Shown here in pieces: positions 1 to 64,000 of a DNA stretch of 64,000 nt. Origin of the DNA: Burkholderia diffusa (GTDB taxonomy: Bacteria; Pseudomonadota; Gammaproteobacteria; Burkholderiales; Burkholderiaceae). Position 1 is the first letter of the stretch, and every line of letters begins with the position of its first letter. The stretch spans positions 2,232,001 through 2,296,000 of the forward strand of contig NZ_CP013362.1 of the NCBI RefSeq assembly GCF_001718315.1, given 5' to 3'. Both the position numbers and the translations under genes were made by a program. The notes under the pieces are model-generated. The model saw only the letters and a program-made list of their open reading frames with translations. It ran no database searches and was not told the DNA's origin.

Positions 1-393
1 CGGACCGAAGTAGGCGGTGTCGCCCAGGCCCGTGCTCTTCAGGTACGCTTCGCCGCGCTTCGCCAGCGAACGCGGGTCGCGCTCGTAGCCCTTGCCGTCG
101 GCCGGCTCGACCACGTCGCAGGTCAGCACGAGGGTCGACTCTTCGTAGAACGGGTCGATGAACGCGGCGCTCGGGTCCGGCATGAGCAGCATGTCCGACG
201 CCTCGATGCCCTTCCAGCCGGCGATCGACGAGCCGTCGAATGCATGGCCGCTTTCGAACTTGTCTTCGTCAAACGCCGAAACCGGCACCGACACGTGCTG
301 TTCCTTGCCGCGCGTATCCGTGAAGCGGAAATCGACGAACTTGACGTCCTCGTCCTTCACGAGCTGCATGACGTCGGCGACGGTTTTACTCAT
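1..393 (-). CDS. glnA: Glutamine synthetase type I, N-terminal part (runs off left edge)
   Basis: This is the 5' portion of glutamine synthetase, the cytosolic enzyme that makes glutamine from glutamate, ammonia and ATP. The first 131 residues are visible and the rest lies outside the window. The beta-grasp segment [16 protein letters not shown] (about residues 19-34) and FDGSSIAGW (about 52-60) are classic GlnA landmarks. The ATG is preceded by a strong ribosome site, GGAGAAGAG. A sigma-54-like promoter and two NtrC-like boxes lie upstream, so nitrogen-limitation control is likely. The identity is clear; the family usually has about 470 residues. Confidence 0.97.
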
Positions 394-504
394 AACCTCT
401 TCTCCTGATTGAACAATTCCGGCGGACTGGGAACCGCCTCGTTTATCGAGCTGCCCGGAGTCTGGCTTTGGCGCAGCGCGCTCCGGGTCGACCGAATTCT
501 ATAT

Positions 505-520
505 AGCAGCAACCGTGCCA
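505..520 (-). promoter_or_regulatory. Putative sigma-54 (-24/-12) promoter of glnA
   Basis: On the minus strand the sequence TGGCACG-N4-CTGCT has the GG and GC dinucleotides at the correct -24/-12 spacing for RpoN. It differs from the consensus TGGCACG-N4-TTGC at one core base. Initiation would fall about 100 bases upstream of the glnA start. The gap 394-799 between glnA and the next gene holds this site and two NtrC-like boxes, and no credible gene. Confidence 0.7.
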
Positions 521-618
521 GCCAGGCGCAGAAGCGACATGAATCGCGCCAGCCCGCGCCACGGCAGGGCCCGGCTGCGCAATTCCGGGGCCGGGCGCCG
601 CATCGTCGGCCGGTCGGT

Positions 619-635
619 CGCACCTGCATGGTGCA
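619..635. promoter_or_regulatory. NtrC-like enhancer box 1
   Basis: CGCACC-TGCAT-GGTGCA matches the NtrC dyad TGCACC-N5-GGTGCA with one mismatch. It lies about 100 bp upstream of the sigma-54-like glnA promoter, a normal enhancer distance. NtrC control of glnA is well established in proteobacteria; binding here is inferred. Confidence 0.65.
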
Positions 636-688
636 AACGACCAAGCACGCCGACGTTGCGGAATCATTCTGGTGCATGCATGCCATTC

Positions 689-705
689 TGCACTTTTTTG
701 GTGAA
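689..705. promoter_or_regulatory. NtrC-like enhancer box 2
   Basis: TGCACT-TTTTT-GGTGAA fits the NtrC dyad with two mismatches and lies exactly 70 bp from box 1. Paired sites at whole helical turns are typical of NtrC enhancers. The box could also act on the rhodanese gene at 800, but no sigma-54 promoter was seen in that direction. Confidence 0.5.
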
Positions 706-799
706 CGCGTGGGCGGTGCATGCGCCGCTCGGCACGTGGACATCCGCGCGGCGGCGCCGCGCTAGAATGATCGTTTGACCGATACGGAGACCTCCTGCC

Positions 800-1264
800 A
801 TGAGTACGCTCGACCAGCTTTACGCGAAGGCCGAAGAACGCCGCGCCCAGGGCGCGCTCCACTATGCCGGCGCACTGCTGCCGGTCGAGGCATTCGAACT
901 GCTGCAGCTCGACCCGTCGGCACGCCTCGTCGACGTGCGCACGCGCGCCGAGCTCGACTGGGTCGGCCGCCCGCTCGTCGGCGACGGCCAGTACCTGCAC
1001 CTCGAATGGACGCGCTATCCGGGCGGCGTGCCGAACGCCGAATTCATCGATCAACTGAAAGCGGCTCTCCCGGCCGATACGCCCATCCTGTTCCTGTGCC
1101 GCAGCGCCGCGCGCTCGAAGCTCGCCGCGGTCGCGTCGGCGCAGGCCGGCTTCACGAAGGCGTTCGATCTGCTCGAAGGCTTCGAGGGCGGCAAGGATGC
1201 CGAAGGCCACCGCAAGACGGTCGACGGCTGGTGCTTCCGGAAACTGCCGTGGATCGGCGCCTGA
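800..1264 (+). CDS. Rhodanese-like domain protein
   Basis: This is a single-domain cytosolic rhodanese of 154 residues, likely a sulfur carrier or sulfurtransferase. The active-site loop CRSAARS (Cys about residue 100) has the six-residue length expected for sulfur transfer, and LVDVRTRAELDWVG (about 43-56) is the usual rhodanese signature. The ATG follows a GGAG-containing ribosome site. A hairpin with a T-run ends the transcript just downstream, so the gene is probably transcribed alone. The physiological sulfur acceptor cannot be read from the sequence. Confidence 0.88.
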   Translation: MSTLDQLYAKAEERRAQGALHYAGALLPVEAFELLQLDPSARLVDVRTRAELDWVGRPLVGDGQYLHLEWTRYPGGVPNAEFIDQLKAALPADTPILFLCRSAARSKLAAVASAQAGFTKAFDLLEGFEGGKDAEGHRKTVDGWCFRKLPWIGA

Positions 1265-1328
1265 CGGCGCATTCGCTTGGGCACGCCCGACTGCGACATC
1301 GTCGAGCCGGGCGATGACATCCCGATGA

Positions 1329-1357
1329 CGGGCCGCATTGCGCGGCCCGCGGTTTTT
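1329..1357 (+). terminator. Rho-independent terminator after rhodanese gene
   Basis: The arms CGGGCCGC and GCGGCCCG form a perfect 8-bp stem around a 5-base loop and are followed by CGGTTTTT. The site lies 65 bases after the rhodanese stop codon and just before the convergent MoCF-domain gene. Confidence 0.8.
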
Positions 1358-1412
1358 GTGCGGTTTTTGCCCGGCCTTTGCGCCGCCCGCATGGGTGACC
1401 GGTACGCGGCCC

Positions 1413-2228
1413 TCAGGCGCGCGGCGCGTCCGGTTCAACCACGTCGCCGCCGAGCAGGTGCACGCCTTCGCGCAGCTTCACGAACGCGGCCGCGACCGCC
1501 TCCGGCTCCCCCTTCACGCCGAGATCGATATGCCGCCGCGCATAGATCCCGCCACGCTCGGCATCGCCGACGCTTGGCAGGCTGAATACGCGCACGCCCT
1601 GGAAATCGCGCTCGATCTTCTCCATCAGCGGCGTGAGCGTCGATTCCGGCAGCTCGAACACGTACAGCGAGCGCTCCGCGTGCGGCGTCGCGTGGTGGAG
1701 ATGCTGGTACTTCGTGTCGAGCACCCATTCGATCATCGGCCACGCCATCACCGGGAAGCCCGGCACGAAGTGGAGATCGCCGACAGAGAAGCCGGGAATC
1801 CGGTTGTAGCCGTTCGGGATGATCGTCGCGCCCGCCGGGAATACGCCCATGTTGAAGCGATGCTGGTTTTCGGGCGATTCGAAATCGACCGGCGTGGCCG
1901 GATCGGCATGCGTCTCGCGGATGCGCTCCGCGATCAGCGCCTTCGCTTCCGGGTGCAGCTCGAGCGGCACGCCGAGCGCGGCGGCCGCGCACTGGCGCGT
2001 GTGGTCGTCCGGCGTCGCGCCGATGCCGCCCGTGGAGAAGACGATGTCGCCCGACGCGATCGCGCGCGCGAGCGTCGCGGTGATCCGCGCCGGATCGTCG
2101 CCGACATATTCGGCCCAGTCGAGCGCGAGGCCTCGCGCGCCGAGCAGCTCGATAACCTTGGCCAGGTGCTTGTCCTGCCGGCGGCCCGAAAGGATCTCGT
2201 CGCCGATGATGATGATGCCGATGCTCAT
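1413..2228 (-). CDS. MoCF/CinA-N domain (molybdopterin-binding-like) protein
   Basis: The 271-residue product belongs to the molybdopterin-binding-like MoaB/MogA/CinA-N fold, usually annotated as competence/damage-inducible protein A family. The N-terminus has GIIIIGDEILSG, and STGGIGATPDDHT (about residues 65-77) corresponds to the substrate-binding loop seen in CinA. The C-terminal CinA deamidase domain is absent, so NMN deamidase activity is not expected. The start chosen gives a 4-bp ATGA overlap with the upstream EI24 gene, implying translational coupling. The true substrate is unknown. Confidence 0.85.
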   Translation of the reverse strand: MSIGIIIIGDEILSGRRQDKHLAKVIELLGARGLALDWAEYVGDDPARITATLARAIASGDIVFSTGGIGATPDDHTRQCAAAALGVPLELHPEAKALIAERIRETHADPATPVDFESPENQHRFNMGVFPAGATIIPNGYNRIPGFSVGDLHFVPGFPVMAWPMIEWVLDTKYQHLHHATPHAERSLYVFELPESTLTPLMEKIERDFQGVRVFSLPSVGDAERGGIYARRHIDLGVKGEPEAVAAAFVKLREGVHLLGGDVVEPDAPRA

Positions 2229-3052
2229 GCCTGCCCCATGTCGATTGCGGTGGCGCGCGAACTCGCGCGCAGGTCGTCCAGCGCGCGCAGGCAATAGTGC
2301 CCGAACCACAGCGCCGAGAAAACGAGGATGAAAGCGTAAACCCAGATCATCGCCGCCGCCACGAACGGAAACAGCACCATCATCCAGACCGACGACACCC
2401 ATACGAAGGTCGGCACGGTGCCGAGCAGCCCGGTCGCGACGCCAATGCCGATCAGCGGCCAGCGATGCTGCCGCACCAGCGCACGGCGCTCGTCGCGGCT
2501 CGCGTGCTGCGCGAGCGCATCGTAGGTCATCACCCGGTAGGTCAGCCAGCCCCAGATCACGGGCGGCAGCAACGCGAAGAACGGCGGAATCAGCCACAGC
2601 GGGATCGTGACGACGAGCAGCACGACGCCGACGACGGCCGCGCCGAGCGAATTGAACACGCTGCCGAAGAACGTGCCGCCCCGCTTCGCCTCCAGCGCGG
2701 CGAACTGCCGGTTCGACAGGTGCCTGATCACGACGGGCATCGAGATCGTCGCGATCAGCAGCAGCACGGTCAGCACGATCAGCGGAATCGCGAGCGACAC
2801 GACGACGAACGGCGCGACGACCGCATGCAGCTGCGACATCCCGATCGCGTCGAACATGCGGTACAGCACGGCCGTGAGCACGAAGCCGTCGAGCGCGCCG
2901 CGCGCCGCGTCGATCAGCGTCTGCCACGAGAACCACAGCACGACGCCCCACAGCAGCGCCGAGACGACGAACGGCATCAGGGTGAGCCAGAGCATGCGCG
3001 GGTGCAGCGCGCTGGCGAAGGCCCGGACGAAAGAGCGCAGCAAGTCGTTCAT
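2225..3052 (-). CDS. EI24/CysZ-like inner membrane protein
   Basis: This 275-residue polytopic membrane protein has about six hydrophobic segments, for example near residues 20-40, 80-115, 140-180 and 235-260, and matches the EI24 family by its overall pattern. CysZ, the sulfate permease, is a known member, but other members are uncharacterised. Translation was taken from MNDLLRSFVRAF because the longer frame adds a non-conserved Pro/Arg-rich tail. The 3' end overlaps the MoCF-domain gene by 4 bp, so both form one operon. Transport of an anion is possible but unproven. Confidence 0.8.
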   Translation of the reverse strand: MNDLLRSFVRAFASALHPRMLWLTLMPFVVSALLWGVVLWFSWQTLIDAARGALDGFVLTAVLYRMFDAIGMSQLHAVVAPFVVVSLAIPLIVLTVLLLIATISMPVVIRHLSNRQFAALEAKRGGTFFGSVFNSLGAAVVGVVLLVVTIPLWLIPPFFALLPPVIWGWLTYRVMTYDALAQHASRDERRALVRQHRWPLIGIGVATGLLGTVPTFVWVSSVWMMVLFPFVAAAMIWVYAFILVFSALWFGHYCLRALDDLRASSRATAIDMGQA

Positions 3053-3094
3053 GCGAACCTGTATCGACGAAGAAAAACGGGGAAAGGATAAACC

Positions 3095-3130
3095 ACACGG
3101 CCCGCATGCGCCAAAGCGCATGCGGGCCGT
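3095..3130 (-). terminator. Strong hairpin after the fatty acid hydroxylase gene
   Basis: Two 16-base arms (3095-3110 and 3115-3130) are perfectly complementary around the loop CAAA. On the minus strand the hairpin is followed by TGGTTTAT, a weak T-rich tail. It lies 33 bases past the hydroxylase stop codon and before the EI24 operon start, so it probably separates the two units. Confidence 0.7.
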
Positions 3131-3163
3131 GCGGGAGAACCGTTCAACGGGAGAGCGACAGGG

Positions 3164-4138
3164 TCAGGCCGACGCCGCGCCGCGCTTCGCGGGGACGAGG
3201 CGCCGGAAGATCCGCACGAACGCGAGGCCGTGCTGCGACCAGAAGCCGTCGCCGTAGGACACGCCTTCGACCTGCTCGCGGATGCCGGTCGGCTCGACCG
3301 TGCGGTTCCACGACGCGGTGCCGAACATCATGTCCCACCACGGAAACAGCACGCCGAAGTTGCAGCCGTACTTGGTCCCTTCGTGACCGTAGCCGACTGC
3401 ATGATGGCGCCGGTGGAAAGTCGGGCTCACGAGCAGGCGCTCGCCGAGCCAGCCGAACGACAGCCGCGCATTCGTATGCTGGATGCTCTGCACGAAGTTC
3501 GTGACCGCGGTCAGCACGACGAACTGCGAGGGCGTCACGCCGATCACGAGCGCGATCGACGCGAAGAAGCACGACTGGATCACGTTGTCGAGCAGGTGGT
3601 TGCGGTCGTCGCACCAGAGCGACATCTGCCGCTGGCTGTGATGCACCGCGTGCAGTTCCCACCAGATGCCGAACTTGTGCTGCCAGCGGTGATACCAGTA
3701 GCCGGCGAAGTCGAGCACGACGAGGTAGATCGCGAACGCGACGATCGGCCGCGAGGTCACGCCCGGCCACAGATAGTCGAGGTTGATGTTCGCGATGCCG
3801 TGCAGGCGCAGCCACGCCTGGAAGCCGTCGAACACCGGCTGCAGCGCGAAGAAGAAGAACAGCGTGTAGATGCCGAGCTTCGCGATCGCCGTGTAGATCA
3901 CGTCGACCCGCACCGCGCGGCGGCTCTGCCAGCGCTCGACCGGCAGCAGCGCCTCGAGCGGACGCAGCAGCGCGAACATCAGCACCATCTGCAGCGCGCC
4001 GATGATCACCCAATACAGCGCGTCGTAGGTGTCCTCGTCATAGCCCATCAGGTTGAACTTGAAGAGGAGCGGCTGCACGACGTCGACGTACAGCCAGGTC
4101 TGGATGTCCGACACGAACGCATCGATCAGGTGCAGCAT
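3164..4138 (-). CDS. Sterol desaturase / fatty acid hydroxylase family protein
   Basis: This is an integral-membrane di-iron oxygenase-like protein of 324 residues. The three histidine clusters that bind the metal pair are visible: HRWQH, HAVHHS and a later HRRHH (with H-N-H positions between them). Several hydrophobic helices precede and separate the clusters. Relatives hydroxylate or desaturate fatty acids, sterols or carotenoids in the membrane; the substrate here cannot be deduced. The stop of the upstream YncE-like gene is only 16 bp away, so the two are probably co-transcribed. Confidence 0.87.
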   Translation of the reverse strand: MLHLIDAFVSDIQTWLYVDVVQPLLFKFNLMGYDEDTYDALYWVIIGALQMVLMFALLRPLEALLPVERWQSRRAVRVDVIYTAIAKLGIYTLFFFFALQPVFDGFQAWLRLHGIANINLDYLWPGVTSRPIVAFAIYLVVLDFAGYWYHRWQHKFGIWWELHAVHHSQRQMSLWCDDRNHLLDNVIQSCFFASIALVIGVTPSQFVVLTAVTNFVQSIQHTNARLSFGWLGERLLVSPTFHRRHHAVGYGHEGTKYGCNFGVLFPWWDMMFGTASWNRTVEPTGIREQVEGVSYGDGFWSQHGLAFVRIFRRLVPAKRGAASA

Positions 4139-4154
4139 CGCTCGCCTCCGTCCG

Positions 4155-5144
4155 TCACGCGCCGTTCGCAGCCTTCCACGGCGCGCGGTCGTAGAAGTAG
4201 ATCCCGTGCGGCGAACGGCCGACGGCGATCGTCTGCACCAGCTTGCGCGATGCGAGATCGATGATACCGACCTTCTTCGCGAAGCGGAACGTCACCCACA
4301 GCGTCTTCTTGTCGGCGGACAACTCCATGTCATCCGGCCCCGGCAGCAGGCCGGTGATGTCGCCGACGTTGGTGAGCGTGTTCTCGTCGATGATGCTGAT
4401 CGTGTTCGCGACCCGGTTGGTGACCGCGACGTGCGTGCCGTCGGCGAGCGAGCGGAAGTTGTGCGCGCCGTTGCCCGTATGGATCTGCTTGACGACCTTC
4501 TGGTTGCGCCAGTCGACCACCGCGACATAATCCGCGCCGGTCATCCCGACCAGCAGGAACTTGTCGTCCGGCGTGAGCCACAGGCCTGCCGGCACCTTGC
4601 CGACCTTCATCTTCCACTTGACCGTCTGCGTCGGCAGATCGATCGCCGCGATCTCGCCGGACACCTGCAGCGACACGAGCAGCGTCTTGCTGTCCTTCGT
4701 AAACGCGAGGTGGCTCGGCATCACCGCGAGCGGCACGCGCTTGGCGAGATGCACGTCGTGGCCGTCGTAGCTGTAGATGTCGACGCGATCGAGCCGCAGC
4801 CCCGCCGCGGCGAACCACTTGCGGTCGGGCGAGAAGCCGAGCTGGTACGGGTCGTCGATCCCCTCGACGGTGCGCTGCAGCTTGCCCGTCTTCGGATCGA
4901 GGAACATCAGGCTGTTCGAGACCGAATTTGCGACGATGAGCGACGAATTGTCGGGCGTCGCCATCAGATGGTGCGGCTCCTTGCCGGTCGGCATCGTGGA
5001 AACGACTTCGCGGGTCTGCTGGTCGATCAGGGAAAGCGTCGCTTCGGCCGAATTGAGGATGATCACGTTATTCGCATGTGCGGCGGGCGCCAGCACGGCG
5101 GCGGCCAGCGCAAGCGTGCGGCCGAAGGAAAGGAAAGTGCGCAT
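4155..5144 (-). CDS. YncE-like secreted beta-propeller protein
   Basis: The 329-residue product starts with a typical Sec signal peptide (residues about 1-24, ending AAHA-N). The remainder consists of repeated blade-like units with motifs such as LIDQQTREVV, PHHLMATPD and GRSPHGIYF, as in YVTN/YncE seven-bladed propellers. It should reside in the periplasm, where such proteins bind ligands or serve as scaffolds. It is the first gene of a likely two-gene unit with the membrane hydroxylase. No catalytic residues can be assigned. Confidence 0.85.
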   Translation of the reverse strand: MRTFLSFGRTLALAAAVLAPAAHANNVIILNSAEATLSLIDQQTREVVSTMPTGKEPHHLMATPDNSSLIVANSVSNSLMFLDPKTGKLQRTVEGIDDPYQLGFSPDRKWFAAAGLRLDRVDIYSYDGHDVHLAKRVPLAVMPSHLAFTKDSKTLLVSLQVSGEIAAIDLPTQTVKWKMKVGKVPAGLWLTPDDKFLLVGMTGADYVAVVDWRNQKVVKQIHTGNGAHNFRSLADGTHVAVTNRVANTISIIDENTLTNVGDITGLLPGPDDMELSADKKTLWVTFRFAKKVGIIDLASRKLVQTIAVGRSPHGIYFYDRAPWKAANGA

Positions 5145-5322
5145 GAAGACTCACGTCGTGGAACAGCGGTCATTGTAAAACGTTCGGCCGGCCCCGCCGG
5201 TTGACGAAAGCCCGAGTTGCGCCACTTCGACGCACGTCGCGGCGGCCGTGGAGCCGGCCGCGGCCGGCGCCCCGGGACCGCCCCGGCCAGCAGCCGGTGC
5301 GGCGCGGCCAATCGCCGTCGCG

Positions 5323-8300
5323 CTAGCGCTGCATCGATTCCCACACCTTGTGCAGACGCTTGACAGAGACAGGCATCGGCGTGCGCAGTTCCTGCGCGAA
5401 CAGCGAAATTCGCAGTTCCTCCAGCAGCCAGCGGAATTCCGCGAGGCGCGGATCGGCGACGCCGCCGCGCTGCGACACCGCGCGCTGATACTGCTGGACG
5501 AGCGGCAGCAGTTCGCCGGACTGCTTCGCGTCGCGCGCCGGGTCGGCTTTCAGCTTGTCGATCCGCAGCGCGATGCCCTTCAGGTAGCGCGGGAAATGTG
5601 CAAGCTGCACGTAAGGCGTGTCGATCACGAAGCGCTTGCCGACCAGCGCGGCGAGCTGCTGCTGCAGATCGGCGTGCGCCTGTGCGAACGGCTTCGCCTG
5701 CGCGAGCTTCTTCGCAAGCCCCGCATACTCGGCGAGGATTTGCCCGACGAGCCGCGCGATCTCCTGCGCGAGCAGGTTCAGGCGGCTCCTGCCCTCGTCG
5801 CGACGCGCGTGGAAGCTCGCGTCGTCGTCGGGCAGCGGATCCTGCAGGCACGCGCGGTCGAGCGCCGTGTCGATCAGTTGGTCGCGCAGTTCGTCCTGCG
5901 TGCCGAGCGACATGTACTGCATCGCCATCTCGCGCAGCCCCGGCAGGTTCTTCTCGAGGAACTTGATCGGCTCCTTGAGCTGCAGCGCGAACAGCCGCCG
6001 CAAGCCGGCCCGGTGGATCCGCACGGCCTCCTCCGGTGAGTCGAACACCTCGACGTCGCAATGCGTGCCGCGATCGACGAGCGCCGGATAGCCGTACAGC
6101 GTCTGGCCGCGGCGGCGAATCTCGAGCAGCTCCGGGAGCTTGCCGAAGTTCCACGTCGTCAGGTTCTCGTACAGCGCGGTCGCGCCGGCGTCCGCCGGAG
6201 CGGCCGTGTGCGGCGCCGCGCCCTTGCCCGGCTTGCCGCCCTTCGCCGAACCCGGCGCCGCGGCGAGCGCCGGCGCGTCATGCGCATCGCCCTCGCCCGC
6301 TTCGCCGCCGGGTGCGATCGTCGACGCCGCCGCGATCTTCTGGAACTGCTGCTGCGCCTGCGCGCCGAGCTCCTGGCGCAGTTGCGCGAGATTGCGCCCC
6401 ATCGCGAGCTGGCGGCCATGCTCGTCGATCACCTTGAAGTTCATGAACAGGTGCGCGGGCAACGTCTCGAGCTTGAAGTCGGCCGTCTTCATCGCGACCT
6501 GGGTCTCGCCGCGCACGTCGGCGATCAGCGCCTCGACGAGGCCGCCCGCGCCGAAGCGCTCGCGGCCCGTGCGCTCGACGAAGCCGGCCGCGTATTCGGG
6601 CAGCGGCACGCAGTGCCGGCGCAGCTTCTGCGGCAGCGACTTCAGCAGCAGCTGCACCTTTTCCTTCAGCATCCCCGGCACGAGCCATTCGCAACGGCGC
6701 GCGTCGACCTGGTTCAGCGCGTAGAGCGGCACCGCGAGCGTCACGCCGTCGCGCGGCGTGCCGGGCTCGAAATGGTACGTGAGCGCCATCTCGACGCCGG
6801 CCATCGTCGCGCGCTTCGGGAACAGCTCGGTCGTCACGCCGGCCGCCTCGTGGCGCATCAGGTCGTCGCGCGACAGGTACAGCAGGCGCTGCTTCTCCTC
6901 CGCCTGGCCGCCCTTCCTCACCTCGTCGCGATACCAGCGCTCGAACGCGGCGCCCGTGTGAATACCCTCGGGAATCGCCTGATCGTAGTACGCGTAGATC
7001 AGCTCGTCGTCGACCAGCACGTCCTGGCGGCGCGACTTGTGCTCGAGCTGCTCGATGTCGGCGAGCAGCTTGCGGTTGTGCGCGAAGAACGGCAGCTTCG
7101 TGTCGAATTCGCCTTCGACCAGCGCGCCGCGGATGAACAGCTCGCGTGCGCGCGCCGGATCCTGCTTGCCGAACGCGACGCGCCGGCGGTGGTAGATCGG
7201 CAGCCCGTACAGCGTCGCGCGCTCGAACGCGCTGACCTGCGCGGGACGCTTCTCCCAATGCGGCTCCGACAGCGATTTCTTCAGCAGGTGCGCGCCGATC
7301 TTCTCGACCCACTCCGGCTCGATCTTCGCGAGGCAGCGCGCGTACAGCCGGCTCGTCTCGACGAGTTCGGCCGCCATCACCCAGCGGCCGGCCTTCTTCG
7401 CGAGCGCCGAGCCCGGCCACAGGTAGAACTTGATCCCGCGCGCGCCGAGATAGTGCGGATCGTCGTCGGCCTTCATGCCGAGGTTGCCGAGCAGGCCCGT
7501 CAACAGGGCGAGATGGACCTGCTCGTAGGTCGCTTCGACTTCGTTGAGCCGCCAGCCGTGCTCGCGCACCACCGTCAGCAGCTGCGAATGGACATCGCGC
7601 CATTCGCGCAGCCGCAGGTGCGACAGGAAGTTCTGCCGGCACGCGTCGACCAGCTGGCGGTTCGACTTCTTGTGCGCGACGGCTTCCTCGAACCACGCCC
7701 AGATCTTCAGCCACTGCAGGAATTCCGAGCGTTCGTCGGCGAACCGGCGGTGCGCCTGATCGGCCTGCTCCTGCGCGTCGATCGGCCGGTCGCGCGGGTC
7801 CTGCACGGACAGCGCGCTTGCGATGATCAGCACCTCGCGCAGCGACTGCTGGTCGCGCGCGGCGAGAATCATCCGGCCCACGCGCGGGTCGAGCGGCAGG
7901 CGCGCGAGTTCGCGGCCGAGCGGCGTCAGCGCGTTGTCGTCGTCGACCGCGCCGAGTTCGTTGAGCAACTGGTAGCCGTCCGCGATCGCGCGGCCCGGCG
8001 GCGGCTCGAGGAACGGGAACGATTCGATCGCGGTCAGGTGCAGCGACTTCATCCGCAGGATCACCGACGCGAGCGACGAGCGCAGGATTTCCGGATCCGT
8101 GAAGCGCGCGCGCGCCTGGTAGTCGCTTTCCTCGTACAAGCGGATGCAGACGCCGTCGGCCACCCGGCCGCAACGGCCCGCGCGCTGGTTCGCAGCGGCC
8201 TGCGAGATCGATTCGACCTGCAGCTGCTCGACCTTGTTGCGGTACGAGTAGCGCTTCACGCGCGCGAGGCCAGTGTCGACGACGTAGCGGATGCCCGGCA

Positions 8301-9513
8301 CCGTCAGCGACGTTTCGGCCACGTTGGTCGCGAGCACGATGCGGCGTGCGTTCGACGCCTTGAACACCTTGTCCTGGTCGGCCGCCGACAGCCGCGCGAA
8401 CAACGGCAGGATCTCGGTATGCGGCGGATGATGCTTGCGCAGCGCCTCGGCCGCCTCGCGAATCTCGCGCTCGCCGGGCAGGAACACCAGCACGTCGCCC
8501 GGGCCTTCGCGGCACAGTTCGTCGACCGCGTCGACGATCGCGTCCATCAGGTCGCGTTCGGCCTCGCGCGCGGTCTTCACGCGATCGCGGCCGCCCGTGC
8601 CTTCGGCGTTCTTCACGGCCGGGCGATCCTCGGCCACCGGCCGGTAGCGCATCTCGACCGGGTACAGCCGCCCGCTCACCTCGATCACGGGCGCCGGGCG
8701 CTCGTCGGTGCCGAAATGGCGCGCGAAGCGATCGGCGTCGATCGTCGCGGACGTGACGATCAGCTTCAGGTCCGGCCGCCTCGGCAGGATCTCCTTCAGG
8801 TAGCCCAGCAGGAAGTCGATGTTCAGGCTGCGTTCGTGCGCCTCGTCGATGATCAGCGTGTCGTACGCCTTCAGCAGCGGGTCGGTCTGCGTTTCGGCGA
8901 GCAGGATGCCGTCCGTCATCAGCTTGACGGACGCGCCCGGCGCGAGATTGTCGGTGAAGCGCACCTTGTAGCCGACCACTTCGCCGAACGGCGTGCCGAG
9001 CTCCTCGGCGATGCGCCGGCCCGTCGACGACGCGGCCAGGCGCCGCGGCTGCGTATGGCCGATCAGGCCCGTGCCGCCGGCGCCGAGGCCACGGCCAAGA
9101 TCGAGACAGATCTTCGGCAGCTGGGTCGTCTTGCCCGAACCCGTTTCACCGCAGACGATGACGACCTGATGACCGGCGATCGCGCGCGCGATTTCGTCGC
9201 GCTTGCCCGACACGGGCAGGCTTTCGGGGTACGTGATCGGCGGAACGGGATTGGGCGCGACGGCCGCGCGCGGCGGACGTTCGCGGCGCGGCGCGCGCTC
9301 GCCGGCGCCCTGCGGCGCGCCCTTCGCGGCCGGCTGGCCCGGCTCGCGGCGCGGCTCGTCGCCGCGCGGCCCGCGCGGCGGCTTGCCCGCCTGCTGTTGC
9401 TGCCGGCGCGGCGGCTGGCCCTGCTGCTGACGCGCATCGGCCGCACCATCCAGGTGCTTCGCCGACGGCGCGTTTGCCCGCGTCGGCGCGGGACTTTTAG
9501 GTACATTCGACAT
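5323..9513 (-). CDS. hrpA: ATP-dependent RNA helicase HrpA (DEAH box)
   Basis: This DEAH-box RNA helicase of 1396 residues is close to the usual HrpA length (about 1300). The Walker A motif GETGSGKTT is at about residues 122-130, DEAH at 224-227, and the motifs SATID, NVAETSLTVPG and QRAGRCGR follow in order. The helicase core is followed by HA2, OB-fold and the long DUF3418 C-terminal region. The first 90 residues are low-complexity, rich in Gln, Pro, Arg and Gly, and probably disordered; they lie outside the conserved core. E. coli HrpA acts on mRNA and on stalled or collided ribosomes. The ATG is only 23 bp from the divergent argA start. Confidence 0.96.
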   Translation of the reverse strand: MSNVPKSPAPTRANAPSAKHLDGAADARQQQGQPPRRQQQQAGKPPRGPRGDEPRREPGQPAAKGAPQGAGERAPRRERPPRAAVAPNPVPPITYPESLPVSGKRDEIARAIAGHQVVIVCGETGSGKTTQLPKICLDLGRGLGAGGTGLIGHTQPRRLAASSTGRRIAEELGTPFGEVVGYKVRFTDNLAPGASVKLMTDGILLAETQTDPLLKAYDTLIIDEAHERSLNIDFLLGYLKEILPRRPDLKLIVTSATIDADRFARHFGTDERPAPVIEVSGRLYPVEMRYRPVAEDRPAVKNAEGTGGRDRVKTAREAERDLMDAIVDAVDELCREGPGDVLVFLPGEREIREAAEALRKHHPPHTEILPLFARLSAADQDKVFKASNARRIVLATNVAETSLTVPGIRYVVDTGLARVKRYSYRNKVEQLQVESISQAAANQRAGRCGRVADGVCIRLYEESDYQARARFTDPEILRSSLASVILRMKSLHLTAIESFPFLEPPPGRAIADGYQLLNELGAVDDDNALTPLGRELARLPLDPRVGRMILAARDQQSLREVLIIASALSVQDPRDRPIDAQEQADQAHRRFADERSEFLQWLKIWAWFEEAVAHKKSNRQLVDACRQNFLSHLRLREWRDVHSQLLTVVREHGWRLNEVEATYEQVHLALLTGLLGNLGMKADDDPHYLGARGIKFYLWPGSALAKKAGRWVMAAELVETSRLYARCLAKIEPEWVEKIGAHLLKKSLSEPHWEKRPAQVSAFERATLYGLPIYHRRRVAFGKQDPARARELFIRGALVEGEFDTKLPFFAHNRKLLADIEQLEHKSRRQDVLVDDELIYAYYDQAIPEGIHTGAAFERWYRDEVRKGGQAEEKQRLLYLSRDDLMRHEAAGVTTELFPKRATMAGVEMALTYHFEPGTPRDGVTLAVPLYALNQVDARRCEWLVPGMLKEKVQLLLKSLPQKLRRHCVPLPEYAAGFVERTGRERFGAGGLVEALIADVRGETQVAMKTADFKLETLPAHLFMNFKVIDEHGRQLAMGRNLAQLRQELGAQAQQQFQKIAAASTIAPGGEAGEGDAHDAPALAAAPGSAKGGKPGKGAAPHTAAPADAGATALYENLTTWNFGKLPELLEIRRRGQTLYGYPALVDRGTHCDVEVFDSPEEAVRIHRAGLRRLFALQLKEPIKFLEKNLPGLREMAMQYMSLGTQDELRDQLIDTALDRACLQDPLPDDDASFHARRDEGRSRLNLLAQEIARLVGQILAEYAGLAKKLAQAKPFAQAHADLQQQLAALVGKRFVIDTPYVQLAHFPRYLKGIALRIDKLKADPARDAKQSGELLPLVQQYQRAVSQRGGVADPRLAEFRWLLEELRISLFAQELRTPMPVSVKRLHKVWESMQR

Positions 9514-9521
9514 GGGGGCGC

Positions 9522-9529
9522 ATTATAAT
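9522..9529. promoter_or_regulatory. Palindromic -10 element shared by hrpA and argA
   Basis: The only AT-rich patch between the divergent start codons of hrpA (9513) and argA (9537) is the perfect palindrome ATTATAAT. It supplies TATAAT in both directions, at 9524-9529 on plus and 9527-9522 on minus. Initiation about seven bases downstream would fall on or next to each start codon, giving leaderless or nearly leaderless mRNAs. No clear -35 was found in either direction, so use of the element is inferred. Confidence 0.5.
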
Positions 9530-9536
9530 CCCGCCC

Positions 9537-10916
9537 ATGAATTCCCAAACCGACCTCCCACCCGCCCAGACCGGCGCCGCGACGCCGCCGGCCGCCGACG
9601 ATTCGGCCGCCAGCCACGCTCAGTTCGTCGACTGGATGCGCTCCGTCGCGCCCTACATCCACAAGTTCCGCAACAGCACGTTTGTCGTGGGGTTCGGCGG
9701 CGAGGTGGTGCAGCAGGGGCTGCTGAATGCGCTCGTGTCCGACATCGCGCTCCTGCAGGCGATGGGCATCCAGATCGTGCTCGTGCACGGCTCGCGGCCG
9801 CAGGTCGAGGAGCAGCTGAGCCTGCATGGTGTCGAATCCGAGTTTTCGCACGGTCTGCGCATCACCGATGCACGCGCGCTCGAATCCGCGAAGGAAGCGG
9901 CCGGCGAAGTGCGTCTCGACATCGAGGCGGCGATCAGCCAGGGTCTGCCGAACTCGCCGATGGCGCACGCGCACATCAGCGTCGTGTCCGGCAACTTCGT
10001 GACCGCACGGCCGGTGGGGATTCTCGACGGGGTCGATTTCGCGCACACGGGCATCGTGCGCAAGATCGACGCCGAATCGATCCGTCATTCGCTCGCGAGC
10101 CGCAAGCTCGTGCTGCTGTCGCCGCTCGGCTTCTCGCCGACCGGCGAGGCGTTCAACCTGTCGATGGAAGACGTCGCGTCGGCCGCCGCGATCGCGCTGC
10201 GCGCCGACAAGATCATCTTCCTGACCGAAGCGCCCGGCATCGTCGACGATGAAGGCGAGCTGGTGCGTGAAATGTCGCTCGACGCAGCCGCCGAGCTGCT
10301 CGATTCCGGCAACATCCAGGGCGACGACGCGTTCTTCCTTAAGCACTCGATCCGCGCATGCCGCGGCGGCGTGACCCGGGCCCACCTGATTCCGCAGTCG
10401 CTCGACGGCAGCATGCTGCTCGAACTGTTCCTGCACGACGGCGTCGGCACGATGATCTCGTACGAGAACCTCGAAAGCCTGCGCGAAGCGACGCCGGACG
10501 ACGTCGGCGGCATCCTGTCGCTGATCGAGCCGCTCGAGTCGGACGGCACGCTGGTGCGGCGCGGCCGCCACCAGATCGAACGCGACATCGACCACTTCTC
10601 GGTGATCGAGCACGATGGCGTGCTGTTCGGCTGCGCGGCGCTGTATCCGTACCAGCAGGAGAAGATCGGCGAGATGGCGTGCCTGACGGTCGCGCCGGAA
10701 GCACAGGGTTCGGGCGACGGCGAACGCCTGCTCAAGCGCATCGAGCAGCGCGCCCGCGCGCGCGGCCTCACGCACATCTTCGTGCTCACGACGCGCACCG
10801 AGCACTGGTTCCTCAAGCGCGGCTTCGTCAAGGTCAGCGTCGACGACCTGCCGGAAGACCGCCGCAAACTCTACAACTGGCAGCGCAAGTCGCTCGTGCT
10901 GATGAAGCAGCTCTGA
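9537..10916 (+). CDS. argA: Amino-acid N-acetyltransferase (N-acetylglutamate synthase)
   Basis: ArgA catalyses the first step of arginine synthesis, acetylating glutamate with acetyl-CoA in the cytosol. The 459 residues comprise an amino acid kinase-like regulatory domain (about 40-300, with [13 protein letters not shown]) and a C-terminal GNAT domain (about 310-459). The GNAT acetyl-CoA region reads [19 protein letters not shown]. Feedback inhibition by arginine through the kinase-like domain is known for the family. The start lies 7 bases from a TATAAT motif and has no ribosome site, which suggests leaderless translation. The length agrees with proteobacterial ArgA. Confidence 0.95.
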
Positions 10917-10965
10917 GCGCAGGCACGACTGCCCTCCCCCAGACCGATTACAGGAGAAGTACACG

Positions 10966-11241
10966 ATGGCTCGAATGATCCAATGCGCGAAGCTCGGCAA
11001 GGAAGCCGAAGGTCTCGATTTCCCGCCGCTGCCGGGCGAACTCGGCAAGCGCATCTACGAAAGCGTGTCGAAGGAAGCATGGCAAGGCTGGCTCAAGCAG
11101 CAGACGATGCTGATCAACGAGAACCGCCTGAACATGGCCGACCCGCGCGCGCGCCAGTATCTGATGAAGCAGACCGAGAAGTACTTCTTCGGCGACGGCG
11201 CGGACCAGGCGTCCGGCTACGTGCCGCCGACGGAAGGCTGA
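10966..11241 (+). CDS. yggX: YggX-type Fe(2+)-trafficking / oxidative damage protection protein
   Basis: This 91-residue protein matches the YggX family almost end to end: it begins with [19 protein letters not shown], including the conserved Cys at residue 7, and has [16 protein letters not shown] centrally. Family members protect iron-sulfur clusters from oxidative damage and take part in iron traffic. The gene follows argA by 49 bp with an AGGAGAAG ribosome site, and the pair is closed by a strong terminator. Confidence 0.95.
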
Positions 11242-11296
11242 AGCAGCGCGCATCGCGCAGGACGGCCGCGCCGGCCCCTGCGCCACGCGAAGCAAC

Positions 11297-11335
11297 GCAA
11301 ACGGCACCGTGTATTGCACGGTGCCGTTTGCTTTT
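11297..11335 (+). terminator. Rho-independent terminator after yggX
   Basis: The arms GCAAACGGCACCGTG and CACGGTGCCGTTTGC form a perfect 15-bp stem with loop TATTG, followed by TTTT. The outer base pairs are A/T-rich on both sides, so it could also stop transcription from the convergent MFS gene. Confidence 0.92.
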
Positions 11336-11417
11336 GGGGAACACCAAACCGCGCCGACGCTATCCGGCTGGCGCGTTCGTTGCCGCCGAACGGGGCAAGT
11401 CGCGCGGCCCGGCGGAT

Positions 11418-12830
11418 TCAACCCGCCGGTTTCAACGCACCGCGCTCGCCCGGCTGCGCGGTCTCGTCGGCCGGAGTTTCAGCGCTCGCGCCTTCGGCAC
11501 GCCATTCGGCCGCATCGCTGCGCTCGGCCGTCGACAGCTCGTCCGCGCGGTAGCCGGTACGATTGAGCAGCGCGAGCATGCATGCAAGCGACACGAGCGC
11601 GTACAGGCCAGACGCGATCGCGACGCCGACGATGCTGCCGGTCGCGTTCAGGATTGCCTGCGCGAGCACCGGGGTGCCACCGCCGACGACGAGCGCACTC
11701 AGCTGGTAGGCGAGCGACAGGCCCGTATAGCGGATGTTTGCCGGAAACACACGCGCAAGCACGCCGCCGACCGCGCCGTAGAACATCGCCGACGGGATCG
11801 TCGAGACGCACATCCCCGCGACGGCGACCCAGTACGACCGCGTCGCGAGTGCGTGGAACATCACCGGCATCAACACGATCTCGGGAATCAGGATCCAGCA
11901 CATCGCGCGCCGCATGTCGACCTTCGATACGAACCACGCGCCGACCGGCTGCATCACGAACTGCACGACGAGCGAGATCGACAGGATGCCGAGGAACGTG
12001 CCCTGCGCATAGCCGAGCTCCCTGGTCGCCCACGACAGCGCGAACGTGCTGCGGAAATACGTGACGTTGATCACCGGCAGCGTGCCGGCCGCGAGCAGCA
12101 CGACGAGCCAGTGGTCACGCACGACGTCGCGCAGCGGCAGCTTCACCGTGCGCTTGCGCGCGAGCACGCGCTGCATGTCGATCGACTCCTCGAGCCGCAG
12201 CCGGATCACCATCCCGATGATCACGAGCACCGCCGACAGCAGGAACGGAATGCGCCAGCCCCACATCAGGAACGACGGCGTCGGCAGCGTGCTCAGCGCG
12301 AAGAAGGCTGCGGTGGCGAGCAGATTGCCGGTGGGCGAACCCTGCTGCGCGAACGCCGCATAGAGGATGCTGCGATGCTTCGGCGCGTTCTCGCTCGCAA
12401 TCAGCACCGCGCCGCCCCACTCGCCGCCGACCGCGATGCCCTGCAGCACGCGCAGCATGACGAGGCCAGCGGGCGCCCACACGCCGATCGATGCATAGCC
12501 GGGCAGCAGGCCGATACCGGTCGTGGCAAGTCCCATCATCACCAGCGTGATCACGAGCGCGGTCTTTCTGCCGACGCGATCGCCGAGATGGCCGAACACG
12601 ATTCCGCCAAGCGGCCGCGCGGCGAAGCCGGCCCAGAACGTGACGAATGCGAGCAGCGTCGCGACGCCGGGATCCATCGTGCTCGAGAAGAACACCTTGC
12701 CGAACACGAGCGCGGCGGCGGTGCCGTAGATGTAGAAGTCGTACCACTCGATCGTGGTGCCGACGAATGCCGCGACGGCGGCACGGCCGGGCCGCGGCTG
12801 CGCGGCGGACGGGGATTGCGGACGGCTCAT
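11418..12830 (-). CDS. MFS metabolite:H+ symporter (MHS/ShiA-like)
   Basis: This is a twelve-helix major facilitator importer of the metabolite:H+ symporter group, whose members carry shikimate, alpha-ketoglutarate, proline-betaine or citrate. Typical landmarks are FVGTTIEWYDFYIYGTAAAL in helix 1 and GHLGDRVGRKTALV after helix 2. The ATG at 12830 was chosen over the in-frame TTG at 12842 because GGAGA lies at good distance from it; this gives 470 residues. The gene stands alone, convergent with yggX. The substrate is unknown. Confidence 0.85.
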   Translation of the reverse strand: MSRPQSPSAAQPRPGRAAVAAFVGTTIEWYDFYIYGTAAALVFGKVFFSSTMDPGVATLLAFVTFWAGFAARPLGGIVFGHLGDRVGRKTALVITLVMMGLATTGIGLLPGYASIGVWAPAGLVMLRVLQGIAVGGEWGGAVLIASENAPKHRSILYAAFAQQGSPTGNLLATAAFFALSTLPTPSFLMWGWRIPFLLSAVLVIIGMVIRLRLEESIDMQRVLARKRTVKLPLRDVVRDHWLVVLLAAGTLPVINVTYFRSTFALSWATRELGYAQGTFLGILSISLVVQFVMQPVGAWFVSKVDMRRAMCWILIPEIVLMPVMFHALATRSYWVAVAGMCVSTIPSAMFYGAVGGVLARVFPANIRYTGLSLAYQLSALVVGGGTPVLAQAILNATGSIVGVAIASGLYALVSLACMLALLNRTGYRADELSTAERSDAAEWRAEGASAETPADETAQPGERGALKPAG

Positions 12831-13030
12831 CGATGTCTCCAAGTTCGTGAATCGGCGGCGCGACTGTCGCGCGCCTTGCCGGATGGCCGGCCTTGCGCCG
12901 CCGGCTGGCGGTGTTGCTTTACGTTGCTTCGAGTCGCTTTACGTCGACCTACATTGATTGAATTGCGTTGCGCTGCTTTTCCCCGCGATGCGTTCGCGGA
13001 GGATCCTCGCGTGCCGGCTGCCTGCACCGG

Positions 13031-14260
13031 TCACGCCGGGTCCGGCGCGATCTTCAGCACGCCGGCGTCGAGCAGCCGTTGCTGGAGCGCCGGATCGATG
13101 CCGAGGCGGTCAAGCACCGCGCGCGTGTCGCGGCCGAGCGCGGGTGGCGGCGAACGGTAAGTCGCCGGCGTACGCGACAGCTTCACCGGCGATGCGGTGC
13201 CACGATATGCGCCGATCTCGACGAACAACGCACGGTGCAGCGCATGCGGGTCGCGCGCGACGTCGGCGACCGTGCGCACCGGCCCGCACGGCACGCCCGC
13301 GGCCATCAGGTCGCGCGCCAGCGGCTCGCACGGATGGGCGGCGAGCCGTGCCTCGAGCTCGGCCTTCAGTTCGGGCCGGTGCGCGCAGCGGCTGCGGTTG
13401 TCGGCGAAGCGCGGATCGCCCGCGAGCGCCGGCGCGCCGAGATGCGCGACGAGGCGTGCGAACTGCCGATCGTTGCCGACCGCGAGGAAGATCGGCACCG
13501 TCGCCGTGCGATAGCTGTCGTACGGCGCGATGTTCGGATGCGCGTTGCCGCTGCGTTCGGGCACGCGCCCCGCGCCGAAGAAGTTCGGCAGGTGCGGATG
13601 CAGCAGCGACACGCCGCAGTCGTACAGCGCGATATCGATCGACTGCCCCTGCCCGCTCCTTTCGCGCTCCGCGAGCGCGAGCAGGATGCCGGCAAGCGCG
13701 TTGAGCCCGGTGACCATGTCGACGATCGGCAACCCGATGCGCATCGCGTCGCCACCGCGCTCGCCGTTGACGCTCATCAGCCCGGCCATCGCCTGAATCA
13801 CCGCGTCGTAGCCGGGCAGCCCGCCGAGCGGGCCGTCCTCGCCGAAGCCCGTCACCGCGCAGTGGATCAGGCGCGGGAAACGCGGCTGCAGGTCGCGCGC
13901 ATAGTCCATCCCCCAGCGCGCGAGCGTGCCGGGCTTGAAGTTCTCGACGAGCACGTCCGCGTCTTCGAGCAGGCGCCACAGGATCGCGCGGCCTTCGTCG
14001 CGGGACAGGTCGAGCGCGAGCCCCTCCTTGTTGCGGTTCACGCCCATGAAGTACCAAGCGGTGTCGCCGAGGAACGGCGGCCCCCAGCCGCGCGTCTCGT
14101 CGCCGTCCGGCGGCTCGATCTTGATCACCGTCGCGCCGTGGTCGGCGAGCGCCTGCGTGCAGTACGGGCCGCCGAGCACGCGGCTCAGGTCGATGACCTT
14201 CAGCCGGTCAAGTGCGCCGCGCGCCGCTTTCGTCGCATTCATCGCTTCCGCTGCATTCAT
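13031..14260 (-). CDS. CaiB/BaiF family III CoA-transferase
   Basis: This family III acyl-CoA:carboxylate CoA-transferase has 409 residues, the usual length. The N-terminus reads LKVIDLSRVLGGPYCTQALADHGA, followed by VIKIEPPDGDETR and NRNKEGLALDL, where the catalytic Asp of the family is expected. The start at 14260 overlaps the stop of the acyl-CoA dehydrogenase by ATGA, implying coupled translation; a second in-frame ATG at 14242 is an alternative. With its partner it probably activates and oxidises a carboxylic acid as its CoA thioester. Confidence 0.88.
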   Translation of the reverse strand: MNAAEAMNATKAARGALDRLKVIDLSRVLGGPYCTQALADHGATVIKIEPPDGDETRGWGPPFLGDTAWYFMGVNRNKEGLALDLSRDEGRAILWRLLEDADVLVENFKPGTLARWGMDYARDLQPRFPRLIHCAVTGFGEDGPLGGLPGYDAVIQAMAGLMSVNGERGGDAMRIGLPIVDMVTGLNALAGILLALAERERSGQGQSIDIALYDCGVSLLHPHLPNFFGAGRVPERSGNAHPNIAPYDSYRTATVPIFLAVGNDRQFARLVAHLGAPALAGDPRFADNRSRCAHRPELKAELEARLAAHPCEPLARDLMAAGVPCGPVRTVADVARDPHALHRALFVEIGAYRGTASPVKLSRTPATYRSPPPALGRDTRAVLDRLGIDPALQQRLLDAGVLKIAPDPA

Positions 14261-16011
14261 CGCTCGACCTCCGGCAGCAGGTCGAGCGCCATGTCGAGCG
14301 CCACCGGCGTGCCGCGCAACAGCGCGTCGAACGCCGCCGCTTCGTCGTCGCGCGACGCCGGTGCGAGCGGGTCGACCGGCAGCAGCTTGTGGCGCACGAT
14401 CAGGTGCGCGAGCGCGAGACGCCGGTAATCGGGCGCGAGCCGTGCCCCCTCGCACGCCATCAGCACGGCTGCGCTCGCGTAGTACAGCGCCGAGGCGGCC
14501 TGCCGCACGCACGCGTCGTCGCCTTGCGCCGCGACCCGTGCAAGCGCATCGCACGCGCGCGAGAGAATGCGCCGCAGCGCCGCACGGCTTGCGTCGGGCA
14601 GCGGCGCCGAGCCGAGCAGGTCGCCCAGGAACGTGCGCAGCGCATCGAGCGCCTGCTCGCGCTGCGCGGCGCGCGCGACGTCGAGCGCGACGATGTTGCT
14701 GGTGCCCTCCCAGATCGAACCGAGATGTGCATCGCGCACAAGGCGCGCATCGCTCCACTCCTCGATGTAGCCGGTGCCGCCGCGCACTTCCATCGCGTCA
14801 CCCGTCACGCGGCGCGCATCGCGACACGCGCGGAACTTGATCAGCGGCGTCAGGATGCGCACGCAGCGCGCGGCCTGCGCGTCGCCCGCATCCGCCTGCG
14901 GCAGCAGCAGCGCGATCTGCATGAACATCGCGCGCGCGGCCTCGGCGGGCAGCAACATCTTCATCAACTGGCGCTGCATCAGCGGCATCTCGATCAGCTT
15001 GCGGCCGAACGCGGCGCGATGCGCGGCCACGTGCAGCGACTCGTTCAGCGCGCGCCGCATCAGGCCCGCCGCGCGCACGCCGTTTGACAGCCGCGACATG
15101 TTGATCATGTCGGCCATCTGGTGAAAGCCGCGGCCGATCTCGCCGATCAGCCAGGCCTGCGCGCCTTCGAGCGCGATCTCGCCGCTCGCCATCGAACGGC
15201 TGCCGAGCTTGTCCTTCAGTCGCACGATCCGGTAGCGGTTGCGCGTGCCGTCCGGCAGCGTCTTCGGCAGCAGGAACAGCGCGAGGCCCTTGATGCCGTC
15301 CGGCGCGCCGTCGGGCCGCGCGAGGACCATCGCCAGGTCGGCGTCCGCGTTCGAACAGAACCACTTGTCGCCGTACAGACGCCACACCGTCCCGCCCTGC
15401 GCATCGGTTTCGCGCGCCGCGCGCGTCGCGATGCGGCCGACGTCGGAGCCGGCCGCCTGCTCCGTCATGAACATCGCGCCCTGGAACAGCGTGTCGAAAT
15501 CGCGCGACGCGAGCATCGGCAGATAGCGCTCGACGAGCGCCGGGTCACCGAAGCGGCGCAGCGTGCGCGTCAGCGAATCGGTCATGCTGACCGGGCAGCA
15601 CAACCCGAATTCCGCCTGCACGAACAGGAACGTCAGCGCGTACTTGACGAGCGGCGCCACCGCCTCCGGCTGGTGGCTCAGCGCCGCGAGCCCCAGTTCC
15701 GAATAGGCAACGCGTTCGAGCGCGACATACGCGGGATCCTTGTCGATCCGCTGCACGGCTTCGCCGCGCCGGTTGCGATGCTCGAGCACGGGCGGATGCT
15801 TGTCCGCGCGCGACGCCCACGCGTCGAGTTCGTCCGAGACACGCGCGCCGAGCGCGTGCAGCTGCGGTTCGAGTTCTGCGTATCGGACGGCACCGAGATG
15901 CAGCTTCAGCAACGTGCCGAGATCGGGATCGGCCGAGAAGAAATTGATGCCCCGGCTATCGGGGATGTTGTTGGCCGCGCCGGTGTCCGGCGTGCAAGCG
16001 GTGTCGTTCAT
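14257..16011 (-). CDS. Acyl-CoA dehydrogenase family protein (AidB-like)
   Basis: This flavin-dependent dehydrogenase has 584 residues, longer than the usual 380-400 and closer to AidB-type enzymes. FAD-binding signatures include FMTEQAAGSDVG and YGDKWFCSNADAD, and the segment MEVRGGTGYIEEW precedes GSIWEGTSNIVALD. The last 130 residues form an extra helical domain, as in AidB. It is co-transcribed with the CoA-transferase and probably oxidises the acyl-CoA made by it. A LysR gene diverges from the same intergenic region. The natural acyl chain is unknown. Confidence 0.87.
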   Translation of the reverse strand: MNDTACTPDTGAANNIPDSRGINFFSADPDLGTLLKLHLGAVRYAELEPQLHALGARVSDELDAWASRADKHPPVLEHRNRRGEAVQRIDKDPAYVALERVAYSELGLAALSHQPEAVAPLVKYALTFLFVQAEFGLCCPVSMTDSLTRTLRRFGDPALVERYLPMLASRDFDTLFQGAMFMTEQAAGSDVGRIATRAARETDAQGGTVWRLYGDKWFCSNADADLAMVLARPDGAPDGIKGLALFLLPKTLPDGTRNRYRIVRLKDKLGSRSMASGEIALEGAQAWLIGEIGRGFHQMADMINMSRLSNGVRAAGLMRRALNESLHVAAHRAAFGRKLIEMPLMQRQLMKMLLPAEAARAMFMQIALLLPQADAGDAQAARCVRILTPLIKFRACRDARRVTGDAMEVRGGTGYIEEWSDARLVRDAHLGSIWEGTSNIVALDVARAAQREQALDALRTFLGDLLGSAPLPDASRAALRRILSRACDALARVAAQGDDACVRQAASALYYASAAVLMACEGARLAPDYRRLALAHLIVRHKLLPVDPLAPASRDDEAAAFDALLRGTPVALDMALDLLPEVER

Positions 16012-16108
16012 GCGTGCGTCTCCATGGTGGCCCGGCTGCCGGCCGGCGCCCGCGCCGTGGCTGCGCGGCCGGCTTCGTGCCAGGCGTTCAGCAGAGCGTA
16101 GGCGCGCG

Positions 16109-16163
16109 ATCGATAAGCGTCCAATACAGGATTTATCCGGTACGATAGACGACGCTTATCGAT
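16109..16163. promoter_or_regulatory. 13-bp inverted repeat, candidate LysR operator
   Basis: ATCGATAAGCGTC (16109-16121) and its exact complement GACGCTTATCGAT (16151-16163) lie in the divergent gap between the acyl-CoA dehydrogenase and LysR genes. Their centres are 42 bp apart, four helical turns. A third half-site, TTATC at 16133-16137, lies between the arms. The arrangement fits a LysR tetramer with recognition and activation sites; the regulator is inferred from position. Confidence 0.65.
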
Positions 16164-16185
16164 GCCGATTTGGCGAGGAGACAGC

Positions 16186-17088
16186 ATGGAACTGAGGCAG
16201 TTGCGCTACTTCGTGGCGGTCGCCGAGGAACTGCATTTCGGGCGGGCGGCGAAGCGCCTGTTCATCTCGCAGCCGGCGCTGAGCTTCGACATCCGCAAGT
16301 TCGAGGATGCGCTCGGCGTGCAGCTCTTTTCCCGCACCAACAAGACGGTCGCGCTGACCAACGCGGGCGCGGTGCTGCTCGGCGAGGCGCGCCGGCTGCT
16401 GCTGCAGGCGGCCGAGGCAGAGCGGCTCACGGTGCGCTCGGCATCCGGTCTCGCGGGCCGGCTGCGGATCGGCTTCGTCCATTCGATGCTGTATCGCGGG
16501 CTGCCCGACGCGGTGCGGCGCTTCGAGGCCGACTATCCGGGCGTCGAGATCGTGCTGAGCGAGATGAACACGCAGGCGCAGGTGCAGGCGATCCAGCGCG
16601 GTCAGATCGATCTCGGTTACGCGCACTGGGGCCACTGCCCGCCCGAAGTCGAATCGACGCAAGTCTATGCCGAACCGTTCGTCTGCTGCCTGCCGGCCGC
16701 GCATCCGCTCGCACGGCGCCGGCAGGTCGCGCTCGCCGCGCTGGCGACGGAACCGTTCATCCTGTTTCCGCGCGACGCGGCACCGCACTACCACGACCTG
16801 ATCATCGCGCAATGCGTGAACGCGGGATTCAGTCCGCTGATCCGTCACGAGGCGCGGCTCTGGCAGACGATCCTGTCGATGATCGAATTCGGGATGGGCA
16901 TCGCGCTCGTGCCGCGCGTGCTGCAGCAGGTGAAGAGCGACCGGCTCGCGTTCCGGCCGCTGAAGGACGCGTCGCTCGAATCGCGCACGCTGGAGCTCAA
17001 GCGCAGCGGCACCGCCGAACCGGTCGCGCTGCGCTTCGCCGACTACGTGCGCGCGTCGATCGACGCGCTGCCCGCGCTCGCCGGCTGA
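16186..17088 (+). CDS. LysR-type transcriptional regulator
   Basis: This 300-residue LysR regulator begins MELRQLRYFVAVAEELHFGR and has a winged HTH in residues 1-60 (AAKRLFISQPALSFDIRKFE) and a periplasmic-binding-like effector domain from about 90. The ATG at 16186 was chosen because GAGGAGA lies five bases upstream; the longer frame from 16162 adds residues not typical of the family. It is divergent from the CoA-transferase/dehydrogenase operon and probably controls it in response to a substrate of that pathway. Confidence 0.9.
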   Translation: MELRQLRYFVAVAEELHFGRAAKRLFISQPALSFDIRKFEDALGVQLFSRTNKTVALTNAGAVLLGEARRLLLQAAEAERLTVRSASGLAGRLRIGFVHSMLYRGLPDAVRRFEADYPGVEIVLSEMNTQAQVQAIQRGQIDLGYAHWGHCPPEVESTQVYAEPFVCCLPAAHPLARRRQVALAALATEPFILFPRDAAPHYHDLIIAQCVNAGFSPLIRHEARLWQTILSMIEFGMGIALVPRVLQQVKSDRLAFRPLKDASLESRTLELKRSGTAEPVALRFADYVRASIDALPALAG

Positions 17089-17124
17089 GCCGGCGCGCCC
17101 GTACTGCGCGCCGGTACTTCCGCG

Positions 17125-18543
17125 CTACTTCGCTTCAGGCTGCAGCATCGGCTGCGCGCGCCGATACCACACCGCATACACGACGGACAGCGCGATCAGG
17201 AACGGAATGCCGAAGATCAGCGTCATGTGGAATTCGGCCGTGAAGTATGTCGTCACCATCACCGCGAGCATCAGCGCCGCGCCGAGCAGCGTCAGCAGCG
17301 GAAAGCCGCGCATCCGGAACGCGGGCGCCGGCAGGCCGAGCGCGGCGCGCCGCCGACGGAAGCAGTAATGCGTAACGAAGATCATCATCCACGTGAACAG
17401 CGCGCCGAACATCGACACCGCCATCATGATCGTGAACGACGCGTCCGGATACAGCACGCTCAGGACCGTCGCGAGCGCAATGCCGAGCGTCGACAGCATC
17501 AGCGCGCCGAACGGCACGCCGCGCGCATTCACTTCGCCGAGCGCCTTCGGCGCGTAACCCGCGCGCGACAGGCTGAACATCATTCGCGTCGTGATGTAGA
17601 GCTGGCTGTTCATCGCCGACAGCGCGGCGATCAGCACGACGAAATTGATCAACCCGGCCGCGCCCGGCAGATGAATCGCCTCCATCACCTTCACGAACGG
17701 GCTCTCGTCGCGCCCCGCTGCCGTCCACGGCACGATCGCGAGCATCAGCGCGAGCGTAACGAGATAGAACAGCACGAGCCGCACGATCGTCGAGCGGAAC
17801 GCGCGCGTCACCGCGCGCTCGGGATCTTCCGCCTCGCCCGCGGCGACCGCGATCATCTCGATGCTCAGGTAGCTGAAGATCGACACGATCACCGCGACCC
17901 ACGTCCCCCACATCCCCTTCGGAAAGAAGCCGCCATGCCCGGTGTAATGGTGGAAGCCCGCGCCGGCCGCGCCGTTGCCGACCAGCGCCGGATTGCCGAA
18001 TACGACGTACGCGCCCAGCACGATGAAGCCGACGATCGCCGCGATCTTCACGACCGAGAAACCGTATTCGACCGCGCCGAACACGTCGACGCTGCGCGCG
18101 TTGACGAACACGAGCAGCGCGGAGAAGCCGACGATCCACAGCCAGCCCGGCACGCCCGGGAACCAGTACTTCATGTACAGCGCAATCGCGGTGACTTCGG
18201 TGCCGACCGCGAGCACGATGCACGCCCAGTACGCATAGCGCACGAGGAACCCGGCCCACGGGCTCACGTAATGCTCGGCATACGCACCGAACGACCCGGA
18301 GGTCGGGTGCGCGACCGTCATCTCGGCGAGACAGCCCATCAGCAGCAGCGAGATGAACGCGCCGATCGCATAACTCACGAGCACGCTCGGGCCGGCGAAG
18401 CCGATCGCGAACCCGCTGCCGAGAAACAGACCCGTGCCGATCGCGCCGCCGATCGCGATCATCGCCATCTGCCGTGCGGAAAGCGTGCGGCGCAGACCCT
18501 GCTCGCGCGCCGCGATGTGCTGGAATTGCCCTTCTGGTTGCAT
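17125..18543 (-). CDS. Amino acid permease (APC/AAT family)
   Basis: This is a twelve-helix inner membrane amino acid transporter of 472 residues. The first helix carries the APC signature AIGGAIGTGLFLGSG, and the sequence resembles the AroP/GabP/CycA group (PTSGSFGAYAEHYVSPW). The ATG follows ACGAGG at a suitable distance. It is the last gene of a minus-strand series (aminotransferase, RidA, porin, permease) that together would import and transaminate an amino acid. Substrate choice between aromatic and other amino acids cannot be settled from sequence. Confidence 0.88.
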   Translation of the reverse strand: MQPEGQFQHIAAREQGLRRTLSARQMAMIAIGGAIGTGLFLGSGFAIGFAGPSVLVSYAIGAFISLLLMGCLAEMTVAHPTSGSFGAYAEHYVSPWAGFLVRYAYWACIVLAVGTEVTAIALYMKYWFPGVPGWLWIVGFSALLVFVNARSVDVFGAVEYGFSVVKIAAIVGFIVLGAYVVFGNPALVGNGAAGAGFHHYTGHGGFFPKGMWGTWVAVIVSIFSYLSIEMIAVAAGEAEDPERAVTRAFRSTIVRLVLFYLVTLALMLAIVPWTAAGRDESPFVKVMEAIHLPGAAGLINFVVLIAALSAMNSQLYITTRMMFSLSRAGYAPKALGEVNARGVPFGALMLSTLGIALATVLSVLYPDASFTIMMAVSMFGALFTWMMIFVTHYCFRRRRAALGLPAPAFRMRGFPLLTLLGAALMLAVMVTTYFTAEFHMTLIFGIPFLIALSVVYAVWYRRAQPMLQPEAK

Positions 18544-18635
18544 CGAATGACCTCGTTCGAAAACGTGTGTCCGGTCGAAACGTCGACGGCGCACGGACCG
18601 GCGCCGGACCGCACCGGCCACCGCGCGCCGCGTGC

Positions 18636-19706
18636 TCAGAACAGGTGGCGCAGGCCGGCCGCGATACCCGTCTGGTTGCCGCGTCCGGGCATTTCGGTGA
18701 ACGCGCCGCCGGTCACCCGGTTGTAGTCGACCGTCGCGTAGACCTGCGTGGCCTTCGACAGAGCGTACTCGGCCTCGAGCACGCCCGTATAGCGCTTCCC
18801 GCCGTTGCCCGCGAGGCCGTTGACGTTGCGGATGTCGTCGTAATACGCGACGCCCGTCACCGATACCGCCGGCGTGACCTGCACGTTCGCGCCGGTATAG
18901 AAGATCGCGTCGCGGCGCGGATTGTCGGCGAACGAACCGTAGGCTACGTCGCGGCCCGGCGCGTTCAGCAGCTGCCGGTCGAGCATGCCCGTGCGGTCGA
19001 TGCCGCCGAGATAGCCGGCGTACAGCGTCGCCGCGCCGAATGCGTAACGCGCGCCCGCGCCCCATGCCTGCTGCGCGCGGCTCGTCAGGTCGCGCACCTG
19101 CTGGTAGGTCGCGCCGACCATCAGGCCGCCGCGCGTGTACGACACGCGCGTGCCCCAGTACGCATTCGCGCCGAAGCTGCCCGCGACACCGCCGAACCCG
19201 TAGCTCGCGCCGACGTTCAGCCCGCCGAACGTGCCGTCGTAGCTGACCACGTTGCTCGCGCGGCCCTGCGTGAGAAAGTACGGCCACATGTTGGCCGTGT
19301 AGTTGCCGACCGTCAGCGGGTCGAGATCGCCGAACAGGTTGAACGCCTCGGTTGCCTGTCGGCCGAGCTTCACGGTGCCCCAGTCGCTCGCGAGGCCGAC
19401 GTACGCGTAGCGGCCGAACAGCGCGCCGTCGATCTGCCCGTTCTGCGGCTCGAAGCCGCTCTCGAGCCGGAAGATCGCCTTCAGCCCGCCGCCAAGCGCT
19501 TCGCTGCCCTTCAGGCCCCAGCGGCTGTTGGTGATCGCGCCGTTGGTCATCTGCACGCTCGCGTCGTTCGATGCGTTCGCATGCGTCGTGTAGCGAATGC
19601 TCTGGTCGACGATGCCGTACAGCGTCACGCTGCTCTGCGCCATCGCGCCGCTCGCGGCTAGCAGACCCATCATCGTTGGTACTGCGAATCGAGTGATATG
19701 CGTCAT
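18636..19706 (-). CDS. Outer membrane porin (Burkholderia OmpC-like)
   Basis: This 356-residue Gram-negative porin has a signal peptide ending near AMAQ-SSVTLYG, the usual opening SSVTLYGIVDQSI and the loop region VGLASDWGTVKLGRQ. It ends in the aromatic GLRHLF required for outer membrane assembly. The ATG at 19706 was preferred over 19718 because GGAG lies six bases upstream. It is a general diffusion channel, placed here between RidA and the amino acid permease, suggesting it serves the same uptake route. Confidence 0.93.
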   Translation of the reverse strand: MTHITRFAVPTMMGLLAASGAMAQSSVTLYGIVDQSIRYTTHANASNDASVQMTNGAITNSRWGLKGSEALGGGLKAIFRLESGFEPQNGQIDGALFGRYAYVGLASDWGTVKLGRQATEAFNLFGDLDPLTVGNYTANMWPYFLTQGRASNVVSYDGTFGGLNVGASYGFGGVAGSFGANAYWGTRVSYTRGGLMVGATYQQVRDLTSRAQQAWGAGARYAFGAATLYAGYLGGIDRTGMLDRQLLNAPGRDVAYGSFADNPRRDAIFYTGANVQVTPAVSVTGVAYYDDIRNVNGLAGNGGKRYTGVLEAEYALSKATQVYATVDYNRVTGGAFTEMPGRGNQTGIAAGLRHLF

Positions 19707-19786
19707 CTTCGTCTCCATCCTTGTCTGAATTGTTGGTGCTTGTCGGTAATCGCGGGTGATGCAATCGTCGCGAAGTCGCGTGCCGG

Positions 19787-20173
19787 CTAGCCGCGTGCCG
19801 CCGGCAACGCGACGTACGCGACGAGTTCGACGCGCATATCCGGGTGCGCGAAGCCCTGCACGCCCACGCATGTGCGGTTCGGGTACGGCTCGCGGAAGTG
19901 GCGCCGATACTCGGCGTCGAATTCGGGCATCGCCTTCACGTCGGACAGGTAGACGAGCACCTGCGCGACGTCGTCCATCGCCGCGCCGGCCGCCGCGACC
20001 GCCTTCGCGAGATTGCCGAGCGTGATGCGCGCCTGCTCGGCCATCGTGTCGCCGGCGATCGCGCCGGACGCATCGACCGGCCCGTGGCCGGTAAACATCA
20101 GCCCGCCCGCGCGCGTCGCCCACGAGAACGGCTGCGCAAGCTGCGGCAAGTCGACGGGGATCGTATCTGCCAT
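19787..20173 (-). CDS. RidA family enamine/imine deaminase
   Basis: This 128-residue member of the Rid/YjgF family hydrolyses reactive enamine and imine intermediates made by PLP enzymes. The family arginine is present in the segment PYPNRTCVGVQ (about residues 97-107), which binds the substrate carboxylate. The gene starts 30 bp after the aminotransferase stop codon, and this pairing with a PLP-dependent enzyme supports the role. It is probably trimeric and cytosolic, as is usual for the family. Confidence 0.9.
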   Translation of the reverse strand: MADTIPVDLPQLAQPFSWATRAGGLMFTGHGPVDASGAIAGDTMAEQARITLGNLAKAVAAAGAAMDDVAQVLVYLSDVKAMPEFDAEYRRHFREPYPNRTCVGVQGFAHPDMRVELVAYVALPAARG

Positions 20174-20203
20174 CGTGTGCTCCTTCGGTTCGGGATCGGC
20201 CGC

Positions 20204-21418
20204 TCAGGCGGCCTGGCGCGACTTGGCGCCGAGCACGTCGGCGATCGCGTTCGCGACATGATCGACGTTCGCGTCGTTCAGGCCCGCGATGCACATGCGG
20301 CCCGAGCGCAGCAGGTAGACGCCGTGCGACGCGCGCAGCCGGTCCACGTCGGTCGCGGCGATGCCGGTGTAGCTGAACATGCCGCGCTGCGTGACGAGCG
20401 CGTCGAACGCGGGCGCAGGCAGGCGCGCGTCGAGCCGCGCCTTCAGCGCGCCGCGCATGCGCTTGATGCGCGTGCGCACCTCGGCCACCTCGTCTTCCCA
20501 GCACGCACGCAGGACGTCGTCGTTCAGCACGGCCGACACGAGCTGCGCGCCGAACAGCGGCGGGCTCGAATACGTGCGGCGCACGCCGGCCTGCAACTGG
20601 CTCAGCACCGTCGCCGCTTCGCCCGCGCTCGCGCAGACGATCGACAGGCCGCCGACGCGCTCGCCATACAGCGAGAAGTTCTTCGAGAACGAGTTGCTGA
20701 CGATCGCCGGCAGTCCCGCTTCGACGATCGCGCGCACGGCCCATGCGTCGTCTTCGAGGCCGTCGCCGAAACCCTGGTACGCCATGTCGACGAACGGAAT
20801 CAGCCCGCGACGCGCAAGCACGTCGATCACCGCGCGCCATGCGTCGCGGCCGAGGTCGAGGCCCGTCGGGTTGTGGCAGCACGGTTGCAGCAGCACGACG
20901 CTGCGTGCAGGCAGCGCGTCGAGCGCCGCGAGCATCGCGTCGACGCGCAGGTCGTTGCGCGCTTCGTCGTAGTACGGATACGTGTGCACGTCGAGGCCGG
21001 CCGCCGCGAAGATCACGCGATGGTTGTCCCATGTCGGATCGCTGATCCAGATCGCGCTGTCGGGGAAATAGCGCTTCACGAACTCCGCGCCGAGCCGCAG
21101 CGCGCCCGAGCCGCCGAGCGTCTGCAGCGTCGCGATCCGCCCTTGCGCGAGCGCCGCGCAGTCGGCGCCGAACACGAGGCGCTGCACGCCCTGCCGATAC
21201 GCGGCGAGCCCCTCCATCGGCAGATACGTATGCGGCGCGCCGGCTTCGCGCATGCGCTCGGCCGCGAGACGCGTGCTCTCCAGCACGGGGATGCGGCCCG
21301 CGTCGTCGTAGTAGAGCCCGATGCTGAGGTTGACCTTGCGCGGATGGGCATCCTGCTGGAACGCCTGGAACAGCGACAGGATCGGGTCGCCCGAATAGGC
21401 GGGAATGTGCTCGTACAT
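20204..21418 (-). CDS. Aromatic-type amino acid aminotransferase (class I, TyrB/AspC-like)
   Basis: This PLP-dependent transaminase of 404 residues belongs to the AspC/TyrB subgroup. It begins MYEHIPAYSGDPILSLFQAF, has QPCCHNPTGLD and the PLP lysine in SNSFSKNFSLYGER. The start at MYEH fits the family; the frame continues upstream to 21505 but the extra residues are not conserved. No clear ribosome site precedes the chosen ATG. It is divergent from an Lrp/AsnC gene that likely controls it, and RidA follows. Substrates are probably aromatic amino acids or aspartate with 2-oxoglutarate. Confidence 0.9.
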   Translation of the reverse strand: MYEHIPAYSGDPILSLFQAFQQDAHPRKVNLSIGLYYDDAGRIPVLESTRLAAERMREAGAPHTYLPMEGLAAYRQGVQRLVFGADCAALAQGRIATLQTLGGSGALRLGAEFVKRYFPDSAIWISDPTWDNHRVIFAAAGLDVHTYPYYDEARNDLRVDAMLAALDALPARSVVLLQPCCHNPTGLDLGRDAWRAVIDVLARRGLIPFVDMAYQGFGDGLEDDAWAVRAIVEAGLPAIVSNSFSKNFSLYGERVGGLSIVCASAGEAATVLSQLQAGVRRTYSSPPLFGAQLVSAVLNDDVLRACWEDEVAEVRTRIKRMRGALKARLDARLPAPAFDALVTQRGMFSYTGIAATDVDRLRASHGVYLLRSGRMCIAGLNDANVDHVANAIADVLGAKSRQAA

Positions 21419-21609
21419 GGCGGTATGGCGGTAGAAGTTGAAGGCGGCGAGACGGCCGGCGGCGTGACAGCGCATCGGGCCGTGCGGTCGAGGCATGGGG
21501 CGCATGTTATCGAGGACGAAATAGAATGAGCTTCACTTTTCGATGACGAATCGCGCCATTTGCAGTAGAGTCTGCGACTGTCATCTCAAAAATTACGGGA
21601 TTCTGCGAA

Positions 21610-22092
21610 ATGAATCTGGATCGAACCGACATGCGGATCCTCCGGCATCTCGAGCGGGACGGACGCATCAGCAATCAGGACCTCGCGAACGCGGTCGCGC
21701 TGTCGCCGTCCGCGTGCCTGCGGCGCGTGAAGCTGCTGGAGGAACGCGGCGCCATTTCGGGCTACCGCTGCACGATCGAGCCGAAGAAGGTCGGCGTCGC
21801 ATTCGAGGCGCTCGTGCATGTGTCGATGCGGCCGGACGTGCCCGAATGGCACGACCGTTTCGTGGAGGCGATCCAGCAGTGGCCGGAAGTCATCGCCGCG
21901 CAGATCGTGACGGGCGGCTCGAACTACGTGCTGACGGTGCGAGCGCGCGACCTGGACCACTACTCCGACTTCGTGATCAACCGCCTGCACCGCGCGACGG
22001 GCGTGATGTCGATCAATTCGAGCATCGTGCTCGCGACGCTCAAGCGCGACGGCTCGATCCTCGATCTCGTCGAGCCGTCGACGGCCAGCTGA
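21610..22092 (+). CDS. Lrp/AsnC family transcriptional regulator
   Basis: This 160-residue regulator has an N-terminal HTH (DMRILRHLERDGRISNQDLA, then SPSACLRRVKLLEERGAI) and a C-terminal RAM effector domain (about 70-150) with VTGGSNYVLTVRARDL. Such proteins form octamers and respond to amino acids. It is divergent from the aminotransferase-RidA-porin-permease series and is the natural candidate for its control. The tRNA-Val gene follows on the same strand. Confidence 0.92.
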   Translation: MNLDRTDMRILRHLERDGRISNQDLANAVALSPSACLRRVKLLEERGAISGYRCTIEPKKVGVAFEALVHVSMRPDVPEWHDRFVEAIQQWPEVIAAQIVTGGSNYVLTVRARDLDHYSDFVINRLHRATGVMSINSSIVLATLKRDGSILDLVEPSTAS

Positions 22093-22134
22093 CGAACTTT
22101 TTGCACCGGCCTGAAAAATATTTGAAGAAAGTGC

Positions 22135-22163
22135 TTTACGAACCCAAAAAGCTCTGACATAAT
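22135..22163 (+). promoter_or_regulatory. Sigma-70-type promoter of tRNA-Val
   Basis: TTTACG (-35) and CATAAT (-10) are separated by exactly 17 bases, with matches of 4/6 and 5/6 to consensus. Initiation would fall near 22170, a few bases before the mature tRNA 5' end at 22176. This is one of the clearest housekeeping promoters in the window. Confidence 0.75.
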
Positions 22164-22175
22164 TTCAGCTTCTTT

Positions 22176-22250
22176 GGGCGGTTAGCTCAGCGGTAGAGCA
22201 CTGCCTTCACACGGCAGGGGTCACTGGTTCGATCCCAGTACCGCCCACCA
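22176..22250 (+). tRNA. tRNA-Val(CAC)
   Basis: A complete 75-nt cloverleaf can be folded by eye. The acceptor stem is GGGCGGT/ACCGCCC, the D stem GCTC/GAGC, and the anticodon stem CTGCC/GGCAG encloses TTCACAC with anticodon CAC (codon GUG). The variable loop has five bases, the T stem is ACTGG/CCAGT with TTCGATC, and CCA is encoded. Its 3' end is the attachment site of the island that follows, and the tRNA remains intact. Confidence 0.96.
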
Positions 22251-22256
22251 AAGAAT
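22237..22256 (+). other. Left attachment site (attL) at tRNA 3' end
   Basis: AGTACCGCCCACCAAAGAAT covers the last 14 bases of tRNA-Val plus six bases beyond. It recurs at 30658-30676 with one C missing. The repeats bracket the integrase, AlpA and replication genes, so they are taken as the ends of the integrated element. Confidence 0.8.
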
Positions 22257-22283
22257 ATTCCGGGGTGTTCTCGGAACATCCCG

Positions 22284-22318
22284 AAACCCGCTTAGCTGCA
22301 AGGCTTAGCGGGTTTTTT
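22284..22318 (+). terminator. Terminator inside the island, replacing that of tRNA-Val
   Basis: AACCCGCT pairs with AGCGGGTT, with an inner three-pair extension after one T-T mismatch, and a run of six T follows from 22313. It lies 34 bases after the tRNA and inside the element. The presumed original terminator is now 8.4 kb away at 30679. Confidence 0.8.
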
Positions 22319-22355
22319 CATTCCCGGGAATTCCGGAAAACGCCAACGGCAGCCG

Positions 22356-22384
22356 GGGGTATGTAGGGGTATTTTTAGGGGTAC
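22356..22384 (+). repeat. GGGGTA repeats, left end (candidate integrase arm sites)
   Basis: GGGGTA occurs three times at 22356, 22366 and 22378, spaced 10 and 12 bases, about one helical turn apart. The block lies between the attachment site and the integrase start. Related copies near the right end (30576 and 30588) suggest arm-type sites for the integrase N-terminal domain or sites for the AlpA-like factor. Confidence 0.55.
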
Positions 22385-22423
22385 GCGCCGCGAAATGCTG
22401 CGCGTCCGCTCGGAGATACCCCC

Positions 22424-23668
22424 ATGCCGCTCACCGACATCGCAATCAAGAACGCAAGGGCCGGCGACAAGCCGCAGAAGCTGTTTGACGGCGGCGGTCT
22501 GTTCCTACTCGTCACGCCGGCAGGACAGCGCTACTGGCGGTTCAAGTACCGAATCGCCGGTAAGGAAAAGTTGCTCGCGTTCGGCGTCTATCCGGACGTA
22601 TCGCTACAAGCGGCGCGCAAGAAGCGCGATGACGCCCGCGAGAAGCTGGCGGCCGGTATCGATCCCGGCGAAGCGAAGAAGGCGGACAAGCGCGCCGCCC
22701 GCCTCGCCGCCGCGACGAGCTTCGAAGCCGTTACGCGCGAATGGTTCAACAAGCATTCGCCCGGATGGGCAACAAGCCATTCGAGCAAGATCATCGCCCG
22801 CTTCGAAAACGATGTGTTCCCGTGGCTCGGGAAGCGCCCTATCTCCGAAATTCAGCCGGCCGAGGTGTTCGACGTTATCCGCAGGATCGAAGCACGCGGA
22901 ACGCTCGACACGGCCCACCGGGCGAAACAGAACTGCGGCCAAGTATTCCGATATGCCGTCGCAACCGGTCGCGCAACGCGCGACGTAACGGCCGACCTTC
23001 GTGGCGCACTTCCGCCGATCCGACAAAAGCATTTCGCGGCCATCACTGACCCCGGCAAGGTCGGCGAGTTGCTGCGTGCGTTCGACGCCTTCGGCGGTAC
23101 GTTTCCGGTTCACTGCGCGCTCAAGCTCGCGCCGATGCTGTTCCGTCGCCCGGGCGAGTTGCGTGCCGCTGAATGGTCGGAAATCGACTTGGATAACGCG
23201 ACGTGGGAGATTGATGGCACACGCATGAAACGCAACAAGGCGGCCAAGATGGATGGCGGAGCGCATATCGTGCCCCTACCCGATCAGGCCGTCGCCATCC
23301 TGCACGAATTGCACGCGTTGACCGGCGACGGTCGTTACGTATTCCCCGGGGCACGCGACCGGAATCGACCAATGAGCGAGGCAACGATTAACGCCGCGCT
23401 GCGCCGGCTCGGCTACGATACGCGCACCGAAATCACCGGCCACGGCTTCCGAGCGATGGCGCGTACCATCATGGTGGAAGTGCTCGGTGTCGCGGTCGAG
23501 GTCATCGAATCACAACTGTCCCATACCGTGAAAGACCCGCTCGGACGCGCGTACAACCGCACGACCTTCCTTCCTCAGCGTCGCGAAATGATGCAGAAAT
23601 GGGCGGACTATCTCGACCGACTCAAGGCGGGTGCGGAAGTTATCCCGATAAGTGCATCGGCACGGTAA
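22424..23668 (+). CDS. Tyrosine recombinase / integrase (P4-type, DUF4102)
   Basis: The 414-residue integrase catalyses excision and integration at tRNA-Val. The N-terminal arm-binding domain starts MPLTDIAIKNARAGDKPQKL, typical of DUF4102. In the catalytic domain Arg about 242 (FRRPGELR), His340 and Arg343 (HGFR), His367 (LSHTV) and the nucleophile Tyr377 (GRAYNR) are all present, so the enzyme should be active. It points inward from the tRNA, as is usual for tRNA-targeting islands. Three GGGGTA repeats precede it. Confidence 0.95.
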   Translation: MPLTDIAIKNARAGDKPQKLFDGGGLFLLVTPAGQRYWRFKYRIAGKEKLLAFGVYPDVSLQAARKKRDDAREKLAAGIDPGEAKKADKRAARLAAATSFEAVTREWFNKHSPGWATSHSSKIIARFENDVFPWLGKRPISEIQPAEVFDVIRRIEARGTLDTAHRAKQNCGQVFRYAVATGRATRDVTADLRGALPPIRQKHFAAITDPGKVGELLRAFDAFGGTFPVHCALKLAPMLFRRPGELRAAEWSEIDLDNATWEIDGTRMKRNKAAKMDGGAHIVPLPDQAVAILHELHALTGDGRYVFPGARDRNRPMSEATINAALRRLGYDTRTEITGHGFRAMARTIMVEVLGVAVEVIESQLSHTVKDPLGRAYNRTTFLPQRREMMQKWADYLDRLKAGAEVIPISASAR

Positions 23669-23735
23669 GCGGTCGGTTTCCACTACTCACCTACGTCCAA
23701 GCGAAGGTGCCGTCGATTCGGTCGAACTCTCGTCG

Positions 23736-24173
23736 CTATGCATCCGCATAGGTAAGCGGCGGCACACCTATCAAACGGAACGGAGGCAGCTCAACGCCCT
23801 TACCCGTGTTCGGTTGAACATCGTCCCGCATCGCGCGCAGCAAGTCGTTCAACCGCCTGTCGTGCGTCGCTCGGCTTCGGTCTGCGTTGCGATAGGTTGT
23901 TTCGTCTTGGTACGCATATAAAGCCGCGAGAACTTCGCCCGATGCGACGAGCGCCAACGCGTTCAGCGCATCGGCATACCGCTCATGGGCAGCCGCCGGG
24001 ATGCTTCTACCCTCGATTACGCCGGAAAGTGCCGCGACGTACTCTCGATAGTGTTCCAACTTCGTTTTGCGCCAGTCCGCGTCATGCTCTCGTTTCCGAG
24101 TCAAATACGACGTTAGGATGACCCCTACAATCGCCAAACAACCCGTAACGACGCCGGTCAGCAAGGCGTTCAT
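23736..24173 (-). CDS. Small membrane-anchored protein of unknown function (island cargo)
   Basis: The 145-residue product is not recognised. It opens with one hydrophobic segment (MNALLTGVVTGCLAIVGVIL, residues 1-20), then a charged stretch RKREHDADWRKTKLEHYREY and an alanine-rich helical body, suggesting an inner membrane anchor with a cytosolic helical domain. It lies between the integrase and the 245-residue cargo gene, convergent with the integrase. This is a typical position for accessory, often phage-defence, genes in satellites, but no defence domain can be named. Confidence 0.6.
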   Translation of the reverse strand: MNALLTGVVTGCLAIVGVILTSYLTRKREHDADWRKTKLEHYREYVAALSGVIEGRSIPAAAHERYADALNALALVASGEVLAALYAYQDETTYRNADRSRATHDRRLNDLLRAMRDDVQPNTGKGVELPPFRLIGVPPLTYADA

Positions 24174-24571
24174 TGCGACTCTCCTTATGCGCCCCCGCGC
24201 GCCTGTCCGAAAGTTTAAGCGACAAACTGCACATTCCAGCGTATCCGCCCGGCCGGCGCACTCGGCGACGACAGATTTAGCACGCCCGTGCTTAATTTCG
24301 CGGCGGTAAAAATTCGCCTTGCGCCACGATCATCGGCGCGGTCGCGCTAGAGATTGGCTACCCCTACCCATCCTCATACGGCCCCATGGACGCACCGCAA
24401 AGCCCTTCAGCACGGCCCGCGCGCATCGGCCAAGGCAAAACGTCGGTGCGCACTCCGACCGCATAAGACGGCCCTCGACCAAGAAGCGACTCCTTGTCGA
24501 CGGTAAAATGCGGCTGAAACGCGACGCGTCTGGGTCATTCGACCTGTTTGGCGCCGCCCAAAGGAACAGGA
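24174..24571. other. Divergent intergenic region between two cargo genes
   Basis: This 398-bp stretch separates the starts of the two cargo genes. It should hold both promoters, but only a -10-like TAAAAT at 24504-24509 (plus) stands out and no matching -35 was found. A 91-codon frame at 24319-24594 overlaps the next gene and has no ribosome site, so it is not called. Confidence 0.4.
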
Positions 24572-25309
24572 ATGGACACGATAAAAGTCGTTGATCTTCT
24601 TAACACGTCGGGGCGAATTCTGGACGGAATGCGAAACCTCATAGTGCGTTCTCGACCGCCAAAGGGCGGCCCCGACCGTATGCGAGTGGCGCTGGTGCTG
24701 ACAATCGCAGAACAATTCGAGGCTGCCTTGCGGCTCGGAAATGCTCATATGAGCACACATGCGGCTACACACGTTCGCTCGATGATCGAAGCGCTAGTTG
24801 TCATGCGAAAGCTAAAGACGAATGCTGGCTACGTAAATCAGTTGCGTTACGACAAACTGCACGGGGAAAAACGTGTCTACGAGGGAATACTTGCCGATCC
24901 GAGCATTCCCGATGAAGCGAAGCTGCCGGTCAAGAATCGACTCGATACTTGTCTGTTGGAGTTCAACTCACTACATGCCGAAAAGTATCGCCCGAAGAAG
25001 ATCAGCCAGGAATTTGGCGATACTGGTCTTTTTCATCTCGTCGGCCCCTACGCGATGCTTTGCGGCTTTTCACATAACGACCTCGCAGTGCTCGCTTTTC
25101 GACATCAGGGCGATAGCAGTATGGTGTACAAGCAGGATGACGATCCCACGTTCGTGCAGTCCGTTTTTTCCACTGGTCTTATAGTGCTTATGGATGCCGC
25201 CCATCAGTTCGGCGAGATCGCGAAATTTCCGGACGATTATTTTGAGCCGATTTTTTCCTCCATGAACAAGGAGTGGCACGGCGTACTCGACAAGACCGTT
25301 GTAAGCTGA
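24572..25309 (+). CDS. Uncharacterised all-helical protein (DUF5677-like?), island cargo
   Basis: The 245-residue protein is soluble and predicted to be mostly helical. The segment from about residue 45 (VALVLTIAEQFEAALRLG, then THVRSMIEALVVMRKL) resembles the DUF5677-type helical family, but that assignment is tentative. The ATG at 24572 was chosen over a TTG at 24548 because AGGAACAGGA precedes it. Codon use is less GC-biased than in the chromosomal flanks. It is the only gene besides the integrase on the plus strand, fitting an independently expressed cargo gene. No catalytic motif was recognised. Confidence 0.65.
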   Translation: MDTIKVVDLLNTSGRILDGMRNLIVRSRPPKGGPDRMRVALVLTIAEQFEAALRLGNAHMSTHAATHVRSMIEALVVMRKLKTNAGYVNQLRYDKLHGEKRVYEGILADPSIPDEAKLPVKNRLDTCLLEFNSLHAEKYRPKKISQEFGDTGLFHLVGPYAMLCGFSHNDLAVLAFRHQGDSSMVYKQDDDPTFVQSVFSTGLIVLMDAAHQFGEIAKFPDDYFEPIFSSMNKEWHGVLDKTVVS

Positions 25310-25566
25310 TGTCGTTCAAGTTGCGCGGGAGGGTGTTAGTGTTAGCGAGCAGCACTGCTGCTTCGAACGTCTTATATCGGTGATACAGCGGACCGGCACC
25401 TATGCTGACTCGGGCGACTCAACCGGGTCGATGAGCGACCTTCATTTCGCCGCAAACTTACGAAGAACATCCGTCGAGAGAGTTTCGCTTCGGTCAATAG
25501 CTTGTGGACGATAAGGCGGCGCACGGGCGCGGCTCAAGCCGTCGATGCACGCCGCCCTGTGTACGG

Positions 25567-26259
25567 CTAGTTCCCGTAGCCTGCGACTTCGGCCAACAGG
25601 TCGCTATACGGTCGCGAAAGACGAGTTTCCCACTTCTGGCGCGGCACGAATTCGAACATCGGCTGAAGTGCCTCATCCACGCACGCGCGTACACGCGATA
25701 CCAGTTCGCCGCTCGAAATCGAGCCGTCGTGGACAAGCGCACGAATGTTTCGTTGAGCTTCGGCGATTTTCTCGCGAGCCGCCTTGATTTGGGGCATGTT
25801 CGTCGTAACGTTGCCGACGCGAGCGCCCAGCCAGTTTTTCTCCGTGAATACGTCGGTCCGAACTGCGGCGCGCAGCAAATCATCGGCGCTCGACAACTCG
25901 TCGAGCGCCTCGCCGACTTCGGGCGGCGCGGTGCGTTCGAGTTCGGTCAAGATGCGCTGCCGCCTCCCCTCGTGCATCTGCGACGTAACAACGTGCCGGG
26001 TACGCGCGTCCACCATCGCGCGTTCGGCGTCGCGGTAAGCCGTTTCGGCCTTGATGAAATCGGCTTCCGTCCGCGTCGCTTCTTTCGCCGAGGCGGAAAG
26101 CTCGCGTTCGGGATTCGGCACCGCCTTCAGTTCGCGCGCCAGTTCGGCGCGACGCGCATCGAGCTTCGCTCGTTGTTTCGCCGCGAGTTCGTCGGCGAGG
26201 CCGGTATCGGAGACGAGCGCTTCGAGGATTTCCATACGCTCGGGCAGGGGTTTTTTCAT
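25567..26259 (-). CDS. Coiled-coil protein of unknown function (island)
   Basis: The 230-residue product is rich in Ala, Arg and Glu, with heptad-like charged helices from about residue 25 to 110 and again near 165-200; it probably forms a coiled coil. The ATG at 26259 is preceded by GGAGAATGTC. It is the last gene of the minus-strand replication series and lies 20 bp after the 61-residue ORF. No family is recognised. It could be a structural, regulatory or phage-interacting protein of the element. Confidence 0.6.
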   Translation of the reverse strand: MKKPLPERMEILEALVSDTGLADELAAKQRAKLDARRAELARELKAVPNPERELSASAKEATRTEADFIKAETAYRDAERAMVDARTRHVVTSQMHEGRRQRILTELERTAPPEVGEALDELSSADDLLRAAVRTDVFTEKNWLGARVGNVTTNMPQIKAAREKIAEAQRNIRALVHDGSISSGELVSRVRACVDEALQPMFEFVPRQKWETRLSRPYSDLLAEVAGYGN

Positions 26260-26279
26260 GACATTCTCCAAAAGGCGCG

Positions 26280-26465
26280 TTAGCGCGGGATTACGACGAT
26301 GTAACCTGCGGGACAAATTTCGACGCGGTACTTCACCGGGCCGGGCTTCACTACTTGGTATGGCGTCCGGCCGCCCGGACCGGGCCAAACGAGCATGCTG
26401 TAACTGCCATGCGCGGCGTCAAAATTCAGCCGCTCCAGAAGCCATTTCTGAACAGACACTTCCAT
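26280..26465 (-). CDS. Small hypothetical protein (61 aa, island)
   Basis: This short frame encodes MEVSVQKWLLERLNFDAAHG followed by a Pro/Gly-rich middle and a hydrophobic end CPAGYIVVIPR. It fits tightly between the SSB-like and coiled-coil genes on the same strand, and an AGGGG element lies about ten bases upstream. The copy of TAGGGGTAC just before it resembles the end repeats of the island. The function is unknown, and the gene call rests mainly on spacing. Confidence 0.5.
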   Translation of the reverse strand: MEVSVQKWLLERLNFDAAHGSYSMLVWPGPGGRTPYQVVKPGPVKYRVEICPAGYIVVIPR

Positions 26466-26524
26466 TATTTCGTACCCCTATTTACTGACGTAAAACACCT
26501 TCACCGTACGGGTTGCCCCGCGCC

Positions 26525-26956
26525 CTAGAAATCGTCCTGCATGTCCGACGTGTCGTCGCTGTAGAACGCCGCCGCCTGCCGTGTGCCAGACATCGCCGGC
26601 CGACCGCTTTCGCGTTCGCTGCTGTCGCCCGCGCCATGCACGGCGGCGCGCTTGCGCCGGACGTGATACGCCGACAGCGCCGCGTGCGCGACCATATCGA
26701 GCGACGGCTTAGCTTCGCCATTGCGGTCGGTCCAAACCTTCGGCGTCAGCGTCCCGGCGAGCGCGACCGAATCGCCGTCATCGAGCGCCAACAAGGCGGC
26801 CTTCGCATCGTCCGCGAACGCGATGATGTTGACGAACAGCGCTTCGCCGTCGCTAGCAGCAGCACGAACCTTCGCCGTCACGAACGAGCGACCGCTCGCG
26901 CCCATGCGCTCTGCCGACTTGCCGTGCAGCTTCCCGCTAACCAAACCATCAATCAT
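26525..26956 (-). CDS. Single-stranded DNA-binding-like protein (OB fold)
   Basis: The 143-residue protein looks like a divergent SSB. It begins MIDGLVSGKLHGK, has the strand pattern SFVTAKVRAA and FVNIIAFADDAK, and the segment LAGTLTPKVWTDRNGEAKPS is typical of SSB strand 4-5. The C-terminus ends in the acidic tip DMQDDF, comparable to the DDDIPF tip that recruits partners in bacterial SSB. It is encoded downstream of the RepA-like ATPase and a repeat cluster, supporting a role in replication of the element. Confidence 0.75.
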   Translation of the reverse strand: MIDGLVSGKLHGKSAERMGASGRSFVTAKVRAAASDGEALFVNIIAFADDAKAALLALDDGDSVALAGTLTPKVWTDRNGEAKPSLDMVAHAALSAYHVRRKRAAVHGAGDSSERESGRPAMSGTRQAAAFYSDDTSDMQDDF

Positions 26957-26995
26957 TTGCGCCTCCTGTTTTTATCAACCGCGCTCGGCACAGCT

Positions 26996-27093
26996 AGGTA
27001 CGCGTGGTACCCCCCTAAAGGGGGGTGTACCTAAACGTACCTATCGGGTTAGGTACCCGACAGGTACGCGTACCTAAACGTACCTTCGCGTAC
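26996..27093. repeat. GTAC-centred iteron cluster, candidate replication origin
   Basis: Within about 100 bp there are nine GTAC-centred units. GTACCTAAACGTACCT occurs twice, identically, at 27027-27042 and 27070-27085, 43 bp apart. AGGTACGCG occurs at 26996 and 27062, and AGGTACGCGTACCT (27062-27075) is a perfect palindrome. A hairpin ACCCCCC-TAAA-GGGGGGT lies at 27009-27026. The cluster fills the gap between the RepA-like and SSB-like genes. It could be the island's origin bound by its RepA or primase, or an operator. Confidence 0.65.
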
Positions 27094-27098
27094 TGCCC

Positions 27099-28211
27099 TT
27101 ACTTGGCCGCATTCGCGATGCAGACAATCCCGGCTGCCTCGTGAATGGCATTCGCCTCAACCAAGGTTTGCATCGCGCGATAAACCGGACCGCTTTTGTA
27201 TCGGCCTGCGAGGTGCTTAACTACGTTGCTTTTTTTGATCCCAACCTTATGCGAAGCGAGGAATTCCAAGACTGCCCCCTCAACAGCCCCGTAACGCTTC
27301 TCGCTTTTGGGCTTCTCGGGTGCATTGGCCGGAACCACGACGCAACTCGTCGCGAGCTTCCCCCATTTCGTCGTGCCGAGCCCTACAACGTCGAGTCGAA
27401 AGCCGATACGCTCACCCTTGGTCGGCAAGTCGCGCTGTTTTGTAATTTCGGCACAACGGCCGCCTGCACCGTCCGTTACCTCAATTTCGGTATCGACGGC
27501 CGCGCGCACGCCGGACCATCCGCGCGCGCCGGCGGCGGCGTTCTTGCCGCTGTGGTGAATCAGCATGAAATGGGCTTCGCACTCCGTACGGATGCGGTCG
27601 AAGCGCTTGATGACGAGGCCCATATCTTGCCCTGCGTTCTCGTTCGCACCGGCACTCAGGCGAGCGAGGGTGTCGCCCACAATCAGGCGAACTTTCATTC
27701 CTCGTTCAGCCTCCAAGCGTTTCACGGTCGCGATGATTGCCGATGCATCGAAGTCGCTTTCGAACAGGTTCACCGGGCTTTGGATGATGGCGAAGTTAGG
27801 GACGCGCAGGCCGTAATATTTTTGGTACGCCTGAAGCCGGGCGCAAACCGATGCGGGAGATTCGGCCGCCAGGAACACGACGAGGCCCTGTTCCGTTTGG
27901 CGTCCCATCCAAGGCACGCCGCGCGCAACGGCCGCCGCCACGTCGATGCAAAAGAACGTCTTGCCACAGTTGGTATCGCCGTACAACACACTCCCGCCGT
28001 CTGTCGTGAGCACACCTTCGATCAATTCGTCGGGCGGGTCGTAATCGACCGGCAATTCATCCGCAAAGGCAACGTTGAGCGGCAATTCATCGCACACCGT
28101 AATCGCGTCACGCTCGGATTGCTTCGGGACGTGCCTGCCGTTTGCAACAGCAACGCGTACAGCATCCGCGCCGCCTTCGGCCGCCACATCGTTCAAATCA
28201 CGCCCCGTCAT
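27099..28211 (-). CDS. RepA-like AAA ATPase / hexameric helicase
   Basis: The 370-residue protein is of the RepA/AAA_25 type, RecA-fold ATPases that act as replicative helicases in plasmids and satellites. Walker A is GDTNCGKT, and LIVGDTLARLSAG carries the Walker B aspartate; MLIHHSGKNAAAGARGWSG is a typical RepA segment. The last 70 residues look like a winged helix (GIKKSNVVKHLAGRYKS). The start at 28211 overlaps the primase end by 14 bp. The repeat cluster lies just past its stop codon. Confidence 0.85.
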   Translation of the reverse strand: MTGRDLNDVAAEGGADAVRVAVANGRHVPKQSERDAITVCDELPLNVAFADELPVDYDPPDELIEGVLTTDGGSVLYGDTNCGKTFFCIDVAAAVARGVPWMGRQTEQGLVVFLAAESPASVCARLQAYQKYYGLRVPNFAIIQSPVNLFESDFDASAIIATVKRLEAERGMKVRLIVGDTLARLSAGANENAGQDMGLVIKRFDRIRTECEAHFMLIHHSGKNAAAGARGWSGVRAAVDTEIEVTDGAGGRCAEITKQRDLPTKGERIGFRLDVVGLGTTKWGKLATSCVVVPANAPEKPKSEKRYGAVEGAVLEFLASHKVGIKKSNVVKHLAGRYKSGPVYRAMQTLVEANAIHEAAGIVCIANAAK

Positions 28212-29010
28212 GACCGACCTCCACAAGCGTAACCTCTCGATCAGCGAGCGCCCACCGCTCCGCGCACGCATTCCCAGCCGTTACACCGGCCGGGTCATTG
28301 TCCGCGCCGACAACGAGGCTTTCGACGCCGGACAGGTGCGGGAACACGGCGAGATTACCTGCGTCGATGAGCGCCCAAACCGGCGCATAACCCCATGCGA
28401 GCGAAAGCGCCGATTCAATGCCTTCCGCAACGCCAAGCCCGCTCGTTACGGCCTCGTCGGGCCACAAGCGAATGACGCCGCCCGCCTTGCGATGCCCGCC
28501 GAGCAGCAGGCGCGGCGGGTCAACGTCAGCCTTGCGGCCATCGGTCCGAATCCAAGTTTTGTGCAAGGTCATGAATTCGCGCGTTACCGCGTGCGTCACG
28601 AGCCCGACAAGCGCCGGGCCGGCATAGCCGGTCGGATGCTTCAGCGAGGGATGCCAGCGCAAATCGCCATCGGAGGGCGGGATGCGGCAGTGCCGAGCGT
28701 CGAGATAGGCCAGCGCGTCGCCGGAAATGGTGCGACACGCGTTCCAAAGGTCGAACCCGTAGTTAGACAGGACGCGATGCTTCGCGAACGGCGTAACGAC
28801 CGGAATGCGCGCCATGCTACGCGCCGAGTCGTACACGCCGCGTTCGGGGCGGTACGTTTCCGTGATGTCGCATCGGAAACAGTGCGCGACGCCCGCACCG
28901 CTTGCGGCGATGGTCAGTCCGAGCGTCTTATCACGTTCGCCGCGCCCGCAAACGGGGCAACTCACGCGGTAGTTGCCGGTCGCGTAATGGCTCCATGCAA
29001 TCGCGCTCAC
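28198..29010 (-). CDS. Small zinc-finger/TOPRIM primase
   Basis: The 270-residue protein has a DnaG-type zinc ribbon near the N-terminus (CPVCGRGERDKTL, then CFRCD) and a TOPRIM domain in the C-terminal half with GVAEGIESALSL (catalytic Glu) and VVGADNDPAG (metal-binding Asp pair). It should make RNA primers for the element. In phage P4 the primase and helicase are fused in the alpha protein; here they are separate genes. The GTG start at 29010 overlaps the preceding stop (GTGA) and has GGGAGG upstream. Confidence 0.87.
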   Translation of the reverse strand: MSAIAWSHYATGNYRVSCPVCGRGERDKTLGLTIAASGAGVAHCFRCDITETYRPERGVYDSARSMARIPVVTPFAKHRVLSNYGFDLWNACRTISGDALAYLDARHCRIPPSDGDLRWHPSLKHPTGYAGPALVGLVTHAVTREFMTLHKTWIRTDGRKADVDPPRLLLGGHRKAGGVIRLWPDEAVTSGLGVAEGIESALSLAWGYAPVWALIDAGNLAVFPHLSGVESLVVGADNDPAGVTAGNACAERWALADREVTLVEVGHDGA

Positions 29011-29333
29011 GCGACCTCCCGCACTTTGAGCCAGCGAGCGAGCTTGCGGCGATCGGTGGTCGTGAGGCGATACACGCCTCGACGCACTTCTCGGCCGTCG
29101 CGGTCGATGTACGGAACGCGCTCGCACGGCAGCACGAGGCCCTTCGCGCGCAGGCTTGCGACGAGAGCGGGGGAGTTCGAGCAGCCGGCGAAATGGTCGA
29201 GTTCTTCACGCGACATCGGGCGGCGTTGCAGCACGGTCAGCGCACGCAGGTGACGGTGATTTTTCGTTCCGGTAAACTTGCGGTGTTGGTTCGCGCTCGT
29301 CGGCTTCGGTTGGCGGGCGTTTTTCTTTTTCAT
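29007..29333 (-). CDS. Small basic winged-helix-like protein (island)
   Basis: The 108-residue product is strongly basic at the N-terminus (MKKKNARQPKP). Residues about 30-108 look like a winged helix (LTVLQRRPMSREELDHFAG and VYRLTTTDRRKLARWL). Its stop overlaps the primase GTG by 4 bp, and its start is 4 bp after the AlpA-like gene, so it sits in a tight operon. It may be a DNA-binding accessory factor for replication or excision. No named family is certain. Confidence 0.7.
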   Translation of the reverse strand: MKKKNARQPKPTSANQHRKFTGTKNHRHLRALTVLQRRPMSREELDHFAGCSNSPALVASLRAKGLVLPCERVPYIDRDGREVRRGVYRLTTTDRRKLARWLKVREVA

Positions 29334-29337
29334 CGCC

Positions 29338-29553
29338 TCAGCCCTCGATGCGGTAGCCTGCGGGATTGGCAATCCACGCATCAACATCGGCACGCCGCCA
29401 TGCGACGGAACGTGCGCCGAGCCGGACGCATTGCGGAAAGGTACCCGCCTTCATGCGGGCGTAAATCGTCGAACGGCTTAAGCCGGTCTCGACCTCAATT
29501 TGCTTGCGACGGATGAGCGCCTGTTGGACTTGGTGCACCATATGCGGCTCCAT
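29338..29553 (-). CDS. AlpA-like HTH regulator / excisionase
   Basis: The 71-residue protein belongs to the MerR-like AlpA/Xis superfamily: an HTH (RKQIEVETGLSRSTIYARMK) followed by the wing with VRLGARSVAWRRADVDAWI. In P4-like elements AlpA activates the integrase and promotes excision. The ATG at 29553 was chosen because GGGAG lies seven bases upstream; a TTG at 29571 would add a short tail. It leads directly into the replication operon. Confidence 0.88.
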   Translation of the reverse strand: MEPHMVHQVQQALIRRKQIEVETGLSRSTIYARMKAGTFPQCVRLGARSVAWRRADVDAWIANPAGYRIEG

Positions 29554-29688
29554 GAGAACGCTCCCGGCCAACCCGGGAATGGAGCCAAGGCTATTGATGG
29601 CAACAGCTACGGCGACATATGCAACACCATGCGCCTTATTTGGCGCGGGTTTCCGGACAATTCGCGCAATAGCGAATGCAACAGCGGT

Positions 29689-30348
29689 TCAATCGACGCG
29701 ACGTTTGCGCCCGACGTTCGAAGTACTCCCGTGGGTAAACACGGAAACAGGTTTTGTGCTGAGTTTGGCCTTCGCGTCCTTGAGCAACGTCCCGATGCGT
29801 GCACGACTCACGCCATACCTGTCCGCGAGCTTCTGTTGCGTCATCGCCGGCAACTTCGACTGTTCGAGAAGTTGCATCAGGTCCGCGTTGCTCCACTTTG
29901 CGCCCGGTGTCCGCCCCACGACAGCGGCCCCGGATCGGCCCACGTCGCGTCCATGCTGGTCACTACCGCCCTTCGCGCGCGCGCGCATCCCAACACTGAT
30001 GATTTCTGCATGGGCGCGCAGCGAACGCCATACCAAGCTCGTACTGACATTCCCCGTCGTATCGTCGTTCTTGAAACACATGCGGATTTCGTTGAGCGCG
30101 GCACGAAATTTTTCCGCATCGGGAGCCATGTTCGCTTCCAACTCTTCAACGAATCGGTCGATGTCCCACAAGTTCGCGCCAGAAAACAGGGCGCGATCAG
30201 GATCGAGCCCGCTATCCGGATGAAACGCTCGCACGCCGAGCATAATCGCAAGGCTTTGGTTTTGCGGGTCCGCGTACTCGTAAGAGCCATCAAGCCTTTG
30301 CCGGCGTTGCGCCGTCGGATGACCTATCCAATCCCGTTCCTTGGTCAT
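29689..30348 (-). CDS. HTH domain protein, first gene of the island replication series
   Basis: The 219-residue protein has a C-terminal HTH (about residues 169-194, MTQQKLADRYGVSRARIGTL) and a basic tail ending GRKRRVD. The N-terminal 120 residues are not recognised; they contain SLAIMLGVRAFHPDSGLDP and an acidic helix. It is encoded at the right end of the island, upstream of AlpA, and may be its repressor or initiator. The start at 30348 follows AAGGGCG. Confidence 0.65.
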   Translation of the reverse strand: MTKERDWIGHPTAQRRQRLDGSYEYADPQNQSLAIMLGVRAFHPDSGLDPDRALFSGANLWDIDRFVEELEANMAPDAEKFRAALNEIRMCFKNDDTTGNVSTSLVWRSLRAHAEIISVGMRARAKGGSDQHGRDVGRSGAAVVGRTPGAKWSNADLMQLLEQSKLPAMTQQKLADRYGVSRARIGTLLKDAKAKLSTKPVSVFTHGSTSNVGRKRRVD

Positions 30349-30575
30349 TTCACGCCCTTCATGCGTGGCCTTCACAGTGGGCCCCCACCGGGCCGGTGAA
30401 GGGACCGGCTTTCGCTCCGTCGAGCTAGGCGGGGACAAGGATCAATTTACCGGGTTCGGGGACGTATCGCACGTTCGACTCGACAACTCGCCTTACCGCA
30501 AGCCGAGCTAGGAGAAGCATACGAGGAGTAGACCTGCAAACCGCTCGTGTCGAATGGGACAGCGGCCACCATCCG

Positions 30576-30594
30576 GGGGTATCTTTGGGGGTAC
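30576..30594 (+). repeat. GGGGTA repeats, right end of island
   Basis: GGGGTA at 30576 and GGGGTAC at 30588 are spaced 12 bases, in a block that begins CCGGGGGTAT exactly as the left-end block does (22353). They lie 64 bases inside the right attachment site. The 30349-30657 interval holds these repeats and no gene. Confidence 0.55.
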
Positions 30595-30657
30595 ATTCCA
30601 TTGGGCTAAGCGCTACCGGCCATACTAGACGTGGATTCCAAAGGACAATTTCAGGGA

Positions 30658-30676
30658 AGTACCGCCACCAAAGAAT
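30658..30676 (+). other. Right attachment site (attR), one base shorter than attL
   Basis: AGTACCGCCACCAAAGAAT repeats the left site except that one C of the CCC run is absent. The host-side sequence continues into a terminator hairpin that presumably belonged to tRNA-Val before integration. Confidence 0.78.
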
Positions 30677-30678
30677 TC

Positions 30679-30710
30679 AAGGGCCTGCGTCTCACGACGC
30701 AGGCCCTTTT
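30679..30710 (+). terminator. Displaced original terminator of tRNA-Val
   Basis: AAGGGCCTGCGT and ACGCAGGCCCTT form a perfect 12-bp stem with loop CTCACG, ending in TTTT. It directly follows the right attachment site, so before island insertion it lay a few bases after the tRNA. It may still stop read-through from the island, and the A-rich left side could serve the convergent spuC-like gene. Confidence 0.88.
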
Positions 30711-30827
30711 CGTTTTGCGGCCGCTTTTCTGCCGCCCGCTTCCCCTGCGCGCTTCCTTGCGCTCGCGAACAAGTTCGTCGGGCAACGACGTGTGGACCAC
30801 CTGCAGTCGACGCATCGCAACGACCGG

Positions 30828-32234
30828 CTATCCCGTCCGCCCCACACGCTCCGCCGTCGCATCGAACGCGCGCTTCGCCTTGTCGACGATCTCGTCGACC
30901 TCCGCCTCCCGGATCACGAGCGGCGGCGACAACAGCATCCGGTCGCCGGTCGCACGCATGATCAGGTTGCCGTTGAAGCAGAAGTCGCGGCAGATCGTGC
31001 CGATATCGACGCTGCCATCGAACCGTTCCCGCCGCTCGCGATCACGCGCGAGCTGGACGCCCGCGACCAGCCCCGCCCCCGCGATCTCGCCGACGATCGG
31101 ATGATCGCCGAGCGCTTCGCGCAGCCGACGCTGGAAATACGGCCCGATGTCACGCTTCACGCGCTCGACGATTCCTTCGTCGCGCAGCAGCTTCAGGTTC
31201 GCGACCGCCACCGCCGCCGCGACCGGATGGCCCGAGTACGTGAGGCCGTGATTGAATTCGCCGTTGTCGATGATCGGGCGCGCGATGCGCTCGTGGATGC
31301 CCACCGCGCCCATCGGCACGTAGCCCGACGTCAGGCCCTTGGCCATCGTGATGAGGTCCGGCTCGAAGCCGAAGTGCTGATGCGCGAACCATTCGCCGGT
31401 GCGGCCGAAGCCGCCGATCACTTCGTCGGCCACCAGCAGGATGTCGTACTTGCGGCAGATCCGCTGGATTTCCGGCCAGTACGTCGACGGCGGGAAAATC
31501 ACGCCGCCCGCGCCCTGGAACGGCTCGCCGATGAACGCGGCAACGTTCTCCGCGCCGAGTTCGAGAATCTTCGCCTCGAGCTGCTGCGCGCGCGCGAGGC
31601 CGAACGCCTCGGGCGTCTCGCCGGCTTGCGCTTCGCCGAAGAAGTACGGCTGGTCGATGTGCACGATGTGCTCGACCTTCGACGGCATCTGCTCGTGCAT
31701 GTAGCCCATCCCGCCGAGCGTGCCGCCGGCGATCGTCGAACCGTGATAGCCGTTCTTGCGCGAGATCACATACTTCTTCTGCGGCTTGCCCTGCACGCGC
31801 CAGTACTGATGCACGAGACGCAGCACCGTGTCGTTGCCTTCCGAGCCGCTGTTGCAATAGAAGAAGTGGTTGAAGCCGGCCGGCGTGACTTCGGCGAGCA
31901 TCGCTGACAGTTCGATCACCGGCGGGTGCGTGGTCTTGAAGAACGTGTTGTAGAACGGCAGTTCCTGGATCTGGCGATATGCGGCATCGGCGAGCTCCTT
32001 GCGGCCGTAGCCGACGTTCACGCACCAGAGGCCGGCCATCCCGTCGATGACCTTGTTGCCGTCGGAGTCCCACAGGTAGACGCCGTCGGCTTTCACGATC
32101 ACGCGGCTGCCCGCGCGATTGAGCGCACCCATGTCGGAGAACGGGTGGATGTGGTGCGCGGCGTCGAGCGCGCGGTATTCGGCACTCGAGCGTGCCTGCG
32201 TCGTGCGCGGTGCGGCTTCGCTTCGTTCTGTCAT
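30828..32234 (-). CDS. spuC: Class III omega-aminotransferase (polyamine:pyruvate, SpuC-like)
   Basis: This PLP enzyme of 468 residues transfers the amino group of putrescine or related amines, most likely to pyruvate. Landmarks are FYCNSGSEGNDTVLRL, VADEVIGGFGRTGEW and the PLP lysine in MAKGLTSGYVPMG. The start follows a strong GGAGGCAAC ribosome site. It follows puuA and puuD on the same strand, so the three make a polyamine catabolic operon. SpuC of Pseudomonas is the closest named type; substrate range is inferred from context. Confidence 0.87.
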   Translation of the reverse strand: MTERSEAAPRTTQARSSAEYRALDAAHHIHPFSDMGALNRAGSRVIVKADGVYLWDSDGNKVIDGMAGLWCVNVGYGRKELADAAYRQIQELPFYNTFFKTTHPPVIELSAMLAEVTPAGFNHFFYCNSGSEGNDTVLRLVHQYWRVQGKPQKKYVISRKNGYHGSTIAGGTLGGMGYMHEQMPSKVEHIVHIDQPYFFGEAQAGETPEAFGLARAQQLEAKILELGAENVAAFIGEPFQGAGGVIFPPSTYWPEIQRICRKYDILLVADEVIGGFGRTGEWFAHQHFGFEPDLITMAKGLTSGYVPMGAVGIHERIARPIIDNGEFNHGLTYSGHPVAAAVAVANLKLLRDEGIVERVKRDIGPYFQRRLREALGDHPIVGEIAGAGLVAGVQLARDRERRERFDGSVDIGTICRDFCFNGNLIMRATGDRMLLSPPLVIREAEVDEIVDKAKRAFDATAERVGRTG

Positions 32235-32272
32235 GTTGCCTCCGTATTTCCGTGATGCGGTTGCGCGCGCAC

Positions 32273-33610
32273 TTACACGTGCAGCAGCAGATGACGACGT
32301 TCCCACGAGCTGATCACGCGGAAGAACGCTTCGTATTCGGTTTCCTTCAGCGCCAGGTACGCCTTCACGAACTTGTCGCCGAGAATGCCGGCCAGCGGCG
32401 TGCACGCGGCCATCAGCGAGATGCCCTCCTCGAGATTGCGCGGCAGCTGGTACGGCAGGTCGTAGCCGTCGGACGCGATCGGCTCGGTCGGCGCAAGCTG
32501 CTGCGTAAGCCCGAGATACCCTGCCGCGAGCGTCGCTGCGAATGCGAGGTACGGATTGCAGTCGACGCCCGGAATCCGGTTCTCGATGCGCCGCGCGACC
32601 GGCGTCGACTGCGGGATGCGAAAGCCGACCGTGCGGTTGTCGTAGCCCCATTGCACGTTGATCGGCGCGGCCATGAAGCGCGACAGCCGACGGTACGAGT
32701 TGATGTACGGCGCGAAGATCGGCATCAACGCGGGCGTGTATTTCTGCAGCCCCGCGAGATAGCTGTGGAACATCGGCGACACGACGCCGCCCTCGTCGGC
32801 GAACAGGTTGTGGCCGGTGCGCGCATCGGCCAGGCTCTGGTGGATATGCATCGCGGAGCCCGGCTCGTTTTCCATCGGCTTGGCCATGAACGTCGCGTAC
32901 ATGTTGTGGCGCAACGCCGCCTCGCGCACCGTGCGCTTGAACAGGAACACCTGGTCGGCAAGCGACAGCGCGTCGCCGTGCACGAAGTTGATTTCCATCT
33001 GCGCGGCGCCGACTTCGTGGATCAGCGTCTCGATGTCGAGGCCCTGCATTTCGCAGTATTCGTAGATGTCCTCGAACAGCGGATCGAACTCGTTGACGGC
33101 CTCGATCGAATACGACTGGCGACCCGTCTCCGCGCGGCCCGTGCGCCCGACCGGCGGGCGCAACGGCAGATCGGGATCGGCGTTCATGTCGACCAGATAG
33201 AACTCGAGCTCCGGCGCGACGACCGGCTTCCAGCCCTTCGCCTTGTACAGGTCGAGCACGCGGCGCAGCACGTAGCGCGGCGAGATCTCGACGGGCGAGC
33301 CGTCGAAATGCACGCAATCGTGAATCACCTGCGCGGTCGGATCGACGGCCCACGGAATCAGGCAGATCGTCGACGGATCGGGCACGCACACCATGTCGGG
33401 GTCGGTCACGCCGGTCAGCGAGCCGTCCTCCGGATAGTCGCCGGTGACGGTCTGCACCATCACGGCCTGCGGCAGGCGCATCGATTCGCCGGACTCGAAT
33501 TTGTTGCGCGGAATGATCTTGCCGCGCGCGATGCCGGCCATGTCGGGAATGATCGCCTCGACTTCGGTGATGCGGTGCTGCCTCAGGAATTCGCTCAGTT
33601 CGGGTTGCAT
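32273..33610 (-). CDS. puuA: Gamma-glutamylputrescine synthetase (glutamine synthetase family)
   Basis: This 445-residue enzyme is a GS-fold ligase that joins glutamate to putrescine or a similar amine with ATP, the first step of the Puu pathway. Family motifs are APELEFYLVD, EVGAAQMEINF, GSAMHIHQSL and NRIPGVDCNPYLAFA. It is distinct from the partial glnA at the left edge. Its place between puuD and an omega-aminotransferase supports the polyamine role. Start MQPELSEFLRQH is consistent with the family. Confidence 0.88.
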   Translation of the reverse strand: MQPELSEFLRQHRITEVEAIIPDMAGIARGKIIPRNKFESGESMRLPQAVMVQTVTGDYPEDGSLTGVTDPDMVCVPDPSTICLIPWAVDPTAQVIHDCVHFDGSPVEISPRYVLRRVLDLYKAKGWKPVVAPELEFYLVDMNADPDLPLRPPVGRTGRAETGRQSYSIEAVNEFDPLFEDIYEYCEMQGLDIETLIHEVGAAQMEINFVHGDALSLADQVFLFKRTVREAALRHNMYATFMAKPMENEPGSAMHIHQSLADARTGHNLFADEGGVVSPMFHSYLAGLQKYTPALMPIFAPYINSYRRLSRFMAAPINVQWGYDNRTVGFRIPQSTPVARRIENRIPGVDCNPYLAFAATLAAGYLGLTQQLAPTEPIASDGYDLPYQLPRNLEEGISLMAACTPLAGILGDKFVKAYLALKETEYEAFFRVISSWERRHLLLHV

Positions 33611-33622
33611 GATCGGCCTCGT

Positions 33623-34429
33623 TCAGTCGATATCGGATGCGGGCAGCGACGGCATGGGGCCGCCGGCCGCATGAATGCGGTGTGTCATGCGCGCGCGGCA
33701 CGCCGCGCCGAATGCCGCGAAGATGTCGCGCGACAGCGGCTGTTCCGCGTAGCGCCATTCGGGATGCCACTGCACGCCGAGCGCGAATGCGCGCGCGCCG
33801 CGCACGCTGACGGCTTCGACCAGCCCGTCGGGCGCGCTCGCTTCGACCGCGAGCCCCGCACCGAGCCGAGCGATGCCCTGGTCGTGCAGCGAATTGACCA
33901 TCGCGTCGTGCGCGCCGCGCGCGACCCGTTGCAACAGGCCGCCCGGCGCAAGCTGCACGCGATGCGCGGGGCCGTATTGCCGCTCGAGCGGATCGCCGTC
34001 GCGCTCGCGATGATCGTGGAAACCCGCACTCGCATGCAGCCGTTGATGCAGCGTGCCGCCATATGCGACGTTCAGCTCCTGCATGCCGCGGCAGATCGCG
34101 AGCACGGGCACGCCCGCGTCGATCGCCGCGCGGATCAGCGGCAGCGCGGTCGCATCGCGCGCGGGATCGTGCAGCGTGTCGGGCACGCTCGCCGGGCCGC
34201 CGTAGTGATGCGGCTCGACGTTCGAATAGCTGCCGGTCAGCAGCAGCCCGTCGATGGACGCGACGATCGCGTCGACCGGCTGGCGCGCGCCCAGCGCGGG
34301 CAGCACGAAGGCGAGCGCGCCGGCACCGTCGACCAGCGCGACGAGATACTTCTCGCCGGCCGTGTGGTTCGGATGGGCGCCGCGCATGACACGGTCGGCT
34401 GTGACGGCTACGAGCGGGCGCGGTCGCAT
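33623..34429 (-). CDS. puuD: Gamma-glutamyl-gamma-aminobutyrate hydrolase (peptidase C26)
   Basis: This class I glutamine amidotransferase-like hydrolase of 268 residues releases the glutamyl group from gamma-glutamyl-GABA at the end of the Puu pathway. The nucleophile is in LAICRGMQELN and the catalytic His in GVQWHPEWRY. The ATG at 34429 follows GGAGG; the longer frame adds only an Arg-rich leader. It is the first gene of the puuD-puuA-spuC series, with 12 bp to puuA. Confidence 0.9.
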   Translation of the reverse strand: MRPRPLVAVTADRVMRGAHPNHTAGEKYLVALVDGAGALAFVLPALGARQPVDAIVASIDGLLLTGSYSNVEPHHYGGPASVPDTLHDPARDATALPLIRAAIDAGVPVLAICRGMQELNVAYGGTLHQRLHASAGFHDHRERDGDPLERQYGPAHRVQLAPGGLLQRVARGAHDAMVNSLHDQGIARLGAGLAVEASAPDGLVEAVSVRGARAFALGVQWHPEWRYAEQPLSRDIFAAFGAACRARMTHRIHAAGGPMPSLPASDID

Positions 34430-35031
34430 GATCGCCTCCACGATGAACGTGCGACGCGTGCGTACGCGCGGGACGATGGCAATGCGCGGCCGCGCCGCAT
34501 GCGCGCGTGCGCGATCCTGCCGCGCGAACGGCGCGGCAACGGGCATTGCGACCCGATGCGAAAGCGGAAATGGACGCTAGGGCAACAATGAAGCGCTGCC
34601 GTCGCACTGCACCGCGCTGAACACGTGCGCGGTCACGACGTTGAAGCGGCGCAGGCCGCAATGGGGCACAGCGAAGAGACGGGGCTCGCGTATGAGGGCG
34701 GCGCGCGTGCCGCGATCAGCATGCCGGATCGGCCCGGCCTGAGGCGGCGCGCCCGCCGACGGACTTCGGGTCCGGCATATCGAAGGGCTGGCGGCTTTCA
34801 CGATCGTACTCGACTGACTGATGAAGGCAGGACACGTGTCGCGATGAAACGGAGGCGGCAACGCCGCACGGCGACACGTCGGCAAGATGCCACGCATCGG
34901 ATTCCGGCGCGGTGCGGCGCTGATCGACGCCGTCGCGGCCGGCGCGCGTGACGACTTCCTGACATTCAGCTTATATCACCTAAAAATTGCGTCAAATTTT
35001 CAGGAATCGATCCCGACATTCGATCGGACGA
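34430..35031. other. Long non-coding gap upstream of puuD
   Basis: These 600 bp hold no credible gene; a 106-codon minus frame at 34577-34897 lacks a ribosome site and known features. The segment 34965-35005 is notably AT-rich and on the minus strand reads TTGACG, then TATAAG after 14 bases, a promoter-like pair with short spacing. If used, the puu mRNA would have a leader of over 500 bases. Confidence 0.45.
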
Positions 35032-35068
35032 AAAAACGGCATCGACCCGGGCGGTCGATGCCGTTTTT
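35032..35068 (-). terminator. Bidirectional terminator after hutG
   Basis: Arms of 16 bases (35032-35047 and 35053-35068) are perfectly complementary around loop CGGGC. The outer ends are A5 and T5, so it has a U-tract on either strand. It lies about 90 bases past the hutG stop codon and closes the hut operon. Confidence 0.88.
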
Positions 35069-35159
35069 GTGCGCTGCGTCGGCGCGTGCGTTGCCGGCTC
35101 GCGGGCCGGGGGGCCGGGTGGCGCCGCGCCGCCGCACGCACGCAGCGCGCGCCGGCGGC

Positions 35160-35957
35160 TCAGCGATGCGCGAGCGCGGTTTCGACGAGCGTCTGCAGCA
35201 GCGGCACGATCCGGGCGGCGCGCGCTTCGTCGTACGCATACGGGCGCGTCTCTTCCATGTAGGTAATCTGCGACAGCTCGAGCTGCACGGCTTCGACGCC
35301 GGTGGCGGGCACGCCGTAGTGACGCGTGATGTAGCCGCCCTTGAAACGCCCGTTCGCGACGGCCGTATAGCCGCCGTGCGCGATCACGCATTCAGCCAGC
35401 GCCTCGGCGAGGCCGGGCGCCGCGCTCGCGCCGCTCGACGTGCCGAAGTTGAAGTCCGGCAGGCGGCCTTCGAAGAAGCGCGGCACGTGCGAGCGGATCG
35501 AATGCGCTTCCCACACGAGCACGCGGCCGTGCTCGCGCTTCAGCCGCGCGATCTCGCCTTGCAGTGCGTCGTGATACGGGCGCCAGTAGCGGTCGCGGCG
35601 GCGCATGATCTCGTCGTTGCCGGGCAACGCGTTCGCCGGATACAGCGGCGCCTTGTCGAACGTGTCGACCGGCACGAGCCCGGTCGTGTCCTGCCCCGGG
35701 TACAGGTTCTCGTTGTCGGGCGGACGGTTCAGATCGACGACGTAACGCGCGTGCGACGGCACGAGGATCGACGCGCCGAGCGTCGCCGCGAAACCGTACA
35801 GCCGCTCCAGGTGCCAGTCGCAATCGTCGACGAAGCGCGCGTCGGGCGTCATCGTGGCCGCGATGTCGTCGGGAATGTGGGTGCCTGCGTGCGGAATCGA
35901 GATCAGCAGCGGCAGCGTGCCCTGCTTCAGCGTGAAAACAGCTGGTTGTTCAGTCAT
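35160..35957 (-). CDS. hutG: N-formylglutamate deformylase
   Basis: HutG (265 residues) hydrolyses N-formylglutamate to glutamate and formate, the last step of the five-step histidine route. Family landmarks are LLISIPHAGTHIPDDI near the N-terminus, VDLNRPPDNENLYPGQ, and VWEAHSIRSHVPRFF. It is the last gene of the hut series, 58 bp after hutF. With HutF it defines the formylglutamate branch rather than direct formimidoylglutamate hydrolysis. Confidence 0.94.
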   Translation of the reverse strand: MTEQPAVFTLKQGTLPLLISIPHAGTHIPDDIAATMTPDARFVDDCDWHLERLYGFAATLGASILVPSHARYVVDLNRPPDNENLYPGQDTTGLVPVDTFDKAPLYPANALPGNDEIMRRRDRYWRPYHDALQGEIARLKREHGRVLVWEAHSIRSHVPRFFEGRLPDFNFGTSSGASAAPGLAEALAECVIAHGGYTAVANGRFKGGYITRHYGVPATGVEAVQLELSQITYMEETRPYAYDEARAARIVPLLQTLVETALAHR

Positions 35958-36015
35958 GTCGCATCACCGTAAGAGTCTGCCGGCGCGCGCACGCGGCGCG
36001 CCGGGTGCCGCGCGT

Positions 36016-37392
36016 TCAGCGCAGCAGTTGCGCCAGTGCGGCGCGGTAGTCGGCATACGCGGCGGCTTCGTCGCGATGGCGGCGGCCGCTCACGACGCGT
36101 TCGCCGCCGGTGTAGACGTCGAGCACCGGCGTGTCGCCGTGCTCGGCGAACACCGCGCCCGACAGCCACGCCGTGCTGTCGTGTTCGGCAATCGCCGGAT
36201 GATCGGGATCGAGCACGAGCCAGTCGGCGCGGCAGCCTTCACGCAGCGCGCCGATGCGCCGACCGCTGGCCTGCGCGCCGCCCGCGAGCGACGCGTCGAA
36301 CAGCCGGTCGGCGACACGAGTCTGCGTGTCGCTCGCGAGCACGTTGCGCGCGCGATGCAGGAGCCGCTGCCCGTATTCGAGCAGGCGCAGTTCCGAGCGC
36401 CAGTCGACCGACGCATGGCTGTCCGAGCCGACGCCGATCACGCCGCCCTGCGCGAGATAGTCGACGGCCGGGAACACGCCGTCGCCGAGATTCGCCTCGG
36501 TGGTCAGGCACAGGCCGGCCACCGCCCGCCGCTTCGCGAGCGCGGCCGTTTCGGCCGCATCGACGTGCGTCGCGTGCACGAAGCACCAGCGCGCATCGAC
36601 GTCAAAGCGATCGAGCAACCATTGCACGGGACGCGCACCGTAAGCCCGCACGCAATCGTCGACCTCGGCAGTCTGTTCGGCGATATGGATATGCACGGGC
36701 GCGTCGTCGGGCAGGCCGTCGAGCAGCACGCGCAATCCGTTCTCGGACACCGCGCGCAGCGAGTGCGGCGCGACGCCGTAGCGCAAGCCGCCGTGCTCGG
36801 GCGCGACGCGGCGCATCGCGTCGAGCAGTTCGAGCAGGCCGTCCGGCGTGTTGATGAAGCGGCGCTGGTCGTCGCGCGGCGGCTTGTTGCCAAAGCCGGC
36901 GAACTGGTATGACACGGGCAGCATCGTGATGCCGATGCCCGCCGAGCGGGCCGCGTCGATCACGCGCGTGCCGAGTTCCGCGATCTGCGGATAGCGCGAG
37001 CCGTCCTGCGCATGATGCACGTAGTGGAATTCGCACACCGACGTGTAGCCGCACTTCAGCATCTCGACGTACAGCCACCGCGCGATCGCCGCGAGCGCGT
37101 CGGGCGTGATCTTCAGCGCGAAGCGGTACATCAGGTCGCGCCAGCTCCAGAAGCTGTCGGCAGGATTCGCGCGGTATTCGGTGAGCCCGGCCATCGCGCG
37201 CTGGAACGCGTGCGAATGCAGGTTCGGCATGCCGGGCAGCACGGGCCCCGCCGCGCGGGCGACGCCGGTCGGCGCGTCGGCGTCGGGCGTCACGTCGGTC
37301 AGCGTGCCGGCCGCGTCCCAGCGCAGCAGCACGTTGCGGCGCCAGCCATCGGGCAGCCGGGCATGGTCCGCGAACAGCGTCATTTCGGTCAT
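36016..37392 (-). CDS. hutF: Formimidoylglutamate deiminase
   Basis: HutF (458 residues) deaminates formimidoylglutamate to N-formylglutamate and ammonia. It is an amidohydrolase with the metal motif LHSHAFQRAM (about residues 58-67), later histidines in HIHIAEQ and FVHATHVDAAE, and the aspartate in GVGSDSHAS. The start MTEMTLF has a second ATG three codons in; both are possible. The gene lies 18 bp after hutI. Confidence 0.94.
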   Translation of the reverse strand: MTEMTLFADHARLPDGWRRNVLLRWDAAGTLTDVTPDADAPTGVARAAGPVLPGMPNLHSHAFQRAMAGLTEYRANPADSFWSWRDLMYRFALKITPDALAAIARWLYVEMLKCGYTSVCEFHYVHHAQDGSRYPQIAELGTRVIDAARSAGIGITMLPVSYQFAGFGNKPPRDDQRRFINTPDGLLELLDAMRRVAPEHGGLRYGVAPHSLRAVSENGLRVLLDGLPDDAPVHIHIAEQTAEVDDCVRAYGARPVQWLLDRFDVDARWCFVHATHVDAAETAALAKRRAVAGLCLTTEANLGDGVFPAVDYLAQGGVIGVGSDSHASVDWRSELRLLEYGQRLLHRARNVLASDTQTRVADRLFDASLAGGAQASGRRIGALREGCRADWLVLDPDHPAIAEHDSTAWLSGAVFAEHGDTPVLDVYTGGERVVSGRRHRDEAAAYADYRAALAQLLR

Positions 37393-37410
37393 CGTGAGTC
37401 TCGTCTGTTA

Positions 37411-38634
37411 CTAGCCGTTCATCCGGCGAAACACCGTCGTACCGCCCCGCACGACCTGCTCGCACAGCGGCCGGCCGATCCAGTAAGCGAGCTCCGACAG
37501 CGAGCCGACCGACCAGACCGCGAAATCGGCCTGGCGACCGATCTCGAGCGCGCCGTGACGATCCGCGCGGCCGAGTGCCGCGGCCGCATGGCGCGTCACG
37601 CCCTGCAGCACCTCGGGCACCGTCATGCGGAACAGCGTGCAGCCCATGTTCATCGTCAGCAGCAACGATTCGAGCGGCGACGTGCCTGGATTGTGATCGG
37701 TCGCGAGCGCGATCGGCACGCCGTGCTTGCGCAGCAGCTCGATCGGCGGCAATTGCGTTTCGCGAATGAAGTAATACGCGCCGGGCAGCAGCACGGCGAC
37801 CGTGCCGGCCGCCTTCATCGCCTCGATGCCGGCTTCGTCGAGAAATTCGAGGTGGTCGGCGGACAGCGCGCGATAACGTGCAGCAAGCGCGGTACCGCCG
37901 GCGTTCGACAATTGCTCCGCGTGCAGCTTCACCGGCAGGCCGCGCCGCGTCGCGGCTTCGAACACGCGCTCGGTCTGCGCGAGCGAGAAGCCGATGCGCT
38001 CGCAGAACACGTCGACCGCGTCGACGAGGCCTTCGTCGGCGAGTGCCGGCAGCATCCGTCCGCACACTTCATCGATGTATTCGTCCGCGCGGCCCGCGTA
38101 TTCCGGCGGCAGCGCGTGCGCGCCGAGGAACGTGGTGTAGACCGTGACCGGGAAGCGCTCGCCGAGCTGGCGCGCGACGCGCAGCATCTTGCGCTCGGTC
38201 GCGAGGTCGAGCCCGTAGCCCGACTTGATTTCGATCGCGCTCACGCCTTCGGCGAGCAGCGGCTGCAGGCGTGCGGCCGCCTGCACGAACAGCGCCGTCT
38301 CGTCTGCCGCGCGCGTCGCGCGCACCGTCGACACGATCCCGCCGCCCTGCCGCGCGATCTCCTCGTAACTGACGCCGGCGAGGCGCTGCGCGAACTCGTC
38401 GGCGCGCGTGCCGCCGTACACGAGGTGCGTATGGCAGTCGACAAGGCCCGGCGTCACCCACGCGCCGTGCAGGTCTTCCCGGTGCCAGTGCGCATAACCG
38501 TGCGGCAGCGCGGAAAACGCGCCGAGCCACACGATCGTGCCGGTTTCGTCGACGGCGATCGCCGCGTCGTCGATCGTTTCGTCGGGGTGGCCGTGCGGAC
38601 ACAGCCTCAGGTGATGCCAGACAATCGGTTTCAT
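37411..38634 (-). CDS. hutI: Imidazolonepropionase
   Basis: HutI (407 residues) opens the imidazolone ring of imidazolonepropionate to formimidoylglutamate. It is a metal-dependent amidohydrolase; the metal ligands are in [11 protein letters not shown], and KLHAEQLSN and [10 protein letters not shown] are typical. The gene follows hutD by 4 bp in the operon. The length is standard for the family. Confidence 0.96.
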
Positions 38635-38638
38635 GCGT

Positions 38639-39277
38639 TCAGTCTCGTTCGCCGACGGCGAGCGACACGGCGAGCAGCGCGCCGCCTCCGCTCACGACGA
38701 CGTCAAACGCACGCTGCGGCCCGTCGAGCCGCAGCGTGTCCATTTCCTGCAGTGCATAGTGCGCGCCGTCGATCTCGATGCCGACGGCGCCCGTCGCACA
38801 GAACAGCAGCACGGTATCGGCGCGCTCGACACGGTGCGTGCCTTCGGGCCACACGTCGACCGTCCCGCGCGCGGCCGAACGGCGCGTCATCAGGTTGAAG
38901 TCGCGCGTCGCGCCGTCATGCAGCGTCGCGTCGATCGCCGTTTCGCCGGCGAAATCCGCACGGGCGAGCCGCGTATCGAGCACATGGCGCGCGCCGCCCG
39001 CCTCCACGAGCGTCATGCCCGCGCCGGACAGCAGCACGAGCGTGCGGTCGACGCCGTCGAAACGCGAGAACGGGCCGGGCGCGCCGACGTCCGCGACGCT
39101 CACGCGCCATGCGAACGCATCGAGCGCGCCGCCCGACGGCGCCGCGGCGGCAGCCCCTTCGGGGATGAATGCCGCGATTTCGCGTGTCACGCCACCGCCG
39201 TTCTTCCACGGCGACGCAACGAGATCCGAGGCGCGGATCATCGTTGCATGCACCGGCGCCTGGTCGAGCGCCGTCAT
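38639..39277 (-). CDS. hutD: HutD family protein
   Basis: HutD (212 residues) is a bicupin-fold protein found in hut operons of proteobacteria. It is not one of the pathway enzymes; in Pseudomonas it is proposed to limit hut expression. The N-terminal [12 protein letters not shown] is the most conserved part of the family. The start at 39277 is 2 bp after hutU, so translation is probably coupled. No enzymatic activity is established. Confidence 0.92.
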
Positions 39278-39279
39278 GC

Positions 39280-40968
39280 TCAGCGGCCGAGCATCGGCAG
39301 CTTCAGGCCGGCTTCGCGGGCCGTCTGCTGCGCGAGTTCGTAGCCGGCATCCGCATGGCGCATCACGCCCGTCGCCGGATCGTTCAGCAGCACGCGACCG
39401 AGACGCTCGTGCGCATCGGCGGTACCGTCGGCGACGATCACGACACCCGAGTGCTGCGAGAAGCCCATCCCGACGCCGCCACCGTGATGCAGCGACACCC
39501 ACGATGCGCCGCCTGCGGTGTTCAGCAGCGCGTTCAGCAGCGGCCAGTCGCTCACGGCGTCCGAGCCGTCCTTCATCGATTCCGTCTCGCGGTTCGGGCT
39601 TGCGACCGAACCGGTGTCGAGGTGGTCGCGGCCGATCACGATCGGGGCCTTCAGTTCGCCGTTCTTCACCATCTCGTTGAACGCCTGGCCAAGGCGATAG
39701 CGATCCTTCACGCCGACCCAGCAGATCCGTGCGGGCAAGCCCTGGAACGCGATGCGCTCGCGCGCCATGTCGAGCCAGTTGTGCAGGTGCGGATCGTCGG
39801 GGATCAGCTCCTTCACCTTCTGGTCGGTCTTGTAGATGTCTTCCGGATCGCCCGACAGCGCGACCCAGCGGAACGGGCCCTTGCCTTCGCAGAACAGCGG
39901 GCGGATATAGGCCGGCACGAAGCCCGGGAAGTCGAATGCGTTCTCGACGCCCATCTCCAGCGCCATCTGGCGGATGTTGTTGCCGTAATCGAGCGTGGCC
40001 GCGCCGCGTTCCTGCAGCGTGAGCATCGCGCGCACCTGGACGGCCATCGACTGCTTCGCGACCTTCACGATGCTTTGCGGGTCGACCTTCTGCGCTTCGC
40101 GCCATTGCGCGACGGTCCAGCCCTGCGGCAGGTAGCCGTTGATCGGGTCGTGCGCGCTCGTCTGGTCGGTCACGCAGTCCGGCGTGATGCCGCGCTGGAC
40201 GAGTTCCGCGAACACGTCGGCAGCGTTGCCGAGCAGGCCGACCGACACCGGCTTGCCGGTGCGCTTCGCTTCCTCGATCATGCCGAGCGCTTCGTCGAGC
40301 GTCGTCGCCTTCTTGTCGACGTAGCGCGTCTTCAGGCGGAAGTCGATGCGCGTCTCGTCGCATTCGACCGCGATCATCGAGAAGCCGGCCATCGTCGCCG
40401 CCAGCGGCTGCGCGCCGCCCATGCCGCCCAGGCCGCCGGTCAGGATCCAGCGGCCCGACGGGTCGCCGTTGAAGTGCTGGTTCGCAACCGAGAAGAACGT
40501 TTCATACGTGCCCTGCACGATGCCCTGGCTGCCGATGTAGATCCAGCTGCCGGCCGTCATCTGGCCATACATCATCAGGCCCTTGCGATCGAGCTCGTGG
40601 AAGTGATCCCAGGTCGCCCAGTGCGGCACCAGGTTCGAGTTCGCGAGCAGCACGCGCGGCGCATCCTTGTGCGTGCGGAACACACCGACCGGCTTGCCCG
40701 ACTGGATCAGCAGCGTTTCGTTCTCCTCGAGATCCTTCAGCGACGCGAGGATCTGGTCGTAGCATTCCCAGTTGCGCGCCGCGCGGCCGATGCCGCCGTA
40801 CACGACGAGCGCGTGCGGATGCTCGGCGACTTCCGGATCCAGGTTGTTCTGGATCATCCGGTAGGCGGCTTCGGCCAGCCAGGTCTTGCAGACCTTCTCG
40901 CTGCCGCGCGGCGCACGGATCGTGCGCGTCGGATCGAGACGAGGATCGATATGTTTCGGATGGTTCAT
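39280..40968 (-). CDS. hutU: Urocanate hydratase (urocanase)
   Basis: HutU (562 residues) adds water to urocanate, using tightly bound NAD+ as an electrophile. The Rossmann-like segment [15 protein letters not shown] and [15 protein letters not shown] with the conserved region [13 protein letters not shown] are present. Its length is standard. The ATG follows GGGAGC. It lies 39 bp after hutC in the operon. Confidence 0.97.
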
Positions 40969-41007
40969 GACGGCTGCTCCCGAAGGAAAGTGAATATCAA
41001 ATAGGAA

Positions 41008-41703
41008 TCAGAAATGCCCGGTGAAGCGATAACGGCTGCCGGGGTGCCACAAATTCGCCACCGAGGCGACGACGCCCTGCGACCAGGTGCGCCGATGTAA
41101 AACCAGACACGGCTCGACGTCGTCCATCCGCAGCTGCTCGCGCCGCTCGGGCGCCGGGGCCGCCGCTTCGATCCGGTACTCGACGCGCTGCAGCGGTGCC
41201 GCGCGCATCAGGTACAGGTTCGGCGTCGTGTTCGTGAAATCCTGCTCGGCATAATCCGGCGCGACCGCCGGATTCACCCACCGTTCTTCGAGCTGGACGG
41301 GTTCGTCGTTCTCGAAGTGCAACACCTGCGAATAAAACAGCTTCGCGCGCACGGCCATCTGCATTTCGTCGGCGAGCGCCTCGTCGGCGCGGATCGTCTC
41401 GAGGCCGAGCACGCTGGCGCGGTACGCATGCCCGCGCGCGTCGACCTCCTCCGAGATGCTGCGGATCGCGACGAGCGTCGACTCGTACTTCGGCCGCGCG
41501 ACGTAGGTGCCGGCGCCTTTCATGCGCGTGAGCACCTGCTCGGCCGTCAACTCGCGCAACGCGCGGTTGACGGTCATGCGCGCGACCTTGAACTCGCGGG
41601 CCAGTTCGTTCTCGGAGGGCACCTGGTCGCCCTCCGCCCACTCGCCGGCGTGAATGCGGCCCAGGATGAAATCCTTGATCTCCTGGTAGACCGGCGCGCT
41701 CAT
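41008..41703 (-). CDS. hutC: HutC, GntR-type repressor of histidine utilisation
   Basis: HutC (231 residues) is a GntR/HutC-family repressor that releases DNA on binding urocanate. The winged HTH has VPSENELAREFKVARMTVNR (about residues 27-46) and the C-terminal UTRA domain binds the inducer. The start at 41703 was chosen (MSAPVYQEIKDFIL) since the upstream extension is Arg-rich and not conserved. Its gene lies 4 bp after hutH, so it autoregulates within the operon. Confidence 0.94.
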   Translation of the reverse strand: MSAPVYQEIKDFILGRIHAGEWAEGDQVPSENELAREFKVARMTVNRALRELTAEQVLTRMKGAGTYVARPKYESTLVAIRSISEEVDARGHAYRASVLGLETIRADEALADEMQMAVRAKLFYSQVLHFENDEPVQLEERWVNPAVAPDYAEQDFTNTTPNLYLMRAAPLQRVEYRIEAAAPAPERREQLRMDDVEPCLVLHRRTWSQGVVASVANLWHPGSRYRFTGHF

Positions 41704-41707
41704 GGGC

Positions 41708-43231
41708 TTACTGTTCCGACGCGAACGAGAACGGCGCGACCTTCGCGAACGCACGCTCGCCGACGAGCTTCGCGATCACCGCGATGTCCGGGGCGAAGTA
41801 GTGGTCGAGTTCGTAGTGCGCGACCTTGCTGCGGATCGTTTCCATCACCGGCGCGAGCTTCGGGCTCGTGTGGTGCGGCGCGCGCAGGTCGACGCCCTGG
41901 GCGGCGGCCAGCAGTTCGATCGCGAGGATGTGCTTCGTGTTGTCGGCGATGTCGGCGAGCTTGCGCGCGGCGAACGTCGCCATCGACACGTGGTCTTCCT
42001 GGTTCGCCGAGGTCGGCAGCGAGTCGACCGACGCCGGGTGAGCAAGCGTCTTGTTTTCCGATGCGAGCGCGGCCGCCGTCACGTGCGCAATCATGAAGCC
42101 CGAATTCACGCCGCCGTCCTTCACGAGGAACGGGGGCAGGCCCGACAGCGTCGCGTCGATCAGCAGTGCGATGCGGCGCTCGGCCAGCGCGCCGATTTCC
42201 GATGCGGCGAGCGCGAGGTTGTCGGCCGCGAACGCGACGGGTTCCGCGTGGAAGTTGCCGCCCGACAGCACTTCGCCGGTATCCGGGAAGATCAGCGGGT
42301 TGTCCGACACCGCGTTCGCTTCGACCAGCAGCACGTCGGCCGCGTGGCGCATCTGGTCCAGGCACGCGCCCATCACCTGCGGCTGGCAGCGCAGGCTGTA
42401 CGGATCCTGCACCTTGTCGCAGTCGCGGTGCGACTGGTTGATCGGCGAACCTTCGAGCAGCTCGCGGTACGACGCGGCCGCATCGATCTGGCCCTGGTGG
42501 CCGCGCAGTTCATGGATGCGGGCATCGAACGGCTTCACCGAACCGGCTGCCGCATCGACGGACAGCGCGCCCGCGACGAGCGCGGTGCGGTACAGGTCTT
42601 CGATCGCGAACATGTTGTCGAGCGCCAGCGCCGTCGACGCTTGCGTGCCGTTCAGCAGCGCGAGGCCTTCCTTCGCCTGCAGCGTGAGCGGCGCGAGGCC
42701 CGCGACGCGCAGGCCGTCGAGCGCGCTGGCGCGCTCGCCGCGGATGAACACTTCACCGACGCCCAGCAGCACCGCCGACATGTGCGCGAGCGGCGCAAGG
42801 TCGCCCGATGCGCCGACCGAGCCCTTCACCGGGATCAGCGGCAGCACGTCGGCGTTGAACAGCGTGATCAGCGCGTCCATCACCTCGCGGCGGATGCCCG
42901 AGTGGCCGCGGCCGAGGCTCGACAGCTTCAGCGCCATCAGCAGGCGCACCGACGAGCGCGCCATCGGCTCGCCGACGCCGACTGCGTGCGACAGCACCAG
43001 GTTCTTCTGCAGCAGCTCCAGTTGGTCGTGCGGGATGTGCGTGCTGGCCAGGCGGCCGAAGCCCGTGTTGATGCCGTATGCCGGCTCGCCCTTCGCCGCG
43101 ATGTCGGCGACGGCCTTCGCGCCTGCGTCGATCTTTGCGAAGCTCGCCGGGTCGAGCTTGAGCTGCACGGATTCGCGAGCGATCTTGCGCAGTTGCGGGA
43201 GGGTCAGGTGGCCGGGGGTCAACGTAATCAT
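41708..43231 (-). CDS. hutH: Histidine ammonia-lyase
   Basis: HutH (507 residues) removes ammonia from histidine to give urocanate, which is also the inducer of the operon. The MIO cofactor-forming Ala-Ser-Gly is at residues 141-143 in [15 protein letters not shown]. Substrate-pocket motif [11 protein letters not shown] is at about 52-62. The start MITLTPGHL was chosen; the upstream extension runs through the operator. It is the first gene of the hut operon. Confidence 0.97.
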
Positions 43232-43242
43232 GTGAGCAATCC

Positions 43243-43252
43243 TGTCTAGACA
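43243..43252. promoter_or_regulatory. HutC-like operator 1
   Basis: TGTCTAGACA is a perfect palindrome 11 bases upstream of the hutH start codon, where a bound repressor would block initiation or ribosome access. HutC binding is inferred from position and from the second copy. Confidence 0.75.
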
Positions 43253-43286
43253 AGTTCGGGATGGATTGCAGTGTAGCCATCGCAAC

Positions 43287-43298
43287 TTGTCTAGACAA
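43287..43298. promoter_or_regulatory. HutC-like operator 2
   Basis: TTGTCTAGACAA is a 12-bp perfect palindrome containing the same core as operator 1, with centres 45 bp apart. It lies between hutH and the divergent binding-protein gene, so it could control both directions. Confidence 0.75.
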
Positions 43299-43455
43299 CC
43301 CCGTTTTTCACGATTTCGACTTGGGAGTTTCCCTGATGTCCGGCGTAGGCCGCGGGGCCGGCCCGACAGACCTCGTAGTTAACACATGTTGCAATTATTT
43401 TGTTTTTGGCAACATACGAATCAACACTTCCCACGATCCGTCACGGAGACCCGCC

Positions 43456-44376
43456 ATGACCATCCCGCACCGGTTGACCGCCCTCCTCGGCCGCAGCCTG
43501 CTCGTCGCCGCGTGCACGCTCGCGTGCGGCGCGTCGCTCGCCGCGGAACCGCTGTCCGGCACGCTCGAGAAAATCCGGCAAGGCGGCCTGATCTCGATCG
43601 GCCATCGCGAGACGTCGGTGCCGTTCTCCTACGTCGACGCGAACGGCAAGGTGATCGGCTTCTCGCAGGATCTGTGCGACCGCGTGATCGCCGCCGTGAA
43701 GGCGCGCACCGGCAAGCCGGACCTGCACGTGCGCTTCATCCCGGTTACGTCGCAAAACCGCATTCCGCTGGTGCAGAACGGCACGGTCGATCTCGAATGC
43801 GGGGTGACCACCAATCTCGCCGCGCGTCACGCGCAGGTCGCGTTCTCGACCACCTTCTTCGTCGCGACGACGCGCCTGCTCACGCGCACGAGCTCGGGCA
43901 TCCGCGACTTCCCCGATCTCGCCGGCAAGACGGTCGTGACGAACCAGGGCACGACGTCCGAACGCCTGCTGCGCAAGATGAACGAGGAGAAGAAGATGAA
44001 CATGCAGATCATCAGCGCGAAGGACTACGGCGAAGGACGCCTCACGCTCGAATCGGGCCGCGCGGCCGCCTACATGATGGACGACGTGCTGCTCGCCGGC
44101 GTGCGCCAGCTCGCGGCGAAGCCGGCCGACTGGACGATCGTCGGCACGCCGCAATCGTCGGAAGCGTACGGGTTCATGCTGCGCAAGGACGATCCGCAGT
44201 TCAAGGCGCTCGTCGACGGCGTGCTCGTGCAGTTGATGAAGAGCGGCGAGATCAACGCGCTGTACGACAAGTGGTTCATGAAGCCGGTGCCGCCGAAAGG
44301 GCTCGCGTTCGACTTCCCGATGAGCGACGTGATCAAGGCGCGCTACGCGGCGCCGAACGACGTGCCGCTCGAGTGA
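43456..44376 (+). CDS. Amino acid ABC transporter periplasmic binding protein (GltI-like)
   Basis: This 306-residue protein is a family 3 solute-binding protein. The signal peptide ends near SLAAEP, and GFSQDLCDRVIAAVK, DLECGVTTN and LYDKWFMKPVP are typical of glutamate/aspartate-type binding proteins. It is divergent from hutH, with the HutC-like sites between, so histidine or a derivative is a possible ligand. No permease or ATPase gene is adjacent, so it must work with a transporter encoded elsewhere. The ATG follows CGGAGAC. Confidence 0.88.
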   Translation: MTIPHRLTALLGRSLLVAACTLACGASLAAEPLSGTLEKIRQGGLISIGHRETSVPFSYVDANGKVIGFSQDLCDRVIAAVKARTGKPDLHVRFIPVTSQNRIPLVQNGTVDLECGVTTNLAARHAQVAFSTTFFVATTRLLTRTSSGIRDFPDLAGKTVVTNQGTTSERLLRKMNEEKKMNMQIISAKDYGEGRLTLESGRAAAYMMDDVLLAGVRQLAAKPADWTIVGTPQSSEAYGFMLRKDDPQFKALVDGVLVQLMKSGEINALYDKWFMKPVPPKGLAFDFPMSDVIKARYAAPNDVPLE

Positions 44377-44397
44377 GCGTCGCGCGGCGCAGCGGGT

Positions 44398-45150
44398 TCA
44401 GCGCGTCCACGCGACGCATGCGGCGTAGCCGGGCGCCGCGTCGAGCCAGCCCGCGTCGAACGCAGCCACGCCGGCCGCGGGCGCGGCCGGCTCGACGATC
44501 GTCGTCGCGGGCGTTTCGGCACCGCGCGGCGGCACGACCGCGAACGCGCGCAGCCCGCCGACGATGCCGGTGCCGAGCGCCTTCAGCAACGCCTCCTTCG
44601 CGGACCAGATGCGCATGAACGCATCGGCACGCGCGGCGAGCGGCAGGCTCTCGAGATACGCGGCCTCGGCGCTCGCGCATACTTCGCGCGTCAGCGCACG
44701 CCAGTCGGTGGATCGATTGCAGCTTTCGATATCGACGCCGACACGGCCTGCAGGCGTCCATGCGATCAGCGCGTGATCGCCCGCATGCGACACGTTGAAA
44801 TCGAGCGGTGCGCGATGCGCGGCGTCGAGCGACGGCCGCCCCGCTTCGTCGACGACGATCACGATGTCCTTCGGCGCCACGTCGAGCGCCGCGCCGAGCA
44901 CATCGCGCAGCGCGGCGCGCGTCGCGGCGCTGCGCACCGCATCCTCGTGCCGCAGGTAGCGCCCGGCACGCGCGCGCTCGGTGTCGCTCAGTGCCGCATA
45001 GGCGGGCGATGCGAGCGGCACGTGCCAGTCGAAATCGATGCGCGCGACGTGCACGCCGGCACGCGACGCGGCAGTCGGCACGTCGAGCGGATGCGTCTGC
45101 CACGCTCGGGACAGATCGGTGGAAATCGCGGAATCGGGCGGAATGGACAT
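44398..45150 (-). CDS. 4'-phosphopantetheinyl transferase (Sfp-type)
   Basis: This 250-residue enzyme transfers phosphopantetheine from CoA to a carrier-protein serine. The two magnesium/CoA motifs of the family are present: GVDIESC and WSAKEALLKALG. The length matches Sfp rather than AcpS. It probably activates polyketide, peptide synthetase or fatty acid carrier proteins encoded elsewhere, as none is in this window. The ATG at 45150 was chosen over TTG at 45156; neither has a clear ribosome site. Confidence 0.88.
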   Translation of the reverse strand: MSIPPDSAISTDLSRAWQTHPLDVPTAASRAGVHVARIDFDWHVPLASPAYAALSDTERARAGRYLRHEDAVRSAATRAALRDVLGAALDVAPKDIVIVVDEAGRPSLDAAHRAPLDFNVSHAGDHALIAWTPAGRVGVDIESCNRSTDWRALTREVCASAEAAYLESLPLAARADAFMRIWSAKEALLKALGTGIVGGLRAFAVVPPRGAETPATTIVEPAAPAAGVAAFDAGWLDAAPGYAACVAWTR

Positions 45151-45225
45151 CGGCAAGGGACAGCCAGTCGAATGAAACGTCCGATGTTAATCGATCGCGC
45201 GGCGCGGAGACCGACACGGGGCGCG

Positions 45226-45273
45226 GCGTCGATTCGTCGGCAGCGGCAACCGGCGCGGCCGACGAATCGACGC
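45226..45273. repeat. 16-bp perfect inverted repeat
   Basis: GCGTCGATTCGTCGGC (45226-45241) and its exact complement (45258-45273) flank a 16-base GC-rich loop. It lies between the stop of the alpha/beta hydrolase gene and the start of the transferase gene, both minus strand. No T-tract follows, so it may be a Rho-dependent or RNA-stabilising hairpin rather than a simple terminator. Confidence 0.7.
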
Positions 45274-45299
45274 GATGGCCCGGCGGCGCGCGGGCGCGC

Positions 45300-46343
45300 T
45301 CACCCGTGCGCGACGGCGCCCGGCACGCCGCTTCCCGCCGGCCGCGCATGCCGCGCCGGATGGCGCGCGTGCACGCGGCCCGGCGCATCGGCCGGCAGCA
45401 CGCCATGTTGCAGCCAGGACAGCGCGACGGGCCATAGCGTGTCGGTGAAGCGGCTGTGGAAGAACGCGAAGTGGCCGATCGCATCGACGCCGATGTCGCG
45501 CGGCGCGATCCGCAGATGCGTGACGTCGCTGCCCGTGTAGTAGCCCGCCAGCCGCTCGATCGCGTCGACCGTGCCGAACCCGTCGTCGTCGAGACCGATC
45601 GCGAGCATCTGCGCCGGCAGCCGCGCGAAGCGCGCCGGCAGCGCAGCGCGGCTCTCCGCGGTTTCGGCGAGCGGGCCGCGCGTGTAGGCGTCTTCGAAGC
45701 GCGCTTGCGCGCGCACCCACGACAGCGCGACGCCGCGCGGCGTGTCCTCCATCCAGCCGAGCCGTTTCGCGGGCACGTAGCCGAACACGGCCGCGAGCGC
45801 CGGCATCGCGATATGCCACTTCCACCACATGCGCCGCCGCTCTTCCGGCCGATAGTCGCGCCAGTACGCATATTGCGCGCCGACGGTCACCGCGTGGCGC
45901 ACGTACGCGTTCGACGCCGCGAGCCCGAGCACGCAACCGCCGATGCTGTGCGCGACGACGTCGAGCGGCTGGCCGGGAAACGCGTCGCGCGCGTACTGCA
46001 GCGCGGCCTCGCAATCGAGCCGCCCCCAGTCGAGCCAGTTCGCGCGCAGCTTCGCGAGCCGCGCGGGGCGCGAACCGCCGATCCCGCGATAGTCGTAGAC
46101 GAGCACGTCGCGCCCCTGCGCGAAGAGCCACGCCGCGAAGCGGAAGTAGTAGTCGCAGCGCACCGACGTCGCGCAATTGACGACCGTCACGGGGCGTGCG
46201 GCGCCGCCGCCGCGATGCCGCCACACATAGCCGCGCAGCATATAACCGTCGGCCGCGGTCAGCGTCACGGGCTCCGGCGGCAACGTGCCCGCCGCGCGCC
46301 CGGCCACCTGGTCCGCCCCGGCTGCTTGATTCGAAATCGTCAT
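45300..46343 (-). CDS. Alpha/beta hydrolase
   Basis: This 347-residue serine hydrolase has the nucleophile elbow in VVAHSIGGCVLG (Ser about 137) and the oxyanion region VVNCATSVRCDYYF. The acid may be Asp in LAIGLDDDGFG and the catalytic His in DAIGHFAFFHSRF. The start at 46343 follows GGAGACAGG; the upstream extension is not conserved. It is divergent from a LysR gene. Substrate is unknown; an ester or acyl thioester is possible. Confidence 0.82.
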   Translation of the reverse strand: MTISNQAAGADQVAGRAAGTLPPEPVTLTAADGYMLRGYVWRHRGGGAARPVTVVNCATSVRCDYYFRFAAWLFAQGRDVLVYDYRGIGGSRPARLAKLRANWLDWGRLDCEAALQYARDAFPGQPLDVVAHSIGGCVLGLAASNAYVRHAVTVGAQYAYWRDYRPEERRRMWWKWHIAMPALAAVFGYVPAKRLGWMEDTPRGVALSWVRAQARFEDAYTRGPLAETAESRAALPARFARLPAQMLAIGLDDDGFGTVDAIERLAGYYTGSDVTHLRIAPRDIGVDAIGHFAFFHSRFTDTLWPVALSWLQHGVLPADAPGRVHARHPARHARPAGSGVPGAVAHG

Positions 46344-46462
46344 CCTGTCTCCTGTGCAGCGTCGCGTCATCCGGCGTCCGCCTGGTCGGTCAGTCTCCAT
46401 TGAACTTGACGCGCCCGGTGTTCTCAACCAATCTTGCTGCTCCGTTCGCATGAGCCCTACGC

Positions 46463-47404
46463 ATGTCAACGCCGCTCGTCCGTCTCCCGTCGCTGGACCT
46501 CGTGCGCGGTTTCGTCGCCGTCGGCCGCCGCATGAGCATCACGCTCGCCGCGCAGGACCTGTGTGTCACGCAGTCGGCGGTCAGCCGCCAGGTGCATGCG
46601 CTCGAGGCACATCTCGGCGTCGCGCTGCTGCAGCGCGGCTATCGCAAGATCGCGTTCACGCCGGAAGGTGAGCGGCTGTTTCGCGCCGCCGACGCGGCGC
46701 TGCTCAGCCTGCAGCACACCGTCGCGTCGCTCGCCGCCACGCGCGAGCGCCAGCCCGTCACGATCACCGCGAGCATCGGCGTCACCGCGCTGTGGCTGCT
46801 GCCGCGGCTCGGGCGCCTGCAGGCGCGCCTGCCCGACGTCGACCTGCGCGTGGCCGCGAACGACAAGGTACTCGATTTGCGCGCGGAAGGCATCGACCTC
46901 GGAATCCGCTACTGCCCGCGCGAGCGTGCGCCCGCCGGCGCGCTGCACCTGTTCGACGAAGTCGTCGTGCCGGTCGCGCACCCGGCGCTGGCCGCGCGGC
47001 CCGTCACCGACGTGGCCGCGATCGCCGACCACGTGCTGCTTGAATTCGACGGGCCGCCGCAAACGCAACTGCAGTGGCGTGCGCACCTGCACGCGGCCGG
47101 GCTCGACGACGCACGCCCGAAGGGCGTGCTGCGTTTCAACCAGTACGACCAGGTGATCCATGCCGCGATTGCCGGCCAGGGCGTCGCGCTCGGAAGGCTC
47201 GCGCTCGTCGCACCGATGCTCGCGGACGGCCGGCTCGCGGTGCTCGGCCCGCACTCGCAGGCGTTGTCGGATGCGTACGGCTATTGGCTGTTCCGGCACG
47301 ATCCCGCACCGCGCCGCGAAGTCGCCGATGTGCGCGACTGGATTCTCGCGGAAGCGGCCGAATGCGACGCGGCAATGCGCGCGTACGACGCGGCGCAGCG
47401 GTAA
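46463..47404 (+). CDS. LysR-type regulator (GcvA-like)
   Basis: The 313-residue protein has a LysR HTH (LAAQDLCVTQSAVSRQVHAL, about residues 28-47) and an effector domain with DLGIRYCPRER, a pattern typical of the GcvA subgroup. It is divergent from the alpha/beta hydrolase gene (119 bp) and 308 bp upstream of an MFS gene; it may control either. No good ribosome site precedes the ATG. Confidence 0.9.
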   Translation: MSTPLVRLPSLDLVRGFVAVGRRMSITLAAQDLCVTQSAVSRQVHALEAHLGVALLQRGYRKIAFTPEGERLFRAADAALLSLQHTVASLAATRERQPVTITASIGVTALWLLPRLGRLQARLPDVDLRVAANDKVLDLRAEGIDLGIRYCPRERAPAGALHLFDEVVVPVAHPALAARPVTDVAAIADHVLLEFDGPPQTQLQWRAHLHAAGLDDARPKGVLRFNQYDQVIHAAIAGQGVALGRLALVAPMLADGRLAVLGPHSQALSDAYGYWLFRHDPAPRREVADVRDWILAEAAECDAAMRAYDAAQR

Positions 47405-47712
47405 GCCGCGAGCGAATTTCCGCATCGAGTCGATGCCGGTGCGGCATTGCGCGCGAGACACGCGCAGTCGCGATCGATGCGCCGACGTCCCGACTCCGCT
47501 GTATCGACCGCGCATCACGCCGGCTGCATGCGTGGCAGCGACCCCACGCATCCGGCCCATACAACCTTCGCCACCGGCATCGCGTTCGAACCGCATCGCA
47601 TTCCCCTCACGCATGCGAACGCGACCGAATGATTGCTTGAGCACGCCGCGACCCGATCGTCTAATCGGATCGAACGCGGCGTCGCGCCGCACGCATTCAT
47701 CCGGAGACCAGC
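47405..47712. other. Intergenic region with nested inverted repeat before MFS gene
   Basis: These 308 bp hold no credible gene. At 47644-47681 an outer pair CGCCGCG/CGCGGCG encloses an inner pair CCGAT/ATCGG. The structure ends 31 bp before the MFS start codon, so it may be an operator or an mRNA leader hairpin. Confidence 0.45.
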
Positions 47713-48945
47713 ATGACCCCGATCGAACAAGACACCCGGCGCCGCTGGCTGCCGGTGCTCGCGGGAGGCCTGATCATGGGCGCCGCGCTCGGAATCCGCC
47801 ACGTGCAGGGGCTGTTCCTCGCCCCCGTCACGCTCGACCACGGCTGGTCGCGCGAAGCGTTCGGGCTCGCGCTCGCGCTGCAGAACCTGGTCTGGGGCAT
47901 CGCGCAGCCGTTTACCGGGATGATCGCCGACCGCTTCGGGTCCGTGCGCGTGATCGTCGCCGGCATGCTGCTGTATGCGGCCGGGCTCGTCACGATGGCG
48001 TTCGCCGCGTCGGCCGGCGTGTTCGCGATCGGCGCGGGGCTCGTGATCGGCATCGCGCTGTCGGGCTCGGCCTTCGCGTCGATCTACGGCGCGCTGAGCC
48101 GGCTGTTTCCGCCCGACCGGCGCGGCTGGGCGCTCGGTGTCGCCGGCGCGATCGGCGGGCTCGGCCAGTTCTGCATGGTGCCGGTCGCGCAGGTGCTGAT
48201 CGGCGGGATCGGCTGGCAGCATGCATTCGTCGCGCTCGCGCTCGTCGCCGCGCTGCTCGCGCCGCTCGCGATGCTGGTGCGCGACCGGCCCGCGCACGCC
48301 GCGAGCCGCGCCGACGGCCCCGATCAGTCGATCGGCGCGGCGGTGCGCGAAGCGTTTGCACATCGCGGCTTCTGGCTGCTGAACGCGGGATTCTTCGCGT
48401 GCGGGTTCCAGCTCGCGTTCATCGCGACCCACCTGCCCGCCTACCTGCTCGACCACGGCCTGCCGGCGCGCCACGCCAGCGTCGCGCTCGCGCTGATCGC
48501 GTTGACCAACGTGGCCGGCACCTATGCATGCGGCCATCTCGGCGGCCTGCTGCGGCGCAAGTACGTGCTGTCCGTGCTGTACCTCGTCCGTGCGCTGGCG
48601 ATGGCCGCGTTCGTCGCGGCGCAGTTGTCGCCCGCGAGCGTCTACGTGTTCGCGGCCGTGATGGGCCTCACGTGGCTCGGCACCGTGCCGCTGACCAACG
48701 GCGTGATCTCGCAGGTGTTCGGCGTGCGCTACATCGCGACGCTGTTCGGCTTCGTCTTCTTCGGGCACCAGCTCGGCAGCTTCTTCGGGGTATGGCTCGG
48801 CGCGCTCGTGTACGACGCGACGCATTCGTATCTGCCGCTGTGGATCGGCTCGATCGCGCTCGGCGTGCTGGCCGCGCTGCTGCACCTGCCGATCGACGAC
48901 GCGCGCATCGCGCGCCCTGCTCCGGGCAAGGCCGCGTGGGCATGA
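47713..48945 (+). CDS. MFS transporter (monocarboxylate/oxalate-like)
   Basis: The 410-residue protein has twelve hydrophobic helices. The first loop contains GIRHVQGLFLAPVTLDHGWS and the helix 2-3 loop GMIADRFGSVRVIV, resembling the oxalate:formate antiporter-like MFS group. The ATG follows CGGAGACCAGC. A 38-codon ORF overlaps its stop. The substrate is unknown; expression may be controlled by the upstream LysR protein. Confidence 0.87.
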   Translation: MTPIEQDTRRRWLPVLAGGLIMGAALGIRHVQGLFLAPVTLDHGWSREAFGLALALQNLVWGIAQPFTGMIADRFGSVRVIVAGMLLYAAGLVTMAFAASAGVFAIGAGLVIGIALSGSAFASIYGALSRLFPPDRRGWALGVAGAIGGLGQFCMVPVAQVLIGGIGWQHAFVALALVAALLAPLAMLVRDRPAHAASRADGPDQSIGAAVREAFAHRGFWLLNAGFFACGFQLAFIATHLPAYLLDHGLPARHASVALALIALTNVAGTYACGHLGGLLRRKYVLSVLYLVRALAMAAFVAAQLSPASVYVFAAVMGLTWLGTVPLTNGVISQVFGVRYIATLFGFVFFGHQLGSFFGVWLGALVYDATHSYLPLWIGSIALGVLAALLHLPIDDARIARPAPGKAAWA

Positions 48946-49058
48946 TGCGCGTGGCGCTGGCCGTCGGCGTGCTCGCGTTCGTCGCGTGGTGCGGCGCGGC
49001 CTACTTCGATTCGGGCATCGCGCTTGCGCTGCTCGAGCACGCGGCATTCTGCGACTGA
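48942..49058 (+). CDS. 38-residue membrane microprotein coupled to MFS gene
   Basis: An ATGA overlap joins this short ORF to the stop codon of the MFS gene, implying coupled translation. The product MMRVALAVGVLAFVAWCG continues with AAYFDSGIALALLEHAAFCD: one strong transmembrane helix (about 3-20) and a short amphipathic tail with two cysteines in all. No family is recognised. It may be a small subunit or regulator of the transporter, or a chance frame. Confidence 0.5.
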   Translation: MMRVALAVGVLAFVAWCGAAYFDSGIALALLEHAAFCD

Positions 49059-49096
49059 CATGGCAAGCCGCACCGCGCGCACGGATGGTCGGCCGC

Positions 49097-49136
49097 GCCT
49101 GGTGACGCCTGGTGACGCCTGGTGACGCCTGGTGAC
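49097..49136 (+). repeat. 10-bp tandem repeat, four copies
   Basis: GCCTGGTGAC is repeated four times without interruption or mismatch. The array ends two bases before the stop codon of the photolyase gene on the other strand. The unit is one helical turn, and copy number may vary by slippage. Confidence 0.9.
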
Positions 49137-49138
49137 GT

Positions 49139-50617
49139 CTATCGACGCTTCGGCAGCGTGGCCAGCGCATCGAGCGCACGCCGCCGCGCGGTGTCGTGAT
49201 CGACGATCGGCGCCGGATAGTCGACGCCGAGCCGCACGCCGGCCGCCTCGAGTTCCAACGGCGACGCCTCCCACGGCGCATGGATCGTCATCGCGTCGAG
49301 GCCCGCGAGCTCCGGCACCCAGCGGCGCACGTATGCACCCTGCGGATCGAACTTCCGGCCCTGCGTCACCGGATTGAAGATGCGGAAATACGGCGCGGCG
49401 TCGGCGCCGCAGCCGGCCACCCATTGCCAGTTCGCCGGGTTGTTCGCAACGTCCGCGTCGACGAGTGTGTCGTAAAACCAGCGCTCGCCGGCCCGCCAGT
49501 CGATCAGCAGATGCTTGACGAGAAACGACGCGACGACCATCCGCACACGGTTGTGCATCCAGCCGGTCGCCCACAGCTCGCGCATCCCCGCATCGACGAG
49601 CGGATAGCCGGTCAGCCCGCGCTGCCACGCGCGCAGCGCGGCGGGATCGTCGCGCCACGGCATCGCGTCGAACTGCGCGCGGAAGTTGTCGGTTGCGAGC
49701 GCCGGAAAGTGATACAGCAGCACGTGGCTGAATTCGCGCCAGCCGAGCTCGCTCAGGAATTTCTCCGCGCCGGCCGCGCAGGCCGCGCCGCCCGCCTGTG
49801 CGGCACCCTGCACCGCATGCCACACCTGCCGCGGCGACACGTTGCCGAAGCGCAGGAACGGCGACAGCCGGCTCGTCGCCGACCAGTCGGGCCGGTCGCG
49901 CATATCGGCATAGCCAGCCAGCGACTCGGCCGAGAACGCGTCGAGCCGCGCATGCGCGCCGGCCTCGTCGGGCGCCGGCCACGCGTCGCGCAGGCCGCCC
50001 GCCCAGTCCGTTGCGCCCGGACGCAACGCGAGCGCGTCCAGCGCCAGCGCACGCTCGCGCACGCCGGCCGGCCACGGGTGAAACGCGATTCCTTCAGGCT
50101 CCGGCAGCGGCGCCGCCACCGTGCGCTCGCGCCGCACCGCGCGCCAGTACGCGGTGAATACCTGGAACGGCGTGCCGGCGCCCGTCAGCACGTCCCACGG
50201 TTCATTCAGCAGGCTGCCGTTGCTGCTCTCGACCTCGAGGCCGCGCGCCTTCAGCGACGCCTTCAGCGCCGCATCGGCCTCGCGCTGCGGCAACGCATAG
50301 CGGCGGTTCCAGTACACGGCCGCCGCGCCGGTGTCATGCACGACGCGTTCGATCTCGCGCGGCGCATCGCCGCGCAGCAGCAGCAGACGGCCGCCGTGAC
50401 GCGCGAGCGCCGCGTCGAGTCCGGCGAGCGCCCCGTGCAGCCACCAGCGCGCCGCCCCGCCGAGCGCGCGCCCCGCGCCTTCGCCCGTGTCGTCGACGTA
50501 CACGCACACGAGCGGCCGGCCCGACGCGACCGCGCGCGTCAGCGCGGGCTGGTCGGTCACGCGCAGATCGTCGCGGAACCACACGATGGCAGGAGCAACG
50601 GACGACTTCGCTGGCAC
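49139..50617 (-). CDS. phrB: Deoxyribodipyrimidine photolyase (class I)
   Basis: The enzyme repairs UV-induced pyrimidine dimers with blue light, using FADH and an antenna cofactor. The N-terminal antenna domain begins IVWFRDDLRVTDQPALTRAV, and the FAD domain carries TGYPLVDAGMRELWATGWMH, NRVRMVVASFLVKHL and FRIFNPVTQGRKFDP. A GTG at 50617 was chosen (492 residues) because GAGG lies five bases upstream, but a GTG at 50623 is nearly as good. The gene is likely transcribed alone. Confidence 0.92.
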   Translation of the reverse strand: MPAKSSVAPAIVWFRDDLRVTDQPALTRAVASGRPLVCVYVDDTGEGAGRALGGAARWWLHGALAGLDAALARHGGRLLLLRGDAPREIERVVHDTGAAAVYWNRRYALPQREADAALKASLKARGLEVESSNGSLLNEPWDVLTGAGTPFQVFTAYWRAVRRERTVAAPLPEPEGIAFHPWPAGVRERALALDALALRPGATDWAGGLRDAWPAPDEAGAHARLDAFSAESLAGYADMRDRPDWSATSRLSPFLRFGNVSPRQVWHAVQGAAQAGGAACAAGAEKFLSELGWREFSHVLLYHFPALATDNFRAQFDAMPWRDDPAALRAWQRGLTGYPLVDAGMRELWATGWMHNRVRMVVASFLVKHLLIDWRAGERWFYDTLVDADVANNPANWQWVAGCGADAAPYFRIFNPVTQGRKFDPQGAYVRRWVPELAGLDAMTIHAPWEASPLELEAAGVRLGVDYPAPIVDHDTARRRALDALATLPKRR

Positions 50618-50985
50618 GGGCACCTCGGTCAGGAAACGGAAAAGTGACCGGTATTGTCGCGGCACGGTCGCGCGATGTCGATGTCCGACAGGCAAGCCGC
50701 GGCGCGCATGTGCGCTGCATACCGACGACGATGCCGGATCGCGAGGCCGGTGAAACGCCTTAGTCCATTCCGACGATTCTTCGCCGCATGCACCGGCCTA
50801 CGCTCGATGTCGGGTTCGCCGCGATGCGCGGCACGCGTCGGCCGCCAGTCGACCGCGCGCATCGCGCGACGCATCCGCCAGGTCCGCCGCCGCAAGCATG
50901 GACCGTTCCGGCCGTTGCGGCGCGCACGCCCGCCCGGACGTGCCCACGGCCCCGTCCTCACCGTCAACCTCACCCGATACCCGCC
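50618..50985. other. Divergent intergenic region between photolyase and SRPBCC genes
   Basis: This 368-bp region should carry both promoters. A frame continuing the photolyase upstream and other short frames are seen, but none has a ribosome site or familiar sequence. No operator or terminator was found. Confidence 0.35.
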
Positions 50986-51465
50986 ATGACCAAGCCAGCC
51001 AATCTCGTCACCTCGATCACCGTCGCGATCGACGCCCCCGCTTCCGTCGTCTGGGAAGTGCTGACCGACTTCCCGCGCTACGGCGAATGGAACACGTTCT
51101 GCGTCGGCCTCGAAACGACCGGCCGGATCGGCGACTTCGTGCACATGCAGGTGCGCATTCCGGGCACGGAGACGGTGATTCCCGTCGACGAAATCCTCGT
51201 CGCGTGCGAGCCCGGGCGTCTGCTGTCGTGGGAGCAGCGCCCGACCGACGACAATAAGGATGCCGCGCGCCGCGACCAGTACGTCGAAGCCGACGGAGCC
51301 GAACGATGCCGTTACTTCACGACCGACCAGTTTCTCGGCATCAACGCGGAAACGATCATGCGCGAGCATGGCGGCTGGGTGAAGCAGGGGTTCGACCAGT
51401 GCGCGCGCGACGTGAAGCAGCGCGCGGAAGCGCTGTATGCATCCCGCCGACGCAAAAGCGCGTGA
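50986..51465 (+). CDS. SRPBCC (START-like) domain protein
   Basis: The 159-residue product has the helix-grip START/Bet v1-like fold: ITVAIDAPASVVWEVLTDFP at the N-terminus (about 11-30), central strands, and a long C-terminal helix GGWVKQGFDQCARDVKQRAE. Family members bind hydrophobic ligands in a central cavity; enzyme activity is seen only in some. No good ribosome site precedes the ATG. Neighbouring genes give no clear clue to its ligand. Confidence 0.85.
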   Translation: MTKPANLVTSITVAIDAPASVVWEVLTDFPRYGEWNTFCVGLETTGRIGDFVHMQVRIPGTETVIPVDEILVACEPGRLLSWEQRPTDDNKDAARRDQYVEADGAERCRYFTTDQFLGINAETIMREHGGWVKQGFDQCARDVKQRAEALYASRRRKSA

Positions 51466-51550
51466 CGAAGAACGGGCGATGCGCGATCCGCAGACCGATG
51501 TGCGCGCCATGGCATCGTTGCACGGCGCGCGCGTCGCGGGCCCCCAGCGC

Positions 51551-52540
51551 TCAGTCGAGACGGAAGGCCGCCTCGAAACGCTCGGCGAACGCGTCGAACT
51601 CGGTTTCCGGCAGATGGTTGATGCCGCCCGCGCGCTTGCGCCCGCCGCCGGTCGGGAAACCGCGGCAGAATTCGTCGGCGCCGAGCGGCCGGCCGTCGGG
51701 CACGCGCACGCTGACGACGAGCCCGCCCTGCGCACGCGGCGACAGCACCGCGAGCGCCGCATGCGGCGCATTGCGCATCCGCTCGTTCGCGAGCATTCCC
51801 GTCGCGCGCCGCGCCCACGGATGATCCGGCATCCTGATCAGTGTCGCACCCGGCACGTCGCGCAGCGGCGCGAGTGCGCATGCCAGTGCCATGTCGTCGC
51901 GATAGCCGTCGCGCAATGCGGCGAACACCGGCGTGTCGCGCACGAAATCGAGCGGATCCTCACACGGCAGCATCGCGTCGGCCAGCACCGCCGGATCGAA
52001 ATGGAGATCGTCGACGCACTCGCCGTATGCGTTGTAGTTCAGGTAGAGCCCGAGTTCGGCGAGCGTGTCGCGTTCGGCCTGGCCGAGTCCGTATTCTCGC
52101 GCGAGCGCGTCGCCGAGCGCCGGCAGCTCGTCGCCGAATGCCGCGACGATCGCCCAGCGCACGTGGCGGCCGCCGAGATGACGGTTCACGAGCGCGCTCG
52201 TGCAGATGTCGGCGGCCGTGTCGATGTACGCGTCGAAACGCGGGTCGCCCGGCAGTTCGCCCGCGAAGTGATGATCGAAGTAGCGGACCGCCGCGCCGTC
52301 GCGCAGCAGCCGCGCGCAGGCGTCGCGATTCTGGTCGTGCGACACGTCGAGCACGGTCACGCGGTCGCCGGCGCGCGCGTCGACGCGCTCCAGCAGCCTG
52401 ATGTCGCGCTTCACGCCGGTCACGAGCGTGCCGCATTCGCCCTCCGCGAGCCGCAGTTGCTGCAGCGCGCACAGACCGTCCGCGTCGCCGTTGAACGCGA
52501 AGAAATGTCGTCCCCGGAGGGGTCCCCGTTCCTGCATCAT
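51551..52540 (-). CDS. DHH/DHHA1 phosphoesterase (candidate PAP phosphatase)
   Basis: The 329-residue protein has all DHH-family metal motifs: NGDADG (17-22), VLDVSHD (Asp65), FDHH (DHH 89-91) and DTAADICTSA. The DHHA1 motif GGGRKRAGG is near residue 300. Relatives such as NrnA degrade short RNA and 3'-phosphoadenosine 5'-phosphate (PAP). The gene follows an SDR and a sulfotransferase on the same strand, so hydrolysis of the PAP left by sulfation is an attractive role. The start has tandem ATGs after GGGAG. Confidence 0.83.
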   Translation of the reverse strand: MMQERGPLRGRHFFAFNGDADGLCALQQLRLAEGECGTLVTGVKRDIRLLERVDARAGDRVTVLDVSHDQNRDACARLLRDGAAVRYFDHHFAGELPGDPRFDAYIDTAADICTSALVNRHLGGRHVRWAIVAAFGDELPALGDALAREYGLGQAERDTLAELGLYLNYNAYGECVDDLHFDPAVLADAMLPCEDPLDFVRDTPVFAALRDGYRDDMALACALAPLRDVPGATLIRMPDHPWARRATGMLANERMRNAPHAALAVLSPRAQGGLVVSVRVPDGRPLGADEFCRGFPTGGGRKRAGGINHLPETEFDAFAERFEAAFRLD

Positions 52541-52554
52541 CCGTTGCTCCCTCC

Positions 52555-53346
52555 TCAGGGCATGAAGTCGCCGCCGTTCGCGTCCAGCGTCGCGCCGGTC
52601 ACCGCGTTCGCATAATCCGACGCGAGGAACAGCGCGGCGCGCGCGCAGTCGTCGTCGGTCGGCAGCTTGGCGAGCGCGATGTTCGACGCGATCGGCGCGA
52701 TGATCTCCGCCTCCGTCATTCCGTACTCGGCTGCCGCCTGCCGAAAATACGTCTGCGTCGGCACACCCCACATCCAGCCCATGTGGATGCTGTTCGCGCG
52801 GATCCCGTGCACGCCGAGCTCGCGCGCCAGGTATTTTGCCGCAATCGAGAGCGCGCCCTTCGATACAGCGTAGCCCGATTCCCCTGCAAACGGCTTGCGG
52901 GTTGCCTGCGTGTTGATCATCACGATCGCGCCGCGCTTGTGCCGCTTCATGTGCGGGACGATTTCCTGCGTAAGCGTCATCGTGCCGAACACGTTGGTGT
53001 CGAACACCGCGCGCCAGCCGTCGAGATCGGCTTCTTCGACGGCCTCCGGAAACGTGCCGTGCACGAACGCGCTGTTCACGAGCGCATCGATCCGGCCAAA
53101 GCGCTCGATCGCCTCCGTCGCGAGCTGCCGGCACTGTGCGCGCTCGGTGATGTCGGTCCGCACCTTCAGCACGTCGCACGCGACGCCGAGTGCAAGGATC
53201 CGCGCCTCCGCGTCGTCGAGCTTTTCCATCGTGCGCGCCGCGACGACCACGCCGCGCGCCCCCTCGCGTGCCGCCTCGACGGCGAGCTTCACGCCGAGCC
53301 CCGGCCCGATCCCGGAAATCACGACGATCTTGTCCTTCAGCAACAT
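52555..53346 (-). CDS. Short-chain dehydrogenase/reductase (SDR)
   Basis: This NAD(P)-dependent oxidoreductase has 263 residues. The cofactor motif is GIGPGLGVKLA (about residues 12-22) and the YxxxK pair lies in ESGYAVSKGAL; the serine position appears replaced in VMINTQATRK. The ATG at 53346 follows AGGAGACAACC. It sits between the sulfotransferase and DHH genes, and may oxidise or reduce the molecule that is sulfated. Substrate is unknown. Confidence 0.88.
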   Translation of the reverse strand: MLLKDKIVVISGIGPGLGVKLAVEAAREGARGVVVAARTMEKLDDAEARILALGVACDVLKVRTDITERAQCRQLATEAIERFGRIDALVNSAFVHGTFPEAVEEADLDGWRAVFDTNVFGTMTLTQEIVPHMKRHKRGAIVMINTQATRKPFAGESGYAVSKGALSIAAKYLARELGVHGIRANSIHMGWMWGVPTQTYFRQAAAEYGMTEAEIIAPIASNIALAKLPTDDDCARAALFLASDYANAVTGATLDANGGDFMP

Positions 53347-53383
53347 GGTTGTCTCCTGGTTGTCGTTGGTCTCGCGGGCGCCG

Positions 53384-54577
53384 TCAGCCGGCCGCCCGCA
53401 GGTGCCGCGCGCGATACGCGGCGAAGTCGTGCGCCAGTTGCGCATCGGTGAAGCCGAAGCGGGCGATCGAATAGTCGTGCGCGGCGCGCTTGTCGCGGCC
53501 GTGGCACGCCATCCAGTCCACCATCGCCGCGCGCTGCCGTGCATCGAGCGGCATGCCGGCGAAGCGGTACACGGCTTGCGCGACGCCGAGCGGATTCGAC
53601 ACGGTGTCCTCGAAACGCACGTCGAGAAACCGCTCGGCCGGCAGCGCGTCGCGCGCCGTCATCGCCGCGCGGATCGCACGCGCCATCCCCGCGTTCCACT
53701 GCGCGCCAACCGTGCGCGGATCCGGGTCGTCCGCGTACATCCGCCACAGCGTATGCGCCATGCTCGCCATCGACGGAATCGTCTGCGCCGGGTCGCGATG
53801 CGTGAGCACCACCTGCGCACGCGGAAACACGCGGCACAGCACGTCGAGCGCATGCAGGTGCTGCGGTGTCTTCAGCAGCCAGCGCTCGGCCGGCGCGACG
53901 CCGCGCCGCGCCTTCTGCCACTGCAGGAACTGCAGCATCCGCTTCAGGTACGTATAGACGGGCGTCAGGTCCTGCTTCTCGAGCCACGCCGTATAGCCCG
54001 GCACGTTCGCGTACGAATCCATCGCGCACACGAACGAGTGCTCCATCAGCATGAACTCCTCGTCGGCGAGCATCGCGTCGAGCGGATGGATCGTCAGGAT
54101 CTGCGGAATGCAGTCGATCATCGTCGCAACCTCGGCCTGCGCGCGGGCGATGCGCACGGTCGGCGCGTCGAGCGTCTCGCCGGCGAGCGGTGCCGGATAG
54201 CGCGTTTCCCACCACGCGGCCGAATGAAAGCGCGGGTCGACCGCGAGCAGCCGCTGCAGCAGCGTCGTGCCGGTGCGCGGCAGCCCGACGATCACGAGCG
54301 GATCGTCGATCTCGATGTCGGCGATTTCCGGATGACGCGCGTAGTAGTTCTCGATGACGAGCCGGTTCACGAGCTGGCCGACGAGCTTCTCGCGCATCAT
54401 CTCCGCGCCGCGCGCGGACAGCTTCGCTTCACCGATCAACGACGCGCACATCACGCCGAGCGCCTCGCGATACGGGCCGTCGCCGAACGCGGCAAGGCCG
54501 CCCGCGCGCGACACGGCCTCGGCGATCAGCCCGTCGGCATCGAGCAGCGTGCGGATCCGGTCGAACGGCGCGTTCAT
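53384..54577 (-). CDS. PAPS-dependent sulfotransferase
   Basis: This cytosolic sulfotransferase (397 residues) has the 5'-phosphosulfate loop GLPRTGTTLLQRLL (from about residue 98) and a 3'-phosphate-binding segment VVLTHRDPAQTIPSM. These mark the Sulfotransfer_3 type that moves sulfate from PAPS to a hydroxyl of a small molecule, lipid or sugar. The start overlaps the stop of the DUF1214 gene by ATGA. PAPS could be supplied by the divergent cysD-cysNC genes. Confidence 0.88.
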   Translation of the reverse strand: MNAPFDRIRTLLDADGLIAEAVSRAGGLAAFGDGPYREALGVMCASLIGEAKLSARGAEMMREKLVGQLVNRLVIENYYARHPEIADIEIDDPLVIVGLPRTGTTLLQRLLAVDPRFHSAAWWETRYPAPLAGETLDAPTVRIARAQAEVATMIDCIPQILTIHPLDAMLADEEFMLMEHSFVCAMDSYANVPGYTAWLEKQDLTPVYTYLKRMLQFLQWQKARRGVAPAERWLLKTPQHLHALDVLCRVFPRAQVVLTHRDPAQTIPSMASMAHTLWRMYADDPDPRTVGAQWNAGMARAIRAAMTARDALPAERFLDVRFEDTVSNPLGVAQAVYRFAGMPLDARQRAAMVDWMACHGRDKRAAHDYSIARFGFTDAQLAHDFAAYRARHLRAAG

Positions 54578-55683
54578 GCGGCCTCCTTCAGCGTCGCGAG
54601 CTTGACGACGCGCGTCCGCGGATGCACGGGTTGCGCGGCGCCGACCCAGCGCCAGCAGATCGTGCCGGTGCGATGCCCGGCCGTATCGAGCCAGTTTGCG
54701 TCGCCCGGCCGTGCCGCGGCGACCACCACGGTCACGCCGCCGTCGACATTCAGGCGCGCGCGGTGCTTGTTCACGCAGATGTCGAAGTGCCGGTAGTCGA
54801 GCGACTCCATCCAGTAGTTGTTGAGCTGCACGTTCCAGAAGTCGCAGTCGGGCACCGTGTCGACGTCGATCACCAGCGCCTCGTCGTCGGCCAGCGACCA
54901 GCACGAGTGGTAGTAGTAGATGTTCGGATCGCCGCCGACCGACTGGCACAGCGCCTGGTCCGCGGGCGGCAGCGCGTTCACGTGCGCCCGGTAGCTCGCG
55001 GCCCAGTCGGCGAACAGCTTCGACGTCTGCTCGACGAACTGCGCGGCGCGCATGAGGCCGCCCTGCAGCACGAGCGGGTCGAGCGGCGCCGGGCGGTCGT
55101 GCGCGCCGATGCGTTCGATCCTCAATTGCGCCGGCGTCTCCGCGCGCCGGTCGAGGAAGGTCTGGCGCACCAGCAGCGCGTTCGTGCCCGGCTCCATGCG
55201 TACCCAGTTGCCCGCGCGCGGCGCCGCGCTCACCATGAGTTCGAAGCTGCCGTCCGGTGCGACGTCGAGCTGCTTCGCATCGAGAAACCCCGTCTGCAGC
55301 ATCTTGCCGTCCGTCTCGTAGCCACCCTTCTGCGTGCCGAAGCTCAGGTACGCGACCGTGCCGCGCCGCCCCGTCACGCGATATTCGCAACGGCCATCGA
55401 GGCGCGCGTACTGGTACAGGTTGTCGGGATTGTCGGCGCCGATCTTCGCGGTCTCGTGGGACGGCGAGAAGAAGCCGGGCCACGCGCCGTCCGCGAACTC
55501 GACGTGCATTTCGAGCGCGATGCGCATCAGCCGGCTCAGGTAACGAAACCCTTCCGCGCGCGTGAGCGGATCGTCCGGCGCCTCGGCGCGCAGGATCTGC
55601 TGTCCGCTGCGTTTCAGGGTGTCGCAGAAATCGGCCCAGGTCTGGCCCGAAAGCAATTGCATGGCACGTGTGTCGTCGGTCAT
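54574..55683 (-). CDS. DUF1214 domain protein
   Basis: The 369-residue protein has the DUF1214 region in its C-terminal half, with DPNIYYYHSCWSLADDEAL, FWNVQLNNYWMESLDYR and the segment VVAAARPGDANWLDTAGHR. The family has no defined activity but often neighbours lipid, steroid or alkane metabolism genes. It is the first gene of the DUF1214-sulfotransferase-SDR-DHH operon. No signal peptide is seen. Confidence 0.85.
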   Translation of the reverse strand: MTDDTRAMQLLSGQTWADFCDTLKRSGQQILRAEAPDDPLTRAEGFRYLSRLMRIALEMHVEFADGAWPGFFSPSHETAKIGADNPDNLYQYARLDGRCEYRVTGRRGTVAYLSFGTQKGGYETDGKMLQTGFLDAKQLDVAPDGSFELMVSAAPRAGNWVRMEPGTNALLVRQTFLDRRAETPAQLRIERIGAHDRPAPLDPLVLQGGLMRAAQFVEQTSKLFADWAASYRAHVNALPPADQALCQSVGGDPNIYYYHSCWSLADDEALVIDVDTVPDCDFWNVQLNNYWMESLDYRHFDICVNKHRARLNVDGGVTVVVAAARPGDANWLDTAGHRTGTICWRWVGAAQPVHPRTRVVKLATLKEAA

Positions 55684-55704
55684 GTGTCGTCTCCGCCGGT
55701 GGCT

Positions 55705-55729
55705 GAGCGCTCACCTTAAGCGAGCGCTC
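55705..55729. promoter_or_regulatory. Paired GAGCGCTC palindromes (TetR-like operator?)
   Basis: GAGCGCTC, itself an 8-bp palindrome, occurs at 55705-55712 and 55722-55729, with the palindrome CTTAAG between. The pair is 22 bp upstream of the DUF1214 start. Such paired palindromes are typical of TetR-family operators; no TetR gene is in the window. Confidence 0.5.
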
Positions 55730-55738
55730 CACGCGCCA

Positions 55739-55807
55739 CTTCGTCCGGGTGGACTAAGGAAAGATCCGCCGCACCGACGTGCCGCGGGTTAGTCCACCCG
55801 GACGAAG
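55739..55807. repeat. 19-bp perfect inverted repeat in divergent promoter region
   Basis: CTTCGTCCGGGTGGACTAA (55739-55757) and its exact complement (55789-55807) are separated by 31 bases, with centres 50 bp apart. Each arm contains GTCC-N4-GGAC, a dyad in itself. It lies between the sulfotransferase operon and cysD and may be bound by the LuxR-type protein encoded at 58848. Confidence 0.8.
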
Positions 55808-55897
55808 AACGGCACCGCCCTCGCTCGATACCGTTGGCGCCATGCATGAAACGCCGCACATGTCGCGCGGCGCCGGCATGCAACAAGGAGACGAACG

Positions 55898-56794
55898 ATG
55901 TTGACCCACTTGGAGCGACTGGAGGCCGAAAGCATCCACATCATGCGCGAGGTGGTCGCGGAATGCGAAAACCCGGTGATGCTCTATTCGATCGGCAAGG
56001 ACAGCTCGGTCATGCTGCATCTCGCGATGAAGGCGTTCTACCCGGCCAAGCCGCCCTTTCCGCTGCTGCACGTCGATACGACGTGGAAGTTCCGCGAGAT
56101 GATCGCGTTTCGCGACGAGACGGCCAGGCGCCTCGGCCTCGACCTGCGCGTGCACGTGAACCCCGACGGCGTCGCGAACGACATCAATCCGTTCACGCAC
56201 GGCTCGGCCGTGCACACCGACGTGTGGAAGACGCAAGGGCTCAAGCAGGCGCTCGACCACTACGGCTTCGACGCCGCATTCGGCGGCGCGCGCCGCGACG
56301 AGGAGAAATCGCGCGCGAAGGAGCGCATCGTGTCGTTGCGCTCGGAGCAGCACCGCTGGGACCCGAAGCGCCAGCGGCCCGAACTCTGGTCGCTGTACAA
56401 CGCGCGCAAGCGCAAGGGCGAAAGTCTGCGCGTGTTTCCGATTTCCAACTGGACCGAGCTCGACATCTGGCAATACATCCGGCTGCACGACATCCCGATC
56501 GTGCCGCTCTACTACGCGAAGGAGCGGCCCGTGGTCGAGCGCGACGGCGCGCTGATCATGGTCGACGACGAACGCCTGCCGCTGCGCGACGGCGAAGTGC
56601 CGCGCATGCGCAAGGTGCGCTTTCGCACGCTCGGCTGCTATCCGCTCACAGGCGCGATCGACAGCGACGCGAGCTCGCTCGACGAGATCCTGCAGGAGAT
56701 GCGCGACACGCGCACGTCCGAGCGCCAGGGACGCCTGATCGACAGCGATTCGGCCGGTTCGATGGAAAGGAAGAAACAGGAGGGATATTTCTGA
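55898..56794 (+). CDS. cysD: Sulfate adenylyltransferase subunit 2
   Basis: CysD (298 residues) is the PP-loop ATPase subunit that makes adenosine 5'-phosphosulfate (APS) from sulfate and ATP. The PP-loop is [13 protein letters not shown] (about 28-40), and [16 protein letters not shown] and the C-terminal RKKQEGYF are typical. The ATG follows AAGGAG. Its stop overlaps the CysNC start by TGATG, so the subunits are made together. The context with a sulfotransferase suggests dedicated PAPS supply. Confidence 0.96.
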
Positions 56795-58725
56795 TGGCAC
56801 ACATTCTCGCCGCGCCCGAGGCGCTCGCGCACCCGAATCCCGCGAGTCCCGCGAGTCCTGTCACGCACGCCGACGATGCGCGGACGAAGGACCTGCTGCG
56901 CTTCATCACGTGCGGCAGCGTCGACGACGGCAAGAGCACGCTGATCGGCCGCCTGCTCTACGAATCGAACATGCTGTTCGACGATCAGCTGACCCAGCTC
57001 GAAGCCGATTCGAAGAAAGTCGGCACGCAAGGCGGTGCGCTCGATTTCGCGCTGCTCGTCGACGGCCTGTCGGCAGAGCGCGAACAGGGGATCACGATCG
57101 ACGTCGCATACCGCTTCTTCGCAACCGCGCGACGCAAGTTCATCGTCGCCGATACGCCCGGCCACGAGCAATACACGCGCAACATGATCACCGGCGCGTC
57201 GACCGCCGATCTCGCGGTGATCCTGATCGACGCGCGCAAGGGCGTGCTCACGCAGACGCGCCGCCACAGCCATCTCGTCGCGCTGATCGGCATCAGGCGC
57301 GTCGTGCTCGCGATCAACAAGATGGATCTGGTCGACTACGATCGCGCGGTGTTCGAGCGCATCGACGCCGACTATCGCGCGTTCGCGGCCGAGCTCGGTC
57401 TGGAAGAGATCGTCAGCATTCCGATGTCCGCGCTGCGCGGCGACAACGTGATCGCGTCGAGCGCGCGGATGCCGTGGTACGCGGGCCCGCCGCTGATGCA
57501 GCATCTCGACACGCTGCCGCTCGTCGAGCGCGTGACGCGCGACGAACCGTTGCGGCTGCCCGTGCAATGGGTCAACCGCCCGCATCTGAACTTCCGTGGC
57601 TATGCCGGCAGCATCGCGTCCGGCGAAGTGCGCGTCGGCGAACGCGTGCGCGTGCTGCCGTCCGGCAAGGAAAGCCGCGTCGCATCGGTGATCACGCCAG
57701 CCGGTGAAGCCGACGTCGCACGTGCCGGCGAAGCGGTGACGCTCACGCTCGCCGACGAAATCGACATCAGCCGCGGCGACATGATCGCGCGCGCCGACGC
57801 GCCGCCGGAGGTGGCCGACCAGTTCGAAGCGACGCTCGTGTGGATGCACGACGAACCGCTGCTGCCTGGCCGGCCGTATCTCGTGAAGCTCGGCACGCAG
57901 ACGGTCGGCGCGACCTGCGCGACGCCCAAGTACAAGATCGACGTGAACACGCGCGAACGTCTCGCCGCGCGCACGCTCGCGCTGAACGAGATCGGCGTGT
58001 GCAACCTGAGCTTCGACCGGCCCGTCGCGTTCGATCCGTACGACCGGAACCGTCACACCGGCGGCTTCATCGTGATCGACCGCTTCACCAACGACACGGT
58101 CGGCGCCGGGATGCTGCACTTCGCGCTGCGCCGCGCGCACAACGTTCACTGGCAGGCCGTCGACGTCGATCGCGACGCGCGCGCGGCGCGCAACGCACAG
58201 ACGCCGCGCATCGTGTGGCTGACCGGGCTGTCCGGCGCGGGCAAGTCGACCATCGCGAACCTCGTCGAGCAGCGGCTGCATGCGCTCGGCAAGCACACGT
58301 ACCTGCTCGACGGCGACAACGTACGGCACGGGCTCAACCGCGATCTCGGCTTCACCGAGGCCGATCGCGTGGAAAACATCCGGCGCGTGGCGGAAGTCGC
58401 TCGGCTGATGCTCGATGCCGGGCTCATCACGCTCGTGTCGTTCATCTCGCCGTTTCGCGCCGAACGCGACATGGCGCGTGCGCTGGTCGGCCCCGACGAG
58501 TTCGTCGAAGTGTTCGTCGACACGCCGCTCGCGGTCGCCGAGCAACGCGATCCGAAGGGGTTGTACAAGAAGGCGCGCAGCGGCGAGCTGAAACACTTCA
58601 CGGGCATCGACTCGCCGTACGAGCCGCCCACGCAGCCGGAACTGCGCATCGACACGGTGGCCGAGTCACCGGAAGCGGCGGCCGAGCGCGTCGTCGCGTA
58701 CCTGCTGCGCGAGCGCGCCGCCTGA
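56794..58725 (+). CDS. cysNC: CysN-CysC fusion: sulfate adenylyltransferase GTPase subunit / APS kinase
   Basis: The 643-residue protein is a NodQ-type fusion. The CysN GTPase part (about 1-465) has GSVDDGKST (41-49), [11 protein letters not shown] and NKMDLVDY, and drives APS synthesis with CysD. The CysC part (about 470-643) has the P-loop GLSGAGKST (478-486) and phosphorylates APS to PAPS. APS kinase is needed when PAPS is used for sulfation, which fits the divergent sulfotransferase. The ATG overlaps the cysD stop. Confidence 0.95.
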
Positions 58726-58847
58726 CCCACACCGGCCGCGCCGCAGGGGCACGGCCCGCGTCGTCTACTCCGTTCGGATGACGCGGGCCGCCGGCCGGCC
58801 GGTATGCTGGGCCGGAAGCATTCACCCCGCCCGAGGAGAACACGAGC

Positions 58848-60035
58848 ATGCGGATCGCGCTGGCGCCCGACGACACGGCCGCGCACGACGGTTTCGACGA
58901 CGCGGCATGGACGGCCCGCGAACTCAGCGCGTGGCTCGGGCTCGTCTATCAGGGCCCGTCCGAAGCGACGCCGTGGGGGAGCTTTCTCGAAGCGATCCGC
59001 GTGCGGCTCGACGCGCGCTTCACGACGCTCGTGCTGCGCAACCCTGGCGGCTCGCGGCGCGGGCTCATCATCAACGCATCGGCCCATGGCCCGCTACTGC
59101 CCGGCGAGCCGTCGTACAGCGAGCAGTTCTATGCGCTGTGCCCGTTTCTCGACCAGCCGCCCGGCCAGGTGTTCACGGCCGACCGGCTGTTCGGCGCCGC
59201 CCGCTGGTGCGCGCATGCCTTCTACCTGCAGTACCTGCAGCCGCTCGACCTGCGCTTCATCCTCGGCGCAAACCTGCGCGGCGAGCGCGGCGTCGAGTGC
59301 GCATTCTTCGTGAGCCGCGCGCACCATGCTCGCGATTTCGACGCGGCCGAACGCGCGCAGGTCGCGACGCTGCTGCCCCACCTGCAGCGCGCGATCGAGC
59401 TGCATGCGGCGCTCGACGTGCTCGACGCCGAACGCGCGCTGTACGCGGGCACCGTCGACCGGCTCGACGTCGGCACCGCGATCCTCGACGAGGACGGGCG
59501 CGTGATCAAGCACAACCGCATCGCCGAACGGCTGATCGCACGGCAGGACGGCCTGTGCCTGCGCCAGGAGCGGCTCCATGCGTCGTGCCCGCTCGACGAG
59601 CGCCGGCTGCAGAAGGCTTTGCAGGCCGCGCTCGAGCATTTCCGCGCGGGCGCGCTCGGGCGTATCGAGGCCACCACGCTGTCGCGGCCCGGCGGCGCGC
59701 TGCCGTTGAACGTGCTGCTGCGCCCGCTCGCGCCCTATCGCGGCGCGGAGGACCGCCAGCATCGCCCGGCCGTCGCGGTGTTCGTCCGCGATCCGGCGTC
59801 GTCGCCGCAGACCTCGCGCGACATGCTGCATCGACTGTTTCGCCTCACGCCGATGGAAACCGAGATCGCACTGCTGCTCGTCGACGGCCTGACGCTCGAC
59901 GAAGCGGCCGCCGCCACCGGCATCACGAAGAACACCGCGCGCGCGCACCTGCGCGGAATCTTCGCGAAGACGGGCGCGACGCGGCAGGCCGTGCTCGTGA
60001 AGATGCTGCTGAACAGCGTGGTGTCGATGGCATAG
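58848..60035 (+). CDS. LuxR-type HTH transcriptional regulator
   Basis: The 395-residue regulator has a C-terminal GerE/LuxR HTH (about 330-390): LTPMETEIALLLVDGLTLDE and TGITKNTARAHLRGIFAKTG. The middle part (VGTAILDEDGRVIKHNRIAE, about 208-227) looks like a PAS-type sensor. No autoinducer-binding domain is evident. It follows cysNC by 122 bp on the same strand with GAGGAGAA upstream, and is a candidate for binding the 19-bp repeat at 55739. Confidence 0.88.
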   Translation: MRIALAPDDTAAHDGFDDAAWTARELSAWLGLVYQGPSEATPWGSFLEAIRVRLDARFTTLVLRNPGGSRRGLIINASAHGPLLPGEPSYSEQFYALCPFLDQPPGQVFTADRLFGAARWCAHAFYLQYLQPLDLRFILGANLRGERGVECAFFVSRAHHARDFDAAERAQVATLLPHLQRAIELHAALDVLDAERALYAGTVDRLDVGTAILDEDGRVIKHNRIAERLIARQDGLCLRQERLHASCPLDERRLQKALQAALEHFRAGALGRIEATTLSRPGGALPLNVLLRPLAPYRGAEDRQHRPAVAVFVRDPASSPQTSRDMLHRLFRLTPMETEIALLLVDGLTLDEAAAATGITKNTARAHLRGIFAKTGATRQAVLVKMLLNSVVSMA

Positions 60036-60105
60036 CCGCCGGCGGGAGCCCTGACTGCGCGGAGCAGCCCGCCGGGCGCATCGTTGCCGTTCGTCTGACG
60101 TCAAT

Positions 60106-60230
60106 CCATGTCATACGTCATCAGATGTTATTGCACCTGCCGACATCCTCATGATATCCCCCAATATTTGAATATGTTCCGGGTAAACCCGCGACGCCAC
60201 GGCGGAATCTCAGGCGTACCATGTCATACG
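60106..60230. promoter_or_regulatory. Repeated CCATGTCATACG elements before MFS gene
   Basis: CCATGTCATACG occurs at 60106-60117 and again at 60219-60230, where it contains the start codon. A palindrome TGACGTCA (60096-60103) precedes the first copy. The 60036-60220 gap is otherwise AT-rich for this genome around 60150-60185. The repeats may be operators of a GntR-type or other regulator encoded elsewhere. Confidence 0.45.
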
Positions 60231-61669
60231 ACAACGTACTACCTAAATCGCCACCTTCGACACCGACGCGGGCCACCGCCCCGTCCGCCGCCCGACCGGA
60301 GACTCCCTTGGCCACACCTGCCCTGCCCGGCCGCGACCCGCTCGCGTCCGCCATCTCGAAAGTGAAATGGCACGTGCTGCCGCTCGTGCTCATCATGTTC
60401 ATCGCGAACTACATCGACCGCGTGAACGTCGGCTTCGTCGATCGCCACCTCGAAGCGTCTATCGGTATTGGCGCGGCCGCGTACGGGCTCGGTGCCGGCC
60501 TGTTCTTCGTCGGCTACGCGCTGTTCGAAGTACCGTCGAACCTGCTGATGCAGCGCTACGGCGCGCGCATCTGGCTCGCGCGGATCATGGCGACGTGGGG
60601 CATCGTCGCCGCCGCGATGGCGTTCGTGTGGAACGACACGTCGTTCTACGTGCTGCGCTTCCTGCTCGGCGCGGCCGAGGCCGGCTTCTTCCCCGGCGTC
60701 GTGCTGTACCTGTCGCAATGGCTGCCGCCGCAGGAGCGCGGCAAGGCGATGGCGATCTTCCTCGGCGGCTCCGCGTTCGCGTCCGTGCTGTCCGGGCCCG
60801 TGACCGGCGCGCTGCTGTCGATCCACGGCTTCGGCCTGCAGGGCTGGCAGTGGATGTTCCTGATCGAAGGGATGTTCTCGGTCGCGCTGTGCGGCGCGAG
60901 CTGGCTGCTGCTGAAGTCGCACATCCGCGACGCGACGTGGCTCACCAACGACGAACGCGCGGCGCTCCAGAATGCGCTCGATGAAGAGCGCGCGACCCGC
61001 GACGTACGCTCGAAGGTGCACGTATCGGCCGCCACGCTGCTGCGCGATCCGCAGATCGTGCTGTTCTGCTTCCTGTATTTCGCGATCCAGCTCACGATCT
61101 ACGCGGCCACCTTCTGGCTGCCGACCATCATCCGCAAGATGGGCGGCCTCACCGATTTCCAGGTCGGCCTCTACAACACGATTCCGTGGATGATCGCGAT
61201 CGGCGCGATGTACGGCTTCGCGGTGCTGTCCGCGAAGTGGAAGCATCCGCAGCGCTGGCTGTCGTTCGCGCTCGTGCTCGCCGCGTGCGGGCTGTTCGCG
61301 TCGACGTCGCGCGATCCGGTCTGGTCGTTTGCGTCGATCTGCTTCGCCGCGCTCGGCTTCAAGGCCGCGTCGTCGCTGTTCTGGCCGATCCCGCAGGGCT
61401 ACCTCGACACCCGCGTGGCCGCGGCCGTGATCGCGCTGATCAACTCGATCGGCAACCTCGGCGGCTTCGTCGCGCCGACGGCCTTCGGTTATCTGAAGCA
61501 ACATACGGGTTCGATCACGGGCGGCCTGTATGCGCTCGCGATCGCGTCCCTCGTCGCCGCGGTCGCCGCGCTGTTCGCCCGCACGCACCGGCGCAGCGAT
61601 CCGCCGCGCGGGCTGCCGGCCGACGAGTCCTTCACGAACACCTCGATGCTCCGCCATGCCGAACACTGA
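60221..61669 (+). CDS. MFS transporter, anion:cation symporter (ACS) family
   Basis: The 482-residue transporter has twelve helices and the ACS signature NYIDRVNVGFV (helix 1 end). This family imports sugar acids, tartrate, phthalate and related organic anions with protons. The N-terminal 45 residues are Pro/Ala/Thr-rich and cytosolic. Its 3' end overlaps the lactonase gene by 14 bp, so both act in one pathway, perhaps use of an aldonic acid or sugar. No strong ribosome site precedes the ATG. Confidence 0.9.
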   Translation: MSYDNVLPKSPPSTPTRATAPSAARPETPLATPALPGRDPLASAISKVKWHVLPLVLIMFIANYIDRVNVGFVDRHLEASIGIGAAAYGLGAGLFFVGYALFEVPSNLLMQRYGARIWLARIMATWGIVAAAMAFVWNDTSFYVLRFLLGAAEAGFFPGVVLYLSQWLPPQERGKAMAIFLGGSAFASVLSGPVTGALLSIHGFGLQGWQWMFLIEGMFSVALCGASWLLLKSHIRDATWLTNDERAALQNALDEERATRDVRSKVHVSAATLLRDPQIVLFCFLYFAIQLTIYAATFWLPTIIRKMGGLTDFQVGLYNTIPWMIAIGAMYGFAVLSAKWKHPQRWLSFALVLAACGLFASTSRDPVWSFASICFAALGFKAASSLFWPIPQGYLDTRVAAAVIALINSIGNLGGFVAPTAFGYLKQHTGSITGGLYALAIASLVAAVAALFARTHRRSDPPRGLPADESFTNTSMLRHAEH

Positions 61670-62705
61670 CCGCCTGACCGTCGTCGTCTCGAATGCCGTC
61701 GACGGCGACCTTGCCACGTTCTCGCTCGCGTCCGACGGCGCGCTCGCGCCGCTCGCCCGCTACCCGGCCGGCGACGTCGCGATGCCGGTCGCCGTGCAGG
61801 CCGATCGCGCACGGCTGTACGTCGCGACGCGCGGCGAAGCACCGACGATCGTCGCGTTCCGTGTCGCGACGGGCACCGGCGCGCTTGCCCGCATCGGCGC
61901 GACCGCGATCGACGCCAGCCTCGCCTACCTGTCGCTCGATCGCAGCAGCCGCTGGCTGCTCGGCGCATCGTACGGCGGCAACTCGCTGAGCCTCTACGAC
62001 GCCGCGCGCGTGCGCGACGGCGACGGTGCGCCGCTGCAGGTCGCGCACGGCATCGCGAACGCACATGCCGTCGTCGTGTCGCCGGACAATCGGTTCGCGT
62101 ACGTGAGCTCGCTCGGCTCGGACCGGATCTTCACGTTCGCGCTGGTCGACGATGCAGGCGGCCTGCGCGCGATCGAGCACGGCGAAACGCGCGTGCCGGG
62201 CGGCTTCGGCCCGCGTCACTTGCGCTTCGCGCGCGACGGCCACACGCTCGTCGCGGTCAGCGAGTTCCAGGCCACGCTCGCCACCTTCTCGCGCGCGGTC
62301 GACAGCGGCCGCCTCGGCGACGCGCAGGTCAGCGCGCGCCATCCGGCCGTCGCCGACCTCGCGCAAGGCCATGCGCGCCCGCCCGCGCCGACCACGCCCG
62401 CCGTGTGGGCCGCCGATCTCCACCTGACGCCCGACGAGCGCTTCGCGTACGTCAGCGAACGCACGTCGAGCCAATTGCTCTGCTATCGCCGCCACGCGGA
62501 CGGCACCTTCGAACCCGCGCACGCGACGGCCACCGAAACGCAGCCGCGCGGCTTCGCAATCGATCCGTCGGGACGCTGGCTCGTCGCATGCGGCGAGCAG
62601 TCGGAATACGTGTCGGTGTACGCTATCGCGCCAGGCGACGGCGCGCTGTCGTTGCATGCGCGCGTGCCGGGCGGTCGCGGGGCGAACTGGGTCGCGATCG
62701 TCTGA
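61656..62705 (+). CDS. Lactonase family beta-propeller (6-phosphogluconolactonase-like)
   Basis: The 349-residue protein belongs to the YbhE/Pgl lactonase propeller family: repeated motifs IANAHAVVVSPDNRFAYV, GPRHLRFARDGHTL and LTPDERFAYVSERTSS. Family members hydrolyse sugar lactones such as 6-phosphogluconolactone. The start at 61656 overlaps the MFS gene by 14 bp. Together they suggest uptake and opening of a sugar lactone. Its exact substrate is not defined. No signal peptide is seen. Confidence 0.87.
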   Translation: MPNTDRLTVVVSNAVDGDLATFSLASDGALAPLARYPAGDVAMPVAVQADRARLYVATRGEAPTIVAFRVATGTGALARIGATAIDASLAYLSLDRSSRWLLGASYGGNSLSLYDAARVRDGDGAPLQVAHGIANAHAVVVSPDNRFAYVSSLGSDRIFTFALVDDAGGLRAIEHGETRVPGGFGPRHLRFARDGHTLVAVSEFQATLATFSRAVDSGRLGDAQVSARHPAVADLAQGHARPPAPTTPAVWAADLHLTPDERFAYVSERTSSQLLCYRRHADGTFEPAHATATETQPRGFAIDPSGRWLVACGEQSEYVSVYAIAPGDGALSLHARVPGGRGANWVAIV

Positions 62706-62789
62706 CGGTCGATCGACCGCCGGAGCGCACGATCGATTGATCGATGCAGCGCGCACGACCGACATCGGCCCGCGCCGCCCCACGCGCCG

Positions 62790-63827
62790 TCAGCGCCGCT
62801 CGCTCGGTGCGACGCCGGTCCAGCGCTTGAACGCACGCGTGAAATTGGCGCGGTCGGTATAGCCGACTCGCGCCGCGATCTCGTCGACGGGCAGACGCGT
62901 GCCCTCCAGCAACCGGAGCGCATCGCGCAGCCGGATCTCGTCGAGCAGCGCCGAATAGGTCGCGCCGAATTCCGCGAGCTTGCGTTTGAGCGTGCGCGCC
63001 GACACGTGCAGCTCGCGCGCGACTTCGTCCACCGACGGATAACCGGCGTCCCCGCAGATCAGCAGGTTGCGCACGCGCTCGACGATGCTTTCCGCATAGC
63101 CGAGCCGCGCAAGCTCGGCCTCGCATTGCTGGACGATCATCTGCGCGGTCTGCGCGTTCGCGGTGCCGATCGGTTCGTCGAGCAGCGCGGCGTCGCAGCG
63201 GATGCGGTTCGCGCTCGCGTTGAAATGACAGCGCGGCAGCCGCGCGCGATAGCGCTCGAACCACGGCGGTTCGGGCCATTCGAAATGCAGCTCCGCGCGC
63301 GACTGCAACGTGCGCCCCGGCGCGGGATCGAGCAGCGAGTTGAACAGGATCGCCGTCTCGACCAGGAAATTTTCCACCGCGAACTGGCGCAGGCGGCCGA
63401 GCGCAAACGCCTCCAGCACGTCGATGTCGACGATCCCGTCGAGCTGCGCGAGCCGCACCGAAAAGAACGGCACGCGCGTCGGCAGGTAGCGGATGCCGAG
63501 CGCGATCGCCTCGCCGAGCGTCGCGCAACTCATCAGCCCGAAGCCGATCAGTCCGGATTTCGTGAGACTGCTGCGCAGGCCGATCTCGATCGCGATCGAC
63601 GGATCGTTCGTCGCATCGAGCAGGTTGAACACGATCGTTGCCTGCTGCAGCGGCGTGATGCGCGCGTCGGGCTGGGCGAGCCGGTCGCGCTCGACGCCCG
63701 AGCCGGCGAGAATCCGGCCGCCGTCGATGCCGCGCTCCTCGGCGAGCATCAGCATGAACAGCGCATACGCGGACGACACCGTGGCCTTGTTCAACTGGCG
63801 CGCGGCATCCGGAACGGACAGGGCCAT
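62790..63827 (-). CDS. AraC-family transcriptional regulator (OruR/ArgR-like N-domain)
   Basis: The 345-residue regulator has the arabinose-binding-like N-terminal domain of the OruR group (about 15-200) and a C-terminal AraC double HTH: VDEVARELHVSARTLKRKLA and VDEIAARVGYTDRANFTRAF. The ATG at 63827 was chosen with GGAG nine bases upstream. Such proteins usually activate a divergent catabolic operon, here beyond the right edge of the window. The effector is unknown. Confidence 0.9.
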   Translation of the reverse strand: MALSVPDAARQLNKATVSSAYALFMLMLAEERGIDGGRILAGSGVERDRLAQPDARITPLQQATIVFNLLDATNDPSIAIEIGLRSSLTKSGLIGFGLMSCATLGEAIALGIRYLPTRVPFFSVRLAQLDGIVDIDVLEAFALGRLRQFAVENFLVETAILFNSLLDPAPGRTLQSRAELHFEWPEPPWFERYRARLPRCHFNASANRIRCDAALLDEPIGTANAQTAQMIVQQCEAELARLGYAESIVERVRNLLICGDAGYPSVDEVARELHVSARTLKRKLAEFGATYSALLDEIRLRDALRLLEGTRLPVDEIAARVGYTDRANFTRAFKRWTGVAPSERR

Positions 63828-63868
63828 GCGGCGGACTCCGGAGCGGTTTCGGCGGATTGTAGCGTCGC

Positions 63869-63957
63869 TGGCCCGCAATGACACCGCGGCATGACTCTAG
63901 CGGCCGCGCACGGCGGCGAAGGCCCGCCCGTCAGTCATCGTGGCCCGAAATGACACC
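63869..63957 (+). repeat. 17-bp direct repeat upstream of AraC gene (candidate operators)
   Basis: TGGCCCGCAATGACACC (63869-63885) and TGGCCCGAAATGACACC (63941-63957) differ at one base and are 72 bp apart, about seven helical turns. They lie upstream of the AraC-type gene in the control region shared with whatever diverges past 64000. AraC proteins typically bind such direct repeats. Confidence 0.65.
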
Positions 63958-64000
63958 ATGTTTGGCACCAGCGGCTCTCGCGCGCATGGCGGGGCACGCC

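What the first reader, a model, noticed from the sequence alone, without database searches (positions are those of the whole stretch)
22237..30676. Compact satellite-like element with split primase, helicase and SSB in tRNA-Val
Between near-identical tRNA-Val ends sit a P4-type integrase, AlpA-like factor, small TOPRIM primase, RepA-like ATPase and SSB-like protein, yet no structural, packaging, lysis or conjugation genes. In P4 the primase and helicase are one protein; here they are separate, overlapping genes (GTGA and 14-bp overlaps). This may be a little-described family of Burkholderia satellites or replicating islands.
Basis: partly seen in the sequence, partly recalled or inferred. Interest (0 to 1): 0.75.

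Follow-up and report, generated by a model that had tools for sequence, protein, structure and literature searches.

The report
Small Burkholderia phage-satellite-like island
An 8.4-kb mobile DNA island sits in a transfer-RNA gene of a Burkholderia chromosome; several close relatives carry a phage DNA-packaging gene, so it most likely spreads by hijacking phage particles, as known satellites do.

Summary
Window 22245-30676 is an 8.4-kb integrated element with a 12-bp att core. In 25 of 29 comparable Burkholderia loci the tRNA-Val runs straight into the right flank, the empty site. It carries integrase, AlpA, a Toprim primase overlapping a RepA-type helicase, and SSB; no structural or conjugation family passed its cut-off.

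New here: four relatives share its family-specific helical gene, span 8.2-8.7 kb and encode a P27 small terminase; one lies in this same chromosome. This supports a PICI-like satellite. But the window element lacks the terminase, and no helper was found.

The split primase/helicase is not the novelty: a packaged Pseudomonas satellite, AH14b, has it with the same 14-nt overlap, and relatives of this element fuse it.

More novel: an origin-like iteron-plus-hairpin region whose iterons vary between relatives, and an orphan Rfam RNA, int-alpA. In 36 of 36 distinct copies examined, of about 100 found, a start codon follows within 26 nt. A hairpin around the ribosome-binding site varies yet keeps pairing. 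It looks like a cis-acting translation leader.

The parts
22176..22250 (+). tRNA-Val(CAC), integration target, left end
   Evidence: ARAGORN; Rfam
22245..22256 (.). attL core CCACCAAAGAAT
   Evidence: empty sites
22424..23668 (+). P4-type tyrosine integrase, 414 aa; R, HxxR and H..Y motifs present
   Evidence: Pfam; motif scan
23736..24173 (-). 145-aa protein, membrane helix by eye, at the slot where four relatives carry small terminase; no family over cut-off, one weak match to a PHROG of unknown function
24300..24375 (-). conserved non-coding block, found upstream of the terminase gene or operon in three of the four terminase-bearing relatives (not detected in L026)
24548..25309 (+). DUF5677 cargo protein, 253 aa
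   Evidence: Pfam; no PADLOC hit
25567..26259 (-). 230-aa all-helical protein specific to this element family
   Evidence: AlphaFold2 pLDDT 82
26280..26465 (-). 61-aa conserved ORF
   Evidence: 64-82% identity in 3 relatives
26525..26956 (-). SSB-like protein with acidic C-terminus ...DMQDDF
   Evidence: Pfam SSB at cut-off; alignment
26957..27098 (.). origin-like region: AGGTACG iterons plus C6-TTTA-G6 hairpin
   Evidence: 0 of 1000 shuffles reach the 7-mer count
27099..28211 (-). RepA-type helicase-like ATPase (AAA_25), Walker A/B, HHSGK, C-terminal tail of about 65 residues
28198..29010 (-). small primase, two CxxC and Toprim EG/DxD motifs; 14-nt overlap with helicase
29007..29333 (-). conserved 108-aa protein, stop/start GTGA overlap with primase
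   Evidence: alignment
29338..29571 (-). AlpA-like regulator/excisionase
   Evidence: PF05930
29689..30348 (-). 219-aa regulator, weak sigma70 r4-like HTH near the C-terminus (below cut-off)
30351..30367 (-). hairpin CACGC/GCGTG presenting the ribosome-binding site AAGG in its loop
30369..30435 (-). int-alpA RNA (RF02996), 53.2 bits
30665..30676 (.). attR core CCACCAAAGAAT

Best explanation
The island is a compact phage satellite of the PICI kind. The integrase recombines the 12-bp core at the tRNA-Val 3' end, and AlpA probably drives excision. The primase and RepA-type helicase replicate the circle from the iteron-hairpin origin that lies between helicase and ssb, with the element's own SSB. 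The DNA is then packaged by the particles of a helper phage. The int-alpA leader probably controls translation of the regulator at 29689-30348, and so induction. Shown: integration, catalytic motifs present, origin-like repeats, and family relatives with small terminase. Inferred: excision, replication, helper, packaging, and that this terminase-less copy is still mobile.
For: Empty site in 25 of 29 loci. Synteny of seven window genes in G060. The family-specific helical gene was found in 6 of 398 family genomes, and four of those elements encode a P27 small terminase while the matching large-subunit family PF03354 was found in 0 of those 4 genomes. HK97-like prophages with P27-type terminases exist in the same genus (two loci looked at). 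Sizes att to att are 8.1-9.9 kb in eight elements. OLD/GajA-like and other AAA ATPase cargo occurs in three relatives. Catalytic motifs are present. AH14b, a packaged satellite, has the same integrase, AlpA, primase and helicase set.
Against: The window copy has no terminase, and no cos or pac site was identified. A DNA search of phages with 22700-30676 gave 8 records with short matches in the integrase and helicase genes only. Three scans of viral contigs found no relative. No P27 large terminase was found in the four terminase-bearing genomes, so no resident helper of that type. SSB relatives also occur alone on plasmids. Replication relatives sit with phage tail genes in G063.
Confidence: 0.68

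Rival explanations
1. A self-replicating integrated island (integrative plasmid-like or mobilizable element) that moves by a conjugative or other non-phage route; the terminase in relatives is cargo.
For: No terminase in the window copy; 79 of 398 genomes hold the SSB family, in many contexts, some on plasmids.
Against: No relaxase family in the ten ORFs scanned; terminase 91-93% identical to that of L026 in the three other elements, at two different sites, tRNA-Arg and tmRNA, with differing cargo.
Confidence: 0.15
2. A defective remnant: a satellite that lost its terminase and packaging function and is now stranded, with DUF5677 and the 145-aa gene as insertions.
For: The terminase slot is replaced while the block upstream of it is kept; attR differs from the tRNA end by one base outside the core.
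Against: Replication and integration genes are open with catalytic motifs; the att-bounded elements L031, L105 and L106 also gave no terminase hit (tblastn; six of their ORFs scanned).
Confidence: 0.15
3. A prophage with structural genes lost by deletion.
For: Related replication modules lie beside tail genes in G063 and next to phage-type but not structural families in G361.
Against: Five elements with the family-specific gene and att repeats (window, L023, L026, sister element, G062) are alike in size, and no capsid or tail family was hit in those of their ORFs that were scanned.
Confidence: 0.05

Closest known systems
Phage satellite AH14b of Pseudomonas sp. ANT_H14 (PMC4936722, passages read)
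   Same: P4-type integrase, AlpA, separate Toprim primase (293 aa) overlapping a helicase gene by 14 nt, no terminase or virion protein of its own; packaged in helper capsids.
   Different: 16.8 kb, 29 genes, 600-aa helicase; has a tail-assembly homologue; no SSB, int-alpA RNA or helical family gene named in the passages read.
Gram-negative PICIs, e.g. EcCICFT073 (PMC6092414, passages read)
   Same: Integrase, AlpA, primase/replication genes, specific att site, terS in some members, phage-resistance cargo in some.
   Different: Helper and induction shown there, not here; primase-helicase arrangement and SSB differ; no terS in the window copy.
P4-like satellites (PMC8628076, passages read)
   Same: Integrase type, AlpA, own primase and helicase functions.
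   Different: No psu, delta, epsilon or alpha Pfam family detected in the window; Sid has only a custom profile in that paper and was not tested.
PICMI of Vibrionaceae (PMC10803314, passages read)
   Same: Small size, int, AlpA, primase, no capsid remodelling gene; defence cargo.
   Different: PICMI primase families are DUF3987/DUF5906 and the site is next to fis; here Toprim primase and tRNA-Val.

Membership tests
PICI (Gram-negative) | Integrase and AlpA-type regulator | tested here: met
   Pfam
PICI (Gram-negative) | Own replication genes (pri-rep) and origin | tested here: met
   the origin is inferred from repeats, not shown
PICI (Gram-negative) | Specific attachment site, empty in relatives | tested here: met
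   25 of 29
PICI (Gram-negative) | terS or phage cos/pac (terS only in some PICIs) | tested here: inconclusive
   terS in 4 close relatives, not in the window; no cos/pac recognised
PICI (Gram-negative) | Induction and packaging by a helper phage | not testable with these tools
   needs wet work
P4-like | psu, delta, epsilon, alpha | tested here: not met
   no such Pfam family among 10 proteins
P4-like | sid | not tested
   custom profile in PMC8628076, not available here
PICMI | DUF3987/DUF5906 primase and fis-adjacent site | tested here: not met
capsid-forming PICI | own capsid genes | tested here: not met
int-alpA RNA (RF02996) | covariance-model score over gathering cut-off | tested here: met
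   53.2 against 35.8 bits

The most novel reading that the evidence does not exclude
The orphan RNA class int-alpA, typed by Rfam as an sRNA gene, is really a cis-acting translation switch. The loop of its second hairpin can pair either with the RNA's own 3' tail (pseudoknot) or with the Shine-Dalgarno sequence, which sits in the loop of a further hairpin just before the start codon. It sets the induction decision of these satellites and of related prophages. The window element is then a modular satellite that has exchanged its terminase for other cargo, and may borrow the terminase of the sister element in the same chromosome.
Probability: 0.35. Interest if true: 0.72.

Novelty: new variant of a known kind. 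Interest (0 to 1): 0.58.

Why it matters
It points to a satellite family in Burkholderia that the searches named in the report did not show as described, with two members in one chromosome and defence-like cargo in relatives. It links three things that can be tested: an origin whose iterons vary together with the helicase tail in most pairs, a swap of the terminase gene for other cargo behind a conserved upstream block, and a plausible function for an orphan RNA class found in 80 of 398 genomes of the family.

Tried and rejected
Split primase/helicase as the novelty: rejected (AH14b; fused frames). L111 aligns over the whole fused protein in one piece, but its open frame there is only 347 aa, so I do not count it as fused. 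SSB as family marker: rejected, it occurs in many contexts. The 60-bp block as a phage cos site: strong genus-wide hits only in four elements of the family; the 24 other listed hits are 24-39-nt matches in 21 other genomes, so no link to a prophage; and terminase-bearing L026 has no detectable block. Structured RNA in that block: weak, 2 of 19 predicted pairs with changes on both sides. Resident helper with the P27 large terminase: none in 4 genomes. Phages, plasmids, viral contigs: no close relative of the element. First scan of genome contigs with the primase: nothing. Structure search for the helical protein: never ran, machine busy; a sequence search of PDB gave only matches with E 0.13-0.14. 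Att repeats for L029, L024, L115, L116: none convincing; the tail genes in L029 may therefore belong to a neighbouring element. P. lacunae L247 has the helical gene, integrase and AlpA but no att repeat, SSB or terminase hit in what was fetched. The iteron/tail rule has an exception: window and L030 share the iteron but only 0.26 tail identity; L105 and the sister element show no iterons; iterons of L030, L032 and L116 were not tested against shuffles. A third P27-type neighbourhood (L190) was fetched but not scanned.
Full report
Setting. 

The element. tRNA-Val(CAC) ends at 22250. The core CCACCAAAGAAT recurs at 30665-30676. The right flank was found in 65 of 65 genus genomes; 30 loci were fetched, one of them the window's own. 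In 25 of the other 29 a tRNA-Val (one cut by the locus end) stands 5 nt before sequence aligning from 30676: the empty site. Three have only the tRNA 3' part, as expected beside another island, and one has no tRNA. In 1-kb windows GC is 53-64% inside, against 65-71% in windows outside.

Genes. The integrase reads inward from attL. DUF5677 reads with it; all else reads the other way. From attR: regulator with a weak C-terminal HTH match, AlpA, a conserved 108-aa protein, primase, helicase, SSB, a 61-aa ORF, a 230-aa helical protein, then a 145-aa protein. Primase CxxC and Toprim motifs, helicase Walker and HHSGK motifs and integrase motifs are present (motif meanings recalled). In eight proteins scanned no defence family was hit except a weak coiled-coil match of the helical protein's frame to JetC.

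Relatives. The closest full match is G060 (L023). Integrase 66%, 108-aa protein 71%, primase 75%, SSB 77%, 61-aa ORF 64% and helical protein 74% identical, with a different helicase and a distant AlpA (37%). It lies between 20-bp repeats near tmRNA, 8,222 bp apart. G043 (tRNA-Arg, 50-bp repeats, 8,510 bp), G039 (tRNA-His, 9,216), G240 (tRNA-Lys, 8,084) and G222 (tRNA-His, 9,906) are also bounded. The window element measures 8,420 on the same basis. In its own chromosome a second element sits at tRNA-Arg between 49-bp repeats, 8,697 bp apart, and G062 has its near twin with 8,442 bp. For several other related stretches tried by script no convincing att repeat was found.

Terminase. L023 and L026 encode a P27 small terminase (PF05119, 72 and 67 bits); L023 and the sister element also match phrog_83. 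In 65 genus genomes, hits of 91% identity or more occur in four genomes only, all inside these elements, the window's own genome among them. The other six of the ten hits are one 59% fragment with a stop, beside tRNA-Arg in G026, and five of 27-31%. In the two of those five whose neighbourhood I scanned, a large terminase (phrog_9) follows; in the one scanned further, portal, protease and major head protein too. The satellites' terminase is thus a diverged homologue of that of HK97-like prophages, as in PICIs that carry terS (PMC6092414, passages read). No PF03354 large terminase was found in the four genomes. The phage collection gave no match to the satellite terminase.

The window copy. No terminase was found by tblastn of two relatives' proteins or among its ORFs. 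A 60-70-bp non-coding block is kept (24300-24375). In L023 and G062 it lies directly upstream of the terminase, in the sister element upstream of an ATPase gene followed by terminase, and in the window upstream of the 145-aa gene. It was not detected in L026, which has a terminase. So the gene behind a conserved control or packaging site appears to have been exchanged. Which of the two it is cannot be told.

Family marker. The 230-aa protein was found in 6 of 398 genomes of the family (8 listed matches, two of them adjacent in G441), plus P. lacunae. Terminase was found with it in 4 of these 8 element loci. It has no Pfam hit over cut-off, no PHROG and no NCBIfam hit and is predicted as long helices (pLDDT 82, pTM 0.53). 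Capsid-size control is a guess only.

Cargo. G043 has an OLD/GajA-like ATPase, the sister element and its G062 twin other AAA ATPases. Beside another RepA relative in G062 (L030, bounds not established) lies a type III restriction-like pair. This fits the defence cargo known for satellites (PMC10803314, passages read). The window's DUF5677 and 145-aa genes have no PADLOC hit.

Origin. The 142 bp between helicase and ssb hold five AGGTACG copies on the two strands (0 of 1000 dinucleotide shuffles reach that) and a C6-TTTA-G6 hairpin. Six control intergenic stretches of the element showed no excess (130 to 996 of 1000 shuffles reach the count). Relatives have a like layout with other iterons: CGGGAAA, CGCACAA, CGCGACA, CCGGACA, ACCCCAG. 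Excess over shuffles was clear in L023 (a CG run), L026, L111, L115, L029 and L024, marginal in L031 (21 of 1000) and L106 (51 of 1000), absent in L105 and the sister element; L030, L032 and L116 were not tested. Among helicases, five of six same-iteron pairs keep the C-terminal tail (0.59-0.73) even where the core is less alike than in different-iteron pairs, e.g. L024-L111 core 0.62, tail 0.65, against L024-L106 core 0.73, tail 0.37. The sixth, window-L030, breaks the rule (tail 0.26), and window-L115 differ in iteron with tail 0.58. Iteron recognition by that tail is therefore a hypothesis.

int-alpA RNA. The window matches RF02996 at 30369-30435 (53.2 bits). Of 14 related stretches searched, eight have it (L031, L105, L106, L024, L029, L115, L116, L032) and six do not (L023, L026, L111, L173, L176, L030). 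The four terminase-bearing elements are all among the six. In the window and those eight, 9 of 9, an ATG of an ORF of 90 or more codons follows 16-21 nt after the RNA. In 398 family genomes 80 have the RNA, with 100 places listed. The 30 loci fetched are among the best-scoring; 30 of 30 have an ATG or GTG of an ORF of 60 or more codons within 10-26 nt, against 272 of 1500 random places. Three of the 30 repeat elements of the first nine, which leaves 36 distinct copies. In the 36 downstream segments the arms around the ribosome-binding site pair better than arms swapped between sequences (mean run 4.56 against 3.59, 0 of 5000; two of the 36 had runs of only 1 and 3). The second loop pairs better with its own 3' tail (5.33 against 4.60) and own leader (5.61 against 5.14) than with those of others (0 of 2000 each; the script probably misplaced that loop in L223 and L225). 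Relatedness of sequences can inflate such permutation tests. Rfam types the family as an sRNA; that its discoverers suggested action in trans is recalled, and a search for the name found one paper, on vesicle RNAs of E. coli, seen as a listing.

Literature. Ten searches showed no paper on such elements in Burkholderia in the rows listed. Subscription papers are mostly not held, and only listings were seen for all but five papers, of which I read passages. The nearest published system is AH14b.

Verdict. A real, discrete, mobile-looking element, most likely a PICI-like satellite of a family that I did not find described. Helper, excision and packaging remain unshown.

Noticed in passing
window 30351-30435: Rfam int-alpA RNA followed by a hairpin holding the ribosome-binding site; a like layout in the copies examined suggests a cis translation leader.
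   Followed up: yes
L029 (G063) 3869-9647: Phage tail genes (chaperone, tape measure, baseplate hub) directly downstream of an ssb and a fused primase-RepA gene; no head family hit among the ORFs scanned, no att repeat found.
   Followed up: partly
G000:C1 1317989-1326734: Second element of the family in the same chromosome at tRNA-Arg, with small terminase and an AAA ATPase.
   Followed up: yes
L177 (G026) around 9327-9649: Broken small-terminase fragment beside tRNA-Arg, a probable remnant of the same family.
   Followed up: no
window 22353-22385 and 30573-30596: GGGGGTA-type repeats near both ends, possible integrase arm sites.
   Followed up: no
L044, L060, L065: tRNA-Val right flank preceded by only the tRNA 3' part: other islands probably use the same site in other strains.
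   Followed up: no
L068, L069, L067: SSB of the same family standing without the element's other genes on Polaromonas and Paraburkholderia plasmids.
   Followed up: partly
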